From Verrucomicrobiia bacterium (GTDB taxonomy: Bacteria > Verrucomicrobiota > Verrucomicrobiia > Limisphaerales > Fontisphaeraceae): a stretch of DNA of 64,000 nucleotides. The position numbers and the translations under genes are program-made. Positions 1 to 64,000 of this stretch are shown here, in pieces (position 1 is the stretch's first letter; every line of letters starts with the position of its first letter). The notes below the pieces were generated by a model. It was not told the DNA's origin. It ran no database searches and worked only from the letters and a program-made list of their open reading frames with translations. The stretch is from the NCBI GenBank assembly GCA_026414565.1, contig JAOAIT010000038.1, positions 62,001 through 126,000 of the forward strand, given 5' to 3'.

Positions 1-2
1 GC

Positions 3-419
3 CTGACTTGGCAGACCGACAACGGTGCCGAGTTCCTCGAAAACAAGGACGAGCAGGGCCTGCCTGCCACCGTCCGCGCCTTCGGCTCCCATCACCGCTA
101 CATCCCTCCAAAACGCTTCACCTGGCAGAGCGATGTCGAAACCGTCCACCGCCTCGTCGAAGATGAGTTCTTTGATCGCGAATCCTTCTCCGGCCCAACC
201 CAATTCTGGGCCAAAATCACCACCTACTGGCACTATTTCAACCTCGTCCGCCCCAACCGTGCCAAAGAATGGCAAAGCCCTCTCCAAATCCTCCAACGCT
301 CCGCTCCCGCACTGGCCGGTGCCCTCCTACACTGGCGCCCTCTCAACCTCGCTCAACGTCACCATCTTTACTTGCCCAAACCCAACCACCAGGGTCATGA
401 TCTACCCAGCTTTCCCTAA
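3..419 (+). CDS. Transposase, integrase-core (rve) family, 3' part only
   Basis: The reading frame is open from the window edge to a TAA at 417-419, giving the last 138 residues of a DDE transposase or integrase-core protein. It opens with the segment TDNGAEF, which holds the second catalytic Asp and is typical of the rve fold. A following segment, SDVETVHRLVEDEFF, holds the candidate catalytic Glu. The end (YFNLVRPNRAKEWQSPLQIL) has the usual layout of the C-terminal part of rve transposases, where a short helix is followed by a P-x-x-x-L segment. The N-terminal HTH and the first Asp lie outside the window, so intactness cannot be judged. No terminal inverted repeat was recognised downstream. 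It sits next to a restriction-modification pair, which fits an accessory patch. Confidence 0.8.
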   Translation: MTWQTDNGAEFLENKDEQGLPATVRAFGSHHRYIPPKRFTWQSDVETVHRLVEDEFFDRESFSGPTQFWAKITTYWHYFNLVRPNRAKEWQSPLQILQRSAPALAGALLHWRPLNLAQRHHLYLPKPNHQGHDLPSFP

Positions 420-493
420 AATATCAAGACCGCCCCATATAAATATCCCGGCACGACAGGGAAAGGAAAAAGCGGGTGCAGTCTGCAATTCAA

Positions 494-1213
494 TTATTTG
501 GATGAAGCGAGCCTTACGATGGCTTCCCATTGGATGGTACCATCAGGTTCACAATATTTATGGATGAAATCTCGAGTGAAGCAGTTTAGGCGTTTCGCAT
601 ATTCGCTGGCGAATGCTTCGTTTTTTTCTTTGGCCCGGTACCCCAAGGGCTGGATGATGTCGGTGTAGAGCGTCTCGATGCCGGAAATGAACTCCCAGAA
701 ACGCTGCCCGCAAAGCTTTTGATAGTCACCCTTGTTGGGTTGGTTGTCGCGGCCGTAGCAACAGCCGTTGATGGCCTCGACACGCCCCTTGTAGGTCTTT
801 TTGTACTTTTTGAAATCTTCCACCATGCGGCGGATTTGGCTGCTATTGCCCCAATGGGGGCCGGACTTGATGGCGACGATGTATCGAATCCCATCACGGT
901 CAAATTCGAGGTCAATCCCCTCGGCGCCCGACTTGTGGCCCCCATAAACCTTGCCGCAGATAAAGATGGCCAGTTCTTCAAGGAACCCGCCGAAAATGGT
1001 TTCTTCTTGTGACGAAAGATGGGCGTCCAATAAAATCTTAACGAAGTCTCCGGCAGTGTTGATGTTTTTGGCTTTGTACAGGTAAGGGTTTTTGCGGCGT
1101 AAAATCTGTTCCAGCCTCAAATTTTCCAAACTTTTGAGGCGTTTCTCGTGGAACGAAGGGCCGATATGGTCTTCGATAAAATCAGTGATTTCCTTGGCCG
1201 TTATCGTTGCCAT
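494..1213 (-). CDS. Type II restriction endonuclease, PmeII-like
   Basis: This 239-residue protein probably cleaves the DNA sequence protected by the methyltransferase encoded just upstream. The likely PD-(D/E)xK core is the segment GIDLEFDRDG followed by YIVAIKSGPHW: Asp101 and Lys116 are candidate catalytic residues, with Glu79/Glu80 in the preceding helix. The segment AIKSGP resembles the PmeII/MjaII-like restriction enzymes; the family assignment is from memory of that motif. The protein is Lys-rich, and its DNA looks less GC-rich than the neighbours, which suggests recent transfer. Its ATG overlaps the end of the methyltransferase gene by 32 bp, so the two are translationally coupled. 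The recognition site cannot be read from the sequence. Confidence 0.72.
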   Translation of the reverse strand: MATITAKEITDFIEDHIGPSFHEKRLKSLENLRLEQILRRKNPYLYKAKNINTAGDFVKILLDAHLSSQEETIFGGFLEELAIFICGKVYGGHKSGAEGIDLEFDRDGIRYIVAIKSGPHWGNSSQIRRMVEDFKKYKKTYKGRVEAINGCCYGRDNQPNKGDYQKLCGQRFWEFISGIETLYTDIIQPLGYRAKEKNEAFASEYAKRLNCFTRDFIHKYCEPDGTIQWEAIVRLASSK

Positions 1214-2054
1214 AAGGTCCCTTGGTTTCCAATGCCAACATTGCCTGGCTGCTCAACTGGCTGCGGGCCAGCTCACAGTATTCGGGCACTACATCAATCC
1301 CCACGGAATGACGGCTCATACGCTGGGCGACATAGCACGTTGTGCCTGAGCCTGCAAACGGGTCCAGCACAGTGTCGCCTTCGTCGGTAAAGAGTTTGAT
1401 AAACCATTCAGGCAGCTCCTCTGGAAAGGCGGCGCTGTGGGCTTTATTGCCGCACTCGGTGGCGAGGTGGAGCACGTTGGTGGGGTAGGCTTTATCCCGG
1501 CCCAGCCAGTTGGCAATGTTTTTACCAAACCCGCTGCCCACTTGTGAATTGAATCGCACCACATCATTTTTACCCAATGATTTAAGGCGGGTTTGGGCCC
1601 AATTGCCCATGGGCACCATGACGGCCTCCTGATTCATTTTGAAGTGGCGGGTTTTGTTGAATTGCAGGCAGCGCTCCCAGGCATCGCGGAACCGGTTGGG
1701 CCACTTGCCAGGGTAACAATTTTTTTTGTGCCAGATGAATTCCTCGGTCCATAGCCAGCCTTGCTTGCGCAGGGCCAAAATTAATTCGATGACAAAGGTA
1801 TGGCGTTCGCCGTTTTCGGCTTTCTCTTTGATATTAAGAATAAAGGTACCGGTGGGTTTTAGGACCCTCAGAAACTGCTGGCTGCGTGGCAGAAACCATT
1901 CAACGTAACGTTCCGGAGGCACACCCCCATAGGTGTTTTTTCGCCGGTCTGCGTAGGGCGGCGAGGTCATGATCAGGTCGAAAAAATTCTCCGGAAATTG
2001 CTCCAGGACGTGGAGGCAGTCGCCTTGAATAATTTCCGCACGAATTTCGCGCAT
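1182..2054 (-). CDS. Type II DNA methyltransferase, beta class (probably N4-cytosine)
   Basis: S-adenosylmethionine-dependent modification enzyme of the restriction-modification pair, 290 residues. The catalytic motif IV, TSPPY (residues 30-34), precedes the SAM-binding motif I, DPFAGSGTT (231-239). This permuted order defines the beta class. SPPY rather than DPPY favours methylation of cytosine N4, although some N6-adenine enzymes also carry SPPY. The N-terminal segment IIQGDCLHVLEQFP is the usual lead-in to motif IV. The gene is first in the pair and the nuclease gene overlaps its 3' end; expressing the methyltransferase first would protect the host. Length is normal for a single-chain enzyme with a small target-recognition region between the motifs. 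Confidence 0.9.
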   Translation of the reverse strand: MREIRAEIIQGDCLHVLEQFPENFFDLIMTSPPYADRRKNTYGGVPPERYVEWFLPRSQQFLRVLKPTGTFILNIKEKAENGERHTFVIELILALRKQGWLWTEEFIWHKKNCYPGKWPNRFRDAWERCLQFNKTRHFKMNQEAVMVPMGNWAQTRLKSLGKNDVVRFNSQVGSGFGKNIANWLGRDKAYPTNVLHLATECGNKAHSAAFPEELPEWFIKLFTDEGDTVLDPFAGSGTTCYVAQRMSRHSVGIDVVPEYCELARSQLSSQAMLALETKGPYGNDNGQGNH

Positions 2055-2188
2055 AGCCTCAACTTAAAAGCTCCCGTCGGTTTGCCAAGCAGAATCTGGG
2101 GGCGGATTTTGCCCAGATTTCATGCAACTGTCACCTTCCCGTTAAGTGTTCGTGGGACGGTTGGGATGGTGTGATAAACCGAGATGTT

Positions 2189-2653
2189 ATGATTATGGCG
2201 CCAGATGTGAAGAATCAACCTCCCGTCCCGCCGTTGACCACCCCTGGCGTGCGAGGGGGGGAGCCTGCGGAGGACGTGCTCAGCGCCCGCGAGCGCCTGG
2301 AAGCCTATATCAGCCGGCTGCCCAAGGAAGAATGGATCCGACGCGAGCCGGCCGAGCTGGCGCAGATTTGCGGCTGCAGTCTGCGGCATTTGCGCCGGCT
2401 CTTCCGGCAATGCTTTGGAGTGTCGTTGCGCACGCAGCAGACGGAGTTCCGGCTGCACCGTGCCAGCCAGTTGTTGATGGAGACCGATGATAAGATTTTG
2501 AGCATCGCGTGGGCGGTGGGATTCCGGCATCTGGGCCTGTTCAGCCGGATGTTCAAGCGGCGGTTTCGCATGACCCCCTCGGAATGGCGGGCCAAGTTTC
2601 GCAAAAAGGAAACCCCCTTTCCGCCGCCGCCCCAGGAGTCCCTCGCCTCGTGA
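2189..2653 (+). CDS. AraC-type HTH transcriptional regulator without a sensor domain
   Basis: About 154 residues, consisting mostly of one AraC/XylS DNA-binding region. Two helix-turn-helix units can be seen: a first around ELAQICGCSLRHLRRLFRQ and a second around ILSIAWAVGFRHLGLFSRMFK, closed by the family signature F-R-x-TPSEWR. No ligand-binding cupin or other sensor domain precedes it; the N-terminal 45 residues are Pro-rich and probably unstructured. An in-frame GTG at 2171 could add six residues; I prefer the ATG at 2189, though neither has a strong ribosome-binding site. The next gene is a convergent response regulator, so no operon partner indicates the target. Confidence 0.75.
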   Translation: MIMAPDVKNQPPVPPLTTPGVRGGEPAEDVLSARERLEAYISRLPKEEWIRREPAELAQICGCSLRHLRRLFRQCFGVSLRTQQTEFRLHRASQLLMETDDKILSIAWAVGFRHLGLFSRMFKRRFRMTPSEWRAKFRKKETPFPPPPQESLAS

Positions 2654-2678
2654 GGGGCGAAGGCCGTGCGCCGGGCGC

Positions 2679-3608
2679 TCAGACGGCAAGGGAGGCCAGG
2701 CGGTCCAGCTCGCTTTCAATTTCCAGCAGCCGTTTGCGGGTATTTTCGATTTCCGCCTTGAGCCGCTCGATTTCCTGATACTGCTGCCTGAGGCTGCGAA
2801 TTTGCCGGAACTGACTGAGCAACGCCTGCACCTTGGCGCGCAATAAGTCGAGATTCACCGGCATGGGCAGAACATCCACCGCCCCCGCCTCGAAGCCTTG
2901 GTGGAGCGTTTCCTCCGCCGGGGCATGGCCGGTGATGATGATGATGGGCAGGGCGGCATATTCTTCGTTCTGGCGGATGAACCGCGCCACTTCAAAGCCG
3001 TCGCCATCGCTCAGTTCACTGCCCAGAATGACAAGGTCCACGCCTTTTTTCACCCATTCGATGGCATCCTTGATGGCGTTGCATTCCAGGATTTCGACGC
3101 CCAGCTTGTCCGGCCAGCCGGCTGATTTCAGCAGGGGCGCCAGTCCGCTGTGCGCCACCAGGACGCGCTCGCGCTCGACCCCCGGGACGGCCGTGCGCAT
3201 TTGCTCCAGCACTTTGCGGGTGCGGCGAAACAGCTCGGCATAGGCCTGGATTTTGCCGCGAAAGGCATCCACGCGGAAAGGTTTGGTGATGTAATCGGCA
3301 GCGCCCAAAGCATAGCCGCGGGCCGCGCTCTGCTCGTCCTTGTAATTGCCGGTGACAAAGATGATGGGGGTTTGACGGCTTTTCTCTAGGCTGCGGATGC
3401 GGATGGCCGTCTCGTAACCATCAATACCAGGCATCTGGATGTCCAGGACAATGGCGGCAAACTCATTGTCCTTGACCAGCCGCAGGGCCTCTTCGCCGTT
3501 TTGGGCGGTGATGAGGTTGAGGCCCAGGTCGCCCAGGACGGTGCGATACAATTCCAACGCATCGGGGCTGTCGTCCACGAGCAGGATGCTGACATTGGCG
3601 CTTTCCAT
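2679..3608 (-). CDS. Response regulator with an intact and a degenerate receiver domain plus coiled coil
   Basis: A 309-residue cytoplasmic signalling protein with no DNA-binding output. Receiver 1 (about residues 7-125) is complete: acidic pair Asp12/Asp13, phospho-acceptor Asp56 in VLDIQMPG, Thr86 and Lys109 in TKPF. Receiver 2 (about 147-263) keeps the fold, with ELSDGDGFEVARFIR and PIIIITGHAP, but has Ala-His instead of the acidic pair, Gly196 where the acceptor Asp should be and Met249 instead of Lys. It therefore should not be phosphorylated. Residues 265-305 form a heptad-like coiled coil. The ATG at 3608 is preferred over an upstream in-frame start because the receiver fold begins right after it. 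The histidine-kinase partner is unknown. Confidence 0.82.
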   Translation of the reverse strand: MESANVSILLVDDSPDALELYRTVLGDLGLNLITAQNGEEALRLVKDNEFAAIVLDIQMPGIDGYETAIRIRSLEKSRQTPIIFVTGNYKDEQSAARGYALGAADYITKPFRVDAFRGKIQAYAELFRRTRKVLEQMRTAVPGVERERVLVAHSGLAPLLKSAGWPDKLGVEILECNAIKDAIEWVKKGVDLVILGSELSDGDGFEVARFIRQNEEYAALPIIIITGHAPAEETLHQGFEAGAVDVLPMPVNLDLLRAKVQALLSQFRQIRSLRQQYQEIERLKAEIENTRKRLLEIESELDRLASLAV

Positions 3609-3973
3609 ATAATCAATGCTGCTGCTGACGGCGATTCCAACCTGCGGGCACTGCCGGCGCAGCCGCCCGAATCTTGGTTTGGCCGGCCAGGTGTTCCTGC
3701 ACAACTTAAAATCGGGCGGGGCAAAATTGCAAACCTTTTCCCGCCGGCGGCGCGGCCGGAGCAGACGCCACCGGGCTGTGGGGGGGACGGCGAATTTGAA
3801 CTGGGCCCGGCTGCAGGGTGTCTATGCTGGAGAGCTGAGGGCGCAGGCGGCGCGGGAGCGGGAAGGGCGGGGGCGGATTTTTTATAGTGGACAAACTGCC
3901 CCTGCGTCTTTCAGTGTTACCGCTTGCATTGCGAGTTGAGGGCCATGGCCCAAGGTTTGATGGGAAAGCGAAT
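3609..3973. other. Intergenic region between divergent genes (365 bp)
   Basis: This is the only gap over 300 bases. It separates the minus-strand response regulator from the plus-strand DUF2723 gene and must hold promoters for both. I see no convincing -35/-10 pair, hairpin terminator, tRNA or small gene. A short AT-rich stretch around 3889-3898 in otherwise GC-rich sequence is the best candidate for the DUF2723 promoter region, but it matches no consensus well enough to call. Confidence 0.5.
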
Positions 3974-6900
3974 ATGAGCACAGAGAAACCAAGCCAACCC
4001 ACGGGCAGCAAGAGCGAGGGCGCCGCCCCGGCGCCGTCGGTGGCCAAGACCAAACTGGCCAAAGCCCCCGAGCCGCGCGGCACGCCCGCGCCCGCTGCCG
4101 CGCCGGCGGCGCCGGTGCCGCCCTTGTTTCGGCCGGTGGACTGGACCACGCTGGGGTTGACCTTTTTGGTGGTGTTCGCGGGGTATTTGTACACCCTGGC
4201 CCCCGATGTGACGCTGGAGGATTCCGGGGAATTGGCGGTGGCCTCCTATTATGCGGGGGTGCCGCATCCGCCGGGCTATCCGGTGTGGACGATTTACACC
4301 TGGTTGTTCACCGAGCTGCTGCCGGTGTCCAATATTGCCTACCGGGTGGCGGTGGCAAGCGCCTTTGCCGGAGCGCTGGCCTGCGGCTTGATTGGGCTGA
4401 TGGTTTCGCGCGGCAGCAGCATGCTTCTGGAGAGCATCGAGAGCCTGCGCAATATTGAGCGGCGATGGGAAAATTACATCTGCCTGACCACCGGCTTTGT
4501 GGCGGCGCTGGTCATGGGGTTCAACGGCTTCATGTGGAGCCAGTCGGTGATTGTGGAGGTGTATTCACTGAGCGTGCTCTCGCTGACGGCCGTGCTGGTG
4601 TTTCTGCTGCGCTGGACTTATGCGCCGAATCAAAACCGCTATCTCTATCTGGCGTTTTTCATGTTCGGCATCTGTTTTACCAACCATCAGACGCTGATTC
4701 TGGCGGCGATGGGCATTCAGGTGGCCATCATTTTTGCCAAGCCCAAGCTGGGGCGGGATTTGATGCTGGGCAACGTGCTGTTGTTTGTGGGCGGGTTGAT
4801 CCTCAAGGCGCGGGGGTGTTTGTCCACCTTTGATTCGCCGCCGGGCCAGATCAACATGGTGTACGCCATCTTCCTGATGGTGGGGCTGGCTTCGCTGGCG
4901 GCCTACTTGTGGCTGATCTTCAAGACGGAGACCTACTACTTTTTGCGCGACGGTTTGTTTTTTGCCCTGTTTGTGGCGCTGGCCCTCAACTACGCCAACG
5001 GCAAGGAATCCATCGCCTGGCAGATGAACAACCGGGCGACGATGGTGCTGGTGAAACTGATGTTTTTCGGGGCCTTGGGGGCGCTGGCCTTTCAGGCTTA
5101 TCTGCGACGGGAGCAGTTCAAGGAGATCTGGGTGGTGCTGCTGGGCGGCTGCCTGTTTTTTGCGGGGACGTCGCTCTACCTGTTCATGCCGATCACTTCG
5201 ATGACCAATCCCCCGCTGAACTGGGGTTATCCGCGCACCGAGGAGGGTTTCTGGCATGCCTTCACGCGGGGCCAGTACGAGAAGACCAATCCCACCAACA
5301 TTTTCACCAACCCGCTGCGGTTTATCCGCCAGATGTGGGATTACACCGGGGGCATGGTCAACGAGTTCACCTTTGTGTACCTGGTGATCGGGCTGGTGCC
5401 GCTGGCTTTCTGGAAAAAGATGCAAAAGCGCGAGCGGGCCTGGTTATTGGGGTTGATGGCCATTTATCTGTGCCTGGCGGTATTGCTCATGATCATGCTC
5501 AACCCGGGCACTGACCGCCAGAGCAGGGAGTTGAACCGGGTGTTCTTCACTTCCTCGCACGTGGTGGTTTCGATGTTCATCGGGTACGGGCTGGCGATAC
5601 TGGCCGCGATGCTGCTGGTGGATTATGCGCGCTGGCGGCGGCCCATTCTTCTGGGGGTGGCGGCGGCCACCGGCATCGCGTTGTATGTGGTGCTGGGGAC
5701 GTTTGGCGACACGGAGAAGAACGTGGTGGACCCGGAAAGCTGGTTTTATGACTGGATCGCCATCCCCAATAAAAGCCCGCTGGTGCGCTTTACCGCGGTG
5801 TACAGCCTGGTCCTGGCGAGTTTGGGGTTGCTGATGCTGGGGGTGTTTCGCTCCCGGGTGTGCATGCCGCTGGTGCTGGGGGTGTTTGCCCTGATGCCCA
5901 TCAAGAGCGTGCTTTCCCACTGGGAGGACAATGAACAGCGGGGGCATCTGTTTGGCTACTGGTTTGGCCATGACATGTTCACGCCGCCCTTCAAGAATGC
6001 CAAAGGCGAATGGAGTTATGACAGCAAGGAGCGGGAGGAAATGATCCGGGCCGGCAAGCTGGTGTACCCCGAGATGGCGCGGGATGCGGTGTTGTTTGGC
6101 GGCACGGACCCGGGCCGTTTCAATCCCACCTACATGATCTTCTGCGAGAGTTTCATCGAGCCCAAGTACAAGCCGCGCGATCCGGTGTTTGACCGGCGGG
6201 ACGTGTATCTGATCACGCAAAATGCGCTGGCCGACGGGACGTACCTGAACTACATCCGCGCGCATTACAACCGCAGCGCGCAGAACGATCCGCCGTTTTT
6301 CCAGGAGCTCCTGCGCAGCGCCGCCGAGGTGCAGCAGGGCCGGACCAATCTGCTGGCCCGGATGGTGCGGCCGGTGGATGCGTTTTTCCTGGGGCTGGGC
6401 GATCGGGTGGAAAAACGGCGCCGGGCGGGCAGCTCTTATTTTCGCCCGGAGCATTTCACGGACCTGGCGGGGCTGGCGAAAAAAATCCAGACCGGCGGCG
6501 CGCCGGCCGGCGTATCCAAATTCCTGCTCGCCCAACTGGGGGCGGAGACGCAGAACCTGCTGGGCACGCCCGGGCCGGCACTGGCGAAGGCCCTGGCAGC
6601 GGATTTGAACCGGGTCTTGGAGGGGCCGATCCTCTATGAGTCCAACCGGTTTGCCGGGGTCACCCTGAAGGACACCACCAGGGCATTCATCGCGCAGAAT
6701 CCCCAAAGCCACACGCGGATCCGGCTCAACCGCCTGTTGCTGGAGGAGGCGTATCCCGCCGAAATCGTTAAAAGCCCGGGGGGTGTGTACCCGGACCGCG
6801 AGATCCACACGCCATCGGTGGAGGATTCGCAGCGCTGCTTTAGCGAGTATCTGGATGACGTGCAACGCCGCATGCAAAGCGGGAGAATCCGGCCCGGTGA

Positions 6901-8104
6901 AGATGTGCGGATTGAGGGCGGGCGCGTGCAGGTGTCGGGCCAGGTGGCGGTGATGTCCATCAACGCGCTGCTGGCCAAGGTGATTTTTGACAAGAATCCC
7001 ACGCATGAGTTTTACGTGGAGGAAAGTTTCCCGCTGGAATGGATGTATCCGTATTTGGAGCCGTATGGCATCATCATGCGCATCAATCGCACGCCGATGA
7101 CGGATCTGACCGAACGGCAACTGGCCTTGGATCACGAGTTCTGGACGCAATACTCGGAGCGTTTGATCGGCAACTGGATCACCTATGACACCCCGGTTTC
7201 CAACATCTGCAAGTTTGCGGAGGAGGTGTATCTGCACCGGGATTACAGCAAGTTCACCGGTGACCGCAAATTCATCCGCGACGACAATGCGCAAAAGGCG
7301 TTCAGCAAGCTGCGCAGCTCCATTGCCGGCGTGTATGCGTGGCGGCTGTCCAATGCCGCCGAGACCCCCGTCGAGTACCGGCCCAAGACCCCGGCCCAGC
7401 GGCAGCGGTTGATGAAAGAGGCGGAGTTTGCGTTCAAGCAGGCGCTGGCGTTCTGCCCGTACAGCCCCGAGGCCGTCTTCCGTTACATCAATTTGCTGCT
7501 CAGCAACCTTTACGAAGACCCGGCGCGCATCAATGATGCGCTGCTGATTGCCGAGACGTGCCGGAAGCTGGACCCCGGCAACGCGCAGGTGGCGGACTTG
7601 GTCAATCGGTTGAAGGACATCCGCAAGGCCAATGAAAACCTCCTGCGGGTGAGCGAGCTGGAGAAAAACTTTCTGGTGCAGCCCACGGTGAGCAATGCCT
7701 TTGCGCTGGCGCAGGTGTACATCCTCTCGGGCCACACCAACAAAGCCGTGAATGTGCTGGCCACCTCCCTGAAGCAGCCCGAGCTGGGCACCAACGAGCT
7801 GACGGCGCTGGCCAACGCCTTCTACCAGCTCAATCAGGCCCCCCCGCTGGAGCAGACGCTCCTGCGGCTGAGCAAACTGGCCACCAATTCCGGCGAGGTG
7901 TTTTATGATCTGGCGGGCGTGCAGGCGCTCCTGGGCAAAAATGAGGAGGCGCTCGCCCACTTGCGGATGGCCTTCGAGCTGAACAAAAAGGCGCGCGCCG
8001 CCAACCCGGCGGTCAAGAATTTCCGCGACGAAATCATGGGAGACGGGCGCTTCCACAATCTGCGCACGCATCCGGAGTTTTTGAAGATTCTCACCAGCCC
8101 TTAG
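3974..8104 (+). CDS. DUF2723 membrane protein with C-terminal TPR region
   Basis: A very large integral membrane protein, 1376 residues. After a Pro/Ala-rich cytoplasmic leader, residues about 55-650 hold roughly a dozen hydrophobic segments. The DUF2723 signature is near residues 80-105, where TLEDSGELAVASYYAGVPHP is followed by PGYP. This family is related to GT-C (PMT-like) glycosyltransferases using lipid-linked sugars; the acidic residues of the first loop (EDSGE) fit that, but no reaction is proven. A soluble part of about 500 residues follows, then helical TPR-like repeats over the last 240 (for example FKQALAFCPYSPEAVFRYIN). The ATG at 3974 is chosen because GGGAAAG lies just upstream. 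Possible role: cell-surface glycan or protein glycosylation. Confidence 0.8.
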   Translation: MSTEKPSQPTGSKSEGAAPAPSVAKTKLAKAPEPRGTPAPAAAPAAPVPPLFRPVDWTTLGLTFLVVFAGYLYTLAPDVTLEDSGELAVASYYAGVPHPPGYPVWTIYTWLFTELLPVSNIAYRVAVASAFAGALACGLIGLMVSRGSSMLLESIESLRNIERRWENYICLTTGFVAALVMGFNGFMWSQSVIVEVYSLSVLSLTAVLVFLLRWTYAPNQNRYLYLAFFMFGICFTNHQTLILAAMGIQVAIIFAKPKLGRDLMLGNVLLFVGGLILKARGCLSTFDSPPGQINMVYAIFLMVGLASLAAYLWLIFKTETYYFLRDGLFFALFVALALNYANGKESIAWQMNNRATMVLVKLMFFGALGALAFQAYLRREQFKEIWVVLLGGCLFFAGTSLYLFMPITSMTNPPLNWGYPRTEEGFWHAFTRGQYEKTNPTNIFTNPLRFIRQMWDYTGGMVNEFTFVYLVIGLVPLAFWKKMQKRERAWLLGLMAIYLCLAVLLMIMLNPGTDRQSRELNRVFFTSSHVVVSMFIGYGLAILAAMLLVDYARWRRPILLGVAAATGIALYVVLGTFGDTEKNVVDPESWFYDWIAIPNKSPLVRFTAVYSLVLASLGLLMLGVFRSRVCMPLVLGVFALMPIKSVLSHWEDNEQRGHLFGYWFGHDMFTPPFKNAKGEWSYDSKEREEMIRAGKLVYPEMARDAVLFGGTDPGRFNPTYMIFCESFIEPKYKPRDPVFDRRDVYLITQNALADGTYLNYIRAHYNRSAQNDPPFFQELLRSAAEVQQGRTNLLARMVRPVDAFFLGLGDRVEKRRRAGSSYFRPEHFTDLAGLAKKIQTGGAPAGVSKFLLAQLGAETQNLLGTPGPALAKALAADLNRVLEGPILYESNRFAGVTLKDTTRAFIAQNPQSHTRIRLNRLLLEEAYPAEIVKSPGGVYPDREIHTPSVEDSQRCFSEYLDDVQRRMQSGRIRPGEDVRIEGGRVQVSGQVAVMSINALLAKVIFDKNPTHEFYVEESFPLEWMYPYLEPYGIIMRINRTPMTDLTERQLALDHEFWTQYSERLIGNWITYDTPVSNICKFAEEVYLHRDYSKFTGDRKFIRDDNAQKAFSKLRSSIAGVYAWRLSNAAETPVEYRPKTPAQRQRLMKEAEFAFKQALAFCPYSPEAVFRYINLLLSNLYEDPARINDALLIAETCRKLDPGNAQVADLVNRLKDIRKANENLLRVSELEKNFLVQPTVSNAFALAQVYILSGHTNKAVNVLATSLKQPELGTNELTALANAFYQLNQAPPLEQTLLRLSKLATNSGEVFYDLAGVQALLGKNEEALAHLRMAFELNKKARAANPAVKNFRDEIMGDGRFHNLRTHPEFLKILTSP

Positions 8105-8165
8105 CGCCGGCGGGGGAGGTTGAGGCGGGCTGGGGGATTTGCTCGCGCGGGGCGACGGGGGGGCT

Positions 8166-9302
8166 TTACACCTCCAGTTGCCGGTCAAATTGGGTGAGGT
8201 TTTTGATGCCGCGGCGTCCCACCACCACCATGTCCTCCATGCGCATGCCGCCCAGTTCGGGGTAATAAAGTCCTGGTTCAATGCAAATCACCTGCCCCTG
8301 CAGGAGGGTGTCCGGAGATTGATCCGCCACGAGGGGGGCTTCATGCAGCTCCAGCCCCACACCGTGGCCGGTGCCGTGGAAGAAGCCTTCTTTGCGGCGG
8401 GACTGCAGGCGGGTGGGGAAACCCTGCTGGTGAAAAAAGTTGAGCACGGCGGCATGCACTTCCCGGGCGGGGCGTCCATGGCGCAGATGGGCAAAGGCCA
8501 GTTGCTGGCCGCGGCAGACGGCGTCGTGCAGGCGCCGGAGGGCCTCCGAGGCGCGCCCCTTGACCACGGTGCGGGTGATGTCGCCGAAGTACCCGGTTTT
8601 CTGCGAGCGGGGAAAAACGTCCAGGACAATAGGCTCGCCCGCCCGCAGGACGCCATGGCCCGGCTCGTGCGGGTCACACGACTGCGCCCCGCCGGCCACG
8701 ATGGTGTTGCCCGGCACGCCGCCGGCCTGGTAGATGGCGGTGTTCATGATGGCCCGCAATTTTTCCGCGGTCAGCGGGCTGTTGTGGTAGGTCAATTTGC
8801 GTTCGCGCCCCACCTTGCAATTTTTCAGCACCTGCACGCCCTCGGCCAGCCCCACCTCGGCCATGATGAGGGCGGCGCTGATTTTTTTGATTTCCTCGCT
8901 GCTCTTGGTGGCGCGCTCGGGAAACAGCGGCCCGTCAGCCACCTTTAATTTGACTTTGAGCCGGCGCAACTGCCTGGCCAGCCCATAGGGGAAGTCCATG
9001 GGGGCCACCAGTTTTTTGATGCGTTCTTCGCGCAGGAGGGCGCGAATGACCCGGGCCAGGAAATCGTAATGGCCAAAGTGGGCGCCATTGTGTCCGGCTG
9101 CCGGGAAGGCGCCCAGCGGCAAAATCCGACAACGGCCCTTGAGGCGGCGCAGGCGGGCCACCTCCAAATCGGGCACGATCAGAAAACAACGCCCGCGCAA
9201 GCGCAGATAAACAAAGGGATCGGGCGACAACAGACCGGTGGCGTAAAGCATGTCCGCATTACGCTCGCTGGCGCCGTACATAACCAGGTTGGGAGACTTC
9301 AT
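8166..9302 (-). CDS. M24 family metallopeptidase (Xaa-Pro aminopeptidase-like)
   Basis: A 378-residue pita-bread-fold enzyme, probably a cytoplasmic dipeptidase or aminopeptidase acting on Xaa-Pro bonds. All five dinuclear-metal ligands of the M24 family can be placed: Asp228 (VLDVFP), Asp241 (YFGDITRT), His313 (GTGHGVGLELHE), Glu342 (CIEPGLYY) and Glu356 (MRMEDMVVV). Residues 1-130 form the creatinase-like N-terminal domain, so this is closer to Xaa-Pro peptidases (PepQ/YpdF type) than to methionine aminopeptidase, which lacks that domain. There is no signal peptide. It stands alone, convergent with the DUF2723 gene and in the same direction as the PQQ-repeat gene further upstream. Confidence 0.88.
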   Translation of the reverse strand: MKSPNLVMYGASERNADMLYATGLLSPDPFVYLRLRGRCFLIVPDLEVARLRRLKGRCRILPLGAFPAAGHNGAHFGHYDFLARVIRALLREERIKKLVAPMDFPYGLARQLRRLKVKLKVADGPLFPERATKSSEEIKKISAALIMAEVGLAEGVQVLKNCKVGRERKLTYHNSPLTAEKLRAIMNTAIYQAGGVPGNTIVAGGAQSCDPHEPGHGVLRAGEPIVLDVFPRSQKTGYFGDITRTVVKGRASEALRRLHDAVCRGQQLAFAHLRHGRPAREVHAAVLNFFHQQGFPTRLQSRRKEGFFHGTGHGVGLELHEAPLVADQSPDTLLQGQVICIEPGLYYPELGGMRMEDMVVVGRRGIKNLTQFDRQLEV

Positions 9303-9453
9303 GCTCAGTTGCCGGGCGTGGAGGCATCAAAGACCGCTTTGGGAATCCTGTCAAATGCGGATGCGCACAAGTTGTGCACAGGCGCCGCGCGAGCGTGGGG
9401 TGCGGGGGGCGAAGGCAGCCGGGCCCGGAGCTTCAGGCACACTGAGCCGACGG

Positions 9454-10728
9454 CTATTCTTCGATGCGGTACAGATGGGTGCGGGTGCGCAGGATCAGGG
9501 CGTTGCCCACCACGGCGGGCGAGGCCATGAAACCCGCGGGCAGGCGGTTTTCCGCCACTTTTTCAAACTGGCGTCCGGCTTTAATCACGGTGGTTTTGCC
9601 GTCTTCGCTGAAGAAGTAAATCAGGCCGGTGGCGGGCACGTAGAGGGGGGAGGCCGAATAATTGCCGCCAATGCGTTCGCGCCAGATTTCCTGGCCGGTC
9701 AGGGCATCCAGGCAGGAGGCCAGGCCCCCGTCATCCACCACAAAGATCAAATCGCCCACCAGCAGTGGGGACGGTTTGCTGGGCATGCTGCGATTGGTTT
9801 TCCAAGCTTCAGCGGGCGGCCGGGTGGGGTCCTGGGGATCCGGGCGCAAGGCGAGCAGGGTGCCGCGGGAGAAACCACAGGTCATATAGAGGAGCCCGTT
9901 GCCGTAGAGCGGGCGGCCGCTGGCCGAATGACAGGAGCGCTCCTCAAAACGCCAGAATTCCTTGCCGGTGAGCGGGTCATAGGCGTACTGGGCCTTGGCC
10001 CCCTGGCTGATCAGCAGCGGCCGGCCCTGCAACGTCACCACTTGCGGCGTGGCAAAGGCCTTGCGCAAGTCGCCTTCCATGAAGGGCTTGCCGTCGGCCC
10101 CTAAATCCTGAAAGTCAATGGACCGGTTCACGCGCCAGACGGTCTGGCCGGTGTCCTTGTGGAGGGCGACCACGTACTGATGATCACTGCCGTCGAAGTG
10201 GAGGATGAGGAGATTCTGGTACAGGATGGGCGACGAGCCGGCGCCGCGGTAATGGTTGCATTGGAAGTCGCGGCGGGTCCACAACACCTTGCCGGTGCGG
10301 GTGTCCACCGCGGCGGTACCGGGCGCCCCAAAGGTGACGTACACCCGCCCGGCTTCCATGGCCGGCGTGGGGGAAGCGTAGGAATTGAAGGGGTGGCAAT
10401 ATTGGGGGGTCTCCACTTCAAAAAGCAGCAGATCATGCAATATTTTGCCGCTGGCCGCATCCACGCAAACCGCGTAAAGACGGGTGCCGTTTTCCGCGGC
10501 GGTCGTGAGCCAGATTTGATTGTCCCATATCACCGGCGAGGACCAGCCCTTGTCGTGAATGGCGGTCTTCCAGCGGACATTGGCGGTTTCGCTCCACGTG
10601 GCGGGCGGGCGGGCGGTTTTAGGAGCGTGGCCGTCGCCGGTGGGGCCGCGGAATTCCGGCCAGGCAGCTTGGACGGTCAAGACCAACCCCATGAAGCCAC
10701 CCAGCCAGGGGAATATAAGTTTTTGCAT
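9454..10728 (-). CDS. Exported PQQ-like beta-propeller repeat protein
   Basis: A 424-residue protein with an N-terminal signal peptide (FPWLGGFMGLVLTVQA, then AWPEFRG) and the repeat pattern of eight-bladed PQQ/BamB-type propellers. The recurrent blade motifs are of the kind A-x-[DT]-x-x-TG-K-x-LW: AASGKILHD, TRTGKVLWT, KDTGQTVWR, PLTGKEFWR and ALTGQEIWR. The opening W-P-x-FRG-P-x-GDG is typical of a large paralogous family in Planctomycetota and Verrucomicrobiota. No PQQ-dependent dehydrogenase catalytic residues or haem motif were seen, so a scaffolding or binding role is more likely than quinoprotein catalysis. It is divergent from the hybrid histidine kinase. Confidence 0.82.
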   Translation of the reverse strand: MQKLIFPWLGGFMGLVLTVQAAWPEFRGPTGDGHAPKTARPPATWSETANVRWKTAIHDKGWSSPVIWDNQIWLTTAAENGTRLYAVCVDAASGKILHDLLLFEVETPQYCHPFNSYASPTPAMEAGRVYVTFGAPGTAAVDTRTGKVLWTRRDFQCNHYRGAGSSPILYQNLLILHFDGSDHQYVVALHKDTGQTVWRVNRSIDFQDLGADGKPFMEGDLRKAFATPQVVTLQGRPLLISQGAKAQYAYDPLTGKEFWRFEERSCHSASGRPLYGNGLLYMTCGFSRGTLLALRPDPQDPTRPPAEAWKTNRSMPSKPSPLLVGDLIFVVDDGGLASCLDALTGQEIWRERIGGNYSASPLYVPATGLIYFFSEDGKTTVIKAGRQFEKVAENRLPAGFMASPAVVGNALILRTRTHLYRIEE

Positions 10729-10824
10729 GGCATGAAGATAACTTGGCCGCAGACATTCGCCAATGGGGAAAACTCCCGGCAGGAAAAAGTGGCCCGGGAA
10801 TCTTGGGCTTGAGCTATTACAGAA

Positions 10825-10852
10825 TTGAACTTTTCCCTGAGTCCCCTAGCAT
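10825..10852 (+). promoter_or_regulatory. Candidate sigma-70-type promoter for the hybrid histidine kinase
   Basis: TTGAAC (10825-10830) is followed, after 16 bases, by TAGCAT (10847-10852), 33 bases before the ATG at 10886. A run of about twelve A residues follows at 10864-10874. The spacing and the relatively AT-rich setting fit a housekeeping promoter, but the match is by eye only. Confidence 0.35.
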
Positions 10853-10885
10853 ATCCATGCTGTAAAAAAAAAAACTACGTCGCCC

Positions 10886-13800
10886 ATGCAGTTAAGTTCG
10901 CGGCTGCCAAAAAAACTCAGTCCCTTTTTGACTTTCGGGGTGGCCATCGTCTTCCTGCTCGTCCTGGATGCAGCACTCATCCAGGTGTTGATCACCCGCA
11001 CGGAGCACTTCTTTCGCTTAAATTTTCAGGAAACCGCCGAACTGATGGCGCAAACCCTCCCTTTGGAGGAGATTCGGGCATTGGAAGGGCGGCCGGAGGA
11101 TGTGCACAAACCCGTCTATGAACGGCTGAAAGCGCAATTTAAAGCCCTGCAGAAAAGTGTGCCGGACTGCCGCTTTATTTATTTGCTGGGGCGCCGGGCC
11201 GACGGGCGATTGTTTTTCTTCCTGGATGGCGAGCCGCCGGAATCACCGGATTATTCGCCGCCGGGGCAGGTGTTTTCCGAGGCTCAACCGGGCTTTTATC
11301 AGGTGTTTGATCGGTGGATGCCGTTGGTGACCGGGCCCAACACTGATCGCTGGGGTACTTGGGTGACCGCGCTGGTGCCGCTGAATGCGGGGCGCAAGGA
11401 CGGCGTGCCGGTGGTGTTAGCCCTGGATTGGGATGCTTCGGACTGGAAGCGGCGGGTGTTTCGGGAGGCCATGCTGCCGGTAATCGTTTTTACATTGGCC
11501 GTACTGATCTTTTTGGGATTTTGCCTGGGATTGTTCAAACACCGGATGAAACTCGGTCTGAAGGCGCCAGCGTGGATGGATTATCTGGAAAGTGGCATTG
11601 TGGTGGGTTGTGGTTTCATTCTGACGGGGTTGGTGGCCTGGCTGGCGCACCAGGCCGAGGGCCGCAACCGCCAGCAGGTGTTTCAGCATTGGGCCACCAT
11701 TCGCATGGCGGCGCTCGCCAAAGCCTTGGATAATGTGGTCAATGTCGAACTGGAAGGCTTGGGCCGCTTTTTCGAGGGCAGCGAGTCGGTGACCTGGCAG
11801 GAATTTCAACTTTTCGCGGGATATTTGACGCGCCATGGCGGCGTGCAGGCCTGGGGATGGATGCCGGCGATCCCGCCAGCACGCCAGTTTCCTTTTGAAC
11901 AGGCCATGCGGGCGGAAGGTTTCACGAACTTCTGGATCTGGCAACTGGACGAGGCGGGGCAGCAAGTGCCGGCCACCGGCCGGGACATTTTTTATCCGGT
12001 GACATTCCTGGCGCCGTGGAGCGGCAACCAAAGAGCGCAGGGCTTTGATGCCGGCTCGCATCCCGTGCGCCGGCGCGCTATGGAGCAGGCCGAACACAGC
12101 GGCTGGGCCACGGCCACGGATGTCGTTGCGCTGATTCATGACCGGGAGCACCAACAGGGGATGGTGATTTACCGGCCGGTGTATGCAGAAAAGCCCTCCG
12201 GCACGTTGTCGGGCTTTGCTTTTGCAGCCTTGCGATTAAAGGATTTTCTGCAGCAGGTGGTGACGGATCGGCTGGTGCCTTTGGAATGGTATATCCTGGG
12301 GACACCTCATGGGACGGGAAAGACGGCAATCTCCATCAGTCCAGATGCTCAACAACCATGTTTGGTTTATTCCTGTTCTGTGCTGGCGGCGGGCCGGGTG
12401 CATGAATTGCGCGCCCTGGGCTTGGAAACCTTTGAAAAACTTTATCCCAAGCGGGCGGGGATCATGACGATGGTGGCGGGGGTCTTTCTAAGCGGCGCCC
12501 TTGGGGTATTGGTGGGGTTGGTGCGTCGTTATGAAGCGCGGCTGGAGCTGGAGGTGGCCGAGCGCACCCGCGAGCTGCGCGAGAGCGAGGAGACCTTCCG
12601 CAAGCTGTTTGAGGATTCGGCTGATCCCATCATGTTACTCAAGCAGGGCCGTTTTGTGGGGTGCAACAAGGCCACTTTGCGCCTGCTGCAGGCCAGTGAC
12701 TCCAGCCAGTTGCTGGGTCGCACGCCGCAAGACATTTCTCCCTCCCGCCAGCCGGATGGGCGTAATTCGGCGGCGGCGGCGCTGGAGTACATGCAACGGG
12801 CGGAGGCGGAGGGGGGGTGTCGTTTTGAATGGGAAGTCCGGCGCCTGGATGGGCAATCCTTGCTGGTGGATGTCTCACTGGTGCCCATCGTGGTGAAGGG
12901 GGAGAAGCATCTCTATGCCACCTGGCGGGACATCACCGAACGCAAGAAAGCCGAGCTGGAGCGAGAGCGGCTGCAGACGCAGCTCATTCAGGCGCAGAAG
13001 ATGGAATTGGTGGGCCGGCTGGCGGGCGGGGTGGCGCATGATTTCAACAACATGTTGCACGTCATCCTGAACTACACGGAGTTGACCCGCGAGGATTTAC
13101 CGCCGCACCATCCCCTGCAGGAAAATTTGAAGGAAATCAAGGATGCCGCCCAGCGCTCTGCCGATCTGACCCGCAAGCTGCTGGGCTTTGCCCGGCAACA
13201 AACGATTTCCCCCCGGGTGCTCAATCTTAATGAATCGGTGCAGGCCATGCAAAAGACGTTGCAGCGGTTGATGGGCGAGGAGGTGCGCCTGGTGTGCGTT
13301 CCCGGCCCCAATTTGTGGCCGGTGAAAATGGATCCTTTGCAATTGGATCAAGTCCTGGCCAATCTTTGCGTAAATGCGCGGGATGCCATTGCCGGGGTGG
13401 GCACGGTGACGATCGAGACGCACAATGTGACCGTGGACGCGGCTGCGGCGGCCCAAATGGAGGACTGCCTGCCCGGGGATTATGTCATGCTGTCGGTGCG
13501 GGATACCGGCTGCGGTATGACGCCGGAGGTCAAGGCGCGCATCTTTGAACCGTTCTTTACCACCAAGGAGGTGGGTAAAGGCACGGGGCTGGGGTTGGCC
13601 ATGGTGTACGGCGTGGTGCAGCAAAATCATGGCTTCATCCATGTGGAAAGCCAGCCGGGGCAGGGAAGTTGTTTCCGTTTGTATTTCCCGCGACATCAAG
13701 GAGCTGCCGAGGTCTCCTCCGCGCCCGCAGGCATCAAATCCAGGCCCGAAATGGGTCATGAAACGGTGCTGCTGGTGGAAGATGAAGCCGCCGTGTGGCG

Positions 13801-14149
13801 GGTGGTCAAGACCAAGCTGGAGCGTTTAGGGTACCGGGTGCTGGTGGCGGGGAGTCCGGCGGACGCTCTGCAACTGGCGGAGCAGGCGCGCAATGGCATA
13901 GATTTGCTGCTCACCGATGTGGTGATGCCCGGGATGAATGGGCGCGAGTTGTATCAAACGCTGCTAAAGCACCACCCCCGGCTGAAATGCCTGTACATGT
14001 CCGGTTATAACGCCAACGTCATCGTCGAGCGGGGGGTGGTGGAAAAGGGCATACACTTTCTGCCCAAGCCGTTCAATTTGTACACCCTCAGCGTCAAACT
14101 GCGCGAGGTGCTTGACGGGCCGCCGGTGGATTCCTCCCGCCCGGATTGA
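10886..14149 (+). CDS. Hybrid sensor histidine kinase with two extracytoplasmic regions, PAS and receiver
   Basis: A 1087-residue membrane sensor. Order seen: transmembrane segment (about 12-32), a first periplasmic region (35-190), two membrane segments (about 193-212 and 230-256), and a CHASE-like periplasmic domain (270-500) with the segment GVQAWGWMPAIP. Then come another membrane segment (about 515-537), a short coiled coil, a PAS domain with PAC end (ITERKKAELE), HisKA with the phosphorylatable His near 717 (GGVAHDFNNML), HATPase with N box (NLCVNARDAI), G1 (DTGCGM) and G2 (GTGLGLAM), and a C-terminal receiver from about 955 with acceptor Asp near 1010 (LLTDVVMPGMNG) and Lys in FLPKPF. 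CHASE domains bind small extracellular ligands; which one is unknown. No cognate regulator is adjacent. Confidence 0.88.
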   Translation: MQLSSRLPKKLSPFLTFGVAIVFLLVLDAALIQVLITRTEHFFRLNFQETAELMAQTLPLEEIRALEGRPEDVHKPVYERLKAQFKALQKSVPDCRFIYLLGRRADGRLFFFLDGEPPESPDYSPPGQVFSEAQPGFYQVFDRWMPLVTGPNTDRWGTWVTALVPLNAGRKDGVPVVLALDWDASDWKRRVFREAMLPVIVFTLAVLIFLGFCLGLFKHRMKLGLKAPAWMDYLESGIVVGCGFILTGLVAWLAHQAEGRNRQQVFQHWATIRMAALAKALDNVVNVELEGLGRFFEGSESVTWQEFQLFAGYLTRHGGVQAWGWMPAIPPARQFPFEQAMRAEGFTNFWIWQLDEAGQQVPATGRDIFYPVTFLAPWSGNQRAQGFDAGSHPVRRRAMEQAEHSGWATATDVVALIHDREHQQGMVIYRPVYAEKPSGTLSGFAFAALRLKDFLQQVVTDRLVPLEWYILGTPHGTGKTAISISPDAQQPCLVYSCSVLAAGRVHELRALGLETFEKLYPKRAGIMTMVAGVFLSGALGVLVGLVRRYEARLELEVAERTRELRESEETFRKLFEDSADPIMLLKQGRFVGCNKATLRLLQASDSSQLLGRTPQDISPSRQPDGRNSAAAALEYMQRAEAEGGCRFEWEVRRLDGQSLLVDVSLVPIVVKGEKHLYATWRDITERKKAELERERLQTQLIQAQKMELVGRLAGGVAHDFNNMLHVILNYTELTREDLPPHHPLQENLKEIKDAAQRSADLTRKLLGFARQQTISPRVLNLNESVQAMQKTLQRLMGEEVRLVCVPGPNLWPVKMDPLQLDQVLANLCVNARDAIAGVGTVTIETHNVTVDAAAAAQMEDCLPGDYVMLSVRDTGCGMTPEVKARIFEPFFTTKEVGKGTGLGLAMVYGVVQQNHGFIHVESQPGQGSCFRLYFPRHQGAAEVSSAPAGIKSRPEMGHETVLLVEDEAAVWRVVKTKLERLGYRVLVAGSPADALQLAEQARNGIDLLLTDVVMPGMNGRELYQTLLKHHPRLKCLYMSGYNANVIVERGVVEKGIHFLPKPFNLYTLSVKLREVLDGPPVDSSRPD

Positions 14150-14172
14150 ACCGCCGGGCTTGGGGGCAGGCA

Positions 14173-15468
14173 CTACTCGGGCAGAGGAGGCAGTTGGAGA
14201 TCCGTGGGCGGACGCCCCACGGTCGGCCGCTGAAAGGTCTCCCCATAAGCGGTGAAGCCGGGGAGAAATCCGCCGTGACAAAGGAAGAACTGCCCCTGCT
14301 CGATGCCGCCAAAACGGTCCAGGCGATCGGCCTTGCCGGTGGAGTCATGGCTGAAACGGGCCTGCGTCAGCTCGAGCCATTGCCCCTGCGGCGTGCGAAT
14401 CCATTGATTGCCGTAGAGGGCTTTGCGCACGAGGTGGCCGGTGCTGCCGCCAAAATTTTCACTGAAACTATAGAGCCCGCGCAGATAGCCGCCCTCTTTG
14501 GGGGCGCGCCAGCTTGAAATCAGGATCCATTCCTTTTTTTCCGGGTGGAAATAATAGCCGGAAAAGATGGTTTGCTGCGGCGCCACGGGCTTGGCGGTGA
14601 CGATGAACCGCTGTTTTTCGCCGGTTTTCCACAGGTATTTGAGATGGCTGTGTCCGCCGGTGCCTTCGTTGCCAAAATCGCCTGCATAAACGTCCTGGCC
14701 TTTGGCCACCAGTTGGACGCGGTTTTCCTCGGGCACCTTGGCGCGGTCCACGGCCTCGTTGCCGCTGTCCCAGACACTGAAAATAATGCGGCGTTCATTG
14801 CGGCTGTTGACCTGCATGCCGAAGTAGCCGCGATGCCAGCCGCAGGCCATGTAGTAGGTGGTGACGGGGTCTTCCAGACCGGTCATCTCGCAATAGAAAG
14901 CCTCCACCTGGACCTCCTTGGGCACGGTATAAAACCAATGCACGGACGCGGCGTTGCGGCGGGATTTCAGGTTGAAATGAGCGCCCGCCACCGACGGACC
15001 GTCCAGCTCCAAGGCCTCAATATCCCCCGCCGCGGTGCCTTGGGCATTCCCAGATTCCAAAGTAAAACGGTAATAGCCGTTGGTGGGGATGGAGAAACGC
15101 CCGAAATCCGCCCTGAGGGTGTTGGTGCCCTGGCCGGTGACGGTGGCTTCGGCACTACGGCCGGCCAGGGTAAGGCGCAGCCGGCTGGTGCGGCCCTCGG
15201 GCAACCGCAGCGCGACGTGCACCTGCAATTCTCCCGGGGTTTTGAATTGCCCAAACCACAAGACTTTCAGCTCCGGGTTTTGCCAGCCACTGATGAGACC
15301 GGTGCGGGAGGAGATGCGCAGGCCGTCCGGGTCAGGCTCCACGTAGGCGGTATAGGCAGGGATGCGCAGGGTGGCGGCGTGAGCGCCGCAGAGCGCCAAA
15401 ACCAGGCAGGCCAGCGCGGCCGGCATGACGCGCCGCGGGTGGCCTGGATTTTTTTTCATAGTGAACAT
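14173..15468 (-). CDS. Secreted DUF3472 domain protein
   Basis: About 431 residues with an N-terminal signal peptide (hydrophobic AALACLVLALCGAHA, then ATLRIPAYTAY). The first half resembles the DUF5077-type beta-sandwich that often precedes DUF3472; the second half has the DUF3472 pattern, including TTYYMACGWHRGYFGMQVNS, RRIIFSVWDSG and FGNEGTGGHSHLKY. Members are secreted proteins of Bacteroidota, Verrucomicrobiota and Planctomycetota, often beside glycan degradation genes, and their biochemical role is not established. Start: ATG at 15468, with a second in-frame ATG at 15459; both give the same signal peptide. Longer upstream frames lack a leader and are unlikely. The gene is convergent with the histidine kinase and divergent from pdxH. 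Confidence 0.75.
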   Translation of the reverse strand: MFTMKKNPGHPRRVMPAALACLVLALCGAHAATLRIPAYTAYVEPDPDGLRISSRTGLISGWQNPELKVLWFGQFKTPGELQVHVALRLPEGRTSRLRLTLAGRSAEATVTGQGTNTLRADFGRFSIPTNGYYRFTLESGNAQGTAAGDIEALELDGPSVAGAHFNLKSRRNAASVHWFYTVPKEVQVEAFYCEMTGLEDPVTTYYMACGWHRGYFGMQVNSRNERRIIFSVWDSGNEAVDRAKVPEENRVQLVAKGQDVYAGDFGNEGTGGHSHLKYLWKTGEKQRFIVTAKPVAPQQTIFSGYYFHPEKKEWILISSWRAPKEGGYLRGLYSFSENFGGSTGHLVRKALYGNQWIRTPQGQWLELTQARFSHDSTGKADRLDRFGGIEQGQFFLCHGGFLPGFTAYGETFQRPTVGRPPTDLQLPPLPE

Positions 15469-15656
15469 GCGTGCAATGTAGGAGATAATCGCCCCAAGGC
15501 CAGCGTTAATTGAAAACCTTGGGGGGCCCAACCGGAGGGAACTGGGGCAGGGGGCGGGGATTTTGGGGGGCCAGCTTTGGGCTTGAAGCGACGGGGCGGT
15601 TGGGGTTGGAATATAGCCCTTGTCGGTGCTCGACAGAAAGGGAGCGGAAGTTGGAC

Positions 15657-16241
15657 ATGGATTGGAACACACCAAGCCTGGCCGCCTTGCTGGCGGGCAT
15701 CTGGGAACGCTTGGAGCTCGGGGCGGAACGCCGGGAGGATGCCTGGCATTTGGCGGCCCTGGCCACCGTAGATGCCGGCCGGCCGGCCGTGCGCACGGTG
15801 GTCTTGCGGGCGGCCGATGCCGAGCGGCGGGCCCTGGTGTTTTACTCGGACGCCCGGGCCAACAAAATCCAGCAACTGCAAATCCAGCCGCGGGTGGAAT
15901 GGTTGTTCTACGATCCGGTGGAGCGTATTCAGTTACGCGCCCGGGGGGTGGCGGTGGTGCATCATCAAAACGCGGTGGCCGAGGAGATCTGGCGCGCCCG
16001 CCCGGATTTGAATTACCTGCGGTATCTTTCGCCCCTGCCCCCGGGGACGGGCCTGCCAGCGTTTCTGCCGCCGCAGGTGGAGGTGGCCTCGGAGCATGAG
16101 CTGGCCTTCCGCAACTTTGCCGTGGTGATTACCACGGTGGAGCGTTTTGACTGGCTGGCGTTGTTCCCAGACGACACCCACAAGCGGGCCGAATTCACCT
16201 GGAACGGGGACGGGTACGACTCGCGGTGGATGGTGCCTTGA
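15657..16241 (+). CDS. pdxH: Pyridoxamine 5'-phosphate oxidase-family protein
   Basis: A 194-residue FMN split-barrel protein. Family features include AALATVDAGRPAVRTVVLRAA (the first FMN-contacting strands, here 11+ residues of a longer pattern), YSDARANKIQQLQ, VEWLFYDP and, at the end, RAEFTWNGDGYDSRWMVP. True PdxH ends in a R-L-x-P motif that binds pyridoxal phosphate; here the end is R-W-M-V-P. This and the unusual mid-region suggest a PdxH-like (Alr4036-type) flavoprotein whose substrate could differ from pyridoxamine phosphate. The ATG at 15657 follows GGGAGCGG at a good distance and is chosen over a longer in-frame opening. The lipoprotein gene follows by 50 bp. Confidence 0.72.
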   Translation: MDWNTPSLAALLAGIWERLELGAERREDAWHLAALATVDAGRPAVRTVVLRAADAERRALVFYSDARANKIQQLQIQPRVEWLFYDPVERIQLRARGVAVVHHQNAVAEEIWRARPDLNYLRYLSPLPPGTGLPAFLPPQVEVASEHELAFRNFAVVITTVERFDWLALFPDDTHKRAEFTWNGDGYDSRWMVP

Positions 16242-16291
16242 GGCAGGAATCCGGCTTTACAAGGCGGGGGGAGTTTGCCAACCTGCGGTGC

Positions 16292-16672
16292 ATGATGCGA
16301 AACGTTGCGCGGCTAGTGTTTTTGGGCGGTCTCCTCCTGCTGGTGGCGGGGTGTCACACCATTACCAATCTGACGCCGGCAAGTTTGCCCCGGAACCCCA
16401 GCGGACTCTATCCCGTCGAGGTCAAGTTTGATCACCGCGAGCAGGCGTTGCGGCAGGATTCCATCCGGCCCCTAGTCATGATCCAGGATCAAACCTATCC
16501 CATGGAGCGCACGCGCTTGATGAAAAACCGGTGGGAAACCTTGATCCCGGTGCCGGCCGATCAGAAAGAGGTCTATTACCGCTTCAAATTCGAGTACTGG
16601 GTCAACGCCTTTCCTGAGCCGCGGCAGGACAGCAAGCTGTCCCCCACTTACAAGCTGACCATCAAAGACTGA
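16292..16672 (+). CDS. Small predicted lipoprotein
   Basis: A 126-residue protein with a textbook lipoprotein signal peptide: basic start (MMRNVARL), hydrophobic core (VFLGGLLLLVA) and the lipobox VAGC. The mature part is about 105 residues, with beta-strand-like alternation and a stretch of aromatic residues (YYRFKFEYWVNAFPEP) resembling a small Ig-like or sandwich fold. I do not recognise a family. Two adjacent ATG codons (16292 and 16295) could both start it. It lies between pdxH and ispD in the same direction with short gaps, so co-transcription is plausible. Confidence 0.6.
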   Translation: MMRNVARLVFLGGLLLLVAGCHTITNLTPASLPRNPSGLYPVEVKFDHREQALRQDSIRPLVMIQDQTYPMERTRLMKNRWETLIPVPADQKEVYYRFKFEYWVNAFPEPRQDSKLSPTYKLTIKD

Positions 16673-16700
16673 TGGGGCTGGCGGTGGCCTTCCGGTTTCC

Positions 16701-17375
16701 ATGAATGCCGCCATCATTGTGGCTGCCGGCTCCGGCACCCGCATGGGCGCGGGGGTGGACAAGTTGTTTCTGCCGCTGGCCGGCCAGCCGGTGGTGCTGC
16801 ATGCGTGGCGGCAGTTGGATGCCTCGCCCTGCGTGCAGCAAATAATCCTGGTGGTGCGCGAGGGGCAGCAATCGCGCTTCTCCGCGCTGGCTCAAGACAC
16901 CCGCCTTGCCAAACCGTTCAAGGTGGTGGCCGGCGGGGCCGAGCGGCAGGACTCGGTGACCAACGGCCTGGCCGCCCTGGATCCGGCCGTCGAATGGGTG
17001 GCCATCCATGATGGGGCGCGCCCCTGTGTCAGCCCGGAGTTGATTGAGGCGACTTTCAAGGCCGCCATGCAACATGGCGCCGCTGTGGCCGCGCAAAAAG
17101 TCACGGACACCCTCAAGGAGGCCGATGCCGCGGGGTTGATTCGGCGCACGGTGGATCGCACCCATCTCTGGGCGGTGCAAACGCCGCAGACCTTCCGCGT
17201 GGACATCATCCGGCGGGCCCTGGCCGCTGCCCGTCAGCAGGGGCTGAACCTGACTGATGACACCGCCGCCTGCGAGCTGATTGGCCAGCCGGTGGTGTTG
17301 GTGCCCAGTCCGGCGCCGAATCCCAAGATTACCTATCCGGTGGACCTGCTTTACGCGGAGCGGTTGCTGCGCTAA
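16701..17375 (+). CDS. ispD: 2-C-methyl-D-erythritol 4-phosphate cytidylyltransferase
   Basis: Third enzyme of the methylerythritol phosphate route to isoprenoids; it joins CTP and MEP to give CDP-methylerythritol. The 224 residues have the nucleotide-binding start IIVAAGSGTRMGAGVDKLFLP, where the Arg and Lys bind CTP phosphates. Also seen are GGAERQDSVTNGL, the DGARPCVS segment, the VTDTLKEAD region and TPQTFR followed by TDDTAACEL. Length is typical of a stand-alone IspD, without fused IspF. The polyprenyl synthase two genes downstream uses the end product of the pathway, so the gene order is biochemically coherent. Confidence 0.93.
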   Translation: MNAAIIVAAGSGTRMGAGVDKLFLPLAGQPVVLHAWRQLDASPCVQQIILVVREGQQSRFSALAQDTRLAKPFKVVAGGAERQDSVTNGLAALDPAVEWVAIHDGARPCVSPELIEATFKAAMQHGAAVAAQKVTDTLKEADAAGLIRRTVDRTHLWAVQTPQTFRVDIIRRALAAARQQGLNLTDDTAACELIGQPVVLVPSPAPNPKITYPVDLLYAERLLR

Positions 17376-17386
17376 TTTGGCGTTCC

Positions 17387-18691
17387 GTGGGAACACGGCC
17401 ATTGAAAATTGTGCAGATTACGCCCGGGGCGGGCGGCATGTATTGTGGCAACTGTTTCCGGGACAACGCCCTGGTGGCGGAGTGGCGGCGGCAGGGGCAC
17501 CAGGCGCTGATGGTGCCGTTGTACCTGCCTTTGAAACTGGATGAGGAGGATCAAAGTTCCGGCACCCCCATTTTTTTTGGCGGCATCAACGTGTATTTGG
17601 AGCAAAAGTTCCCCTGGCTCCAGAACATGCCGCGCTGGTTGCGGCGCGGCCTGGCCTCGCCCGCCTTGCTGCGCTGGGCCGCCGGCCGCGCGGCCAAAAC
17701 GCGCGCCAGTGAGGCGGGGGATTTGACCGTGTCCATGTTGCGCGGTGAGGAGGGGCATCAGAAGGCCGAACTGGAGGAGCTGGTGGAGTGGCTGGCCGGA
17801 CAGGGCCAGCCGGACGTGATCTGCCTGTCGAATGCCCTCCTCCTGGGGCTGGCGCCGCGCCTGAAACGGGACTTGCGCGCCCGGCTCGTCTGTCAGTTGA
17901 CCGGTGAGGACGGCTTTTTGGACGGTCTGCCGGAGCCGCATCGCGCCGAAGCCTGGCGACTCGTGCAGGAACGGGCGCGCGTGGTGGACGTATTCGTCTC
18001 ACCCTCGCGCTGGTTTGCCGGGATCATGGCCGGGCGGCTGCAGTTGCCGCCGGAGCGCATCCAAGTGGTGCCCCTGGGCCTCAATCTGGCGGGTTATCCG
18101 GCGGCCCCGGCCGGGCAATTTTCGCCGCCGGTCATCGGTTTTTTCGCGCGGATGTGCCGCGAAAAAGGGCTGCCGGTGCTGGTGGATGCCTTCTTGCATC
18201 TGCGCCAGCGTGGGCGGGTGCCGGCGGCGCGGTTGAAGATGGGCGGTGGTTGCGGCCCTTCAGATGAGCCGGTGGTCGAGGAACAAAAACGGAAACTGGC
18301 GGCCGCCGGCCTGGCGGAGGCGGTGGAGTTTCATCCCAACGTGAGCCGGGAGGAGAAAATCGCCTTTTTCAACGGGCTGACCCTTTTTAGTGTGCCGGTG
18401 CAGTACAACCAGTCTTTCGGGATGTTCTTGTTGGAGGCCATGGCGGCCGGCGTGCCGGTGGTGCAGCCGGCTACAGCGGCTTTTCCGGAGATTGTGCAGG
18501 CCACCGGCGGCGGTGTGGTAACCGCCCCCCACGCAGAGGCACTGGCCGAAGGCATGGAGAGCCTGTTGTTGAATCAGGAGCAATGGAGCCAGTTTGCCCG
18601 GGCGGCCCATCGGAGCGTGCACACCCAATACGCCATGCCGCACATCGCCCAAAGATTTATAGATACGGTAATGCAGGCGCCGACGGCTTGA
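17387..18691 (+). CDS. Glycosyltransferase family 4-like protein
   Basis: A 434-residue GT-B-fold enzyme. The N-terminal acceptor domain opens with IVQITPGAGGMYCGNCFRDN, and the C-terminal donor domain holds PPVIGFFARMCREKG, the hinge region, and the E-x7-E-like segment QSFGMFLLEAMAAGVPVVQP, where Glu residues hold the nucleotide sugar. Substrates are unknown. The opening G-A-G-G-x-x-CGNC is a recurring feature of one subfamily with conserved cysteines near the N-terminus. The start is a GTG at 17387, 11 bases after ispD; a TTG at 17402 is the alternative. The same strand and tight spacing with ispD and the polyprenyl synthase suggest a role near isoprenoid-lipid-linked glycans, but that is inference. 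Confidence 0.82.
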   Translation: MGTRPLKIVQITPGAGGMYCGNCFRDNALVAEWRRQGHQALMVPLYLPLKLDEEDQSSGTPIFFGGINVYLEQKFPWLQNMPRWLRRGLASPALLRWAAGRAAKTRASEAGDLTVSMLRGEEGHQKAELEELVEWLAGQGQPDVICLSNALLLGLAPRLKRDLRARLVCQLTGEDGFLDGLPEPHRAEAWRLVQERARVVDVFVSPSRWFAGIMAGRLQLPPERIQVVPLGLNLAGYPAAPAGQFSPPVIGFFARMCREKGLPVLVDAFLHLRQRGRVPAARLKMGGGCGPSDEPVVEEQKRKLAAAGLAEAVEFHPNVSREEKIAFFNGLTLFSVPVQYNQSFGMFLLEAMAAGVPVVQPATAAFPEIVQATGGGVVTAPHAEALAEGMESLLLNQEQWSQFARAAHRSVHTQYAMPHIAQRFIDTVMQAPTA

Positions 18692-18755
18692 AGCTGGCTA
18701 TCCCCAATTGTTTCCTGGTTTGACTTGGGGGACAAGCGCACTTAAGTTTGAGGGA

Positions 18756-19808
18756 ATGTTAGCAGCCGAAACAAAGGCGGCCCAAGGCTCCCCGCCTGCG
18801 GCAGCCGGGGTGAATTTATCGCACGCCTGGAAGACCCTTTCTGCGCCGGTGGGGCCGTTTCTGGAGGAGGTCAGCACCCGGCTTACCGCCCAGGTGGCGG
18901 CCTTCGATCCGGAGATTGCCGCCTACGCCGCCGAAGCCCTGCAGAGCCAGGGCAAGCAATTACGGCCGGTGCTGGTGGGGTTAAGCGGCCGGTCGCTGGG
19001 CGAATTGACCGAAGCCCATGTCACGGTGGCGGTCATCATTGAGATGGTCCATTTGGCCACCCTGGTGCATGATGATGTACTGGATGAAGCCCAGGTGCGC
19101 CGTGGCCAGCCCACCCTGGCGGCCCATTGGGGCAATGACATCTCGGTGCTGGTGGGTGACTGCCTGTTTGCCCACGCCTTGCAACTGGCCGCCAGTTTTC
19201 CCACCACCGAGGTATGCCGCGCCGTTTCCGCCTCCACCAATACGGTGTGTGCCGGGGAGATTTTGCAGACCCGGCAGCGCCGGAACTTCAACTTTTCGCA
19301 GCAGGAATATTTCAAGGTGGTGGGCATGAAGACCGGCGAGCTGTTTGCGCTGTCGTGCGACATGGGCGCCTATTTAAGCCGGGCCAAGCCTGCCCAGCGC
19401 GAGGCTTTGCGGGCGTTTGGCATGGCGCTGGGGACGGCCTACCAGGTGTATGATGATTGCGTGGATTTGTTTGCCTCGGAAGCGGAGGCGCGCAAGTCCC
19501 TGGGGACGGATCTGGCCAAGGGCAAGTTAACCCTGCCGGTCTTGCTTTTGTTGGAACGCCTGGAGCCGGCCCAGCGTCAAAAGGTGCAGGAATGGATTGA
19601 GCACTGGCATCCGGCGCGGCTGCGGGACTTGTTGCACATCATGGCCCGGCACGAGGCGCTGGAAGGGGCGGTGGCGGCCATTCAACAGCGGTTGGGTGAG
19701 GCACGGCAACACCTGCGGATGGTGCCGGCCACCCCCAGCCGGCAGGGTTTGGAAGGGCTGGCCGATCTGCTGGGGCGGCAGGCCGAAGCCCTGAGGAATA
19801 CCGAATAA
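18756..19808 (+). CDS. Trans-isoprenyl diphosphate (polyprenyl) synthase
   Basis: A 350-residue all-helical prenyltransferase that extends allylic diphosphates with isopentenyl diphosphate, giving side chains for quinones or similar lipids. Both Asp-rich magnesium-binding motifs are present: DDVLD (residues 106-110) followed by RRG, and DDCVD (233-237). Other family features are GKQLRP (about 66-71) near the start and LGTDLAKGKLTLPVL after the second motif. Length and the GKxxRP start fit the long-chain (IspB/HepT-like) branch; product length cannot be stated. The ATG at 18756 with an upstream GAGGG is preferred to a TTG 48 bases earlier. An ECF sigma gene follows after 7 bases. Confidence 0.88.
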   Translation: MLAAETKAAQGSPPAAAGVNLSHAWKTLSAPVGPFLEEVSTRLTAQVAAFDPEIAAYAAEALQSQGKQLRPVLVGLSGRSLGELTEAHVTVAVIIEMVHLATLVHDDVLDEAQVRRGQPTLAAHWGNDISVLVGDCLFAHALQLAASFPTTEVCRAVSASTNTVCAGEILQTRQRRNFNFSQQEYFKVVGMKTGELFALSCDMGAYLSRAKPAQREALRAFGMALGTAYQVYDDCVDLFASEAEARKSLGTDLAKGKLTLPVLLLLERLEPAQRQKVQEWIEHWHPARLRDLLHIMARHEALEGAVAAIQQRLGEARQHLRMVPATPSRQGLEGLADLLGRQAEALRNTE

Positions 19809-19815
19809 TGCGCCC

Positions 19816-20454
19816 ATGATTATGAGCGATGCTTCCCCAGGCCGGGCCGCCTCCCCGGCGGCAGCCAGCGGCAGCCCGCCGCGGCCGGTGGACGATTTAA
19901 CCCTGGTGCGCCGCGCGCAGCGCGGGGATTTGGAGGCGTTTGACCAGTTGATCCAGCGGTATCAGGAGCGGATTTATTCGGCCATTTATCACATGACGGC
20001 CAATCATGAGGACGCCAATGACCTCGCGCAGGAGACCTTCATCAAGGCGTATCGGGCGCTGCCGTCCTTCAAAGGGGATGCCACCTTTTTCACGTGGCTG
20101 TATCGGATTGCGGTCAATAAAACGCTGAATTATTTGCGCCAGCGCAAAAACCGGGTGCATCTGAGCCTGAATGATCTGGATGCGCAGGTGGAGAATGATC
20201 CCGATTTGGTGGCCTTGATCAGTGATAAGACACCGCGGCGTGATCTCAACCTGGCCGAGCTGCAGGAAAAATTGAACAAGGCCATGTTGAAGTTGTCAGA
20301 TACTCATAGAATGGTGGTCACGTTGCATGACATCCAGGGGTTGCCGCACGAGGAAATCGCGCGGATCATGGATTGCAACGAGGGCACCGTGCGCTCGCGC
20401 CTGTTTTATGCGCGGCAACAACTGCAAGCCTATTTGGCCGAGTTTTTGACCTGA
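19816..20454 (+). CDS. ECF-type RNA polymerase sigma factor (RpoE-like)
   Basis: A 212-residue sigma-70 family protein with only regions 2 and 4. Region 2 spans about residues 30-105 (FDQLIQRYQERIYSAIYH, DANDLAQETFIKAYRAL, FFTWLYRIAVNKTLNYLR), and region 4 spans about 145-205 (LSDTHRMVVTLHDIQGLPHE, then EEIARIMDCNEGTVRSRLFYARQQL). The start could be the ATG at 19816 or the one at 19822. The gene ends one base before the start of a short single-membrane-segment protein, the usual sigma/anti-sigma arrangement. The spacing to the polyprenyl synthase upstream (7 bp) suggests read-through from that gene. Confidence 0.9.
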   Translation: MIMSDASPGRAASPAAASGSPPRPVDDLTLVRRAQRGDLEAFDQLIQRYQERIYSAIYHMTANHEDANDLAQETFIKAYRALPSFKGDATFFTWLYRIAVNKTLNYLRQRKNRVHLSLNDLDAQVENDPDLVALISDKTPRRDLNLAELQEKLNKAMLKLSDTHRMVVTLHDIQGLPHEEIARIMDCNEGTVRSRLFYARQQLQAYLAEFLT

Positions 20455-20455
20455 T

Positions 20456-20965
20456 ATGAGCATGCCCCAGCCACAGGATGAGTTTGCGCGGCTGCGCCAA
20501 CTGCTCGCCCTGAAGCGGCATGAACAGCCGCCGCCGGGATATTTTCAGAACTTTTCCCACCAGGTCATGGCGCGCATCAATGCGGTGGAAGGCGACGCGG
20601 AAAGTGCCTGGCTGTTGCGTTTTTGGAACGCGCTGACCACCCGCCCGCTGTGGTCCGGCCTGGCGGCGGCGGGCGCCTGCGGTGTGTTGGTGGGAGGATT
20701 GATGCTGCTGCGGACACCTGACCCGGTGGCCTCCCAAACCCTCCTGCCGGCGGGGCCTGGCGTTCCGGGCCTTGCCACCCCGGCGGGCGGCCTGAGTGCC
20801 TCGGCCGGTTTTGCGGAGCAACTGGCGCAAGGCGGATCTTCGCCCGCCGCTGCCGCCACTGAGCCCAACAGCACCAATCCCGTGGCGTCCGGCCTGGCCA
20901 GTCCCTCGCTGTTCTTCACTCCGCGTTTGAATGTAGAAAAAGCCAGCTTCAGCCCCAATCAATAA
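20456..20965 (+). CDS. Single-pass membrane protein, possible anti-sigma factor
   Basis: A 169-residue protein starting one base after the ECF sigma stop codon. An N-terminal soluble helical part (residues 1-60, with the segment PPPGYFQNFSHQVMARI) is followed by one membrane segment (about 66-86) and a Pro/Ala/Gly-rich extracytoplasmic tail. The topology and position fit an anti-sigma factor holding the sigma factor at the membrane. There is no H-x3-C-x2-C zinc motif, so it is not a classical ZAS protein. I do not recognise the family; the role rests on context. Confidence 0.6.
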   Translation: MSMPQPQDEFARLRQLLALKRHEQPPPGYFQNFSHQVMARINAVEGDAESAWLLRFWNALTTRPLWSGLAAAGACGVLVGGLMLLRTPDPVASQTLLPAGPGVPGLATPAGGLSASAGFAEQLAQGGSSPAAAATEPNSTNPVASGLASPSLFFTPRLNVEKASFSPNQ

Positions 20966-20994
20966 AAGCATGGGCCTCAGCCCGTGGCCGGGGC

Positions 20995-22311
20995 CTAAAA
21001 ACTTGAGCTGGAGGGCGGGGAAGCAAGCCGGCGCCGCCAGTATTTGTCCACCACGGCCGCCGTCACCAGGTCCGCCGCCACATTAAGAGTGGTGCGGGCC
21101 ATGTCCAGCAGGCGGTCGGCCCCCAACACCAGCGCCAGCCCTTCCGGCGGCACACCAAAGGTCAGCAGCAGACCCGCAATCAAGGGCAATGACCCCCCGG
21201 GGATGCCGGCCACGGCCACGGCGCTCAAGACGGTCATCACCAGCAGCAGCCCTTGCATGCCCAGGGACAAGGGCACCCCATAGACCTGCGCCACAAACAG
21301 CACCACGCATCCCTCATACAACGCCGTGCCGCTCATGTTCAACGTGGCTCCCAGCGGCAGGACAAAGCCCGCCACCGGCGCCGAAATGCCAAGGGACTCA
21401 CGGCTGGCCGCCAGGCTGGCCGGGAGGGTGGCGCTGCTTGAACTGGTGGAAAAGGCGGTGATGAGGACGGTGCGAATGGCCTTGAAAAAGGCCCAGGGTG
21501 ATCGCCCGGCCAGCCATTTGAGCCAGAGCGCCAGGAAGCCAAAGAGGTGCAAGGTCATGACCCCCAGGCATACGAGCACAAAGCCAATCAGGGCACTCAA
21601 GACGGGCAGCCCGGCTTTGACCACGGTGCTAAAGATTATGGCCGGCACGGCCAGGGGGGCCAGATACATGGCCCAGCGCACCAGTTGCAACATCAGCGTG
21701 CTGACCAGCTCCAGTCCCTGATGCAGCCGGGCGCGGCTGGCCTCGGGCAGGCGCGTGCCGGCAGCGCCGAGCAGCAGCGCCAGCACCATGAGCGGCAACA
21801 GTTGAAATTCCACAATCGCCTTGAGCAGGTTGCGGGGCAGGAGCAGGTCCACCACGGCGCGGAAACTGGTGAGGGGTTGGGCCGCCACTGTTTCGAGCGT
21901 GGCGGAGGCTGTCGGGCCAAATTCCCGCAACAGTTGTTGGCGGGTTTCGGCGGGCAAAGCGGTGCCGGGGACGAGCCAGTTCATCGCCATCAATCCCAGG
22001 GCCACCCCCACGGCCATGTTGGCGGCAAAGAGCAGGGCCACCCGCCAGCTCAAACCTCCCAGCCCGCCCTGGTTGCCGAGCTGGAGCACTCCCTGGGCCA
22101 GCGTGGAAAAAACCAGCGGCACCACGGCCCAGAAAAGCAGGTGCAGGAAAATCCGGCCCAGGGGATCCAGCACGGCGGTGGCAAAACGCTGGGTTTGCGC
22201 CAGCCAGGCGGGATGAGTTTCCCCGTACCACGCCGCCGCCGCGCCTGCCAGCAGCCCTCCGGCCAGTGCGGCCAGGATGAAGGTGCCCAGGCGATGTGAA
22301 GCCGGGTTCAC
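20995..22311 (-). CDS. Dicarboxylate/amino acid:cation symporter (DAACS family)
   Basis: A 438-residue secondary transporter of the GltP/DctA fold with about eight membrane segments and two re-entrant hairpins. The first hairpin holds the serine-rich tip SSSSATLPASL. The transport-domain motif usually written NMDGT reads NMSGTALYEG here, so a conserved Asp is replaced by Ser. The second hairpin follows at VAVAGIPGGSLPLIAGLL, and the last helix has DRLLDMARTTLNVAADL, with the Asp and Asn of the substrate site. The Arg of the acidic-substrate site is replaced by a Thr-Thr context, so glutamate or aspartate should not be assumed. It is convergent with the candidate anti-sigma gene and only 3 bp from the DUF1015 gene upstream. 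Confidence 0.88.
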   Translation of the reverse strand: MNPASHRLGTFILAALAGGLLAGAAAAWYGETHPAWLAQTQRFATAVLDPLGRIFLHLLFWAVVPLVFSTLAQGVLQLGNQGGLGGLSWRVALLFAANMAVGVALGLMAMNWLVPGTALPAETRQQLLREFGPTASATLETVAAQPLTSFRAVVDLLLPRNLLKAIVEFQLLPLMVLALLLGAAGTRLPEASRARLHQGLELVSTLMLQLVRWAMYLAPLAVPAIIFSTVVKAGLPVLSALIGFVLVCLGVMTLHLFGFLALWLKWLAGRSPWAFFKAIRTVLITAFSTSSSSATLPASLAASRESLGISAPVAGFVLPLGATLNMSGTALYEGCVVLFVAQVYGVPLSLGMQGLLLVMTVLSAVAVAGIPGGSLPLIAGLLLTFGVPPEGLALVLGADRLLDMARTTLNVAADLVTAAVVDKYWRRRLASPPSSSSF

Positions 22312-22314
22312 GGC

Positions 22315-23526
22315 TTAAACCAGGTGAATAAAGAGAGCGTCGCGCAACTTGGGTTCAAACCAGGTGCTCTTCGGGGGCATGATTCCCCCTTCGTCCGCCA
22401 CCTGCATCAAGTCCTCGATGGTGGTGGGATGGAGCGAGAAAGCCGCGGCATATTCCCCGCTATTCACCAGGCGCTCCAATTCGGCCGTGCCGCGGATGCC
22501 GCCGATGAAAGCGATGCGCTGGCTGGTGCGGGGATTGTCTATGCCAAAAATGGGTCCCAGCACAAGGCGTTGCAAGAGCGCCGCGTCCAGGCGCTCCACG
22601 GCCTGGGAGGTGGCGGTGACGCCCGCTTTCCAGCGCAGCCGGTGCCAGCGGCCCTCCACATACAGGCTGAGTTCGTGTTTTTCGGCCGGTTGGGCGGAGC
22701 TTCCGGGCAGCACCTCCAGCACGGTATGCAGACGTTGCCACAAGGCGGCCGGCGTCAGGCCGTTCAAATCTTTGAGCACCCGGTTGTAGGGGAGGATTTG
22801 CATTTGATGATGCGGGAAAATCACGGCTAAAAACCAGGCCGCCGGGCCGCCCCCCCGTTTTTGATGAAGACGCGCCGCCGCCGCCGTGCGGTGATGGCCA
22901 TCAGCAATATAGAGCGCGGGAATCGCCGCGAAGGCACGCTGGATGAACTCGAGGTCCGCCGGCTCGCGCAGGGTCCAGGCGGCATGGTGGATGCCATCGG
23001 GTGCCGTAAATTCGACTTCGGGGTATTCGGCAATTTTACGGGCGATGAAATCGTCCAGGGCGGGCTGGGCGCGATACACAAGAAAGGCCGGTCCGGTTTG
23101 CGCGCCCACCACTTCGATATGGCGCAGGCGGTCGTCCTCCTTGTCCGGTCGGGTCAGCTCGTGCTTTTTGATCTGGCCTTCGAGGTAGGCGGCGCAACTG
23201 GCCACCGCCACCAGGCCGGTCTGCACGTGGCGGCCCATGCGCTGCTGATATAAATAATAGGCCGGCGCTTTTTCCTGCACCAGGGCGCCTGCGCGCAGCA
23301 ACCGCTGGAAATGCTCGCGGCCGCGGGCATAGACCTCGGGAGCGTAGGGGTCGTGATGGGGGGGGAATTCAATCTCAGGCTTGCTGACCCACAGGAAACT
23401 CAACGGATTGCCTTCGGCGAGGGCGCGCGCTTCCTCCGTGGAAAGCACGTCGTAGGGCGGCGCACAAATGCGCGCTGCCAGTTCGGGACGTGGGCGGACC
23501 GCCGCAAATGGTTGAATCAGACCCAT
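22315..23526 (-). CDS. DUF1015 family protein
   Basis: A 403-residue cytoplasmic protein matching the DUF1015 family over its whole length. Visible features: start MGLIQPFAAVRPRPELAAR followed by APPYDVLSTEEARA, the central YIADGHHRTAAAARLH, and the C-terminal PKSTWFEPKLRDALFIHLV. The ADGHHR segment resembles a metal or phosphate site of the ParB/sulfiredoxin-like type, but no function is established for the family, which is common in anaerobes and in Planctomycetota/Verrucomicrobiota. Its stop lies 3 bp from the transporter start on the same strand, so the two are probably one operon. Confidence 0.85.
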   Translation of the reverse strand: MGLIQPFAAVRPRPELAARICAPPYDVLSTEEARALAEGNPLSFLWVSKPEIEFPPHHDPYAPEVYARGREHFQRLLRAGALVQEKAPAYYLYQQRMGRHVQTGLVAVASCAAYLEGQIKKHELTRPDKEDDRLRHIEVVGAQTGPAFLVYRAQPALDDFIARKIAEYPEVEFTAPDGIHHAAWTLREPADLEFIQRAFAAIPALYIADGHHRTAAAARLHQKRGGGPAAWFLAVIFPHHQMQILPYNRVLKDLNGLTPAALWQRLHTVLEVLPGSSAQPAEKHELSLYVEGRWHRLRWKAGVTATSQAVERLDAALLQRLVLGPIFGIDNPRTSQRIAFIGGIRGTAELERLVNSGEYAAAFSLHPTTIEDLMQVADEGGIMPPKSTWFEPKLRDALFIHLV

Positions 23527-23725
23527 AAGATCGTTCAGGTGGGCGAAACATTAGCCTGCTTCGGCCAAAGTGCACGTGATTTTTTGGGGGGATAGCCCCC
23601 AGGGATTTCTTCTGCGCAGGCTGCGGCGCGGGGGCGCAGCTCACGGACTCGGGCCGGGATCACCGGCCTGCAGCCCTGCGGATTTCCGTTTGAGTTTTCA
23701 ACGCCCCCCGGTACACTTCGGCACG

Positions 23726-25042
23726 ATGAGCCTTGTTGAAAAAGTCCGGCAGGCTGGCGTGGTGGGCGCAGGCGGCGGCGGCTTTCCCACCCATGTCAAA
23801 CTGGCCGCCCGGGCCGATACCGTGATTGCCAACGGCGCCGAGTGCGAGCCGTTGTTGCACAAGGATGCCGTGGTGATGGAGGAATGGGCGGCGGAGCTGC
23901 GCGAGGGGATGTTGCTGGCCATGGAGGCGGTGGGGGCGAAGACCGGGGTCATCGGCATCAAGGCCAAGAAAAAGAAAGCCATTGAAGCCGTCACCCGGGC
24001 CATCGCCGGCACCTCCCTGCGGCTGGAATTGCTGGGTGATTATTACCCCTCCGGCGATGAGTATGATTTGGTGTACACGGTGACGGGGCGGCTCATACCG
24101 CCGCAGGGGATTCCGTTGAATGTGGGGGTGGTGGTCAACAATGTGGAGACCTTTGTCAATGTGGCCCGGGCCGCCCGCGGGCAGCCGGTCACGCACAAGA
24201 TGGTGACCATTGCGGGGGCGGTGCGTGAGCCGTGCACCCTGCTGGTGCCGGTGGGGGTCTCGTGGCGCGAGTGTCTGGAGGCCGCCGGCGGGGCAACTAC
24301 GGGCGAGCCGGTGCTCTGCATTGGCGGGTTGATGATGGGCCAGACCACCCTGGATTTGGACACGCCGGTGACCAAGACCGCCACCGGCGTGGTGGTGCTG
24401 CCCCGCGAGCATCATATCATTCAACGCAAACTGAATCCCCAGCCGCGCATGGCGCAGATTGGCAAGTCGGCCTGCGATCAATGCCGGTATTGCACGGAGT
24501 TCTGCCCGCGCTATCTGCTGGGTTACGCCGTGGAGCCGCATCAGGTGATGCGCAGCCTGGCCTTCACGTCCACCGGCGCGGAGTATTGGAATCAATGGGC
24601 GGCGTTATGCTGCTCGTGCGGACTGTGCACGCTGTATGCCTGCCCGGAGGAGCTTTATCCCAAAGAGGCCTGCGACGATGCCAAGGCGGCCATGCGCCGC
24701 GCCAACCAGAAATGGAGCGGCAAGATGGAGGTGCAGGTGCATCCCCTGCGGGAGGGGCGGCGGGTGCCCATTCAAGCGCTGACGCGCAAACTGCACGTGC
24801 AGGACTATGATATGCCCGCGCCGCTGCGCGAGTGGGCGGGACGGCCGCGGGAACTGCGGCTGCTGCTTAAACAACACGCTGGCGCGCCCGCCCAGCCGCA
24901 GGTCAAGGTGGGCGAGCTCGTCAAAGCCGGTCAGGTGGTCGCGGCCCCGCCGGCCCATGCGCTGGGAGCCGTGGTGCACGCCCCGCTGGCGGGGCGGGTG
25001 ACGGCGGTGAACTCGGAAAGCCTGACTCTGGCGGTGGCATGA
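23726..25042 (+). CDS. pduS: PduS/RnfC-like iron-sulfur flavoprotein
   Basis: A 438-residue electron-transfer protein related to PduS (cobalamin reductase of propanediol microcompartments) and RnfC. It opens with the nucleotide/flavin segment GAGGGGFPTHVKL and NGAECEPLLHKD, followed by the SLBB-type region. Two 4Fe-4S sites follow: Cys250, 253, 256, 260 (CDQCRYCTEFC) and Cys295/296, 298, 301, 306 (CCSCGLCTLYAC). A C-terminal lipoyl-like barrel ends the protein (VKVGELVKAGQVVA, APLAGRVTAV). The start at 23726 is set by alignment of the GGGGFP region; a longer frame upstream lacks family features. It is first in a cluster with a PduT-like protein and an aldehyde dehydrogenase, and probably passes electrons from NADH via flavin to the PduT cluster. 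Confidence 0.85.
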   Translation: MSLVEKVRQAGVVGAGGGGFPTHVKLAARADTVIANGAECEPLLHKDAVVMEEWAAELREGMLLAMEAVGAKTGVIGIKAKKKKAIEAVTRAIAGTSLRLELLGDYYPSGDEYDLVYTVTGRLIPPQGIPLNVGVVVNNVETFVNVARAARGQPVTHKMVTIAGAVREPCTLLVPVGVSWRECLEAAGGATTGEPVLCIGGLMMGQTTLDLDTPVTKTATGVVVLPREHHIIQRKLNPQPRMAQIGKSACDQCRYCTEFCPRYLLGYAVEPHQVMRSLAFTSTGAEYWNQWAALCCSCGLCTLYACPEELYPKEACDDAKAAMRRANQKWSGKMEVQVHPLREGRRVPIQALTRKLHVQDYDMPAPLREWAGRPRELRLLLKQHAGAPAQPQVKVGELVKAGQVVAAPPAHALGAVVHAPLAGRVTAVNSESLTLAVA

Positions 25043-25060
25043 GCCTGAAAGCTTGTTTCC

Positions 25061-25612
25061 ATGAAAGAGAAATCCATCGGTTTGATTGAGTTGTCCAGTG
25101 TGGCCAGTGGTTTTCTGGTGGCCGATACCATGCTCAAGGCGGGCAATGTGCGCCTGATTTTGTCGCGCTCCATCTGCTCCGGGAAATACATGGTGCTCAT
25201 TGGTGGAGATGCCGCGGCGGTGCGCAGCGCGGTGGAATCGGGCGCGGCGGCGGCCAACGGCTGTTTGATTGATCAATTCGTCATCACCAACGTGCACGAG
25301 GATGTCATCGCCGCGCTGGGCCGGACGCATCCCGGGGAGCCTACGGGCGCGCTGGGCATCCTGGAATCGTTCAATGTGGCCACGTTGTTGCAGGCGGCGG
25401 ATGCGGCGGCCAAGGCGGCCAGCGTCACGCTCATGGAAATCCGCCTGGCCATGGCCCTGGGAGGCAAGGCCTTTGTGACCATGACCGGCGATGTCGGCTC
25501 GGTGCAGGCGGCGGTGGCGGCGGGCAAAAAGATTATCGCCGATGCCGGGGTGCTGGTGAATGCCGTGGTCATTTCCCGCCCGCATCCGGAGGTGTATCGG
25601 GAAGTCATCTAA
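25061..25612 (+). CDS. pduT: Tandem-BMC-domain protein, PduT-like (iron-sulfur trimer)
   Basis: A 183-residue protein made of two bacterial-microcompartment domains (about 4-90 and 95-180), as in BMC-T shell trimers. Domain 1 reads SIGLIELSSVASGFLVADTM and IGGDAAAVRSAVESG; domain 2 reads ALGILESFNVATLLQAADAA and TGDVGSVQAAVAAGKKI. Cys39 in SRSICSGKY sits where PduT has the Cys that holds a 4Fe-4S cluster at the trimer centre, so a redox function is likely. PduT binds PduS in the known system, and here the two genes are 18 bp apart. No BMC-H hexamer or BMC-P pentamer gene lies in the window, so a closed shell cannot be built from this locus alone. Confidence 0.88.
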   Translation: MKEKSIGLIELSSVASGFLVADTMLKAGNVRLILSRSICSGKYMVLIGGDAAAVRSAVESGAAAANGCLIDQFVITNVHEDVIAALGRTHPGEPTGALGILESFNVATLLQAADAAAKAASVTLMEIRLAMALGGKAFVTMTGDVGSVQAAVAAGKKIIADAGVLVNAVVISRPHPEVYREVI

Positions 25613-25620
25613 TAATCCGC

Positions 25621-27081
25621 ATGGCCATGGCTGAAGGCGCCCTCCAGGTCGAAACTCCGCCGCCGCCCGAATTTCGCTTGTTCATTGGCGGCGAATGGGT
25701 GGCGGGCGAGGCGGTGGTGGCCATTCGCTCGCCCTATGACGGGCAGGTGGCCGGGCTGGCGCATCGCGCCGGCGCCGCTCATTTGGAGCAGGCCATGCAC
25801 AGCGCTGCACAGGCCTTTGCCCTGACTTCCCGGCTGCCCACCTACCAGCGCGCGGCCATTCTGGAGGGGGTGGTGGCGGGGTTGAAAACCGACCGCGAGG
25901 GGCTGGCGCAGTTGATTGCGCGGGAGGCGGGCAAGCCGCTCAAATACGCCCGCGCCGAGGTGGGGCGCGCCATTCTCACCTTTACCGATGCCGTGGAGGA
26001 GGCCAAACGCCTGCGGGGCGAATGGCTGCCGCTGGATTTGGACGCCGCCAGCGAGGGGAGGCAGGGCCTGGTGCGGCGCTTTCCGGTGGGGCCGGTGGCG
26101 GCCATCACGCCGTTTAATTTTCCGTTGAATCTGGTGGCCCACAAAGTGGCCCCGGCACTGGCCTGCGGCAGCCCCATTGTGCTCAAACCGGCCTCCCAGA
26201 CGCCGCTGACCGCTTTGCGCCTGGCCGAGATAGTGCAAAACGCCGGGGCGCCCCCCGGCAGCTTTCATGTGGTGCATTGTCCGGGGGCCATGGCGGAGAC
26301 ACTGGCCACCGATCCGCGCATGAAATACCTCAGTTTCACCGGCAGCGGCGGCGTGGGCTGGCGGTTGCGTGACCTGGCAGGACACAAGAAGGTGGCGCTC
26401 GAGCTGGGGGGTAACGCCGGCGTGGCGGTGCATGCGGATGCTGATCTGGATTACGCCGCCCAGCGGTGCGCGATGGGCGGTTTCGCTTACGCCGGGCAGA
26501 CGTGCATCAGTGTGCAGCGCATTTTTGTGCACCGGCCGGTGTTTGACGCTTTCCTGGAGAAATTCATTGCCTGCACCCGCCGCCTGAAGGTGGGCGATCC
26601 GCTGGACGAGCAGACCGACGTGGGACCGATGATCTCGGAAGCCGAAGCCCAGCGCGCCTGGGCGTGGGTGGAGGAAGCCGTGCGCGAGGGAGCGGAAATG
26701 GCGCTGGGAGAACAGCCCCGCGGCACGTTGATGCCGCCGGTTATTTTGATCCGCACTACGCCGGCGATGAAAGTGAACTGCCAGGAAATCTTTGCGCCGG
26801 TGGTCACCGTGGGGCCGTATGCGGACTGGGCCGAGGCGCTGCGGCTGATCAACGACTCGCCCTACGGATTGCAGGCGGGGATTTTCACGCGCGACATGCC
26901 CGCCATTCACCAGGCTTTTGAGACGCTGGAAGTGGGCGGCCTGCTGGTCAATGACGTGCCCACCTGGCGGGCGGATGTCATGCCTTACGGCGGATGGAAG
27001 GAATCCGGTTTGGGGCGGGAGGGGGTGCGCTATGCCCTGGAAGGCATGACCGAGCGGCGCATCATGGTCTGGAAGGCATGA
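25621..27081 (+). CDS. NAD(P)-dependent aldehyde dehydrogenase
   Basis: A 486-residue aldehyde dehydrogenase of the soluble, non-CoA class. Catalytic residues are all visible: Cys295 (AGQTCISVQR), general base Glu261 (ELGGN) and Asn167 (PFNFPLN), plus the Rossmann segment FTGSGGVGW and EIFAPV. The overall pattern resembles lactaldehyde or non-phosphorylating glyceraldehyde-3-phosphate dehydrogenases rather than the CoA-acylating PduP/EutE type normally found in microcompartments. It starts 8 bp after the pduT-like gene and overlaps the next gene by 4 bp (ATGA), so it belongs to the same operon. The PduS/PduT pair may therefore recycle its reduced cofactor. The natural aldehyde is unknown. Confidence 0.9.
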   Translation: MAMAEGALQVETPPPPEFRLFIGGEWVAGEAVVAIRSPYDGQVAGLAHRAGAAHLEQAMHSAAQAFALTSRLPTYQRAAILEGVVAGLKTDREGLAQLIAREAGKPLKYARAEVGRAILTFTDAVEEAKRLRGEWLPLDLDAASEGRQGLVRRFPVGPVAAITPFNFPLNLVAHKVAPALACGSPIVLKPASQTPLTALRLAEIVQNAGAPPGSFHVVHCPGAMAETLATDPRMKYLSFTGSGGVGWRLRDLAGHKKVALELGGNAGVAVHADADLDYAAQRCAMGGFAYAGQTCISVQRIFVHRPVFDAFLEKFIACTRRLKVGDPLDEQTDVGPMISEAEAQRAWAWVEEAVREGAEMALGEQPRGTLMPPVILIRTTPAMKVNCQEIFAPVVTVGPYADWAEALRLINDSPYGLQAGIFTRDMPAIHQAFETLEVGGLLVNDVPTWRADVMPYGGWKESGLGREGVRYALEGMTERRIMVWKA

Positions 27082-27869
27082 TCACCAGTCTGCAACGGAT
27101 GGTGTTCAACCTTCTGGAGCCGGTGGGGCTGGTGTGGGGTGTCCTGGTATTGCTTGCGTTGTGGGCGTTGTCACGCAAGCGCTGGCGGCTGGCCCTGGCG
27201 CCGGCGGGGCTGGCGTTGCTGATGTTTCTCGTCGGCAGCACGGGTTTTTCCGGCTGGTTGCTGGGGCGCTTGGAGAAGCAACATCTGGCCCCGGCGTTGG
27301 AGGAGGTGCCGGCGGCGGATGCCGTGGTGGTGCTGGGCGGGGGCTTTGAGCCTTCGCGCCGGGATGTCTTTGGGCTGGGCGTGACTGCGGATGGGGACCG
27401 GTTGTTCATGGGGCTGGAATTGATGCGCCTGGGCAAGGGGCGCGCGCTGGTGTTGGGCGGCGCCGAGGCCGCCCTGCCTGACGGGCAGAAGCGGGTGGAG
27501 GCCGACATGGTGCGGCGCTGGTTGGAGGCCTGGCGGCTGCCGCAGGCGCCAGTGATTAGCCTTGGGGGGTGCGACAACACCCGGGAGGAGGCGCTGAAAG
27601 TGGCGCAGCTTTGCCAGGAGCGCGGCTGGAAGCAGGTGATTTTGGTGACCTCGGCCTATCACATGCCCCGCGCGGTGGCATGTTTCAAAACGGCGGGGGT
27701 GCCGGTGTTTCCGGTGCCATGTGACTTCAAAACGTCCGTCAGCCTGGAGGGGCCGCCCTCGTTCAACTTGGTGCCGCGCTACCAGGGCTTTGTCAAAATG
27801 TCCCTTTTTGTGCGCGAGCAACTGGCCTGGGCCTTGTATCGCTGGCGGGGTTGGATCCAACCTGATTAG
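27078..27869 (+). CDS. YdcF/DUF218-type membrane protein
   Basis: A 263-residue protein with two N-terminal membrane segments (about 14-34 and 40-60) and a DUF218 Rossmann-like domain (ADAVVVLGGGFEPSRRD, GLELMRLGKGRALVLGG, DNTREEAL, VILVTSAYHMPRAVACF). This is the ElyC/SanA/YdcF group, linked to envelope integrity and lipid-carrier metabolism; the reaction is not known. The ATG overlaps the aldehyde dehydrogenase stop as ATGA, so translation is coupled. A longer frame upstream is rejected because it runs inside the dehydrogenase gene. Why it is tied to the redox cluster is unclear. Confidence 0.83.
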   Translation: MITSLQRMVFNLLEPVGLVWGVLVLLALWALSRKRWRLALAPAGLALLMFLVGSTGFSGWLLGRLEKQHLAPALEEVPAADAVVVLGGGFEPSRRDVFGLGVTADGDRLFMGLELMRLGKGRALVLGGAEAALPDGQKRVEADMVRRWLEAWRLPQAPVISLGGCDNTREEALKVAQLCQERGWKQVILVTSAYHMPRAVACFKTAGVPVFPVPCDFKTSVSLEGPPSFNLVPRYQGFVKMSLFVREQLAWALYRWRGWIQPD

Positions 27870-27878
27870 CCGGCGCGG

Positions 27879-29177
27879 TCAGCGAGTTTTTGCGGCTCGC
27901 TGCTTTTCCCGGAGCGCCTGCATTCTCTGGCATTCCTCCGGCAGGCGCAGTGCCAGGTTTTCGCGCTCTGCCGGATCCTTTTCCAGATGATACAACTCCC
28001 ACGGGGCCTGACGTTCGGGACGCACCAGTTTCCAGGGGCCATCCCGCAAGGCTTCCGCGCCAGTGTGCGGATTCTCCCAGAAGCCCCGCGCCGTCCAATT
28101 GGAAGGAAAGCCTTGCAACAAGTAATCCGCTGGCGAGCGGTCAGCGGTCGCAGCGGCCAGCGGTGCATCTCCCCAGGCGGCCAGGGTGGCGTGAAGCTCC
28201 GGCAGCGTCAGGGGCTGCGGTTGGAGGGTGCCACCCTTGAGTTTGCCGGGCCAGCGCAGCAGCAGGGGCATGCGCAAGTCGCCTTCATAAACCCCATTGG
28301 TGCTGCAGCGCAGCCAGCCAACGGGAGCGGGCAACGGCCGCAGCGGTTCGCCAGCCTGGCGCGGGGCCACGAGGCCGCCGGCCAGGATGAGCGTCTGCGT
28401 TTCCACCCGTTGAGCCCGCAGGGTGGCCAGCAGCAGGCCCAAATCGCGGTCCAGCCGCTCCAACCATTCCTGGCGGCTGGCGTTGGTGGCGGGGGAGGGG
28501 TAAATGATTTGCAAATAAAACGGATACAGGCGGGAGGTGCGCACGAAATTGGTCATCGCCGTCACCAACAACTGCGGCGCCGCAAATCTCTGCGGCGTGG
28601 CAGGCGGATTAAACTCGTGCCGAATCTGGTTGCGGTGCAGGAAGCGCGGATAGACCTGGCGGGCCTCGCTGCGATCCAGGCTGCCCAGCCATTCTTCGAA
28701 GCCTTGGGCCAGGGGCGGCCAGGCTTCACCGGGTGGCCACCAGCCCAGCATCCCGGTCGCATAGCCCCGCTCGCGGAGCATTTGGGGCAGGGGGGGCGCA
28801 TCGGCCGGGGCCATTAAAGCCAGGGCTCCGTTGGTTTTTGCTGCGGAGTGCGGCAGTCCCGTCAGCAGCCCGCGCACCGCAAGGTCGGGCCAGGGGCCGG
28901 CGCCATAGGCGCAATCCAGCCGCATTCCTTCCGCTCCAAGCTGCTGCCAGTGGGGTAGGCGGTTGGTGGCTCCGTAGGGGGGAAGGTCTGCATAAGTCAG
29001 GCCTTCAGCCAGAAAAACCACAAGGTTGGGCCGGCCATGGGCCGTGTCCTTGATCAAGGGACGAGGGATGGGCGCAGCGGCCAGGGGCTTGCAGCACCAT
29101 AAACTCAGCCCCAGCATCAAGATTGTCGCAGGACATCGCCGCGGCTGGCGGGTGTGATTCAAACGATTCGGCTCCAT
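27879..29177 (-). CDS. Exported sulfatase-fold protein lacking the catalytic motif
   Basis: A 432-residue protein with an N-terminal leader and the sulfatase fold: RPNLVVFLAEGLTYADLPPYG at about residues 49-69 (21 residues in full), LRERGYATGMLGWWPPG, then RMPLLLRWPGKLKGGT and, near the end, DGPWKLVRPERQAPWELYHL followed by DPAERENLA. The formylglycine motif C/S-x-P-x-R is absent: the segment before LLTG (104-107) is PWPDLAVRG. The metal-binding Asp pair (ADD) reads A-E-G, and the usual S/T-D-N-G reads AGGL. It should therefore not hydrolyse sulfate esters by the known mechanism. It may be a pseudoenzyme for binding or a diverged phosphodiesterase. It is 15 bp upstream-opposed to nothing else; the thioredoxin-fold gene precedes it on the same strand. 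Confidence 0.75.
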   Translation of the reverse strand: MEPNRLNHTRQPRRCPATILMLGLSLWCCKPLAAAPIPRPLIKDTAHGRPNLVVFLAEGLTYADLPPYGATNRLPHWQQLGAEGMRLDCAYGAGPWPDLAVRGLLTGLPHSAAKTNGALALMAPADAPPLPQMLRERGYATGMLGWWPPGEAWPPLAQGFEEWLGSLDRSEARQVYPRFLHRNQIRHEFNPPATPQRFAAPQLLVTAMTNFVRTSRLYPFYLQIIYPSPATNASRQEWLERLDRDLGLLLATLRAQRVETQTLILAGGLVAPRQAGEPLRPLPAPVGWLRCSTNGVYEGDLRMPLLLRWPGKLKGGTLQPQPLTLPELHATLAAWGDAPLAAATADRSPADYLLQGFPSNWTARGFWENPHTGAEALRDGPWKLVRPERQAPWELYHLEKDPAERENLALRLPEECQRMQALREKQRAAKTR

Positions 29178-29192
29178 GAACGGGTCATCGGC

Positions 29193-29738
29193 TCAATTGC
29201 CCGGCTGTTGTTGTAAGACTTTGCCCACGGTTTGCAACAGCCGCTCCAGCGCGGGGGCGGTGGCCGGGCCGTGGTGCTGGTAAATGACCGAGCCATCCGG
29301 CAGGGCCAAAATGACGGTAATGGCGGCCTGGCTGGCCCCGAGGGAGGCGGTGACTTTGCCCTCCCAATCGAGCAGCACGGGATGCTTGTAATTCCGCCGG
29401 AAATGGCGGCGCACCTCCCCTTGAAACCAGCGGGGGGCGGCGCTGACATTGGCCACGCCAAGGATGTCCAACCGCCGGCCATACAGCAGGTGCAGGGGAT
29501 TGACCCAGGCATTGACCTCGGCGGCGCCGGATTTATCGGCCACAGTGATGAACGTCAACCGGGGCAGGGGCAGCCGGATGACGTGGTTCGTGCCGTATTG
29601 GTCCGCGAGCGTGAACGGCACCAGGCGGCGTGAGGGCACCGCGGCGGCAGCCTCTGCCGGTGTCTGGCCCCACAGCGGACTGCTGCACACCATCAGCGCG
29701 GCGGCCAGCCAGCCGCCCCATGCCTGTGGGCCGGCCAT
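29193..29738 (-). CDS. Periplasmic thioredoxin-fold protein without redox cysteines
   Basis: A 181-residue protein with a signal peptide (WGGWLAAALMVCSSPLWGQ, cleavage near AxA/Q-T) and a thioredoxin-like domain: VPFTLADQYGTNHVIRL, TFITVADKSGAAEVNAWV, ITVILALPDGSVIYQHHGPA. The CxxC position reads KSGAAE, with no Cys in the mature domain, so disulfide exchange is excluded. The pattern is closest to the YtfJ/AhpC-TSA-like predicted transcriptional-regulator group; the function is unknown. It follows gatA at 3 bp on the same strand, suggesting the same transcript as gatCA. Confidence 0.62.
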   Translation of the reverse strand: MAGPQAWGGWLAAALMVCSSPLWGQTPAEAAAAVPSRRLVPFTLADQYGTNHVIRLPLPRLTFITVADKSGAAEVNAWVNPLHLLYGRRLDILGVANVSAAPRWFQGEVRRHFRRNYKHPVLLDWEGKVTASLGASQAAITVILALPDGSVIYQHHGPATAPALERLLQTVGKVLQQQPGN

Positions 29739-29741
29739 GAT

Positions 29742-31196
29742 TCAGCACGGCGGCTTGTGTTGCCGCCAATCGGTGGCCTGCTCATACGCATAGGCCAGCC
29801 GCAGCAGGGTTTCTTCGTCGAAATGCCGCCCCAGCAGTTGCAGTCCAATGGGACGGCGGGGGTTCTCGGCGAAGCCGCACGGAACACTAATCCCGCAAAG
29901 GCCGGCCAGGTTGCAGGAGATGGTGAAAATGTCGGTCAGGTACATCTGCAGGGGATCCGCGGCTTTTTCGCCCAACCGGAAAGCCGGCGTGGGCGCTGTC
30001 GGAGTAAGGATGGCGTCCACCTGCTCGAAGGCGCGGAGGAAGTCCTGCCGGATGAGCGTGCGGACTTTTTGAGCGCGGAGATAATAGGCGTCATAGTAGC
30101 CGCTGCTCAGCACATAAGTGCCCAGGATGATGCGGCGCTTGACCTCTGCGCCAAAGCCTTGTCCGCGGGTGCGACAATACAATTCAAGGGGATCGGCGCC
30201 CTCCACCCGGAGGCCGTACCGGATGCCGTCAAAGCGGGCCAGGTTGGCGCTGGCTTCGGCCGTGGCGATAATGTAGTAGGTGGCAATCGCGTAATCGGTG
30301 TGCGGCAGGGAGATTTCGCGCAATTCCACGCCCTGGCTTTCCAGGGTGCGAAGGGCCGCTGTGACTGCGGCTTTGACCACCGGGTCCAGCCCGCCGACAA
30401 AATACTCCTTCGGCAGACCCACCCGCAGTCCCTTGACTGGCTGGCCCAGCGCGCCCGAGTAGGCGGGCACGGGGCGGGGCACACTGGTGGAATCCCGCGG
30501 ATCGTGGCCGGCCAGCACCTCCAGCATCAGGGCGGCGTCGGCCACCGTCTTGGTGAGCGGCCCGATTTGATCCAGGGAGGACGCATACGCCACCAGGCCG
30601 TAACGGGACACGCGCCCGTAGGTGGGCTTGAGGCCCACGCATCCGCAAAACGCCGCCGGCTGGCGGATGGAGCCGCCCGTGTCTGAGCCGAGCGCCGCCA
30701 AACATTCATCCGCCACCACCGCGGCCGCGGAGCCACCCGAGGAGCCGCCGGCGACATATTCCGGATGCCACGGATTCAGGGTCGGGCCAAAGGCCGAGTT
30801 TTCCGTGGAGCTGCCCATGGCAAACTCGTCCATGTTCAGCCGCCCAAAGACCACCGCGCCGGCGGCGCGCAGCTTTTCAATTACCGTGGCGTCGTAGGGC
30901 GAAACAAACGACTCCAGAATGCGCGAGGCACAGGTGAGCGGATGGCCCCGGACGGCAATAGCGTCTTTGATGGCGATGGGGATGCCCAGCAGCGGGAGTT
31001 TTTCTCCCCCGGCCAGAAGGCGGTCCGCCGCTTCGGCCTGGGCCAGGGCCTCTTCGGCATCCAGACGGATAAAGGCGTGAATCTGGCGGTCCACCGTTTC
31101 GATGCGGCGCAGGCAGGCTTCCATCACCTCGCGGGCGGTGACTTCGCGCCGGGCCAGCCGGTCGCGCAAATCCAGAATCGAGGCCGTGTTCAGCAT
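29742..31196 (-). CDS. gatA: Aspartyl/glutamyl-tRNA amidotransferase subunit A
   Basis: The amidase subunit of GatCAB, which converts Glu-tRNA(Gln) and often Asp-tRNA(Asn) to the amide forms. The 484 residues contain the amidase signature with the Ser-cisSer-Lys triad: Lys77 (PIAIKDAI), Ser152 ([11 protein letters not shown]) and nucleophile Ser176 ([11 protein letters not shown]). The C-terminal part holds the usual [19 protein letters not shown] segment. gatC lies 8 bp upstream on the same strand. gatB, which completes the enzyme, is not in the window, so it must be elsewhere. Confidence 0.95.
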
Positions 31197-31204
31197 GGCG
31201 GCGG

Positions 31205-31492
31205 TTATTCCACGATTTTGGGCACCACAAACAGGCCCTCACTGCGGGCGGGGGCGTTGCGCAGGGCTTCCGCATGCGGCAGGGAGGGTCGCACTTCGTC
31301 CGGCCGGGTCACGTTTTCCAGCGGGAAGGGATGCGCCGTCGGCTCGACGTGGGCAATGTCCACTGCTTTGAGTTTTTCGACATACGTCAGGATTTCCGCC
31401 AACTGGGCCTGAAAAGCGGTGGCCTCGGCGGCGGACAGCTCCAGCCGCGCCAGGTGCGCCACCTGATGGACGTTCATGCCGGTATCCGTCAT
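31205..31492 (-). CDS. gatC: Aspartyl/glutamyl-tRNA amidotransferase subunit C
   Basis: A 95-residue helical subunit that wraps GatA and GatB. Family features: [39 protein letters not shown] and the tail [19 protein letters not shown]. The ATG at 31492 is chosen; a TTG 36 bases upstream would add a non-conserved leader, and an ATG at 31477 is the other option. The stop lies 8 bp before gatA, and the two are clearly co-expressed. Confidence 0.92.
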
Positions 31493-31543
31493 GCGCGCCA
31501 GCTTGCGGGCGGCGGCAGCTTGTGCCAAGGAGAAAATCAGGGC

Positions 31544-32650
31544 CTAGAGGCCGTCAATAAAGGCCTGCATGGCCTCCTGCTGCCGGTGGATGGACTCCAC
31601 CAGCTTGAACTGGGTGCGGCAGCGGTCCAGGTTGTGTTGGGGCCGGTGCACGCGGAAATAGACGTCGCCCTGCAGGAAATCGGTCAGGAAGCGGATGCCG
31701 ATGGTGAAGGTGATGAGCTTGCCGGCGAAGGCGAGATAGGATTTCTCCGCTTTAGTCAGGAAGGTGGCGGCCTCCAAGTAACCCCGCGCCAGCTCTTTGA
31801 AGATGGGCATGTGCATCCGCACCTTGCTCAAGTCCGGCTCATCTTCCAGCGTGGGGCTGGTGGTGGTGCGGACCATGTCGCCGAAATCATACAACGCCAG
31901 CCCCGGCATCACCGTGTCCAGGTCTACCACACAGAGCGCCTGGCCGGTCTCGGCATCGAGCATCACGTTGTTGAACTTGGTGTCGTTGTGGGTGATGCGC
32001 TCGGGAATTTCACCCCGGGCCAGGGCGTTGAGCAACACATCCACGATGGGCTCCTGCTTGAGGGCGAAGGCAATTTCCTTCTTGGCCAGCGCGGCGCGGT
32101 TGAAGTGATCCGCCTCGATGGCCTTGACCAGGGCGTTGAAGCGCATGCGGGTGTTGTGAAAATCGGGGATGGTCTCGTGCAGGCGCTCGCCGGGCAGATC
32201 GGCCACCTGGCATTGAAACGTGCCAAACCCCCGGCCGGCCTGGTAGGCCTGCGCGGGTGATTGCACCGATTCATAGGTGCGCGCGTTTTCAATGAACACG
32301 AAGGTCCGCCAGGCCTCGCCCTCGCCGTTGTAATAAAAATCCCGGCCGTCCCGCGTGGGCACCACGATGAGCGTGCGGCGGGTGATGTCTTCGGCCTGGG
32401 CGGCTTCGAGCTTGGCGCGGACATGGCGGGTGACGCGCATGACGTTGCTCATCACCGCCACGGGATCCTTGAAGACATTGGTGTTAATCTTCTGGTGAAT
32501 ATAGCGCACCTTCACGCCGCCCTGGTCATAGGTGGCGGTGTAAGTTTCGTTGATGTGGCCGATTTTGCACGGCTCGGCATGCAGGATCTGCCCGTAAATC
32601 TGAAAGCGCTGCGAAATATCCCGCAGCTTGGCTTCGTTATAAAAGGCCAT
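31544..32650 (-). CDS. APH-fold sugar kinase, NahK-like (N-acetylhexosamine 1-kinase type)
   Basis: A 368-residue kinase of the aminoglycoside phosphotransferase/choline kinase fold. The catalytic loop THNDTKFNNVMLD has Asp223, and the metal-binding VVDLDTVMPGLALYDFGD spans about 241-258. The N-terminal GHINETYTATYDQGG is the nucleotide loop. This pattern, THNDTKxNN followed by DLDTxMPG, is what I associate with NahK and the so-called mucin-desulfatase-like kinases that phosphorylate N-acetylhexosamines at C1; the substrate here is not proven. It is upstream of gatC on the same strand with a gap of 51 bp, and downstream of an oxidoreductase and a DUF1080 protein, both often tied to sugar use. 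Confidence 0.78.
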   Translation of the reverse strand: MAFYNEAKLRDISQRFQIYGQILHAEPCKIGHINETYTATYDQGGVKVRYIHQKINTNVFKDPVAVMSNVMRVTRHVRAKLEAAQAEDITRRTLIVVPTRDGRDFYYNGEGEAWRTFVFIENARTYESVQSPAQAYQAGRGFGTFQCQVADLPGERLHETIPDFHNTRMRFNALVKAIEADHFNRAALAKKEIAFALKQEPIVDVLLNALARGEIPERITHNDTKFNNVMLDAETGQALCVVDLDTVMPGLALYDFGDMVRTTTSPTLEDEPDLSKVRMHMPIFKELARGYLEAATFLTKAEKSYLAFAGKLITFTIGIRFLTDFLQGDVYFRVHRPQHNLDRCRTQFKLVESIHRQQEAMQAFIDGL

Positions 32651-32776
32651 AAAAGTTCAATTCCTGTCCCTCGTGTTTGAGCGGATTCGACCGTCCAAGG
32701 CAAGATTTTCCGTTGCCCGCCGCACGTGCCATGCCGGAAAGCGCTTGAACCGGCGCGCCGCCGGGGCGGTTGCGGC

Positions 32777-34114
32777 CTAGCTCAACCCTTTCACTTCCCA
32801 TCCCTTGCGGTAGGCACGGCGGACCAGCGCGGTGGCGTCTTTCAGGTCAAAACTTAGTCGCGCGGCATTCCACTTGAGCGTGGTGTTGGGGAAGCGGCTG
32901 GCCACCCCTCCCAACAACACGGCTTCCGTCAGGGGTCCCGAGTAATCAAAACCGGCGGATGTCTGGCCGCGGCCCAGGCAGGCGTCCACAAAAGAATGGT
33001 AATGATCCACGCGCTCCAGCCGGGGGTACACCACGTCCCGGAAAGTGGTATCGGGGTACAGCTCCGGTTTGGCGATGTGGGGCAGGAGCATCACGCCCTT
33101 GGTGCCCAGGAACAGGGAGCCTTGATCCGGCAGGGGGCGCGGCACCAGGGCCTGGATGTCGCGGGGCGGGCGCTGATCGCCGTCATACCATGTCACCTTC
33201 ACCGTTTTATCCTCCGTGAAGCGGGTGCCGGGGAAGACATAGAGGATTTTGGCGTCGTTGGCCCAGTTGTGGGCGTTGGGCGGCGGGCCTTCCGAGCGCA
33301 CCGTGAGCGGCGCGGTCAGGGCCAGGGCTTTGAAAACCGGATCGTAAATATGGCAGCCCATGTCGCCAAAGGTGCCGGTGCCGAAATCGAGCCGTTTGCG
33401 CCAGTTGGCCGGGTGATAATAGCCGTTGCCAATGAAGGGGCGCGCGGCGCATACGCCGAGCCATAAATCCCAGTCGAATCCCTCGGGCACGGGATCGGAG
33501 CGCTCCGGGCGGGGGGCGGGATCGCCCCATTTTTTATTGCTCCAGGCGTGCACCTCCTTGATTTTGCCGATCATGCCCTCCTGCACGAACCTGACCGCCA
33601 GCCGGTATTCCACGTGTGAATGAATCTGGATGCCCATCTGGCTGACGCGCTTTTTTTCGCGGGCGACTTCGGTCAGGCGGCGGCTTTCGTACAGGTCATG
33701 CGAGAGCGGCTTTTGCACATACACGTGCTTGCCCATTTGCAGGGCCGTCATGGCCACCGGCGCATGCATGTGATCGGGCGTGGCCACATTGACCGAATCA
33801 ATTTGTCCCTGCTCCTTTTCCAGCATCACGCGCCAGTCCTGATACACGCGCACCTCCGGGAAGCGTTTTTGCAGGGCCTGGGCGCGGCGCAGTTCGACAT
33901 CCGCGACGGCCACCAGTTTGACCGCGGCATGGCTGGTCAGCGAATCAATGTCCGAGGCGCCCATGCCGCCCGCGCCCACGGCAGCGTGGCGCAGGAGCGG
34001 GGCGGCCGCTTGCGCCAGCAGATCATGCGTGACCCACGGCGCCACCAGGCCCGCGGCGGTGAGGTGTCGCAGGAAGCGGCGGCGGGAAAGGGAGGAGGTT
34101 GCTGGAAGGCTCAT
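32777..34114 (-). CDS. Tat-exported Gfo/Idh/MocA-family oxidoreductase
   Basis: A 445-residue protein starting with a twin-arginine signal (SRRRFLRHLTAAGLVAPWV), followed by a Rossmann domain (HAAVGAGGMGASDIDSL; AVADVELRRAQAL) and the family's EKP-like segment in the form VYVQKPLSHDLYESRRL, with the conserved Lys. The C-terminal sheet domain contains GTFGDMGCHIYDPVFKAL. Members act on sugars or sugar acids with a tightly bound NAD(P). The start at 34114 is supported by GGAGA upstream and by the position of the Tat motif; an in-frame extension upstream is rejected. Export of a folded, cofactor-loaded enzyme is typical of Planctomycetota and Verrucomicrobiota. The DUF1080 gene is 34 bp upstream on the same strand. 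Confidence 0.9.
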   Translation of the reverse strand: MSLPATSSLSRRRFLRHLTAAGLVAPWVTHDLLAQAAAPLLRHAAVGAGGMGASDIDSLTSHAAVKLVAVADVELRRAQALQKRFPEVRVYQDWRVMLEKEQGQIDSVNVATPDHMHAPVAMTALQMGKHVYVQKPLSHDLYESRRLTEVAREKKRVSQMGIQIHSHVEYRLAVRFVQEGMIGKIKEVHAWSNKKWGDPAPRPERSDPVPEGFDWDLWLGVCAARPFIGNGYYHPANWRKRLDFGTGTFGDMGCHIYDPVFKALALTAPLTVRSEGPPPNAHNWANDAKILYVFPGTRFTEDKTVKVTWYDGDQRPPRDIQALVPRPLPDQGSLFLGTKGVMLLPHIAKPELYPDTTFRDVVYPRLERVDHYHSFVDACLGRGQTSAGFDYSGPLTEAVLLGGVASRFPNTTLKWNAARLSFDLKDATALVRRAYRKGWEVKGLS

Positions 34115-34148
34115 AAGAAATCTCCGGTAGCGTGAGGGCCAACGGGGG

Positions 34149-35468
34149 TTACAGACGTTTGATGGCGATGTTGCGGAACATGACCGGGTCATTGTGCCCG
34201 GCAAAGCCAAAGAAACCGCGGGTGCGGTCTTTGCCCGGATGCGGGGTGTTGCCCATGAATTCGGTGACCTTACTCAGGTCGCAATCCAGAATGATGGTGC
34301 CATTCAATTCCACCTTGATTTTGGAGCCCACCACGGTGACTTCCTGATAATTCCATTCGCCCACGGGCCGCTGGTAACCGCGATAGGCGGCCACCATGCC
34401 GTAGGCCGAGCCATGGACCTGCCGGGGATCCAGCTTGGTGTTTTTCACCTGCTCGTAGTTGTCGTCCAGCACCTGCAGCTCGCACATGCCCACGTAAGCG
34501 GTGTCGCCCTGGCCGGGATAGCGGATGGCCAGGCCGTTGTTGCCGCCCGGCGGCAGCTTGAACTCCAGCCGCACGACGAAGTCGCCATATTCCTCCTTGG
34601 TGTAGATGGTGCCGCCCTTGCCGGGTTTGCAGACGATGGCCCCGTCCTTGATTTCGTAATTGTCCAGCGGCCCCTGCCAGCCGGTGAAGTCGCGGCCATT
34701 AAAGAGGGGGGTGAAGCCGGCATCGTTGCCGCGCAGGCGGCGGTTGGCTTCGTCGGCCGGAATCTCGCGCACAAAAATGTTGCGCCAGCGGATTTCGCCG
34801 CCGTGGGTCTGCAGTTGGATGGGGCCGAAGGGCGGCAGGGGCTGTTTGCGGCTGCGGTCGAAGTAATTCTCCATGATGGCATTGTCCACCACCAGTTGGT
34901 CATTCAAGTAGACGGTGGTGCGGGTGCCCAGTTGGAGGATGCGGAAATGATTCCATTCGCCGAAGGGTTTGTCGGCCAGCACCAGGGGATCCTTGCCGGG
35001 GGCGCCGGGGCTGTTGTTCCACAAGCCGCCGGAGCCTTTGTTGGCGCCGAGCTTGAATTTGTTGGTGTCCGTGTAGTCCCAAATCTGGATTTGCGGAGTG
35101 CCTTTGAGGTAGATGCCGCTGTCCGCCCGCGGCACGGTCTTGTAGTCAATCAGCAGTTCAATGTCCCGAAAGAACTTCTCGGTGGTCAGAAAAAGGCCGT
35201 TGCCGTCATTGATCAGCTCCTCGCCCGCCGGGGTCCAATGGCGCTGGATGTTGGGAAGGCTGGCCTCCCGCCGTTTGGCGTATTCGGCGGGGCTGAGGAA
35301 AATGTAGGTGCGCGGGTCAGTGTCGCCTGTGCCCCACCATCCGGACAAATCCCGGCCATTGTACAAGGCCACAAAGCCGGGGGGAGGGGTGGCGGCGGCG
35401 GCATGCCATGACAGCGAGACCAGCAACGCAAGACCAAGGGCTGGCGTCCTTAAACGTATGTGCTTCAT
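34149..35468 (-). CDS. Secreted protein with two DUF1080 (3-keto-disaccharide hydrolase-like) domains
   Basis: A 439-residue protein with a signal peptide (ALGLALLVSLSWHAAAA) and two beta-jelly-roll DUF1080 domains. Domain 1 (about 30-225) opens with FVALYNGRDLSGWWGTGD, and domain 2 (about 233-438) opens with FTPLFNGRDFTGWQGPL. Both have the concanavalin-like pattern; each has its own F-x-x-LYNGRDL-x-GW start. DUF1080 proteins include 3-keto-glucoside hydrolases or eliminases. The adjacent Gfo/Idh/MocA oxidoreductase could form 3-keto sugars, so the pair may oxidise and then cleave glycosides outside the cytoplasm. That pairing is inference from known systems, not shown here. Confidence 0.87.
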   Translation of the reverse strand: MKHIRLRTPALGLALLVSLSWHAAAATPPPGFVALYNGRDLSGWWGTGDTDPRTYIFLSPAEYAKRREASLPNIQRHWTPAGEELINDGNGLFLTTEKFFRDIELLIDYKTVPRADSGIYLKGTPQIQIWDYTDTNKFKLGANKGSGGLWNNSPGAPGKDPLVLADKPFGEWNHFRILQLGTRTTVYLNDQLVVDNAIMENYFDRSRKQPLPPFGPIQLQTHGGEIRWRNIFVREIPADEANRRLRGNDAGFTPLFNGRDFTGWQGPLDNYEIKDGAIVCKPGKGGTIYTKEEYGDFVVRLEFKLPPGGNNGLAIRYPGQGDTAYVGMCELQVLDDNYEQVKNTKLDPRQVHGSAYGMVAAYRGYQRPVGEWNYQEVTVVGSKIKVELNGTIILDCDLSKVTEFMGNTPHPGKDRTRGFFGFAGHNDPVMFRNIAIKRL

Positions 35469-35605
35469 GGCTGACTTCTAGCCCAAACGTCCGCCCTCTG
35501 CAACCGCAGATTATCCGCTGGTGGACGAGGCGGGCAGGCCGGGGGAGGAAAGGCGGTGTTCCTGTCTTGCCATACGCCGGTCACCCTCTACACTCCGCCG
35601 CACTC

Positions 35606-37639
35606 ATGGTGGATTTGAACAGTTTGAATCCCGAACAGCGCCGGGCGGTGGAGACCACCGAGGGGCCGGTGTTGATTCTGGCGGGGGCCGGCACGGGCAA
35701 GACGCGCGTCATCACCTATCGTTTGGCGCACTTGATCGCCCGCGGGGTGCCGCCCGGGCAGATTCTGGCGGTGACGTTCACCAATAAAGCCGCGCGCGAG
35801 ATGAAAGAGCGCGTGGCGCAGTTGGTGCCGCGGCCGCGGGGGGCGCCGGGGCAGCCCCCGCCGGAAGCGCCCACCATTTGCACGTTTCATGCGCTGGGGG
35901 CGCGGCTGCTGCGGCAATACATTGACCGCCTGGGCTACAAGCCCAATTTCGTGATCTACAGCGAGTCGGAGCGCCTCAGCGCCGTGCGCCGCATTCTGGC
36001 GCACTTCAACGTGCGCGGGGTTACGCTGGAGCCGGCGGAGGTGGCGGCGGCCATCAGCCGGCTCAAAAACGGCTTTGGGGGGCGGGAGGACACGCTGCAC
36101 GAACTGGCCCGTCGGCTGCTGCCGCGGTATGAATCGGCCTTGCGGGCGTGCAACGCGGTGGATTTTGATGATCTCCTGGGGCTGACGCTGCATCTGCTGC
36201 GGCAGGACCCGGAAGTGCTGGCCCAGTGCCGCCAGCGCTTTCGTTACATCATGGTGGACGAATATCAGGACACCAACGCCGCGCAATTTGAAATTCTGCG
36301 GCTGCTGGCGGCGCAGCATCAAAACCTGTGCGTGGTGGGGGATGATGATCAGAGCATCTACGGCTGGCGCGGCGCGGAAATTGCCAACCTGCTCGACATG
36401 GAAAAATATTTCCCGCGCGTCAAGGTCATCAAACTGGAGCAGAATTATCGCTCGACCAGTGTCATCCTGGAGGCGGCCAATGCCGTCATCACCCACAATG
36501 CCCGCCGCCGGCCCAAGAAGCTGTGGAGCCGCAACGGGCAGGGCAGCCGCATTGTGCTGCACACGTTTGCCAACGAGGACGAGGAGGCGCGCGGCATTGT
36601 GGAGCAGATTGAAATCAACCGCAAATTCAAGCGCATCCCGTGGCAGCACCAGGCCATTTTGTTTCGCACCAACCACCAGGCGCGCGCGCTGGAAACCGCG
36701 CTGCGGGCGGCGCGCGTGCGCTACCATCTGGTGGGCGGCCAGAGTTATTTTGACCGGCGGGAGATCAAGGATTTTCTGGCTTATTTGCGCACGTTTCATC
36801 ATCCGCACGACGACATCAGCCTGCTGCGCATTGCCAACGTGCCCGCCCGCGGCCTGAGCGAGGCCACCATGGAGCGGCTGCTGGCGGCCAGCCAGGAGCG
36901 GCGTTGTTCGGTCTTCGCCGCCATGCGGCACACCGACGTGCAGGCGGCCCTGCCGGGCCGGACCCGCGAGGCAGTGCGGCAGTTTTTGCATCTGGTGGAG
37001 ACGCATCATCACACCCTGACCCAGCCCGCGCCGCCCGGTTTTTCCCTGCGGCGGTGGGCGGAGCACTGGTTGGAGCAGGTGGGGTATTGGGAGGAAATTC
37101 GCAGCAGCGAAAAAACGCCGGAGGAGGCGGAAAACCGCCTCCGCATTCTCAAAGATCTGGTCAGCACCCTGGACCAGGAGGATTATGGCGGCGCCACACC
37201 GGGGGAGCGCCTCAACCGCTTTCTGGAGGAGGTGACCCTGGACACCGAACGGGACGAGGACAAGGAGGTGGAGGGGGACCAGGTCACGTTGATCACCCTG
37301 CATAGTTGCAAGGGGCTGGAATTTCCGCATGTGTTTCTGGTGGGTCTGGAGGAGGGCCTGCTGCCGCATACCCGTTCCAAGGAGGAGGGCACAGTGGACG
37401 AGGAGCGGCGGTTGTTTTATGTGGGCATCACCCGGGCGCGGCAGACCCTCACCCTGAGCCATTGTCTGGCGCGGAAAAAGTATGGCACGCTTGCGCCGAT
37501 GCATCCCTCCCGGTTTCTGCTGGAGCTGCCGTCGCACCTGGTGGAGCGCGCGGAGGAACGGCGCAAACAGCCGGTCAGCGTGGAGGAGGGCAGCCGCATT
37601 TTGGCGGAATTGAAAGCGTCCTTGCGCTCCAAAGCCTGA
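35606..37639 (+). CDS. UvrD/PcrA/Rep-type superfamily 1 DNA helicase
   Basis: A 677-residue ATP-dependent 3'-5' helicase. Motifs in order: LNPEQRRAVETTEGPVLILA (Q motif), Walker A AGAGTGKT (26-33), TFTNKAAREMKERV (Ia), DEYQDT (motif II, about 218-223), GDDDQSIYGWRGAE (III), LEQNYRST (IV), GDQVTLITLHSCKGLEFPHV (V) and EERRLFYVGITRA (VI). It is close to Rep/PcrA in size and lacks a nuclease domain. The DEYQDTN/GDDDQSIY combination suggests Rep/UvrD rather than RecB/AddA. Start ATG at 35606; a longer frame is rejected because it overlaps the divergent DUF1080 leader. The single-receiver gene follows after 31 bp. Confidence 0.93.
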   Translation: MVDLNSLNPEQRRAVETTEGPVLILAGAGTGKTRVITYRLAHLIARGVPPGQILAVTFTNKAAREMKERVAQLVPRPRGAPGQPPPEAPTICTFHALGARLLRQYIDRLGYKPNFVIYSESERLSAVRRILAHFNVRGVTLEPAEVAAAISRLKNGFGGREDTLHELARRLLPRYESALRACNAVDFDDLLGLTLHLLRQDPEVLAQCRQRFRYIMVDEYQDTNAAQFEILRLLAAQHQNLCVVGDDDQSIYGWRGAEIANLLDMEKYFPRVKVIKLEQNYRSTSVILEAANAVITHNARRRPKKLWSRNGQGSRIVLHTFANEDEEARGIVEQIEINRKFKRIPWQHQAILFRTNHQARALETALRAARVRYHLVGGQSYFDRREIKDFLAYLRTFHHPHDDISLLRIANVPARGLSEATMERLLAASQERRCSVFAAMRHTDVQAALPGRTREAVRQFLHLVETHHHTLTQPAPPGFSLRRWAEHWLEQVGYWEEIRSSEKTPEEAENRLRILKDLVSTLDQEDYGGATPGERLNRFLEEVTLDTERDEDKEVEGDQVTLITLHSCKGLEFPHVFLVGLEEGLLPHTRSKEEGTVDEERRLFYVGITRARQTLTLSHCLARKKYGTLAPMHPSRFLLELPSHLVERAEERRKQPVSVEEGSRILAELKASLRSKA

Positions 37640-37670
37640 GGGGATTATATTATCTTGCAACTAGCCCATT

Positions 37671-38063
37671 ATGAAGACCCGGGTGCTGCTGGTGGACGAT
37701 GAAGAGAGCTTCACGCGGCTGTTGAAGCTCAATCTCGAGCGTACCGGGCAGTACGAGGTCCGCGTGGAAAACTGGGGCGGCGCGGCGGCGGAGGCGGCCC
37801 GGCAATTCAAGCCGGACGTGGTCCTGTTGGACGTGATCATGCCGCAGATGTTCGGGGGCGACGTGGCCAACCAGTTCAAAGCGGATCCGGAATTGAAGGA
37901 CTACCCCATCGTTTTTCTGAGTGCTTCGGTCAAGCCCTCCCGCGTGGCGGAGCACGACGGCGTCATCGGCGGCTACCCTTTCATCGCCAAGCCGGCCAGC
38001 CTGGAGGCCGTGATTGCCGGCATCGAGAAATACGCCCGCAAACGGAAGGCGGAGGAAAAATAA
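37671..38063 (+). CDS. Single-domain response regulator
   Basis: A 130-residue receiver without output domain. Acidic pair VDDEE (8-12), acceptor Asp54 in VVLLDVIMPQMFGG, Ser in IVFLSASVKPS and Lys in FIAKPAS are all present, so it can be phosphorylated. Stand-alone receivers relay phosphate or bind a partner protein. It is 31 bp downstream of the helicase gene; no kinase is near. Confidence 0.88.
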   Translation: MKTRVLLVDDEESFTRLLKLNLERTGQYEVRVENWGGAAAEAARQFKPDVVLLDVIMPQMFGGDVANQFKADPELKDYPIVFLSASVKPSRVAEHDGVIGGYPFIAKPASLEAVIAGIEKYARKRKAEEK

Positions 38064-38078
38064 ACTGCCGGAGGGCGG

Positions 38079-38804
38079 TCAAAGCAGCCAGCGGGCCAGA
38101 CCGGGCGCCACCACCAGCGCAGGCAGGTAGTTGGCCAGCTCCACCTTGCGGACTTCAAAAATCACCACCGCCACACTGACGGCCAGAAAACCGCACACCA
38201 GATGCAAGGCGCTGGTGGCGGGGGCAAATGTGGACAGCCAGCCTGCCTCCACTAGGGCGCGCGTCCCCAGGGTCAGCAAGCCCTGCCAGGCCGCCACGGG
38301 CAACGCGGCCAGCACAATTCCCCGGCCCAGCATCGGCACAAAAGCCTGGGCGGCCAGCCCGTCCATTACGGCTTTCACCGCCAGCAGAAACCAAAAATTA
38401 TGCAGGCCGTCCTGCAGGCTGCCGATGAACGCCAGCGGCGCGGCGCAAAACAGGGCGGCGCCAACCAGGAGCGCCTGATCCCACCGCCGGGAGGCGCCGC
38501 CGGGCGCCTGCAGGCGTTGCAGGGCGTACTGGCCCAGCCGGTTGCTGGCCTGCTGGAGGCCCAGCAGCCGGCCCACCATTTTGCCCAGCATCAGGGAAAG
38601 CAAAACCAGCCCCCAGAGCTTGAGGGCGTGCAAAAATGGGCCTTGAGTGCCTTCCCAGAAAAGTTTGCCCCCCAGAACGAGGGCAAGAACACCCAGGAGA
38701 GTTTTGATTTGCTGCTCGCGCGGTTGCGTGAGCCGCCAGCGGGGATGGCTGCCGGCCAGCCCGCCGGCGACAATCGCCGCCACATTCAACGCGGTGCCAA
38801 TCAT
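38079..38804 (-). CDS. DUF554 family membrane protein
   Basis: A 241-residue integral membrane protein with about six to seven hydrophobic segments. Family features: MIGTALNVAAIVAGGLAGSH at the start, QIKTLLGVLALVLGGKLFWEG, the Gly-rich TM starts, and the late segment AKAVMDGLAAQAFV-like (here VKAVMDGLAAQAFVPML). The family is sometimes called YdfK; a transport role is suspected but not established. The ATG directly abuts the stop of lipA (38805) on the same strand, so the two are co-transcribed. Confidence 0.85.
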   Translation of the reverse strand: MIGTALNVAAIVAGGLAGSHPRWRLTQPREQQIKTLLGVLALVLGGKLFWEGTQGPFLHALKLWGLVLLSLMLGKMVGRLLGLQQASNRLGQYALQRLQAPGGASRRWDQALLVGAALFCAAPLAFIGSLQDGLHNFWFLLAVKAVMDGLAAQAFVPMLGRGIVLAALPVAAWQGLLTLGTRALVEAGWLSTFAPATSALHLVCGFLAVSVAVVIFEVRKVELANYLPALVVAPGLARWLL

Positions 38805-39701
38805 TCAGGGCCGGGCGGGGCGTTGGGGTTGGAAATCATCGGCGTGATAGGAGCTGCGCACCAGCGGGGCGCTGGAGACATGCACAAAGCCCATGGCACG
38901 CGCCATCCGCCCGTAGGCGGCGAATTGCTGGGGCGAGATGTATTCCACCACCGGCAGATGTTCGGGCGTGGGTTGCAGGTATTGGCCCAGCGTCAGGAGA
39001 TCGCAGCCTGCCTGGCGCAAGTCCCGCAACGCCTCCTCCAGCTCGGCTGCGGTCTCCCCCAGCCCCAGCATCAGGCCGGACTTGGTGTAGAGAGTGTCGC
39101 CCGTCCATTGTTTGACTTTGCGCAGCACGCTAAGCGAGCGCTCATAGGTGGCCCGGTGCCGCACGGCGGGAGTGAGGCGGCGGACAGTCTCCAGGTTGTG
39201 GTTAAAAATCTCCGGCCGGGCCTCCAGGACACACTGCAGGGCCTCGTCCCGGTCTTGAAAATCGGGGGTCAGCACTTCAATGACCGCCCCCGGATTCAGC
39301 GCCCGCACCGCCTCGATGGTGCGCCGGAAGTGCTCCGCGCCGCCATCGGGCAAATCATCACGCGCCACACCGGTGATGACCACGTGGCGCAGGCCCATGC
39401 GACGGGCGGCCTCGGCCACCCGCTGCGGTTCCGTGGCGTCGAGGGGCAGCGGTTTGGCGGTGGTGACGGCGCAGAACTTGCAGGCGCGGGTGCAGCGATC
39501 GCCGCCGATCATGAAGGTGGCCGTGCCTTTGCTCCAGCATTCCCAGTGATTGGGGCAGCGCGCACTTTCGCAAACGGTGTGCAGCCGCTGATCCTGCAAC
39601 AGGTTGCGGGTCTGCGCAAAAGCGGCCGTATTGGGCAGCCGCAGGCGCAGCCAGTCCGGCAGCCGCCGGCGGATGGTGGATGGCTCCAATGTTGTGCTCA
39701 T
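38805..39701 (-). CDS. lipA: Lipoyl synthase
   Basis: A 298-residue radical-SAM enzyme that inserts two sulfurs into octanoyl groups of 2-oxoacid dehydrogenases and GcvH. Both 4Fe-4S sites are seen: the auxiliary C-x4-C-x5-C (CESARCPNHWEC) and the radical-SAM C-x3-C-x2-C (CTRACKFC). Other features: ATFMIGGDRCTRAC, KPLPLDATEP, VITGVARDDLPDGG, TKSGLMLGLGE, and the end YHADDF. Start ATG at 39701; an extended upstream frame has no family similarity. lipB is not adjacent, so octanoyl supply comes from elsewhere. Confidence 0.95.
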   Translation of the reverse strand: MSTTLEPSTIRRRLPDWLRLRLPNTAAFAQTRNLLQDQRLHTVCESARCPNHWECWSKGTATFMIGGDRCTRACKFCAVTTAKPLPLDATEPQRVAEAARRMGLRHVVITGVARDDLPDGGAEHFRRTIEAVRALNPGAVIEVLTPDFQDRDEALQCVLEARPEIFNHNLETVRRLTPAVRHRATYERSLSVLRKVKQWTGDTLYTKSGLMLGLGETAAELEEALRDLRQAGCDLLTLGQYLQPTPEHLPVVEYISPQQFAAYGRMARAMGFVHVSSAPLVRSSYHADDFQPQRPARP

Positions 39702-39895
39702 CGCCAGCCCCAAGATTGCCTTTCCCGGCGGCTTCCTGCAAAGGAAAATGCAGCTTGCCATGGCTGGGTCTCTCAAGGCGGGAGGCAAAATGCCGTAAAA
39801 CCACGCCCGAGCAAAATAATTAAAGAAAAGATGGCAGGAATACGTCATAGGAATGTAACCTCGAACGTTATTAGTGCGTCTTAAGAACGAACGGG

Positions 39896-41647
39896 ATGCA
39901 GGACAGCAGGGTTCAACAGGACGGCCCGGTTCCGCGGAGCCGGGCGGGAAAGCTGGGGCTTTTTGCCCTGGCTGCCCTCCTTTTTTGGGGGGGATGCACG
40001 GCCAAATACCACCGGCAGGCGGCCGACAGGGAAGTGTACCGCTCGATCCACCAGACCCAGCAGCGGGTGCTGAAGAAGACCAACGACTTCAACATTGACA
40101 CACCGTGGTCGGCACGGAAACCGGAGTCGGTGCAGCCGCCGGAGTTGATCGAGAGCCGGTTGGAGACCAACCGGCTGGTGTTGTCGGTGCAGGAGGCCTT
40201 GGATCTGGCGGTCAAGAACAGCCGCGAATATCAGGAGCAAAAAGAAAGCCTGTACAGCACGGCACTCGCCCTGGCCCGCGAGCGGTACAAATACCAGCCA
40301 CGCCTGTTTGCCGGGGGCGACTGGGCCTTGCGCCGCCGCAGTGACGGCACCAAGGAGGGCACCTTGTCGGCCTCCAGCGGCGTGAACATGACCCAGCTCC
40401 TGGCCAGCGGCGGGCGGCTGGGACTGACGCTGGCCAATGACCTGTTCCGATATTACACCGGGGATCCGCGCCGCACGGCGGTTTCCAGTGTTTCAGTGAA
40501 TTTGGTGCAGCCTTTGTTTCAGGCCTTCGGCAACAACAACGATGCCCTCGAGAGCCTGACCCAGGCGGAGCGCAACCTGGTCTATGCCGTGCGCAACTTC
40601 AGCCAGTATCAGGAGCAGTTTGCGCTGAACATCCTCAACGACTATTTCAACATCCTGGCGCAGAAGGATGCCGTGCGCAACAACTACGCCAACTACCTGA
40701 GCCGCGTGGCGCAGACGGAGCGGCTGGAGGCGCGGGCGGTGGACCGCCAGACGCGCACGGAGGTGGATCAGGCCAAACAATCCGAGCTTTCCGCCAAAAA
40801 CAGCTACATCAACGCGGTGGCGCGCTATCAAACGCTGTTGGACAGCTTCAAAATCCGGCTGGGTCTGCCGCTGAGCACGAAATTGTACCTGGATGACAAA
40901 GCCTTGGAAGAAATCGCCCAGGTGGGGCTGATTCCGGTGACCTTGGATGCGGAGGAGGCCTACCGGCTGGCCACCGAGCGGCATCTGCCCACCTTGAATG
41001 CCATTGACCGCTTTCAGGACGTACAACGCCGCGTGCGGCTGGCGCGGGACAAACTCAAGCCCAACCTGACGTTCATCGCCGATGCCTCCCTGCAAAGCGA
41101 GCGGCCCACCGACTGGACGCGCTTTGACGCGCGCCAGGCCAGTGCGGGGGTGGGGCTGGAGCTGGATTTGCCGCTGGACCGCAAGAATCAGCGCTTTGCC
41201 TACCGGGAGGCGCTCATTGCGTTTGAGGCGCAAATCCGGGCGTTGACGCTGACGTTTGACAACCTGCGCAACAACATCGAGAACGGCCTGCGCACCATCG
41301 AGCAGCAGCGGCAGACGTATTTGATTCAGAAAAAAGCCGTCGAGCTGGCCAAGGTGCGCGTGGAAAGCACGACGATGAACCTGCAGGCCGGCAACGTGGC
41401 GGTGCGCGATGTGCTGGAGGCGCAGGACGCGTTGATTGCCGCGCAAAACCAGCTTACTTTATCGTTGGTGAGCTATCAGCAGGCGCGGTTGCGCCTGATG
41501 CTGGACATCGGGGCGCTGGATACCAGCAAGGAAAAGTTCTGGCTGCAGGATCACCTGGTGGGCTTCCTGCCCAAGGCGCCCGAAGCTGCGCCGGTGGAGA
41601 CCGAAGACAAGCCGGTGCTGCCGCCGGATGATTACTTTAACCAATAA
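39896..41647 (+). CDS. TolC-family outer-membrane efflux lipoprotein
   Basis: A 583-residue outer-membrane channel, first gene of a complete tripartite efflux operon. The leader (LGLFALAALLFWGGC) ends in a lipobox with Cys near residue 38. The body shows TolC-type long helices and two repeats: NSREYQEQKESLYSTALALARERYKYQP-like and QTLLDSFKIRLGLPL, then VELAKVRVESTTMNLQAG and VRDVLEAQDALIAAQNQLT. It ends with an acidic/Pro-rich tail. The adaptor gene begins 7 bp after the stop. The preceding 194 bp (39702-39895), shared with lipA in the opposite direction, should hold the promoter, but I cannot place it. Confidence 0.88.
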   Translation: MQDSRVQQDGPVPRSRAGKLGLFALAALLFWGGCTAKYHRQAADREVYRSIHQTQQRVLKKTNDFNIDTPWSARKPESVQPPELIESRLETNRLVLSVQEALDLAVKNSREYQEQKESLYSTALALARERYKYQPRLFAGGDWALRRRSDGTKEGTLSASSGVNMTQLLASGGRLGLTLANDLFRYYTGDPRRTAVSSVSVNLVQPLFQAFGNNNDALESLTQAERNLVYAVRNFSQYQEQFALNILNDYFNILAQKDAVRNNYANYLSRVAQTERLEARAVDRQTRTEVDQAKQSELSAKNSYINAVARYQTLLDSFKIRLGLPLSTKLYLDDKALEEIAQVGLIPVTLDAEEAYRLATERHLPTLNAIDRFQDVQRRVRLARDKLKPNLTFIADASLQSERPTDWTRFDARQASAGVGLELDLPLDRKNQRFAYREALIAFEAQIRALTLTFDNLRNNIENGLRTIEQQRQTYLIQKKAVELAKVRVESTTMNLQAGNVAVRDVLEAQDALIAAQNQLTLSLVSYQQARLRLMLDIGALDTSKEKFWLQDHLVGFLPKAPEAAPVETEDKPVLPPDDYFNQ

Positions 41648-41653
41648 TTGTTT

Positions 41654-43654
41654 ATGAGCACCTCTTCGACGATTCCCGCTCCGCCGCCGCTGTGGCGGCG
41701 CAAGCCGGTGCTGGTGGTGGTGGCCCTGCTGGCGGTGTTCACAGCCTACGCCGTCGTGCGCGGCCGCGCCAAAAACCAGGTGCAACCCACGGCTTATTTC
41801 GAGGTGAAGCGCGGGGACTTCCTCATCTCCATTGTGGAGGGCGGCAACATTGAGGCCGTGAATGAAGTGGTGGTGCGCAGCGAGGTGGAGGGCACCGCCC
41901 GCATCATTTACATCGTGCCCGAGGGCACCACCGTCAAGAAGGGGGATCTGCTGGTGGAACTGGACTCCAGCTCCAGCCAGGATGCGGTGAATCAGCAGCA
42001 GATCAATGTGGAGAAAGCCCAGTTTGCCGTGATCCAGGCCGAGCAACAGTTGGAAATCCAAAAAAGCATGGTGGAAAGCGAAATCTCGGCCGCTGAGCTG
42101 AAACTGGAGTTTGCCAAGAGCGATCTGGAAAAGTTTGAAAAGGGTGAGGCCGCCCAGTTGTTGCGGGATGCGCAGATTGAAATCACCAACGTGCTGGAAA
42201 ACTTGAAGATTGCCGAGGAAAAGCTGGGTTGGACGGAAAAGCTGTATGAGAAGGGCTTTGAAACCAAGGCCAACCTGGACCGCGACCGCCTCTCGGTATC
42301 CCAGACCAAATTACGGCTGGAGCAGGCGCAAAAGAAATTGTGGATGCTGGAGAGTTTTGATCTGCCCAAGAAGCGCCGCACGCTGGAGGCGGCCGTGGAG
42401 GATGCCAAGGATGACCTGGAGCGGGTCAAGCTGCAGGGCCAGCGCCGGCTGGCGCAATATGAGGCGGATGTGCAAACGCAGAAGAGCACGCTGGAGCTGA
42501 GCAAAAAGAAGCTGGAACGCGACATGCGGCAGTTGGCCAACACCAAGATTTATGCCCCCAATGACGGGTTGGTGGTGTATGCCGGCGGGGGCGGGGACCG
42601 GCGGTTCAGCAGTGAATCCATGATTGAGGAAGGCGCCGTGGTGCGGTATCGCCAGGAGCTGATCAAGCTGCCGGACATCTCCGAGTTCAAGGTCACCGTC
42701 AAGGTGCATGAGTCGCACGTCAACCAGTTGACCCGCGGCCAGCCGGCGTATGTGGTCCTGGATGCCATGCCGGACCGCCGCTTCCAGGGGGCGGTCAACC
42801 GGGTGGCACCCTTGCCGGATACGTCCAGCCGCTGGGCCAATCCCAATCTTAAAGTCTATGCCACGGAAATCCTCATCCTGGAGCCGCTGCCCAATGTGAA
42901 GCCGGGGGTGTCGGCCCGGGCCGAGATCATCATCACCAATCTCAAAAGCGTCCTCACGGTGCCCATCCAGTGCGTGACCACGCGCAAGGGCAAGCAGGTG
43001 GTGTTTCTGGCGGATAATCCCAGCGTGCCGGTGCCGGTCAATGTGGGCATGTACAACACCAAGTTCATCGAAATCACCTCCGGCTTGAAGGAGGGGGACC
43101 GCGTGCTGCTCAGCCCGCCTTTCGATGCGCAGGAGAAAGATCTGGCGGGCGCCATCGTGGGCAAGGATGAAAAGACGGAGGGGCTCACCAACACCCCGCC
43201 GGAGCGGCTCAATCGCATGGTGCCCGAGAACGGGAGGGACAATGGCGCGGCCGGCTTCCCGGAGCCGGGCAGTGGACGCGGCCCGCGCGGGCAGCGCGGA
43301 GAACGGGGTGAGCGCGGCGATGGAGCGGGCATGTTTGGGCCGGGGGCTGGCCGGGGCGGGGAGAACGCCGGCGGTGGCGACGCCGCCGGCCCGGGCGGCG
43401 GTGGCGGGCCGGGCGGGCAGCCGGGCGCGGGCCGCGGCGGGCCGCGGTTCAGCCGCGAGGAAATGATGAAACGCTTTGACACCAACGGCGACGGAGAATT
43501 GGACGAAAACGAGCAGGCGGCCATGCGTGAGGCCATGCGCGCCTTCCGCCGCCCCGGCGGCACCAACGCCCCGGCAGGGTTCCCGGGGCCGCGCCCGGAC
43601 GGCGGGATGCGTCCGGAGGGTTTTTCTGCACCGCGCAACGATGGCAGCCGCTGA
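41654..43654 (+). CDS. Efflux adaptor (HlyD/MacA-type) with C-terminal Gly-rich linker and EF-hand
   Basis: A 666-residue periplasmic adaptor. One membrane segment (about 16-34) is followed by the biotinyl-lipoyl half FLISIVEGGNIEAVNEVVVR, a long coiled-coil hairpin (about 110-300), the second lipoyl half (NTKIYAPNDGLVVYAGGG), the beta-barrel (LPDISEFKVTVKVHES) and a membrane-proximal domain. Beyond about 500 the sequence departs from the family: a Gly/Arg/Pro-rich linker (about 535-600) leads to a perfect calcium-binding EF-hand loop (DTNGDGELDENE, Asp609 to Glu620) and another Pro/Gly tail. The TTG at 41648 is less likely than the ATG at 41654. It overlaps the ABC ATPase gene by 14 bp. Confidence 0.88.
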   Translation: MSTSSTIPAPPPLWRRKPVLVVVALLAVFTAYAVVRGRAKNQVQPTAYFEVKRGDFLISIVEGGNIEAVNEVVVRSEVEGTARIIYIVPEGTTVKKGDLLVELDSSSSQDAVNQQQINVEKAQFAVIQAEQQLEIQKSMVESEISAAELKLEFAKSDLEKFEKGEAAQLLRDAQIEITNVLENLKIAEEKLGWTEKLYEKGFETKANLDRDRLSVSQTKLRLEQAQKKLWMLESFDLPKKRRTLEAAVEDAKDDLERVKLQGQRRLAQYEADVQTQKSTLELSKKKLERDMRQLANTKIYAPNDGLVVYAGGGGDRRFSSESMIEEGAVVRYRQELIKLPDISEFKVTVKVHESHVNQLTRGQPAYVVLDAMPDRRFQGAVNRVAPLPDTSSRWANPNLKVYATEILILEPLPNVKPGVSARAEIIITNLKSVLTVPIQCVTTRKGKQVVFLADNPSVPVPVNVGMYNTKFIEITSGLKEGDRVLLSPPFDAQEKDLAGAIVGKDEKTEGLTNTPPERLNRMVPENGRDNGAAGFPEPGSGRGPRGQRGERGERGDGAGMFGPGAGRGGENAGGGDAAGPGGGGGPGGQPGAGRGGPRFSREEMMKRFDTNGDGELDENEQAAMREAMRAFRRPGGTNAPAGFPGPRPDGGMRPEGFSAPRNDGSR

Positions 43655-44375
43655 GACCATCATCCGCCTGGAAGGCGTCAAGAAACACTACGTCCTGGGC
43701 ACGGAGGTCACCGTCCGCGCGCTGGACGGGGTGAATTTGGAGGTCAAGCGGGGCGCCTACGTGGCCATCATGGGGCCTTCCGGCTCCGGCAAATCCACCA
43801 TGCTCAACATCCTGGGCTGTCTGGACCGGCCCACCGCCGGCCGGTATTACCTGGGGGGCATTGATGTGTCGGCGATGCCGGATGACCAGCTCTCGGCCGC
43901 GCGCGGGCGGATGATTGGCTTCATTTTCCAGAGCTACAACCTGATTGCGCAACTCACGGTCATTGAAAACATCCAGGTGCCGCTGTTGTATCAACGGAAG
44001 GATTTGCGGGCGCACTATGACCACTGCGTGCGGCTGGCACAGTTGGTGGGCCTGGGCGAGCGTCTGCATCACCGCCCCAACCAGCTTTCCGGCGGCCAGC
44101 AGCAGCGCGTGGCCATCGCGCGGGCGCTGGTCAATGATCCGTTGATGATCCTGGCCGACGAGCCCACGGGCAACCTGGATTCCACCACCGGCCGCGAGGT
44201 GCTGGAGTTGATTGACAGTCTCAACGCCCAGGGCAAAACCATCGTGCTCGTCACCCACGATGAACGCGTCGCCGGCCGGGCGCACCGCATCATCCACATG
44301 CGCGACGGCCTGATTGACCGGGAGGTGATGAATGGACATCGGGCGGCCGCTGGGAGCGCGCCCCGGAACGTATGA
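43641..44375 (+). CDS. MacB/LolD-type ABC transporter ATPase
   Basis: A 244-residue ATPase energising the efflux complex. Motifs: Walker [11 protein letters not shown]-loop [13 protein letters not shown], signature [15 protein letters not shown], Walker [15 protein letters not shown], and switch His in VLVTHDE. The FQSYNL segment and the spacing are typical of the MacB/LolD family. The ATG at 43641 lies inside the end of the adaptor gene. The stop overlaps the permease start (ATGA at 44372-44375), so the four genes are coupled. Confidence 0.93.
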
Positions 44376-45664
44376 ATCCGCTGGCTTTCCAATTTCTGGT
44401 GATTGTGCGGCTGGGCATCAAGAGCCTGCTGCTGCACAAGCTGCGGTCGGCGCTGACGATGCTGGGCATCATTTTCGGCGTGTGCTCGGTCATCGCCATG
44501 CTGGCCATCGGGGAAGGCGCCTCCTACGAAGCGCAGGAGGCCATCAAACGCCTGGGCAGCGCCAACATCATCATTCGCAGCGTCAAACCGCCGGAGGACA
44601 CCAAGGTTTCCGGCCTGGGCCGCGGGATGAGCATTGATTACGGGCTGACCTACCGCGACGCGGCGCGCATTCAGGATACCGTGCCGGGGGTCAAGCGCGT
44701 GCTGCCCGTGCGCATCATTCGCGAGAATGTGCGTTTTGCGCAGAACAGTGTGCCCTGCCAGGTGCTGGGGACACTGCCGTTTTACCCTGAGATTGTCGGG
44801 CTGGAGATCCTGCGGGGGCGTTTCCTGAGTGATTGGGACGAGATCAATAATGAAAACGTCTGTGTCTTGACGCTGGGGTTGGCGCAGCGGCTGTTTCCCT
44901 ACCAGGATCCGCTGGAGCAGTCGGTGAAGATTGACGCGTTTTACTACCGGGTGGTGGGCCTGGTGCGGGAGCGCAACCTGCCCGAACAGCGCACCCAGGC
45001 CGGGCGGATGGAGGGCGAGCCGCTGGATAATAATGTGTACATCCCCTTGAGCACGTCGCGCACCCGTTTCGGGGAAGTGCTCATCCGGCGCTCGGCCGGC
45101 AGTTACGAGGCGGAAAAGGTGGAGTTGCATCAGATCACCGTGCAAATGCACGACACCGCCACGGTGGAGACGGCGGATCCCCAAATCAAGACGTTGCTGC
45201 GCCGTTTCCATGACAAGGTGGATTACGAAACCATTGTGCCCCTGCAACTGCTGCGGCAGGCCGAGCAAACCAAGCGCATCTTCAACATCGTGCTGGGCTC
45301 CATTGCCGCCATCTCGCTGCTGGTGGGCGGCATTGGCATCATGAACATCATGCTGGCCACCGTGACGGAGCGCACCCGGGAGATTGGCATTCGGCGCGCC
45401 CTGGGCGCCACCCGGCGGGACATTACCATGCAGTTTCTGGTGGAGACGGTGGTGCTGGCCATTGGGGGCGGCCTGATTGGGGTGTTGGTGGGCATCGTCA
45501 CGCCGGTCATTGTCTCGCACCTGACCACCATGAAAACCATCATCACCTTGTGGTCGGTGCTGGTGGCTTTTGGCATCTCCGGCGCGGTGGGCATTATCTT
45601 TGGCCTCTATCCCGCCAAGGCCGCCGCCCAATTGGATCCCATCGAGGCCCTTCGGCACGAGTAG
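44372..45664 (+). CDS. MacB-type FtsX/DUF214 permease
   Basis: A 430-residue permease with the type VII ABC topology: one membrane helix near residues 25-48 ([19 protein letters not shown]), a large periplasmic domain (about 50-300), and three helices at the end around 305-425, with the family segment [22 protein letters not shown] between the second and third. Together with the upstream ATPase, adaptor and TolC-like protein it makes a complete MacAB-TolC-like pump, for which export of peptides, lipopeptides or lipids is the known range. The substrate here is unknown. Confidence 0.92.
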
Positions 45665-45727
45665 GCCGGCGGATTGGGCCGTTACAGGCGGCTTGCCCGG
45701 CCGGCCGGTTTGTGGTTTAATGGATGT

Positions 45728-46291
45728 ATGAACACCCGGCCTAAACTGCTTATCCTCGCGGTGGTGATGGTGCTGGGACTCGGCGCCCTTACCACCTGGT
45801 ATTTCATCAGCCTTCGCCATGCTTCCCCGCCGGCTGCCGGCGCGCCCGGGGACAACCGGGCTGCCGCGGTCCGGGCGGACGATGCAAGCAAAACCCCCGC
45901 CCCGCCGGCGGTGGAGGCTGCACCGCCGCGCCGGCAGAAACCGCCGCCGGTGGATCCCCTGGCCCGGGAAGCCTTGCAACTGGTGGGGGCGGACCCCAAA
46001 GCCACGGCTTACTGGATTCAGGCCATTAACGATCCCCGCCTGCCGCGGGAAGAACGCAAAGATTTGATTGAGGATCTTAATGAGGATGGTTTTACCGACA
46101 AGAAACGGCCGACGTTGGAAGATCTGCCCCTGGTCCAGGCACGGATTGAATTGATTGAATGGCTGGCGCCCCAGGCCATGGACCAGGTCAACGCCGACGC
46201 CTTCCAGGAGGCCTATAAGGATTTGCTCCAGATTCGGAGCCGGTTGACCGGCCAGCCGCTGGGACCCATCCCCCGGTTGGTGCCGCGCTGA
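45728..46291 (+). CDS. Single-pass membrane protein of unknown function
   Basis: A 187-residue protein with an N-terminal membrane helix ([20 protein letters not shown]), a Pro/Ala-rich linker and an acidic helical C-terminal half ([20 protein letters not shown] is followed by four to five predicted helices). The helical part resembles repeats that contact other proteins, but I do not recognise a family. The ATG at 45728 is chosen because the membrane segment starts right after it. It lies 63 bp downstream of the permease gene; whether it belongs to the efflux operon is unclear. No relation to the next operon is evident. Confidence 0.6.
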
Positions 46292-46382
46292 GGCGGAGCG
46301 GGCGCAAACCCGGCTGGCAGCCCCGGAGGGGTTGGCCGCGGGGTGGAGCGTGGCGGGCCGCTGGGGCGGGTGGTGCAGGTCT

Positions 46383-46414
46383 GCCACGCGAGGCCTCGCC
46401 GGCGTGGCCGTTTT
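46383..46414 (+). terminator. Candidate intrinsic terminator upstream of the FtsK/WXG-like operon
   Basis: GCCACGC (46383-46389) pairs with GCGTGGC (46402-46408) around a 12-base loop that itself contains GAGGCCTC. The stem is followed by TTTT (46411-46414) after two bases. The U-run is short, so this may be weak or an attenuator. It sits between the end of the efflux region and the next operon. Confidence 0.35.
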
Positions 46415-46425
46415 GGAAAATCGGT

Positions 46426-46454
46426 TTGACTTGGCCTGCGGCAACTTCATGCTG
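46426..46454 (+). promoter_or_regulatory. Weak candidate promoter for the FtsK/WXG-like operon
   Basis: TTGACT (46426-46431) is a good -35, but the spaced -10 region (CATGCT at 46448-46453) is poor. It lies 28 bases before the first ATG at 46482, with a purine-rich ribosome-binding site (AAAGG, 46469-46473) between. Called only because it falls in the right place. Confidence 0.2.
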
Positions 46455-46481
46455 AAGCAGTCCAAAGAGAAAGGTTAGTCC

Positions 46482-46754
46482 ATGCCGCAAGCCATCATGG
46501 ATCCAGAGGACGTGAGGCGCTTTGCCGAAGAGCTGCAGCGCTTCAATCGTGATTTACAGAACCGGCTCAGCTCCCTCCAGGCCCGCTTTGCCGCGCTGGG
46601 CGAGACCTGGCAGGACCAGGAGCAGGTGAAGTTTGCCGATGAATTCAAGACGACCCTCAAGGCGCTCAAGCGTTTCATCGAGGTGGCCGATCAGCATGTG
46701 CCCTACCTGATGCGCAAGGCCCAGCGCATCCAGGATTATTTGAACCAGCGCTGA
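46482..46754 (+). CDS. WXG100-like small helical-hairpin protein (W-x-D form)
   Basis: A 90-residue protein predicted as two amphipathic helices joined by a short turn, the size and shape of WXG100/ESAT-6 proteins. The turn holds Trp43-Gln-Asp45 instead of W-x-G, followed by Phe51 and Phe55. The N-terminal helix is VRRFAEELQRFNRDLQNRLS, and the C-terminal helix ends near YLNQR without a clear Y-x3-D/E export signal. There is no signal peptide, as expected for a type VII-like substrate or structural partner. It starts an operon with a coiled-coil gene, a second hairpin protein sharing the same Trp/Asp/Phe pattern, and an FtsK-like ATPase. The ribosome-binding site AAAGG precedes the ATG. Confidence 0.7.
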   Translation: MPQAIMDPEDVRRFAEELQRFNRDLQNRLSSLQARFAALGETWQDQEQVKFADEFKTTLKALKRFIEVADQHVPYLMRKAQRIQDYLNQR

Positions 46755-46757
46755 GCC

Positions 46758-47342
46758 ATGGCCGAACGCGCGCACGTATCCTCCACCGAGGCCATAGACG
46801 CGTTCAAGGCGGCGCTGGTGGTGTACCTGAGCAAGTCGCGCCTGCTGCTGGAGGATGCCTGCGACGAGGTGCTGCGGCTGCGCACCTGGCTGCAAACCGA
46901 TCGCCGCCTGTATTGGGAGGCCCAGGTTCGCCGCCGCCAGAAAATCCTTGAGGAAGCCCGCCAGGTGCTCTTCGGCGCCAGCATGGCCAACCTGCGCGAG
47001 CCTTCCGCGGCCGAGCGCCTGGCCGTTCAGCGGGCCCAACGGGCGCTGGCCGAGGCCGAGGAAAAGCTCAATCGCGTCAAACACTGGACGCGCGAATATG
47101 AGCACCGCGTGGAGCCGCTGCTGCGTCAGTTGGAAAGCCTGCGCACCGTGCTCACGCATGACATGCCCAAGGGCGTGGCCTACTTGAATCAGATTTTGCA
47201 AACGTTGGACGCCTACACCGGCATGAAGGCCCCCGCCATCGAGCCGGCGGCGGAAACCCGCGGGGAGGGGGAGGCGGACGGACCGGCGGCCGGCAGCGAT
47301 GCGGCCGCCGGCGGCGCTTCCGCCGAAGGAGAGCGCTTATGA
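46758..47342 (+). CDS. Coiled-coil protein of the FtsK/WXG-like operon
   Basis: A 194-residue, almost wholly helical protein. Residues about 10-150 have long heptad-type runs rich in Arg, Glu and Leu (RRRQKILEEARQVLF; VQRAQRALAEAEEKLNRVKH), followed by a second helical stretch and a low-complexity Ala/Gly/Glu tail (about 168-194). There is no signal peptide or membrane segment. It begins 3 bp after the first hairpin gene and overlaps the next gene by 4 bp (ATGA). It could be a chaperone or rod-like partner of the two hairpin proteins, or a larger secreted substrate. No family recognised. Confidence 0.65.
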   Translation: MAERAHVSSTEAIDAFKAALVVYLSKSRLLLEDACDEVLRLRTWLQTDRRLYWEAQVRRRQKILEEARQVLFGASMANLREPSAAERLAVQRAQRALAEAEEKLNRVKHWTREYEHRVEPLLRQLESLRTVLTHDMPKGVAYLNQILQTLDAYTGMKAPAIEPAAETRGEGEADGPAAGSDAAAGGASAEGERL

Positions 47343-47551
47343 GTGTGGGGAATAACGGCAAAACCCTCCTGGCCCTGACCAAGGACCTCATGCTGCGGTG
47401 GGAGGAAACCCGCAACTACTGGCGCGACGCCAAGAGCGAGGAATTCGAGCGGCGTTTCCTGGCCGAATTGATGACCGGCGTGGACAAGTCGGCTGAAGTT
47501 TTTGAGCATCTGGATAAACTGATGCAGCACGTCCGCCACGATTGTGAGTAA
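47339..47551 (+). CDS. Second WXG100-like small helical-hairpin protein
   Basis: A 70-residue protein with the same turn pattern as the first gene of the operon: Trp28-Arg-Asp30, then Phe36 and Phe40 (W-x-D-x5-F-x3-F). The helices before (LLALTKDLMLRWEETRNY) and after (ELMTGVDKSAEVFEHLDKLM) are shorter than in WXG100 proteins. Two non-identical hairpin proteins flanking a coiled-coil protein suggest a heterodimer, as with EsxA/EsxB. Its ATG overlaps the preceding stop (ATGA), and its 3' end overlaps the GTG of the ATPase gene by 8 bp, a sign of strict co-translation. Confidence 0.68.
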   Translation: MSVGNNGKTLLALTKDLMLRWEETRNYWRDAKSEEFERRFLAELMTGVDKSAEVFEHLDKLMQHVRHDCE

Positions 47552-50500
47552 CCCCCTGACCATCCCCCAGACGCTGGAGCTGTTGGAGCGCCTCAAGACC
47601 CTGGTGCGCGATTGCGCCCGGCGGGAGGAGCAACTGCTGCGCGACGAACGCCAGAAGCGCGAAGCCATTGAACGCCAGCACCGCAATGCCCTGGAGGAGC
47701 TGGAAGTCTGGCGCGCCGCCGAGGAAAGCCGGATTCGCACCCAGTCCGAAGCGCGGCAAACCGCCCTCGAGCTGCGGCATCGGCAGCGGCTGGAGCGCAT
47801 CCGGCGGGGCCATCGGCCCAGCAAGGCGCAGGCTCTCAAGCGCATCGAGGATCATGAAGGCCGCCAGAAAGTGGCCCTGCAAAAGGCGCAAATGGAGGCG
47901 GCCCGCAACCGGGAACAGGGCCTGGCTCGTAACGATGCCGCGCTGGCGGCCTTTCACGAGCAACTGGGCGCGCTGCGCGCGGAGTTCGAGGCACTCGAGC
48001 TGCAAGCCCTGCGCCTCATGTCGGGGTACGGTTATTTCAAGCAGATGCTCACCGGCGCCGGCCTGCCTGACGAGCCGGAGCCGGCGGAGGAGGAGCCGCA
48101 GTTGCTGGAAAAGCTGGGCCAGTTGCGCGGGCAGGTGGAGGCGGATTTGCGCCAATTTCGCCGCCGGGCGGCGGCCTGGTTTTACCGGCTGCTGCCGGTG
48201 TGGGTGCAGGGCATCGTGCTGGTGGCCGCCGGCGCGGGGTTGCCGCCGTTGTTGAAATATTTCAAGCTGGCCGAAATTTCCTGGACTCTCAGCGGCGGCG
48301 CGGCGGGGGCTTTGCTGGCGGCGACGCTGATATTTTATTTTTTGAGCCGCCGCGCCGCCCTGCCTGAAGCCCGCAAGATTGCGCAGGCCCTCGAGCGCGC
48401 CCGCCGCTGGCACAACGCCGCTTTGAGCAAAGCCCAGGCCCGCCACGCCGCGGAAGTCGAACGCCTTGAGACCGAGCTGCGCCAGGCCAATGAGGAAATC
48501 AACCGCCGCTGGCAGGAGGCCACGGAGGAGGCCGCCCGCCTGCGCGAGTTCTGGCCGGCAGAGATTGACCGCAAACTGGCGCGGGTGCTGGAGCGCCACG
48601 AGCGGCTTGGCCAGCAGCGGCTGCAGGAGATTCAGCGGGGGCGGGAGGACGCCCTGCGCGAGTTGCAGGAGGAATATGAGCGCCGGCGGCTCGCCTTGGA
48701 GCAAAATCGCAGCGAGCGCACCGCCCGCTTGAATGCCGAGACCGATGCGCTGTGGGCCTCCCTCATGCAGGACTGGCAGGCGCAATGCGAACCGCTCCTG
48801 CGCGAGGCGCAGGCCGCCGCCGAGTTTGCCCGGCAGGACACCCCGCCCTGGGAGCCGCCGTTGTGGGAGCATTGGACGCCCCCCGAGACGGCCCGGAATC
48901 GCATCAAGTTTGGCCAGTTGGAGGTGGATTTGCGTCTTTATGCGGAGGGTGCGCCCAAGGATCCGCGCCTCCCCATGCCCGGCGGCGGACACCTTTCCCT
49001 GCCGCTCTGGCTGCTGTATCCGCAGCAGGGTTGCCTGTTGTTCGAGACGAATCGCACCGGCAGCGCCGAGGCCATTGCGGCCATCAACAACATCCTCTTT
49101 CGGCTGCTGGCCACCACGCCGCCGGGGAAGCTGAGTTTCACCATCATTGATCCGGTCAAGCTGGGGCAGAACTTTGCCGGCATCATGCATCTGGCCGATT
49201 ACGAGGACAACCTCATTAACGGCCGCATCTGGACCCAGACCACGCAGATTGAGGAGCGCCTCAAGGACCTGACCGAGCACATGGAGAAGGTCATCCAGAT
49301 GTACCTGCGCAACGAGTACGAAACCATCGCCGAGTACAACGCGCAGGCGGGGAAAATTGCGGAGAAATACCACTTTGTCATTATTGCGGATTTCCCCATG
49401 AATTTCAGCGATGCGGCGGCCAAGCGGCTGTTGCACATTGCTTCGAGCGGGGCGCGTTGCGGGGTTTACACCTTGATTCACTGGGATCACCGCTACACCA
49501 GCACGGCGGACCTGGCGCCGGACGTCCTCCGCAAAAACAGCGTGTGCATTCAACGGCCGGGGGATTTCTTCACGCTGGCCCGCCTGGGGCCGGTGGGCGT
49601 GCGTCTGCAGCTTGATCCGCCGCCGCCGCCCGAGCTGGCCATTGCCTTCCTGCATCAGGTGGGGGAGTTGAGCCGCGGCGCCAACCGCGTCGAGGTCCCT
49701 TTCGAGCAGGTCGCCCCTGCGCCCGAGGAGGTTTGGTCGCTGGATACGGCGGAGGAGTTGCGCGTGCCCATCGGGCGCAGCGGCGCCACCAAGCTGCAAT
49801 ATCTGGCCATCGGCCGGGGCACCAAACAACATGCGCTGGTGGCCGGTAAAACCGGCTCGGGCAAATCCACGCTTTTCCACGTCATCATCACCAACCTGGC
49901 CCGGTGGGCCAGCCCGGAGCAGGTGGAGTTTTACCTGGTGGATTTCAAGAAGGGCGTGGAGTTCAAATGTTACGCCAATCACCGGCTGCCGCATGCCCGG
50001 GTGGTGGCCATTGAAAGTGATCGTGAATTCGGCCTGAGCGTCCTGCAGCGCCTGGACGAGGAGCTGCGCCGGCGCGGCGATTTGTTTCGCCAGGCCGGGG
50101 TGCAGGATTTGGCCGGCTACCGCCGCGCGGGCGGCGCGGAAAAATTGCCGCGCACGCTGCTGCTGATTGACGAGTTTCAGGAGTTTTTTGTGGAGGACGA
50201 TCGCATCGCGCAAACCGCGGCAGTCCTGCTGGATCGGATTGTGCGCCAGGGCCGGGCCTTTGGCATTCATGTCATCCTGGGCTCGCAAACGCTGGGCGGC
50301 GCCTACACCCTGGCCCGCACCACCATGGGGCAGATGGTCATCCGCATTGCGCTGCAGTGCAACGAGGCCGATGCCTACCTCATCATGGATGAAAACAATG
50401 CCGCGCCGCGCCTGCTCTCACGCCCTGGCGAAGGCATCTACAACGATGCCGCGGGCGCGTTGGAGGGCAACAGTCCCTTCCAGACGGTGTGGCTGCCCGA

Positions 50501-51428
50501 GGAGGAGCGCGACCAGGTGCTGGCCGCGGTGCGCGCCCGGGCTGATCGCGAAACCCCGCACTACACCGGGCCGGTGGTGTTTGAGGGCAACGCCCCCGCC
50601 GACGTGCGCGACAACCACGCCCTGCAGGCCCTGCTGGCGCAGCGCCCCATCCAGCCGCCGCCGCTGGCGCGGCTCTGGCTCGGCGCGCCCAACTCGATCA
50701 AAGGCCCCACCGAGGTGGTTTTCCAGCGGCGCAGCGGCAACAACCTCCTCATCGTCGGGCAGCGCGACGAGGCCATCCTGACCCTCGTCACCGTCGGGGC
50801 CGTGGCCCTGGCAGCGCATTACCCGCAAAAGGCCGCACGGTTTTATTTCCTGGATGCCTCGCCGCCGGAAACACCGCAGCGGCAGCTCATTGAACAACTC
50901 CCCGGCGTCATTCCGCATCCCTTCACCCTGGCCAAAAGCGGTGATGTGGGCGGCCTGTTGGGCGAGTTGGTGCAGGAATTGCGCGCGCGCACCGAAACTG
51001 ACGCCGCCCAGGCGCCCGAAATCTTCGTGTTCGTTCACGGCCTGCAAAACTTCAAGAAACTCAAGGTGGAGGACGAGTTTGCCTTCTCCATGGACAGTGG
51101 CGGCGAGGCCAGCCCGCCCGCGCAGCTCAGTCAGCTCATTACTGAAGGGCCCACGCACGGCATTCATTTGATTGTGGCGGTGGACACTTACAATAACGTG
51201 AACCGTTTCCTGGGCCGCAAGGCCCTGAGCGAATTTGAGATGCGGGTGCTCTTCCAGATGAGCGCCAATGATTCCGCCAGTCTGTGCGATGATCCCGGCG
51301 CCAGCCATCTGGGGCTGCATTGTGGACTGTTCTACAATGAACAGGAGGGTTACCTGGAGAAATTCCGGCCCTATGCCGTGCCCGAGCGCGTCTGGTGGGA
51401 GCAGGTGGCCCGCGCACTGCGGAGTTGA
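47544..51428 (+). CDS. Membrane-anchored FtsK/SpoIIIE-type ATPase, EccC/EssC-like, with coiled coils
   Basis: A 1294-residue protein, GTG start. Order: coiled coil (about 10-160), two membrane helices (222-240 and 249-268), a second coiled coil (about 275-425), then three ATPase-like units. Unit 1 (about 490-690) has LLFETNRTGSAEA (498-510) and FTIIDPVKLGQNFAGI in place of Walker motifs and looks inactive. Unit 2 (about 755-960) is intact: GKTGSGKST (768-776), EFYLVDFKKGVEF, LLLIDE (872-877) and sensor segment VILGSQT. Unit 3 (about 1045-1290) is degenerate (NNLLIVGQRDE, 1066-1076; EIFVFVHGL from 1159). Two helices followed by three tandem ATPases is the plan of EccC/EssC, the type VII secretion motor. 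DNA translocase FtsK has one motor and a winged-helix tail, which is absent here. The preceding WXG-like genes support secretion. Confidence 0.85.
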   Translation: MSNPLTIPQTLELLERLKTLVRDCARREEQLLRDERQKREAIERQHRNALEELEVWRAAEESRIRTQSEARQTALELRHRQRLERIRRGHRPSKAQALKRIEDHEGRQKVALQKAQMEAARNREQGLARNDAALAAFHEQLGALRAEFEALELQALRLMSGYGYFKQMLTGAGLPDEPEPAEEEPQLLEKLGQLRGQVEADLRQFRRRAAAWFYRLLPVWVQGIVLVAAGAGLPPLLKYFKLAEISWTLSGGAAGALLAATLIFYFLSRRAALPEARKIAQALERARRWHNAALSKAQARHAAEVERLETELRQANEEINRRWQEATEEAARLREFWPAEIDRKLARVLERHERLGQQRLQEIQRGREDALRELQEEYERRRLALEQNRSERTARLNAETDALWASLMQDWQAQCEPLLREAQAAAEFARQDTPPWEPPLWEHWTPPETARNRIKFGQLEVDLRLYAEGAPKDPRLPMPGGGHLSLPLWLLYPQQGCLLFETNRTGSAEAIAAINNILFRLLATTPPGKLSFTIIDPVKLGQNFAGIMHLADYEDNLINGRIWTQTTQIEERLKDLTEHMEKVIQMYLRNEYETIAEYNAQAGKIAEKYHFVIIADFPMNFSDAAAKRLLHIASSGARCGVYTLIHWDHRYTSTADLAPDVLRKNSVCIQRPGDFFTLARLGPVGVRLQLDPPPPPELAIAFLHQVGELSRGANRVEVPFEQVAPAPEEVWSLDTAEELRVPIGRSGATKLQYLAIGRGTKQHALVAGKTGSGKSTLFHVIITNLARWASPEQVEFYLVDFKKGVEFKCYANHRLPHARVVAIESDREFGLSVLQRLDEELRRRGDLFRQAGVQDLAGYRRAGGAEKLPRTLLLIDEFQEFFVEDDRIAQTAAVLLDRIVRQGRAFGIHVILGSQTLGGAYTLARTTMGQMVIRIALQCNEADAYLIMDENNAAPRLLSRPGEGIYNDAAGALEGNSPFQTVWLPEEERDQVLAAVRARADRETPHYTGPVVFEGNAPADVRDNHALQALLAQRPIQPPPLARLWLGAPNSIKGPTEVVFQRRSGNNLLIVGQRDEAILTLVTVGAVALAAHYPQKAARFYFLDASPPETPQRQLIEQLPGVIPHPFTLAKSGDVGGLLGELVQELRARTETDAAQAPEIFVFVHGLQNFKKLKVEDEFAFSMDSGGEASPPAQLSQLITEGPTHGIHLIVAVDTYNNVNRFLGRKALSEFEMRVLFQMSANDSASLCDDPGASHLGLHCGLFYNEQEGYLEKFRPYAVPERVWWEQVARALRS

Positions 51429-51494
51429 ACCGGCGTCCAGAGAAGCTGGCCGCCTTGCCGGTCCGCAGAAGGCCGTCGTGCCCTGGTGCGAGGC

Positions 51495-53222
51495 TTATAC
51501 ATCGGCCCCGGGCTGACGATAGCCGCAGAAAGGGCAATAAGCCGCATCGCCCACCTCATGCCCGCAGGAGACACACACCGGGCCTCTGCTTGCGAGGCGG
51601 GGAGGCGCTTTTTTCAGTCCCAGCCAGCAGAGGATTTTTTCCGGCAGCGGCTCGGCGGTGACAACCTGGGTGCGCTCGAGGCCCAGGCGAAAATCGCGCA
51701 GCAATCGCCCGCGAAAGTGATAATAAAGAACAACGGACTTCACTATCATAAGGAAGGGAATGGCCAGGCCCATGCAGAAAAATCCCAGCGGCGCGGCCAG
51801 CAGGGGCAGCAGCAGAACCTGGAAAATTGTGCGCCGGATGGCGAGGGCGGAATGATTCAGATTCAGACTGTGCCACAAGCCGGCGGCGTTGAGGGCCTTT
51901 AAATCTCGCCACAAGATGAGGGCTGCCAGAAACCACAACGGCAAAGAAAAGATCACCCAGATTTTGACCGTCGGCCAGAACAGCATGAAGAAGGTGGCTG
52001 CGACCAGAACTTCCATGGCCATGAGCAGGGAGAACGCCATGCGCAGTGCCGGTAGCTGGCTCTGCAGCAAAGCCTGCGGGAGCTCGGCGGGTTGGAGAGG
52101 GGCTGCAAGCAGGATGAACAGCCAGCCTGAATCCCGCAGTTGGCGGGGCACCTGACAGCTCTGGGCCGCCGCCCAGAAACGCAGTCCCCAATGCGCGGCA
52201 TAAAAAAGGCCCGCCGCCAGATACACCACCCAGAGATCGTTCAAGGTATAAAGCGACAAAACAACCAGCGCCAGGACGCCAACGGCCAGCAGCGCCAGCA
52301 CCAATCCCGCGGGCAGGCGGTCATTGCGCAGGAATCGTTCCACGGGTGAAGACCCACGGTCACCCGCGGCGCGCCTTTCCCACCAGCGCAACACCTTGAG
52401 CACGGGAAGCAGCAGGTGATCCAACCGGCCCAACCGCTTGGGCGCGGCCCCCCGGGCGAGGCGTTTCCACTCCCGGCCCATGCTCCACGCGGCCAGCGCC
52501 AGCAGCAGCCAGCCCAGCAGGTGCGAAAAGACCAGGGCGCTCCAAAACTGCCCGGGCGCCAGGCTGTAGGCCGTTGCTGGAGCAAGCTGCCAGGCTCTCA
52601 AAGGGCTGAGGGCGGCCGCCCAGGCGAGCTGGGTCGAGCCTTGCCAGCTCGTAATGATGGCCACCAACGCCGGGGGCGCGGCCATCAGCAGGACGAGCCA
52701 GGACAGCCCCGTGGCCCACAGCTCATATTCCTCGCGGCCCCGGGCGCTCACCAACATGCCCAGCGCCAGAGCCACAAACAGCCCGTTCATCACACACAAC
52801 AGCAGGCGAACAAATTCGCCCAGGGTGACGCCCCCCAACACCAGGGGAATGGCCAGCGCAGGGAAAATGGCCAATAAATGGTAGAAGGTGGCAAGGGCAT
52901 GAACCACCCATTTGCCCAGGACCAGGTCCAGGCTGGTCACACGGGTCAGCATCAGCAACCCCAGGGTGCCCTCGCGTTTCTCCCGGCTCAGGCTGTCGAG
53001 TGTCTGCCGCAGGCCCTCCAATCCCCCCAGAATCATGCACGTCCATCCCAGAAAATGGTACATGAACTCCCCCATGCCACGCGGACTGCGCATCACCTCG
53101 GCGATGAGCAGGAGGCCCAGCACCATGGCCACCGCCACCGCCGCCAGCAGGACCCGCTGCACCATCAGGCTCTCCTGCCGTGCTTTGACGGTCGCCTCGC
53201 GCCAGGCGATGGCGGGAAACAT
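51495..53222 (-). CDS. ABC-2-type permease with C-terminal zinc ribbons
   Basis: A 575-residue membrane protein with about twelve hydrophobic segments. The N-terminal half has the ABC-2 pattern with the SLSREKREGTLGLLMLTRV motif that recurs in Verrucomicrobiota/Planctomycetota permeases. The C-terminal tail is soluble and ends with two close CxxC pairs (CVSCGHEVG and YCPFCGY), a rubredoxin-like zinc ribbon of the zinc-ribbon_2 kind. The start is taken at the ATG (53222), one codon after an in-frame GTG. The second permease lies 3 bases upstream on the same strand. No ATPase gene is next to either; the ATP-binding subunit must be encoded elsewhere. Confidence 0.78.
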   Translation of the reverse strand: MFPAIAWREATVKARQESLMVQRVLLAAVAVAMVLGLLLIAEVMRSPRGMGEFMYHFLGWTCMILGGLEGLRQTLDSLSREKREGTLGLLMLTRVTSLDLVLGKWVVHALATFYHLLAIFPALAIPLVLGGVTLGEFVRLLLCVMNGLFVALALGMLVSARGREEYELWATGLSWLVLLMAAPPALVAIITSWQGSTQLAWAAALSPLRAWQLAPATAYSLAPGQFWSALVFSHLLGWLLLALAAWSMGREWKRLARGAAPKRLGRLDHLLLPVLKVLRWWERRAAGDRGSSPVERFLRNDRLPAGLVLALLAVGVLALVVLSLYTLNDLWVVYLAAGLFYAAHWGLRFWAAAQSCQVPRQLRDSGWLFILLAAPLQPAELPQALLQSQLPALRMAFSLLMAMEVLVAATFFMLFWPTVKIWVIFSLPLWFLAALILWRDLKALNAAGLWHSLNLNHSALAIRRTIFQVLLLPLLAAPLGFFCMGLAIPFLMIVKSVVLYYHFRGRLLRDFRLGLERTQVVTAEPLPEKILCWLGLKKAPPRLASRGPVCVSCGHEVGDAAYCPFCGYRQPGADV

Positions 53223-53228
53223 CACGAT

Positions 53229-54995
53229 TTATCCCTCCTGGTAGCGGGGTTTCAGCCCCACCGGCGTGGCCGCCACCAGGCGGAAATAGCGGCGCAACCG
53301 CCAGCGGGCATAATAAATCCAGAGCAAATCCATGCCAATGTGAATGGCCAGATAAGCTCCGGCTGAGGCCAGGCCCAGCCATGAGAATGACAAATTACTG
53401 TTGTTGAGCATGGACAGGACCGGCGTTTTTTCCAGGCTCATTAAGCCCTGGTAGAAGAGCAACCAGACCAACAACGGCAGAGCTATCACCAGCGCGAAGG
53501 TGCAGAGCGCCGCCCGATGGGGCATCGCCCACCGGAGGCTCAGCCAGAAGGAGAGCCAGCCCAGGGCGGCCAGGTCAAAGAGGGAAACTACGCCGTAGTA
53601 ATACAAAAAAAACAGGCAAGGCGGAGTCTTATCTATTTCGCTCCAGAGAATCTGCGTAGCCGAGGTGACTTCCTTCCAAGTGTGATGTCGGTGTAAGAAA
53701 TCGATTCCAAAAACCAGTAACAGCAAGACCATGAAAGCGAATGGCCCGCGAAACATTCGCCACAAGGCCTGCCATTGGCCCCAGAGGATTTGCTCCTGAT
53801 GCACTGGGGCTGTCAGCAAGAACTCAAGGGTTTGCTCGCGGCGCGCCTCGCCCAGAAACAATGCGGCGCGCCAGGCAAACCACAGTTTATACAAGAAACC
53901 CAGAACACAGGCGATGAAGAATCTATCAAGGTCATCAAGGAATTCGAATAAGTTACTGAATACCCCCTCGCTAGTCGACGCTTTCGGAACCCACAAGTCG
54001 GACACAATCGAAATCCACCACTGGGCTGCAATTACCACGGGAAACCAGACCAGCCAGGGGCCCCAGCGATCGCGGCTGGCCAACCAGTAGGCGGGGTTGA
54101 TTTGCAGGGCGTGTTGACGAAATGCCTGTCGCCATTCAGCGCTGCCCGTCCAGAACCGGTGCCACCATTCCCGCCAGCTCCCCTTGCGAAAACCGCCCTG
54201 CACGTTTTGCCAGGAGCGCGGCAGCCGCCACCAGGTGAGCACCAGGGCCCCCAAAGCCAGCGCGTGGCTGGAACCGATGGGCCACCAGTAAAGCGCCGGG
54301 TCTGTCTTGTCATATAGGTGATCAAACGCATGACCAATCCCCTCAAGGGGACTGGGGCGAACCAATAACCATTCCGCCCATGAGGCCAGCCCGGTGTCCG
54401 GATACGCCTCGCAGAGGGCTGAACCCAGCCAGGGCGACAGAAAGGCAAACCATGCCAGGAGGGCGTTGGTGATGATGCCCGTGTGACGCATTCGCACCAC
54501 GCAGGCCGAAACCGCCAGGCCCAGGGAGAGAGAAAAAAACAAAGCCGCCCACAGCGCCAGGGCCAGGCGCCCGATTTCTTCGATGGTGCGCCCGCCCAGA
54601 AGCAAGGGTACACACAGAATGGGGATCAAGGCCAGCAGACTGCCGAGGCTTTGCAGCAGATGGGCTGCCAGTTTGCCCAGCACAATGTCATGGCTGCGCA
54701 AATCCGTGAGAAATAGCAGCCCTAGGGTGCCTTCGCGTTTTTCAGCGCTGAGGCTGTCGGAGGTCAACCACAAACCGCTGATAATCGCCAGTCCCCAACT
54801 GAGGTAGCCAAGGGCTACAAAAATGGCTGTGCCGCGGTCGTTTGCATCCTCATGGCGCATGAACAGCAAAATAATCAAGGTGACCAGCAGGGCCAGAACT
54901 GCCGTGAGGAGGCGTACCCAATAGGTTCTGCGACGACGCGCCGCCACCTGCATTTCCCGCACCATTATGGGAAGCACCAGCATGATGGTAGGCAT
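53229..54995 (-). CDS. ABC-2-type permease
   Basis: A 588-residue membrane protein paralogous to the next gene: it shares the motif SLSAEKREGTLGLLFLTDLRSHD after the second hydrophobic stretch, and a similar N-terminal start (MVREMQVAARRRRTYWVRLL). About ten to twelve membrane segments are visible. It lacks the zinc-ribbon tail. Start: the ATG at 54995 is preferred to a TTG at 55022. The region 55023-55200 upstream is shared with the divergent gap gene. The pair probably forms a heterodimeric exporter or a gliding/ABC-2 type complex. Confidence 0.8.
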   Translation of the reverse strand: MPTIMLVLPIMVREMQVAARRRRTYWVRLLTAVLALLVTLIILLFMRHEDANDRGTAIFVALGYLSWGLAIISGLWLTSDSLSAEKREGTLGLLFLTDLRSHDIVLGKLAAHLLQSLGSLLALIPILCVPLLLGGRTIEEIGRLALALWAALFFSLSLGLAVSACVVRMRHTGIITNALLAWFAFLSPWLGSALCEAYPDTGLASWAEWLLVRPSPLEGIGHAFDHLYDKTDPALYWWPIGSSHALALGALVLTWWRLPRSWQNVQGGFRKGSWREWWHRFWTGSAEWRQAFRQHALQINPAYWLASRDRWGPWLVWFPVVIAAQWWISIVSDLWVPKASTSEGVFSNLFEFLDDLDRFFIACVLGFLYKLWFAWRAALFLGEARREQTLEFLLTAPVHQEQILWGQWQALWRMFRGPFAFMVLLLLVFGIDFLHRHHTWKEVTSATQILWSEIDKTPPCLFFLYYYGVVSLFDLAALGWLSFWLSLRWAMPHRAALCTFALVIALPLLVWLLFYQGLMSLEKTPVLSMLNNSNLSFSWLGLASAGAYLAIHIGMDLLWIYYARWRLRRYFRLVAATPVGLKPRYQEG

Positions 54996-55035
54996 GATTC
55001 CGCGCTGCGACCCCGGCGTCAACTGTCAATCGTAA

Positions 55036-56265
<1,230 letters not shown>

Positions 56266-56290
56266 GCCGCCGTTGCCTCTACATTTCAGA

Positions 56291-56324
56291 CCGGCGATTC
56301 CCTGAGGAATCGCCGGTTTTTTTT
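56291..56324 (+). terminator. Intrinsic terminator of the gap gene
   Basis: A perfect 11-bp stem, CCGGCGATTCC (56291-56301) with GGAATCGCCGG (56306-56316), around a 4-base loop, followed by eight T residues (56317-56324), 25 bases after the gap stop codon. Textbook rho-independent terminator. Confidence 0.93.
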
Positions 56325-56392
56325 GCCGGGGGCGGCGGCTCCGGCCCGGTTTGCCAGTTGCATCCTGGCCCGACGCGGGCATAATAAAACGC

Positions 56393-57403
56393 ATGAAATC
56401 CAGCACAATGAAGGCGGCATTTATTGAACGGACGGGGCCTCCCGAAGTCATTCGCGTGGGCGAGCTGCCCATGCCCGCGCTGCGGGAACACCAGGTTCTG
56501 GTGCGGGTCAAAGCGGTCTCGGTCAATCCCATAGATACTTACCTGCGCGCGGGCGCGGTGCCCATGCCGTTGCCCATGCCTTACATCCTGGGGTGCGATC
56601 TGGCTGGCGTCGTCGAAGCCGTGGGCTCCCAGGTCCGCCGTTTCCGCCCCGGTGACCGCGTTTGGGGAAGCAACCAGGGGCTCCTGGGCCGCCAGGGCAC
56701 CTTTGCCGAGTATGCCGCGGTGGATGAATGCTGGTTGTATCCGGCGCCTGCCGGGGTGGAGGACGAGGCGCTGGCCGCCGTGGCCCTGGTGGGCATCACT
56801 GCGCACCTGGGGCTGTTTCGCAATGCCCAGTTGCGGGCGGGGGAGACGTTGTTTGTCAATGGCGGCAGCGGCGGCGTGGGCTCCATGGTGGTGCAGATGG
56901 CGAAAATCGCCGGCGCCACCGTCATCGCCACCGCCGGCTCCGAGGCCAAGGCGAAAATCTGCCGGGAGTTGGGCGCGGATTATGTCATTGAATACCAGAA
57001 GCAAGATGTGGTTCAGAGCCTCCGCCAGTTTGCCCCCAACGGGGTGCAAATCTGGTGGGAAACCCAGCGGGAACCGGATTTTGATCGCGCCATCAGTTGC
57101 CTGGCCCAGCGCGGGCGCATGGTGGTGATGGCGGGCCGCGAGGCGCGGCCTCCCTTCCCGGTGGGCCCCTTTTATGTGAAAGACTGCTCCCTCTTTGGCT
57201 TTGTGATGTTCAACGCCACACCGGAAGAGCAGGAGGCTTGCGCCAAGGATATCAACCGCTGGCTGGCCGAGGGCCGCCTGCAACCGCGCATTGACCGGAT
57301 CCTGCCGTTGGCCGAGGCCGCCAACGCCCACCGATTGCAGGAGGAAAACACCCTGCGCAAAACGGGCGTGCTGGCCGGGAAGATTGTGCTTCGCTGTGGT
57401 TGA
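56393..57403 (+). CDS. Quinone oxidoreductase-like MDR-family protein
   Basis: A 336-residue zinc-independent medium-chain dehydrogenase/reductase. Features: VKAVSVNPIDTYLRAGAVPM near the start, the GCDLAGVVEAVG signature, GDRVWGSNQG, and the NADPH-binding NGGSGGVGSMVVQMAKIAGA. The catalytic-zinc Cys and the four-Cys structural loop of alcohol dehydrogenases are missing, placing it with QOR/zeta-crystallin, which reduces quinones by one electron. The start at 56393 is chosen; an ATG at 56408 is the alternative. The gene ends one base before the convergent trpS stop, so no terminator separates them. Confidence 0.88.
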   Translation: MKSSTMKAAFIERTGPPEVIRVGELPMPALREHQVLVRVKAVSVNPIDTYLRAGAVPMPLPMPYILGCDLAGVVEAVGSQVRRFRPGDRVWGSNQGLLGRQGTFAEYAAVDECWLYPAPAGVEDEALAAVALVGITAHLGLFRNAQLRAGETLFVNGGSGGVGSMVVQMAKIAGATVIATAGSEAKAKICRELGADYVIEYQKQDVVQSLRQFAPNGVQIWWETQREPDFDRAISCLAQRGRMVVMAGREARPPFPVGPFYVKDCSLFGFVMFNATPEEQEACAKDINRWLAEGRLQPRIDRILPLAEAANAHRLQEENTLRKTGVLAGKIVLRCG

Positions 57404-58375
57404 TCAGAGCAAATCCAGGCCGGCGGCGTGCTTGGCCCGGGCCAGGACTTTCGCCGCCTCGGCGCGGGCCTTTTCTGCGCCCTGGCGCAACACCTCGCGC
57501 ACGTAGTCCAGATTTTTGACCAGTTCGGCGCGGCGCTGGCGGGCGGGCGCAAAGGCGTTCCAGTATTGCTCAAACAGGGCTTTTTTCAGCTCGCCGTATC
57601 CCAGGCCGCCCGCGCGCAAACGCTCCTCATAGTCCCGGGCCACTTCGGGCGGAGCCACCAGTTTCATGAGCCGGATGGCCAGATTCTGATCCGCATCGGG
57701 CTTGGGTTCGGCCACCGAGCGGCTGTCCATTTTGATGCTCATGATTTTCTGGCGGAGCACTTTTTCATCGCCGAAGATCTCAATGGCGTTGCCGTAGCTC
57801 TTGCTCATCTTCTCGCCGTCAATGCCGGGCACCACGGCGGTTTCCTCGCGGATCATCGGCTCGGGCAGGGTGAAGGTCTTGCCATAAAGCTCGTTGAACT
57901 TGATGGCGATGTCCCGGGTGACTTCCAGGTGTTGTTTCTGGTCTTTGCCCACCGGCACGAGGTTGGAATCGTAAATTAAAATGTCCGCCGCCATGAGGAC
58001 CGGATAGGCAAAGAGGCCGTGATTGAAGCTGATGCCCTTGGCGATCTTGTCCTTGTAGCTGTGGCATCGCTCGAGCAGGCCCATCGGGGTGACGGTGTGC
58101 AGCAGCCACGTCAGCTCGGTCACCTCCGGGATGTCGCTTTGTTTGAAAAACACGGTTTTTTGCGGATCCAAACCGCAGGCCAGAAAGTCCAGGGCCACAT
58201 CCAGCGTGTTGCGCCGCCGCTCCTCGGCATCGAAGAGCGAAGTCATGGAGTGGTAGTCGGCGATAAAGTAAAACGCCTGCCCTTGATCCTGCAGTTCAAT
58301 GGCCGGCTTCATCATCCCGTAGTAATTGCCGAGATGCAGTGCGCCGGACGGTTGTATGCCCGAAAGTATCCGCAT
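57404..58375 (-). CDS. trpS: Tryptophanyl-tRNA synthetase
   Basis: A 323-residue class I synthetase charging tRNA(Trp). The class signatures are present: PSGALHLGNYYG (HIGH-like) near residues 9-20 and GEKMSKSYGNA (KMSKS) near 200. Also seen are FIADYHSMTSL and VGKDQKQHLEVTRDIA. The start ATG at 58375 gives the normal MRILSGIQPSG beginning; twelve extra upstream residues have no family similarity. The gene faces the quinone oxidoreductase and is divergent from lnt. Confidence 0.95.
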   Translation of the reverse strand: MRILSGIQPSGALHLGNYYGMMKPAIELQDQGQAFYFIADYHSMTSLFDAEERRRNTLDVALDFLACGLDPQKTVFFKQSDIPEVTELTWLLHTVTPMGLLERCHSYKDKIAKGISFNHGLFAYPVLMAADILIYDSNLVPVGKDQKQHLEVTRDIAIKFNELYGKTFTLPEPMIREETAVVPGIDGEKMSKSYGNAIEIFGDEKVLRQKIMSIKMDSRSVAEPKPDADQNLAIRLMKLVAPPEVARDYEERLRAGGLGYGELKKALFEQYWNAFAPARQRRAELVKNLDYVREVLRQGAEKARAEAAKVLARAKHAAGLDLL

Positions 58376-58547
58376 GGGGGGAAACAATAGTGAGGGCGGG
58401 CCAGGATTCAAGCGCGAGTTGGGCGCCAGCGGGGGAGGCCCTTACCCATGGCCAGACCCCATGGGGCCTCCTGCCTTGTGGCATCCCTGTTCCTGCCCCC
58501 CCGGATTTTTTCGTGCAACCCCCGCGTGACCAAGGCATTCTGCGGAC

Positions 58548-60248
58548 GTGGTCTCCTTGTGGAAAAAGGGCCTGCAGCACCCGGTTTTCCAGGCCGGGCT
58601 GGCTGGGGTGTTGCTTGCGGTGGCTTTTCCGGGACCGGAAGTGGCCGGGCTGGCCTGGGTGGCGCCGGGGCTGTTGATGCTGGCAGCACTGGGGTGCAAC
58701 CCCTCCGGGGCCTTTTGGACCGGCTACTGGGGGGGCTTCGTTTTCTGGGCCATTTCACTTCACTGGCTGCTGTTTATTCCGGTGACGTTCTGGCCGGTGT
58801 TGGGCTGGCTGGCGCTCTGTGCCTACCTGGCCATCTATCAAGGCCTGTGGACCTGGCTGGGATGGCGATTGCTGCCGGGAGCCGAGCCCACGCCGGGCCG
58901 GATGGGGGGGGCGCCGTGGGAACGCGGGCTGGCGCGGCTGCTGATGCTGCCCCGGCTGACGCGGGCGGCATGGACGCTGGCGGCGGCCATGGGGTGGGTG
59001 GCACTGGAGCTGTTGCGGGGGCGGTTGTTGACCGGCTTTCCCTGGAATCAGTTGGGCGTATCGCAGTACACCATGCTGCCCCTGGTGCAGTTGGCCAAAA
59101 TCACCGGAGTGGCTGGCCTGTCATTTCTCATGGTGTGGACTTCGCTGGCGCTGGTGATTGCGGCGGCCGGCATGGCCCGTTTCCCCAGCCGGCGGGGATG
59201 GCTGACGGGCGAGCTGCTGGCTCCGGCGGTGGTGGTGATCGGGGTGTGGGTTTGGGGGGCACGGGAGTGCACCCGGCAGATGGGCGTGCCGGCTGCGCCC
59301 GTGGTGCGGCTGGCCCTGTTGCAACCCAGCGTGCCGCAAACCTTGATCTGGGACAGCCGCGAAGATGAGACCCGCCTGCGCCGCTTATTGGAACTTTCCC
59401 GCGAGGCCCTCGGCGCGCGTCCCGACCTGCTGGTCTGGCCGGAGGCCGCCGCGCCGGGTTTTTTGCGCTATGACTCGAACCTCTGGGCGGAGGTTCGCGG
59501 GCTGGCGCAGGCGAGCAACGTCTGGATGGTGATTGGCAGCGATGACGCCGAACCGGGGGAGGACGGTCGCATAAATTACTACAATGCCGCCTTCTTGATT
59601 TCCCCTGAGGGAATGATCAAGGAGCGTTACGCCAAGCGGCATCTGGTCATGTTTGGCGAGTATGCTCCCCTGGCCCGCTGGCTGCCTTTTCTCAAGCGTC
59701 TGCTGCCGGTAGGGGATGGCTTCACCCCCGGCCGCGAGGCGGTTCACTTCGAGTGGCCGTTGACGGCCGCCGGGGGTGCGCGCGTTCGGGCGGCCATGCT
59801 GATATGCTTTGAGGATGTCATGGCCGGTTTGGTGCGGCGCTCGGTTCATCAGGACACGGATTTAATGCTCAATTTGACCAATGACGGCTGGTTTCGCGAG
59901 AGTGCTGCCCAGTATCAACACGCGGCCAACGCCGTTTTCCGGGCGGTGGAGACCGGCCGGCCGTTGGTGCGCTGCACCAACAACGGCCGCACCTGCTGGG
60001 TGGATGCCCTGGGCCGGATCCGCGAGATGCAAAGCTTTCAAAGGGGGGACCGGCCCTCCATTTATGCTCCCGGCTGGCATCTGGTGACGGTGCCGTTGCC
60101 TCCGCAAAGCTCCACCGGCCTCAGCCTGTATCATCATTACGGGGATTGGTGGGGTTGGCTGTGCGTGGGGGCCACCGCGGGGCTGTTGGCGTGGTCTTTC
60201 CGCCAGCGTCAGCTTCGCCAACGGGCGCAGAGCCTCCACCATAATTGA
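58548..60248 (+). CDS. lnt: Apolipoprotein N-acyltransferase
   Basis: A 566-residue inner-membrane enzyme that N-acylates lipoprotein cysteines, the final maturation step in Gram-negative bacteria. About seven N-terminal membrane segments (to about residue 240) are followed by the nitrilase-fold domain with Glu299 (LVWPEAAAPG), Lys363 (YAKRHLVMFGEYAPL) and nucleophile Cys420 (MLICFEDVMA), then NLTNDGWF, which is highly conserved in Lnt. One membrane segment closes the protein. The start is a GTG at 58548; the very GC-rich leader makes alternatives possible. Presence of lnt supports a double-membrane cell. Confidence 0.93.
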   Translation: MVSLWKKGLQHPVFQAGLAGVLLAVAFPGPEVAGLAWVAPGLLMLAALGCNPSGAFWTGYWGGFVFWAISLHWLLFIPVTFWPVLGWLALCAYLAIYQGLWTWLGWRLLPGAEPTPGRMGGAPWERGLARLLMLPRLTRAAWTLAAAMGWVALELLRGRLLTGFPWNQLGVSQYTMLPLVQLAKITGVAGLSFLMVWTSLALVIAAAGMARFPSRRGWLTGELLAPAVVVIGVWVWGARECTRQMGVPAAPVVRLALLQPSVPQTLIWDSREDETRLRRLLELSREALGARPDLLVWPEAAAPGFLRYDSNLWAEVRGLAQASNVWMVIGSDDAEPGEDGRINYYNAAFLISPEGMIKERYAKRHLVMFGEYAPLARWLPFLKRLLPVGDGFTPGREAVHFEWPLTAAGGARVRAAMLICFEDVMAGLVRRSVHQDTDLMLNLTNDGWFRESAAQYQHAANAVFRAVETGRPLVRCTNNGRTCWVDALGRIREMQSFQRGDRPSIYAPGWHLVTVPLPPQSSTGLSLYHHYGDWWGWLCVGATAGLLAWSFRQRQLRQRAQSLHHN

Positions 60249-60264
60249 GGCCGGGGCCAGGCCC

Positions 60265-60291
60265 CACCCTCGTTGGGGAGAGGGTGTTTTT
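60265..60291 (+). terminator. Intrinsic terminator downstream of lnt
   Basis: CACCCTC (60265-60271) pairs with GAGGGTG (60280-60286) over an 8-base loop, followed by five T residues (60287-60291), 17 bases after the lnt stop. Confidence 0.75.
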
Positions 60292-60329
60292 CCGTTTGCC
60301 CTCGCGGGGCCTTCAGGCACAATGGCGGC

Positions 60330-60854
60330 ATGGGCAAGCGACGTGAAGCCCGCGAGCGAGCGGTCCAATTCCTGTTTCAATATGACTTGAACCCGCCGGA
60401 CGATCTGGAGGCGGCGTTGGAGCTGTTTTGGCAATCCCAGCGTCAGGCCCTGCTCGAGCAGGAGCATGGCAAGGCGACGTGGGGCGAGAGCCGGCCCCTG
60501 CCGCCGCCCACGGCGGAGGAGCTGGAGGTGCGCGCCTTTGCCGATCCCTTGATTCGCGGGGCCATTGCCCATCGGGACGAGGCCGACGCGCTCATCCGCA
60601 AGTTTTGCAAGAATTGGGATTTGCGCCGGATCGCGGCGGTGGACCGCAACATCATGCGGCTGGCCATCTACGAGATGTTGTATCGGGAGGACATCCCCCC
60701 CGTGGTCAGCATCAATGAGGCGGTGGACATTGCCAAGAAGTTCTCCACGCAGGACAGCGGCAAGTTTGTGAACGGCATTCTGGACAAGGTCAAGGGCGAG
60801 ATCCTGCGTCCCGCCCGGCAGGTGATGGCCCGCCCGGGGCGAGGCGAGGATTGA
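60330..60854 (+). CDS. nusB: Transcription antitermination factor NusB
   Basis: A 174-residue all-helical RNA-binding protein that acts with NusE (S10) on boxA in rRNA operons. Features: KRREARERAVQFLFQYDLNP at the start, NWDLRRIAAVDRNIMRLAIYEML in the middle and the ending VSINEAVDIAKKFSTQDSGK followed by FVNGILD. It is about 30 residues longer than E. coli NusB, through an insertion near residues 40-75. The start at 60330 is set by the family N-terminus. The PHP gene starts 34 bp after. Confidence 0.95.
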   Translation: MGKRREARERAVQFLFQYDLNPPDDLEAALELFWQSQRQALLEQEHGKATWGESRPLPPPTAEELEVRAFADPLIRGAIAHRDEADALIRKFCKNWDLRRIAAVDRNIMRLAIYEMLYREDIPPVVSINEAVDIAKKFSTQDSGKFVNGILDKVKGEILRPARQVMARPGRGED

Positions 60855-60888
60855 GCGGACGTTTTTCCATGATAATTTAAGCGCAGGC

Positions 60889-61734
60889 ATGTTTGCGGAT
60901 CTGCATCTACACAGCGCGTTCTCCGATGGCACCTTCAGCCCCGAGCAACTGGCTCAGGAAGGCCATCAACGCGGGTTGGCGGTGCTGGCGTTGACTGACC
61001 ATGACACCATGGAGGGCTGCGCCCGCCTGGCTGCGGCCTGTCAGGCCCTGGCCATGGAATGCATTTCCGGCACCGAACTGACCGCTGAACTTGACGGCGC
61101 GGAGCTCCACATCCTGGGTTACTTTTTGCAGGCCGACGATCCCCACCTGCGCGCCGAAATGAGCAAATTCCAAAATGTGCGCCAGGACCGCATCCGCGAG
61201 ATGGTCAGCCGCCTGAACGAGCTGGGCATTCCCCTGGAGGCCGAGGCGGTATTCAAGCTGGCCAACTGCCGTTCGCCGGGCCGCCCGCACGTGGGCCGGG
61301 CGCTGGTGGAAGCCGGTTTCTGTGCAAGTCAGGAGGAGGCGTTTGAGCGGTTTCTCAAACGCAACCGGCCGGCGTGGGTGCCGAAATTTCGCATGAGCGC
61401 GCTGGAAACCATTCAGTTGATCCACCGCGCCGGCGGGGTGGCGGTGCTGGCTCATCCCGGCCTCAACCGCTCGGACGACGTCATTGAGCCGCTGGTGGAG
61501 GCGGGCCTTGACGGCCTGGAATGTTACCACAGCCGGCACTCCCCCGCCACCAGCGAGCATTACGTGCAGATGGCCGAGCGCCTCGAGCTGCTCATCACCG
61601 GCGGCTCTGATTGTCACGGCTTCAACAAAGGGCGGCCCCTGATCGGCACCATCAAGCTGCCCTACAGCCACGTGGAGGAGATGCGCGCCGTGGCCAACCA
61701 GCGCCGCTCCCGCCTGCGCATGGCCGGGGTCTGA
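60889..61734 (+). CDS. PHP-domain phosphoesterase (RNase AM/YciV-like)
   Basis: A 281-residue metal-dependent phosphoesterase. The PHP metal motifs are visible: ADLHLHSAFSDGTFSPEQLA (H-x-H-x4-D) at the start, LTDHDTMEG, GTELTAELDGAELHILGYF (Glu and His ligands), AGGVAVLAHPGL, LECYHSRHS and GGSDCHG. This fits the 3',5'-nucleoside bisphosphate phosphatase/RNase AM group, which degrades small nucleotides and matures 5S and 23S rRNA ends. It is 34 bp from nusB and 53 bp from ftsY, so it may share their transcript. Confidence 0.88.
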   Translation: MFADLHLHSAFSDGTFSPEQLAQEGHQRGLAVLALTDHDTMEGCARLAAACQALAMECISGTELTAELDGAELHILGYFLQADDPHLRAEMSKFQNVRQDRIREMVSRLNELGIPLEAEAVFKLANCRSPGRPHVGRALVEAGFCASQEEAFERFLKRNRPAWVPKFRMSALETIQLIHRAGGVAVLAHPGLNRSDDVIEPLVEAGLDGLECYHSRHSPATSEHYVQMAERLELLITGGSDCHGFNKGRPLIGTIKLPYSHVEEMRAVANQRRSRLRMAGV

Positions 61735-61787
61735 GTGCGGGAGCCCCAGTTTTTTCTCCGCCAAACGGATTCGCGAAGGAACAACAC

Positions 61788-62702
61788 ATGGGTTTTTTTG
61801 ACAAAATCAAGGCCGGTCTCAAAAAGACCACCGATCAACTGGTTCATGAAATCAAGCGCATCGTCACCGGCTCGCCGCGGTTGACCGGCAGCTCGCTGGA
61901 GGAACTGGAGGCGGCCCTGCTGGGCGCGGATTTGGGCGTGGCCATGACCCAGCAGATCATCGCGGCGGTCAAAAAGGCCTACGAAACCCAGGGCGGTGCC
62001 GGTGTGGACGTTTTCTCCATCGCGGCGCGCGAGGTGGCCGCCAGTCTGAACGCCGCCAATCCCGGTTTGAAGCGGATGCCCGGCCTCACGGTGGTGACCC
62101 TGGTGGGCGTGAACGGCACCGGCAAAACCACCACCGCCGCCAAGCTGGCCTGGCGCGTCCAGCAGGAAAACCTGCGTCCGATGCTCGCCGCCTGCGACAC
62201 CTTTCGCGCCGCCGCGGTGGAGCAGCTCAAGTTGTGGGGACAGCGGCTGCAGGCGCCGGTGATTGCCGGCGCCCATGGCGCCGACCCGGCCGCCGTGGCT
62301 CATGACGCCGTCACTGCCGCCCTGGCCCAGAAAATGGATTATCTTTTCGTGGACACGGCGGGGCGCCAGCACACCCGGCACAATTTGATGCAGGAACTGC
62401 AGAAGGTGCACCGGGTCATCGGCCGCAAAATGGAGGGTGCCCCGCACGAAGTGCTGCTGGTGCTGGACGGCAGCACCGGCACCAACGCCCTGCTGCAGGC
62501 GCGGGAATTTTCCAAAGCCGTCCCCGTGACCGGTTTGGTGGTCACCAAGCTGGATGGCACCAGCAAAGGCGGCATGGTGGTGGCCATCCAGAAGGAATTG
62601 GGACTGCCCGTGAAGTTTGTGGGAGTGGGCGAACAACCGGATGATCTGCAGCCGTTTGATCCCCAACAGTTTGCCGAGGCGCTGTTCATGATCAAGGGCT
62701 GA
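61788..62702 (+). CDS. ftsY: Signal recognition particle receptor FtsY
   Basis: A 304-residue GTPase docking SRP-ribosome complexes at the membrane. The NG domain is complete: GVNGTGKTTTAAKLAW (G1, P-loop), DTFRAAAVEQLKLW (G2), DTAGRQHTRHNLMQEL (G3), TKLDGTSKGG (G4) and GVGEQPDDLQPF. The acidic A domain found in longer FtsY proteins is absent; the short start MGFFDKIKAGLKKTTDQL serves as membrane-targeting helix. The ATG at 61788 has AAGGA at a good distance. Confidence 0.96.
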   Translation: MGFFDKIKAGLKKTTDQLVHEIKRIVTGSPRLTGSSLEELEAALLGADLGVAMTQQIIAAVKKAYETQGGAGVDVFSIAAREVAASLNAANPGLKRMPGLTVVTLVGVNGTGKTTTAAKLAWRVQQENLRPMLAACDTFRAAAVEQLKLWGQRLQAPVIAGAHGADPAAVAHDAVTAALAQKMDYLFVDTAGRQHTRHNLMQELQKVHRVIGRKMEGAPHEVLLVLDGSTGTNALLQAREFSKAVPVTGLVVTKLDGTSKGGMVVAIQKELGLPVKFVGVGEQPDDLQPFDPQQFAEALFMIKG

Positions 62703-62718
62703 CGCCACAGATTGGCGC

Positions 62719-63858
62719 ATGAATCCAACGCCAGAGGACTTGAAGTTTATGCGCCACGCGCTGCAGCTCGCAGCGCGGGGACGCGGCTGCACCTCCCCCA
62801 ATCCGATGGTGGGAGCGGTCCTGGTGCGCGGCGGGCGGGTTCTGGGTCAGGGCTGGCATCATCGTGCCGGGGCGCCGCACGCTGAAGTGGAAGCCCTGCA
62901 GGCGGCGCGGGAAGCCGGGCTTTCCCCACGCGGGGCCACCCTGTATGTCACCTTGGAGCCTTGCTGCACCACCGGGCGCACCCCCCCCTGCACGGAAGCC
63001 ATCATCCAGGCGGGCATTCGGCGGGTGGTGGTGGCGGCCACCGATCCCAACCCCGCTCACGCCGGCCGCGGCTATGCGGTGCTGCGGCAGGCGGGCATCC
63101 GGGTGGATGCTCCGGTGCTCGCAGAGCAGGCCGCGCGTTTGAACTGGGCGTTTAATCACTGGGTGGTGCAGGGCACGCCGGCCATCACCGTCAAGGCGGC
63201 CATGACCCTGGACGGCAAGCTGGCCGATGCTCGCGGCCAGTCCCGGTGGATTACGGGCGAACGAGCGCGTGCCCAGGGGATGAAACTCCGGGCGGCGCAC
63301 GATGCGATTGTGGTGGGGGTGAACACCGTGCTGGCGGATGATCCGGCGTTGACCCTGCGCGCTCCCCAGCTCCGGCGACGTTTGCATCCCTGGCGGCGCA
63401 TTATTTTAGATCCGCAAGCCCGTACGCCCGTCTCGGCGCGGGTGCTGCAACCCGCGGAACATACGGAGACAATCCTGGTGGTGGGCCCAAAGGCGCCGAA
63501 AAAACGCCTCGCCGAACTTGCCGCCTGCGCCGTGGTTTGGGAAATGCCGCTGACCCCGCAGGGATTTGATTTGCTCCAACTTTTGCGGCGGCTGGGGGCC
63601 ATGGAAATCACCGCCTTGCTGGTGGAAGGCGGCGGGGAAACGCAGGCAGCATTTTTGTTGCAAGGGTGGGCGCAGCGCGTTGCCTTCTTCTACGCCCCGA
63701 TCATCTTGGGCGGGCATGCCTCCCGGCGCGCCGTGGCGGGTCAGGGGGCGGCCGGATGGAATGAGGTGCTGCACTTGAAACATTGCCGTTGGCGGCGGCT
63801 GGGGCAGGACTGGTTGCTGGAGGCGGAAGTGGCCGTCCGCCCGGAGGACCCTTCGTGA
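62719..63858 (+). CDS. ribD: Bifunctional riboflavin biosynthesis protein RibD
   Basis: A 379-residue two-domain enzyme converting the GTP-cyclohydrolase II product into the ribityl-pyrimidine precursor of riboflavin. The N-terminal deaminase domain has the zinc ligands in PHAEVEAL and LEPCCTTGRTPPC (H-A-E and C-C-x8-C pattern). The C-terminal reductase domain has TVKAAMTLDGKLADARGQS, SRWITGERARA, VVGVNTVLADDPALT and LLVEGGGETQAAFL. Both halves look intact. It starts 16 bp after ftsY. The last 142 bases of the window after its stop show no feature I can support. Confidence 0.94.
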   Translation: MNPTPEDLKFMRHALQLAARGRGCTSPNPMVGAVLVRGGRVLGQGWHHRAGAPHAEVEALQAAREAGLSPRGATLYVTLEPCCTTGRTPPCTEAIIQAGIRRVVVAATDPNPAHAGRGYAVLRQAGIRVDAPVLAEQAARLNWAFNHWVVQGTPAITVKAAMTLDGKLADARGQSRWITGERARAQGMKLRAAHDAIVVGVNTVLADDPALTLRAPQLRRRLHPWRRIILDPQARTPVSARVLQPAEHTETILVVGPKAPKKRLAELAACAVVWEMPLTPQGFDLLQLLRRLGAMEITALLVEGGGETQAAFLLQGWAQRVAFFYAPIILGGHASRRAVAGQGAAGWNEVLHLKHCRWRRLGQDWLLEAEVAVRPEDPS

Positions 63859-64000
63859 CGGTGGGAATCAGCCGCGCAAGGAGATTTGGCCGGGAGGCAG
63901 GCCCGACTTTGCTGGGGCAGCACCTTTAGGACTTGAGTGCGCGGGGTTTCATGGCTTTATTGAGGGCTATGCGAATGTGGAAGCATTTTAAGGTTGTTTA

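Follow-up and report, generated by a model that had tools for sequence, protein, structure and literature searches.

Type VII secretion systems (T7SSs) are commonly taught as Gram-positive machines of many parts. Among them, T7SSa (ESX, with EccC) and T7SSb (Ess/Yuk, with EssC) combine a WXG100 protein with an EccC-family ATPase anchored by membrane helices. The WXG100 plus EccC/EssC core recurs in the subtypes T7SSc–T7SSj, some of which lack FHA domains; the paper describing these subtypes (Garrett et al. 2024, PMC11217815) places them in Gram-positives only and gives those considered here at least five components and four NTPase domains.

WXG100 together with FtsK in Gram-negatives has been noted in reviews, without functional confirmation (PMC10765036). 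The HP0062/HP0066 pair of H. pylori is an example, and the WXG100/FtsK pair has been named a minimal T7SS (both PMC4978471). PMC11090510 treats it as a stand-alone system with reference to Anantharaman 2012, and PMC6471051 credits the WXG100 proteins of Verrucomicrobia to Sutcliffe 2011. The WXG100/EssC-like modules of TerY-P/CoCoNuT defence islands are, according to PMC11090510 (citing Anantharaman 2012) and PMC4978471, likewise noted as standing alone. The general arrangement of WXG100 and FtsK in Gram-negatives including Verrucomicrobia is already known (PMC10765036, PMC6471051, PMC4978471, PMC11090510).

Here we describe a locus of four genes, P1 to P4, that gives the impression of a much reduced relative of the type VII secretion machine. 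It lies in a window of 64,000 nucleotides, which is the whole stretch of DNA that was analysed. The module shares with T7SSa and T7SSb the WXG100 protein and the membrane-anchored EccC-family ATPase, but EccB, YukD and EssB were not detected, the motif is W-x-D rather than W-x-G, a C-terminal YxxxD/E is lacking, the catalytic Walker motifs are confined to the middle of three ATPase units, and coiled coils stand where those systems have FHA domains. Compared with T7SSc–T7SSj as described there, it has only four genes and three units. The Gram-negative WXG100 and FtsK pairs of Sutcliffe 2011, as cited in PMC6471051 and PMC10765036, probably include the present system or sister systems; those two texts make no mention of P2, P3, gene overlaps or phylum-wide linkage. 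No description of the four-gene, membrane-anchored version was found in the literature searched, and Sutcliffe 2011 and Anantharaman 2012 may include the locus. Its interest therefore lies mainly in the minimal, anchored and effector-free form and in its breadth. Four genes retained together across Verrucomicrobiota would reveal the irreducible core of a T7SS. They would also open to direct test the question of whether WXG100 hairpins and an EccC motor suffice to translocate protein in a cell with an outer membrane. In addition, the module ties T7SSs to WXG100/EccC modules found in anti-phage islands.

Organization of the Locus

The ORF reading agrees with the original prediction of four co-directional genes (window positions 46482–51428, + strand) with gaps or overlaps of +3, −4 and −8 bases. 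The coordinates of the genes and of the parts of P4 are given in Table 1.

Table 1. Window positions of the four genes and of the regions assigned within P4.
Feature	Position	Strand	Basis
P1, WXG100 protein, 90 aa	46482..46754	+	PF06013 39 bits; W-x-D-x5-F in 31/31
P2, predicted long helical hairpin, 194 aa	46758..47342	+	AlphaFold2 pLDDT 87.3
P3, WXG100-like protein, 70 aa	47339..47551	+	W-x-D-x5-F in 33/33
P4, EccC/EssC-type ATPase, 1294 aa, GTG start	47544..51428	+	Profile and Foldseek
P4 residues 1–215, charged, coiled-coil-like N-terminal region	47544..48188	+	Sequence reading
P4 residues 216–267, predicted two-helix membrane hairpin	48189..48344	+	Hydropathy
P4 unit 1 (~453–690), RecA-like, without Walker A	48900..49613	+	AlphaFold2, sequence
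P4 unit 2 (~739–983), putative catalytic unit	49758..50492	+	PF01580
Walker A GKTGSGKS, residues 768–775, catalytic K774	49845..49868	+	Letters in 75/75
Walker B LLLIDE, residues 872–877	50157..50174	+	D876 and E877 in 75/75
P4 unit 3 (~1042–1277), RecA-like, without Walker A	50667..51374	+	AlphaFold2, sequence

The −4 overlap was found in 62 of about 71 loci, and P3 and P4 overlap by 8 bases in 54 of 72; this conservation suggests coupled translation. The dN/dS values of all four genes, calculated against a same-genus genome, were 0.03–0.10; purifying selection acts on P1, P2 and P4, which also occur together. No RNA elements were found, and the promoter scan gave no candidate on the + strand. 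The 8-base P3/P4 overlap, GTGAGTAA (window 47544–47551), is preserved over much of the phylum. As a consequence, the sequence at the start of P4 is tied to the Cys-Glu terminus of P3, and vice versa.

P4 Groups with the EccC/EssC ATPases

An ATPase with two membrane helices and tandem FtsK/SpoIIIE units had been predicted, and both features were recovered. The helices are predicted at residues 216–234 and 249–267, in a hairpin with Arg/Lys flanks on both sides, and the AlphaFold2 model of residues 431–1294 contains three RecA-like units, which gives the order coiled coil, membrane hairpin, coiled coil and three RecA-like units. Hydropathy analysis of 75 P4 homologues gave two membrane segments in 72, one in a single protein and none in two. 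The Walker motifs occur in the middle unit only, with the Walker A lysine and the Walker B Asp-Glu present in 75/75 homologues. In the two homologues without membrane segments, from loci L095 (P4 at 8001–11774) and L111 (P4 at 7077–10805), the whole hairpin is replaced by a short linker and the ATPase motifs are intact.

P4 matched the FtsK/SpoIIIE family of Pfam in two stretches (1.7e-32). When compared with the NCBIfam models, as the original prediction had proposed, it scored best with EccCa (3.1e-33), its 115 bits standing below the equivalog cut-off of 509 bits, whereas the FtsK model gave 3.3e-9 and 35 bits. The Foldseek search returned EccC (4nh0, 1e-28 over all units), followed by EssC and then FtsK (1e-10), with modest TM-scores (0.35), which are to be expected when multi-unit proteins differ in their hinge angles. 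In the tree, which has long branches, P4 was placed outside the branch of chromosomal FtsK (branch support 91/98). Judged by profile, predicted fold and tree, P4 belongs with the EccC/EssC ATPases.

An FtsK/HerA-type DNA translocase with unrelated small helper proteins as neighbours is very improbable. It could draw on the common FtsK_SpoIIIE fold and on weak HerA and FtsK profile matches, but the profile scores, the Foldseek ranking over all units and the tree position all speak against it, as do the separate chromosomal FtsK carried by the genome of the window and the strict linkage of P4 with WXG100 genes described below. The FtsK/HerA reading of P4 was thus rejected by profile, fold and tree, in keeping with the original expectation that P4 would not group with DNA translocases.

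The Small Proteins P1, P2 and P3

The suggested search against PF06013 had a divided outcome for the small proteins: P1 passed the curated cut-off (39 bits and 1e-9, with the cut-off at 27.3), and P3 had no Pfam match. Together with the EccC type of P4, the P1 score bears out the proposed WXG100 and EccC relationship. The motif of P1 is W43-x-D45-x5-F51, and all aligned homologues have W-x-D-x5-F, with W-x-G in 0/31. Their identity to the window protein is 53–76% across the phylum, and the C-terminus of P1 (...RKAQRIEEYLNQR) is conserved. By these features, P1 is a true member of the WXG100 family, but with W-x-D in place of W-x-G. A YxxxD/E-type signal was sought in the last 40 residues of the homologues of P1, P2 and P3 and was present in 0/31, 0/33 and 0/33 of them, respectively.

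The profile search of the whole genome of the window recovered a single WXG100 gene above the cut-off, with no further WXG100 protein and no LXG effector. Since the genome has one WXG100 protein and no LXG protein, any substrate should lie within the module. The accessory parts covered by the search were EccB, EssB/YukC and YukD; the genome gave no match above the cut-off for any of those covered, and to that extent the absence of recognisable accessory T7SS parts was confirmed.

P3 carries the motif W28-x-D30-x5-F36, and the same spacing is kept in its homologues. In the hhalign comparison of P3 with the P1 family, the motif was aligned in register with E = 0.004 but with a probability of just 8%. 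P3 ends in ...DCE. A signal function of this end was considered and rejected, because the overlapping gene sequence (TGTGAGTAA/TGTGAATAG) spells C-E-stop in its own right.

P2 had been described as a coiled-coil protein, and its AlphaFold2 model adds that it is predicted with high confidence to form a long helical hairpin, with helices at residues 10–77 and 84–155. The tail of about 40 residues is disordered, variable and rich in Pro, Ala and Glu. P2 has no catalytic domain and reaches a maximum length of 232 aa in 71 loci; the fold search against the PDB returned only generic coiled coils, none with an E value below 0.099. All three small proteins are thus predicted to be of hairpin or WXG-like character, P1 and P3 from their sequences and P2 from its AlphaFold2 model.

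The Module Is Conserved as a Unit in Verrucomicrobiota

The module was followed in 80 named loci, 70 of which have enough upstream sequence, and the complete four-gene order was found in 67 of these 70. The exceptions are L085 (without P1 and P2), L087 (without P1) and L122 (without P3, on a contig that starts just before). Within the order of the window, all four genes stood together in 20/20 sampled loci. A long P4 homologue was present in 52/97 genomes of this order; P1 and P2 were each present in 51/97, in the identical 51 genomes and always with P4, and in the sole P4 genome without them, G038, the P4 gene lies at the edge of a contig. In the phylum sample, an above-cut-off WXG100 protein and an EccC-like ATPase of >200 bits were found in the same 16/289 genomes, near each other in most of them. 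The four genes are a real unit, beyond chance, and the predicted co-occurrence of the small proteins with the ATPase was observed.

The carriers belong, according to the record titles, to Limisphaerales/Pedosphaera, Verrucomicrobiales (Prosthecobacter, Roseibacillus and the isolate Verrucomicrobium sp. BvORR034) and Chthoniobacterales (Spartobacteria), the titles of some metagenome-assembled genomes (MAGs) being unreliable. Three module-bearing MAGs (L097, L100 and L110) are titled Akkermansia muciniphila and look mis-titled. The host of the window had been taken for a member of Verrucomicrobiota with an outer membrane; its placement in this phylum (Limisphaerales) was borne out, and Pfam matches for lnt and OEP/TolC support the outer membrane. 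Within genera, the pattern of presence and absence points to inheritance accompanied by losses and not to the mobility of an island.

The module is missing from about half of the order. This bears on the reading of P4 and the hairpins as an envelope-organising machine, i.e., an inner-membrane scaffold of, for example, a compartment or septum that translocates nothing. The coiled coils on either side of the membrane hairpin, the three helical partners and the high conservation of P1 would suit such a scaffold. We consider it unlikely, as an intact FtsK-superfamily ATPase with WXG100 partners usually implies translocation and the patchy presence in the order argues against a core division function.

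The Nearest Relatives Lie in Defence Islands

The ATPase core of P4 scored 147–246 bits against relatives outside the module, 74 against EccC and 45–50 against FtsK. The ATPase genes of two such relatives (L146 and L147) adjoin VWA, PP2C, kinase and Card1/CARF genes. In Rhodococcus, one relative has an N-terminal TerD fusion (L157, plasmid NZ_CP126457.1) and another, on a different plasmid, adjoins an Hsp70 gene (L158), while a short relative comes from a genome of the same class (L145). In the tree, the ATPases of L145–L147, L157 and L158 group with the module and apart from FtsK, on long branches. An island on a Caballeronia plasmid has the order VWA, WXG100, a 436-aa helical protein, two small proteins and the ATPase, which is followed by a CARF protein, VWA, PP2C and a kinase. 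The WXG100 protein of this island shares 41% identity with P1 (hhalign E 3.8e-23), and the order WXG100, long helical protein, small protein, ATPase is common to the module, the Caballeronia island and L147. By these comparisons, the nearest kin of the module are the WXG100/EccC modules of TerY-P/CARF defence islands, not T7SSa or T7SSb.

L147 (G308, 6666–17345) is a second, distinct WXG100/EccC locus in a Verrucomicrobiota genome that holds the module too (L148). Its genes encode VWA, WXG100, a coiled-coil protein with a nuclease-like C-terminus, the ATPase, a Card1-like CARF nuclease, VWA, PP2C and a kinase. The 436- and 442-aa island proteins look as if they end in a D-ExK nuclease region, the L147 one without a Pfam match. 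A nuclease-bearing helical protein fits the described WXG100/EssC-like operons of CoCoNuT islands (PMC11090510).

No homology was detected between P2 and the nuclease-like coiled-coil proteins encoded in L147 and L173; what they have in common is the place of the gene and a helix 2 that ends in L-x-x-Y. P3 had no detectable homology to the small genes that precede the ATPase in L157 and L173. L157 does have a P1-like partner, and the N-terminal 140 residues of its P2-position protein match the P2 family (E 3e-6, probability 88%; control coiled coil, E 0.2) before the protein continues into an extra C-terminal domain. A likeness of this domain to ParB/Srx was seen by eye and set aside, as there was no Pfam match. 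Because the P2-position proteins of relatives carry extra domains, P2 occupies their putative-effector position, yet it is effector-free in 71 Verrucomicrobiota loci.

According to PMC11090510, the TerY-P and Type III-A CoCoNuT modules likewise have three ATPase units with the central one alone active, an N-terminal coiled coil, a WXG100 protein with a second small protein and the same gene order. Their ATPases, in contrast, are without membrane helices, their coiled-coil protein is fused to a nuclease, and they sit in islands, whereas the module keeps the P4 hairpin in 72/75 homologues, has no nuclease-like domain in P2 and no VWA, PP2C, kinase or CARF genes, and is vertically patterned. SspH (mads_8 in PADLOC) has the FtsK-like ATPase domain in common with P4 (4.7e-31) and nothing else that aligns; FtsK-like proteins of SspH size from the same phylum (1772–1848 aa) form a tree branch separate from P4.

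The ATPases of the island relatives mostly have no membrane anchor, which makes a role other than export a real rival. The module could be a membrane-tethered stress or defence device in which the ATPase and the WXG100 hairpins act as an intracellular switch or assembly, without a nuclease, kinase or phosphatase. The kinship of P1 with the Caballeronia protein, the gene order of that island and of L147, the unanchored ATPases of these islands and the TerD fusion all point this way, as do the membrane-less P4 versions within the module's own family (L095 and L111). As these two are otherwise intact, purely cytoplasmic action is conceivable, as in the island relatives. We nevertheless hold this reading to be possible but rather doubtful: the flanks of 20 related loci contain no conserved neighbour, of defence or otherwise, the sole PADLOC matches reflect the shared ATPase fold and a coiled coil, the inheritance pattern does not suggest island mobility, and the hairpin is retained almost throughout.

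A Possible Role in Export Across the Inner Membrane

Export of the hairpins is the likeliest function suggested by the sequences. The proposal that a self-contained, four-gene, type VII-related machine translocates a hairpin complex across the inner membrane is given a probability of roughly 0.45. P4 would form a ring at the inner membrane. P1 and P3 would associate by way of their hairpins, possibly including P2, and bind to one of the ATPase units. Powered by ATP hydrolysis in unit 2, the hairpin complex would then cross the inner membrane into the periplasm, with P2 as cargo or carrier. As there is no evident outer-membrane step or separate toxin, the expected product is a complex of helical proteins in the periplasm or envelope rather than an injected effector.

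This proposal is supported by the WXG100 protein above the cut-off, the EccC-type motor, the membrane hairpin, the invariant Walker A and B motifs, the strict linkage and the conserved gene overlaps. The Rhodococcus protein with a P2-like N-terminus and an extra C-terminal domain is what would be expected, by analogy, if P2 is a carrier. Against export stand the lack of YxxxD/E, the lack of EccB, YukD and EssB in the genome, the two P4 homologues (L095 and L111) that have conserved catalytic motifs but no membrane hairpin, the 8% probability of the P1–P3 profile alignment, and the nearest relatives being in defence islands and mostly unanchored.

More speculatively, the module may be a distinct, minimal type VII-like translocator of ancient inheritance in a double-membraned phylum. 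Its motor would move the three hairpins encoded in the module so that they form an envelope structure, and would not deliver toxins. The WXG100/EccC modules in defence islands would then have arisen from such a membrane-anchored form, or the module would be a domesticated offshoot of theirs.

Other Loci in the Window

Just upstream of the module (window 39896–45664), a complete operon encodes OEP/TolC-like and HlyD/MacA-like proteins, an ABC ATPase and a MacB permease. This efflux operon was considered as part of the system and rejected, since the 20 related loci have no recurrent gene beside the module apart from its own four. Further away, at 25061–25612, lies a gene whose product, a BMC shell protein, matches the BMC domain in two stretches (PF00936, 2.3e-43), directly followed by a gene for a 486-aa protein. 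This is a possible bacterial microcompartment locus.
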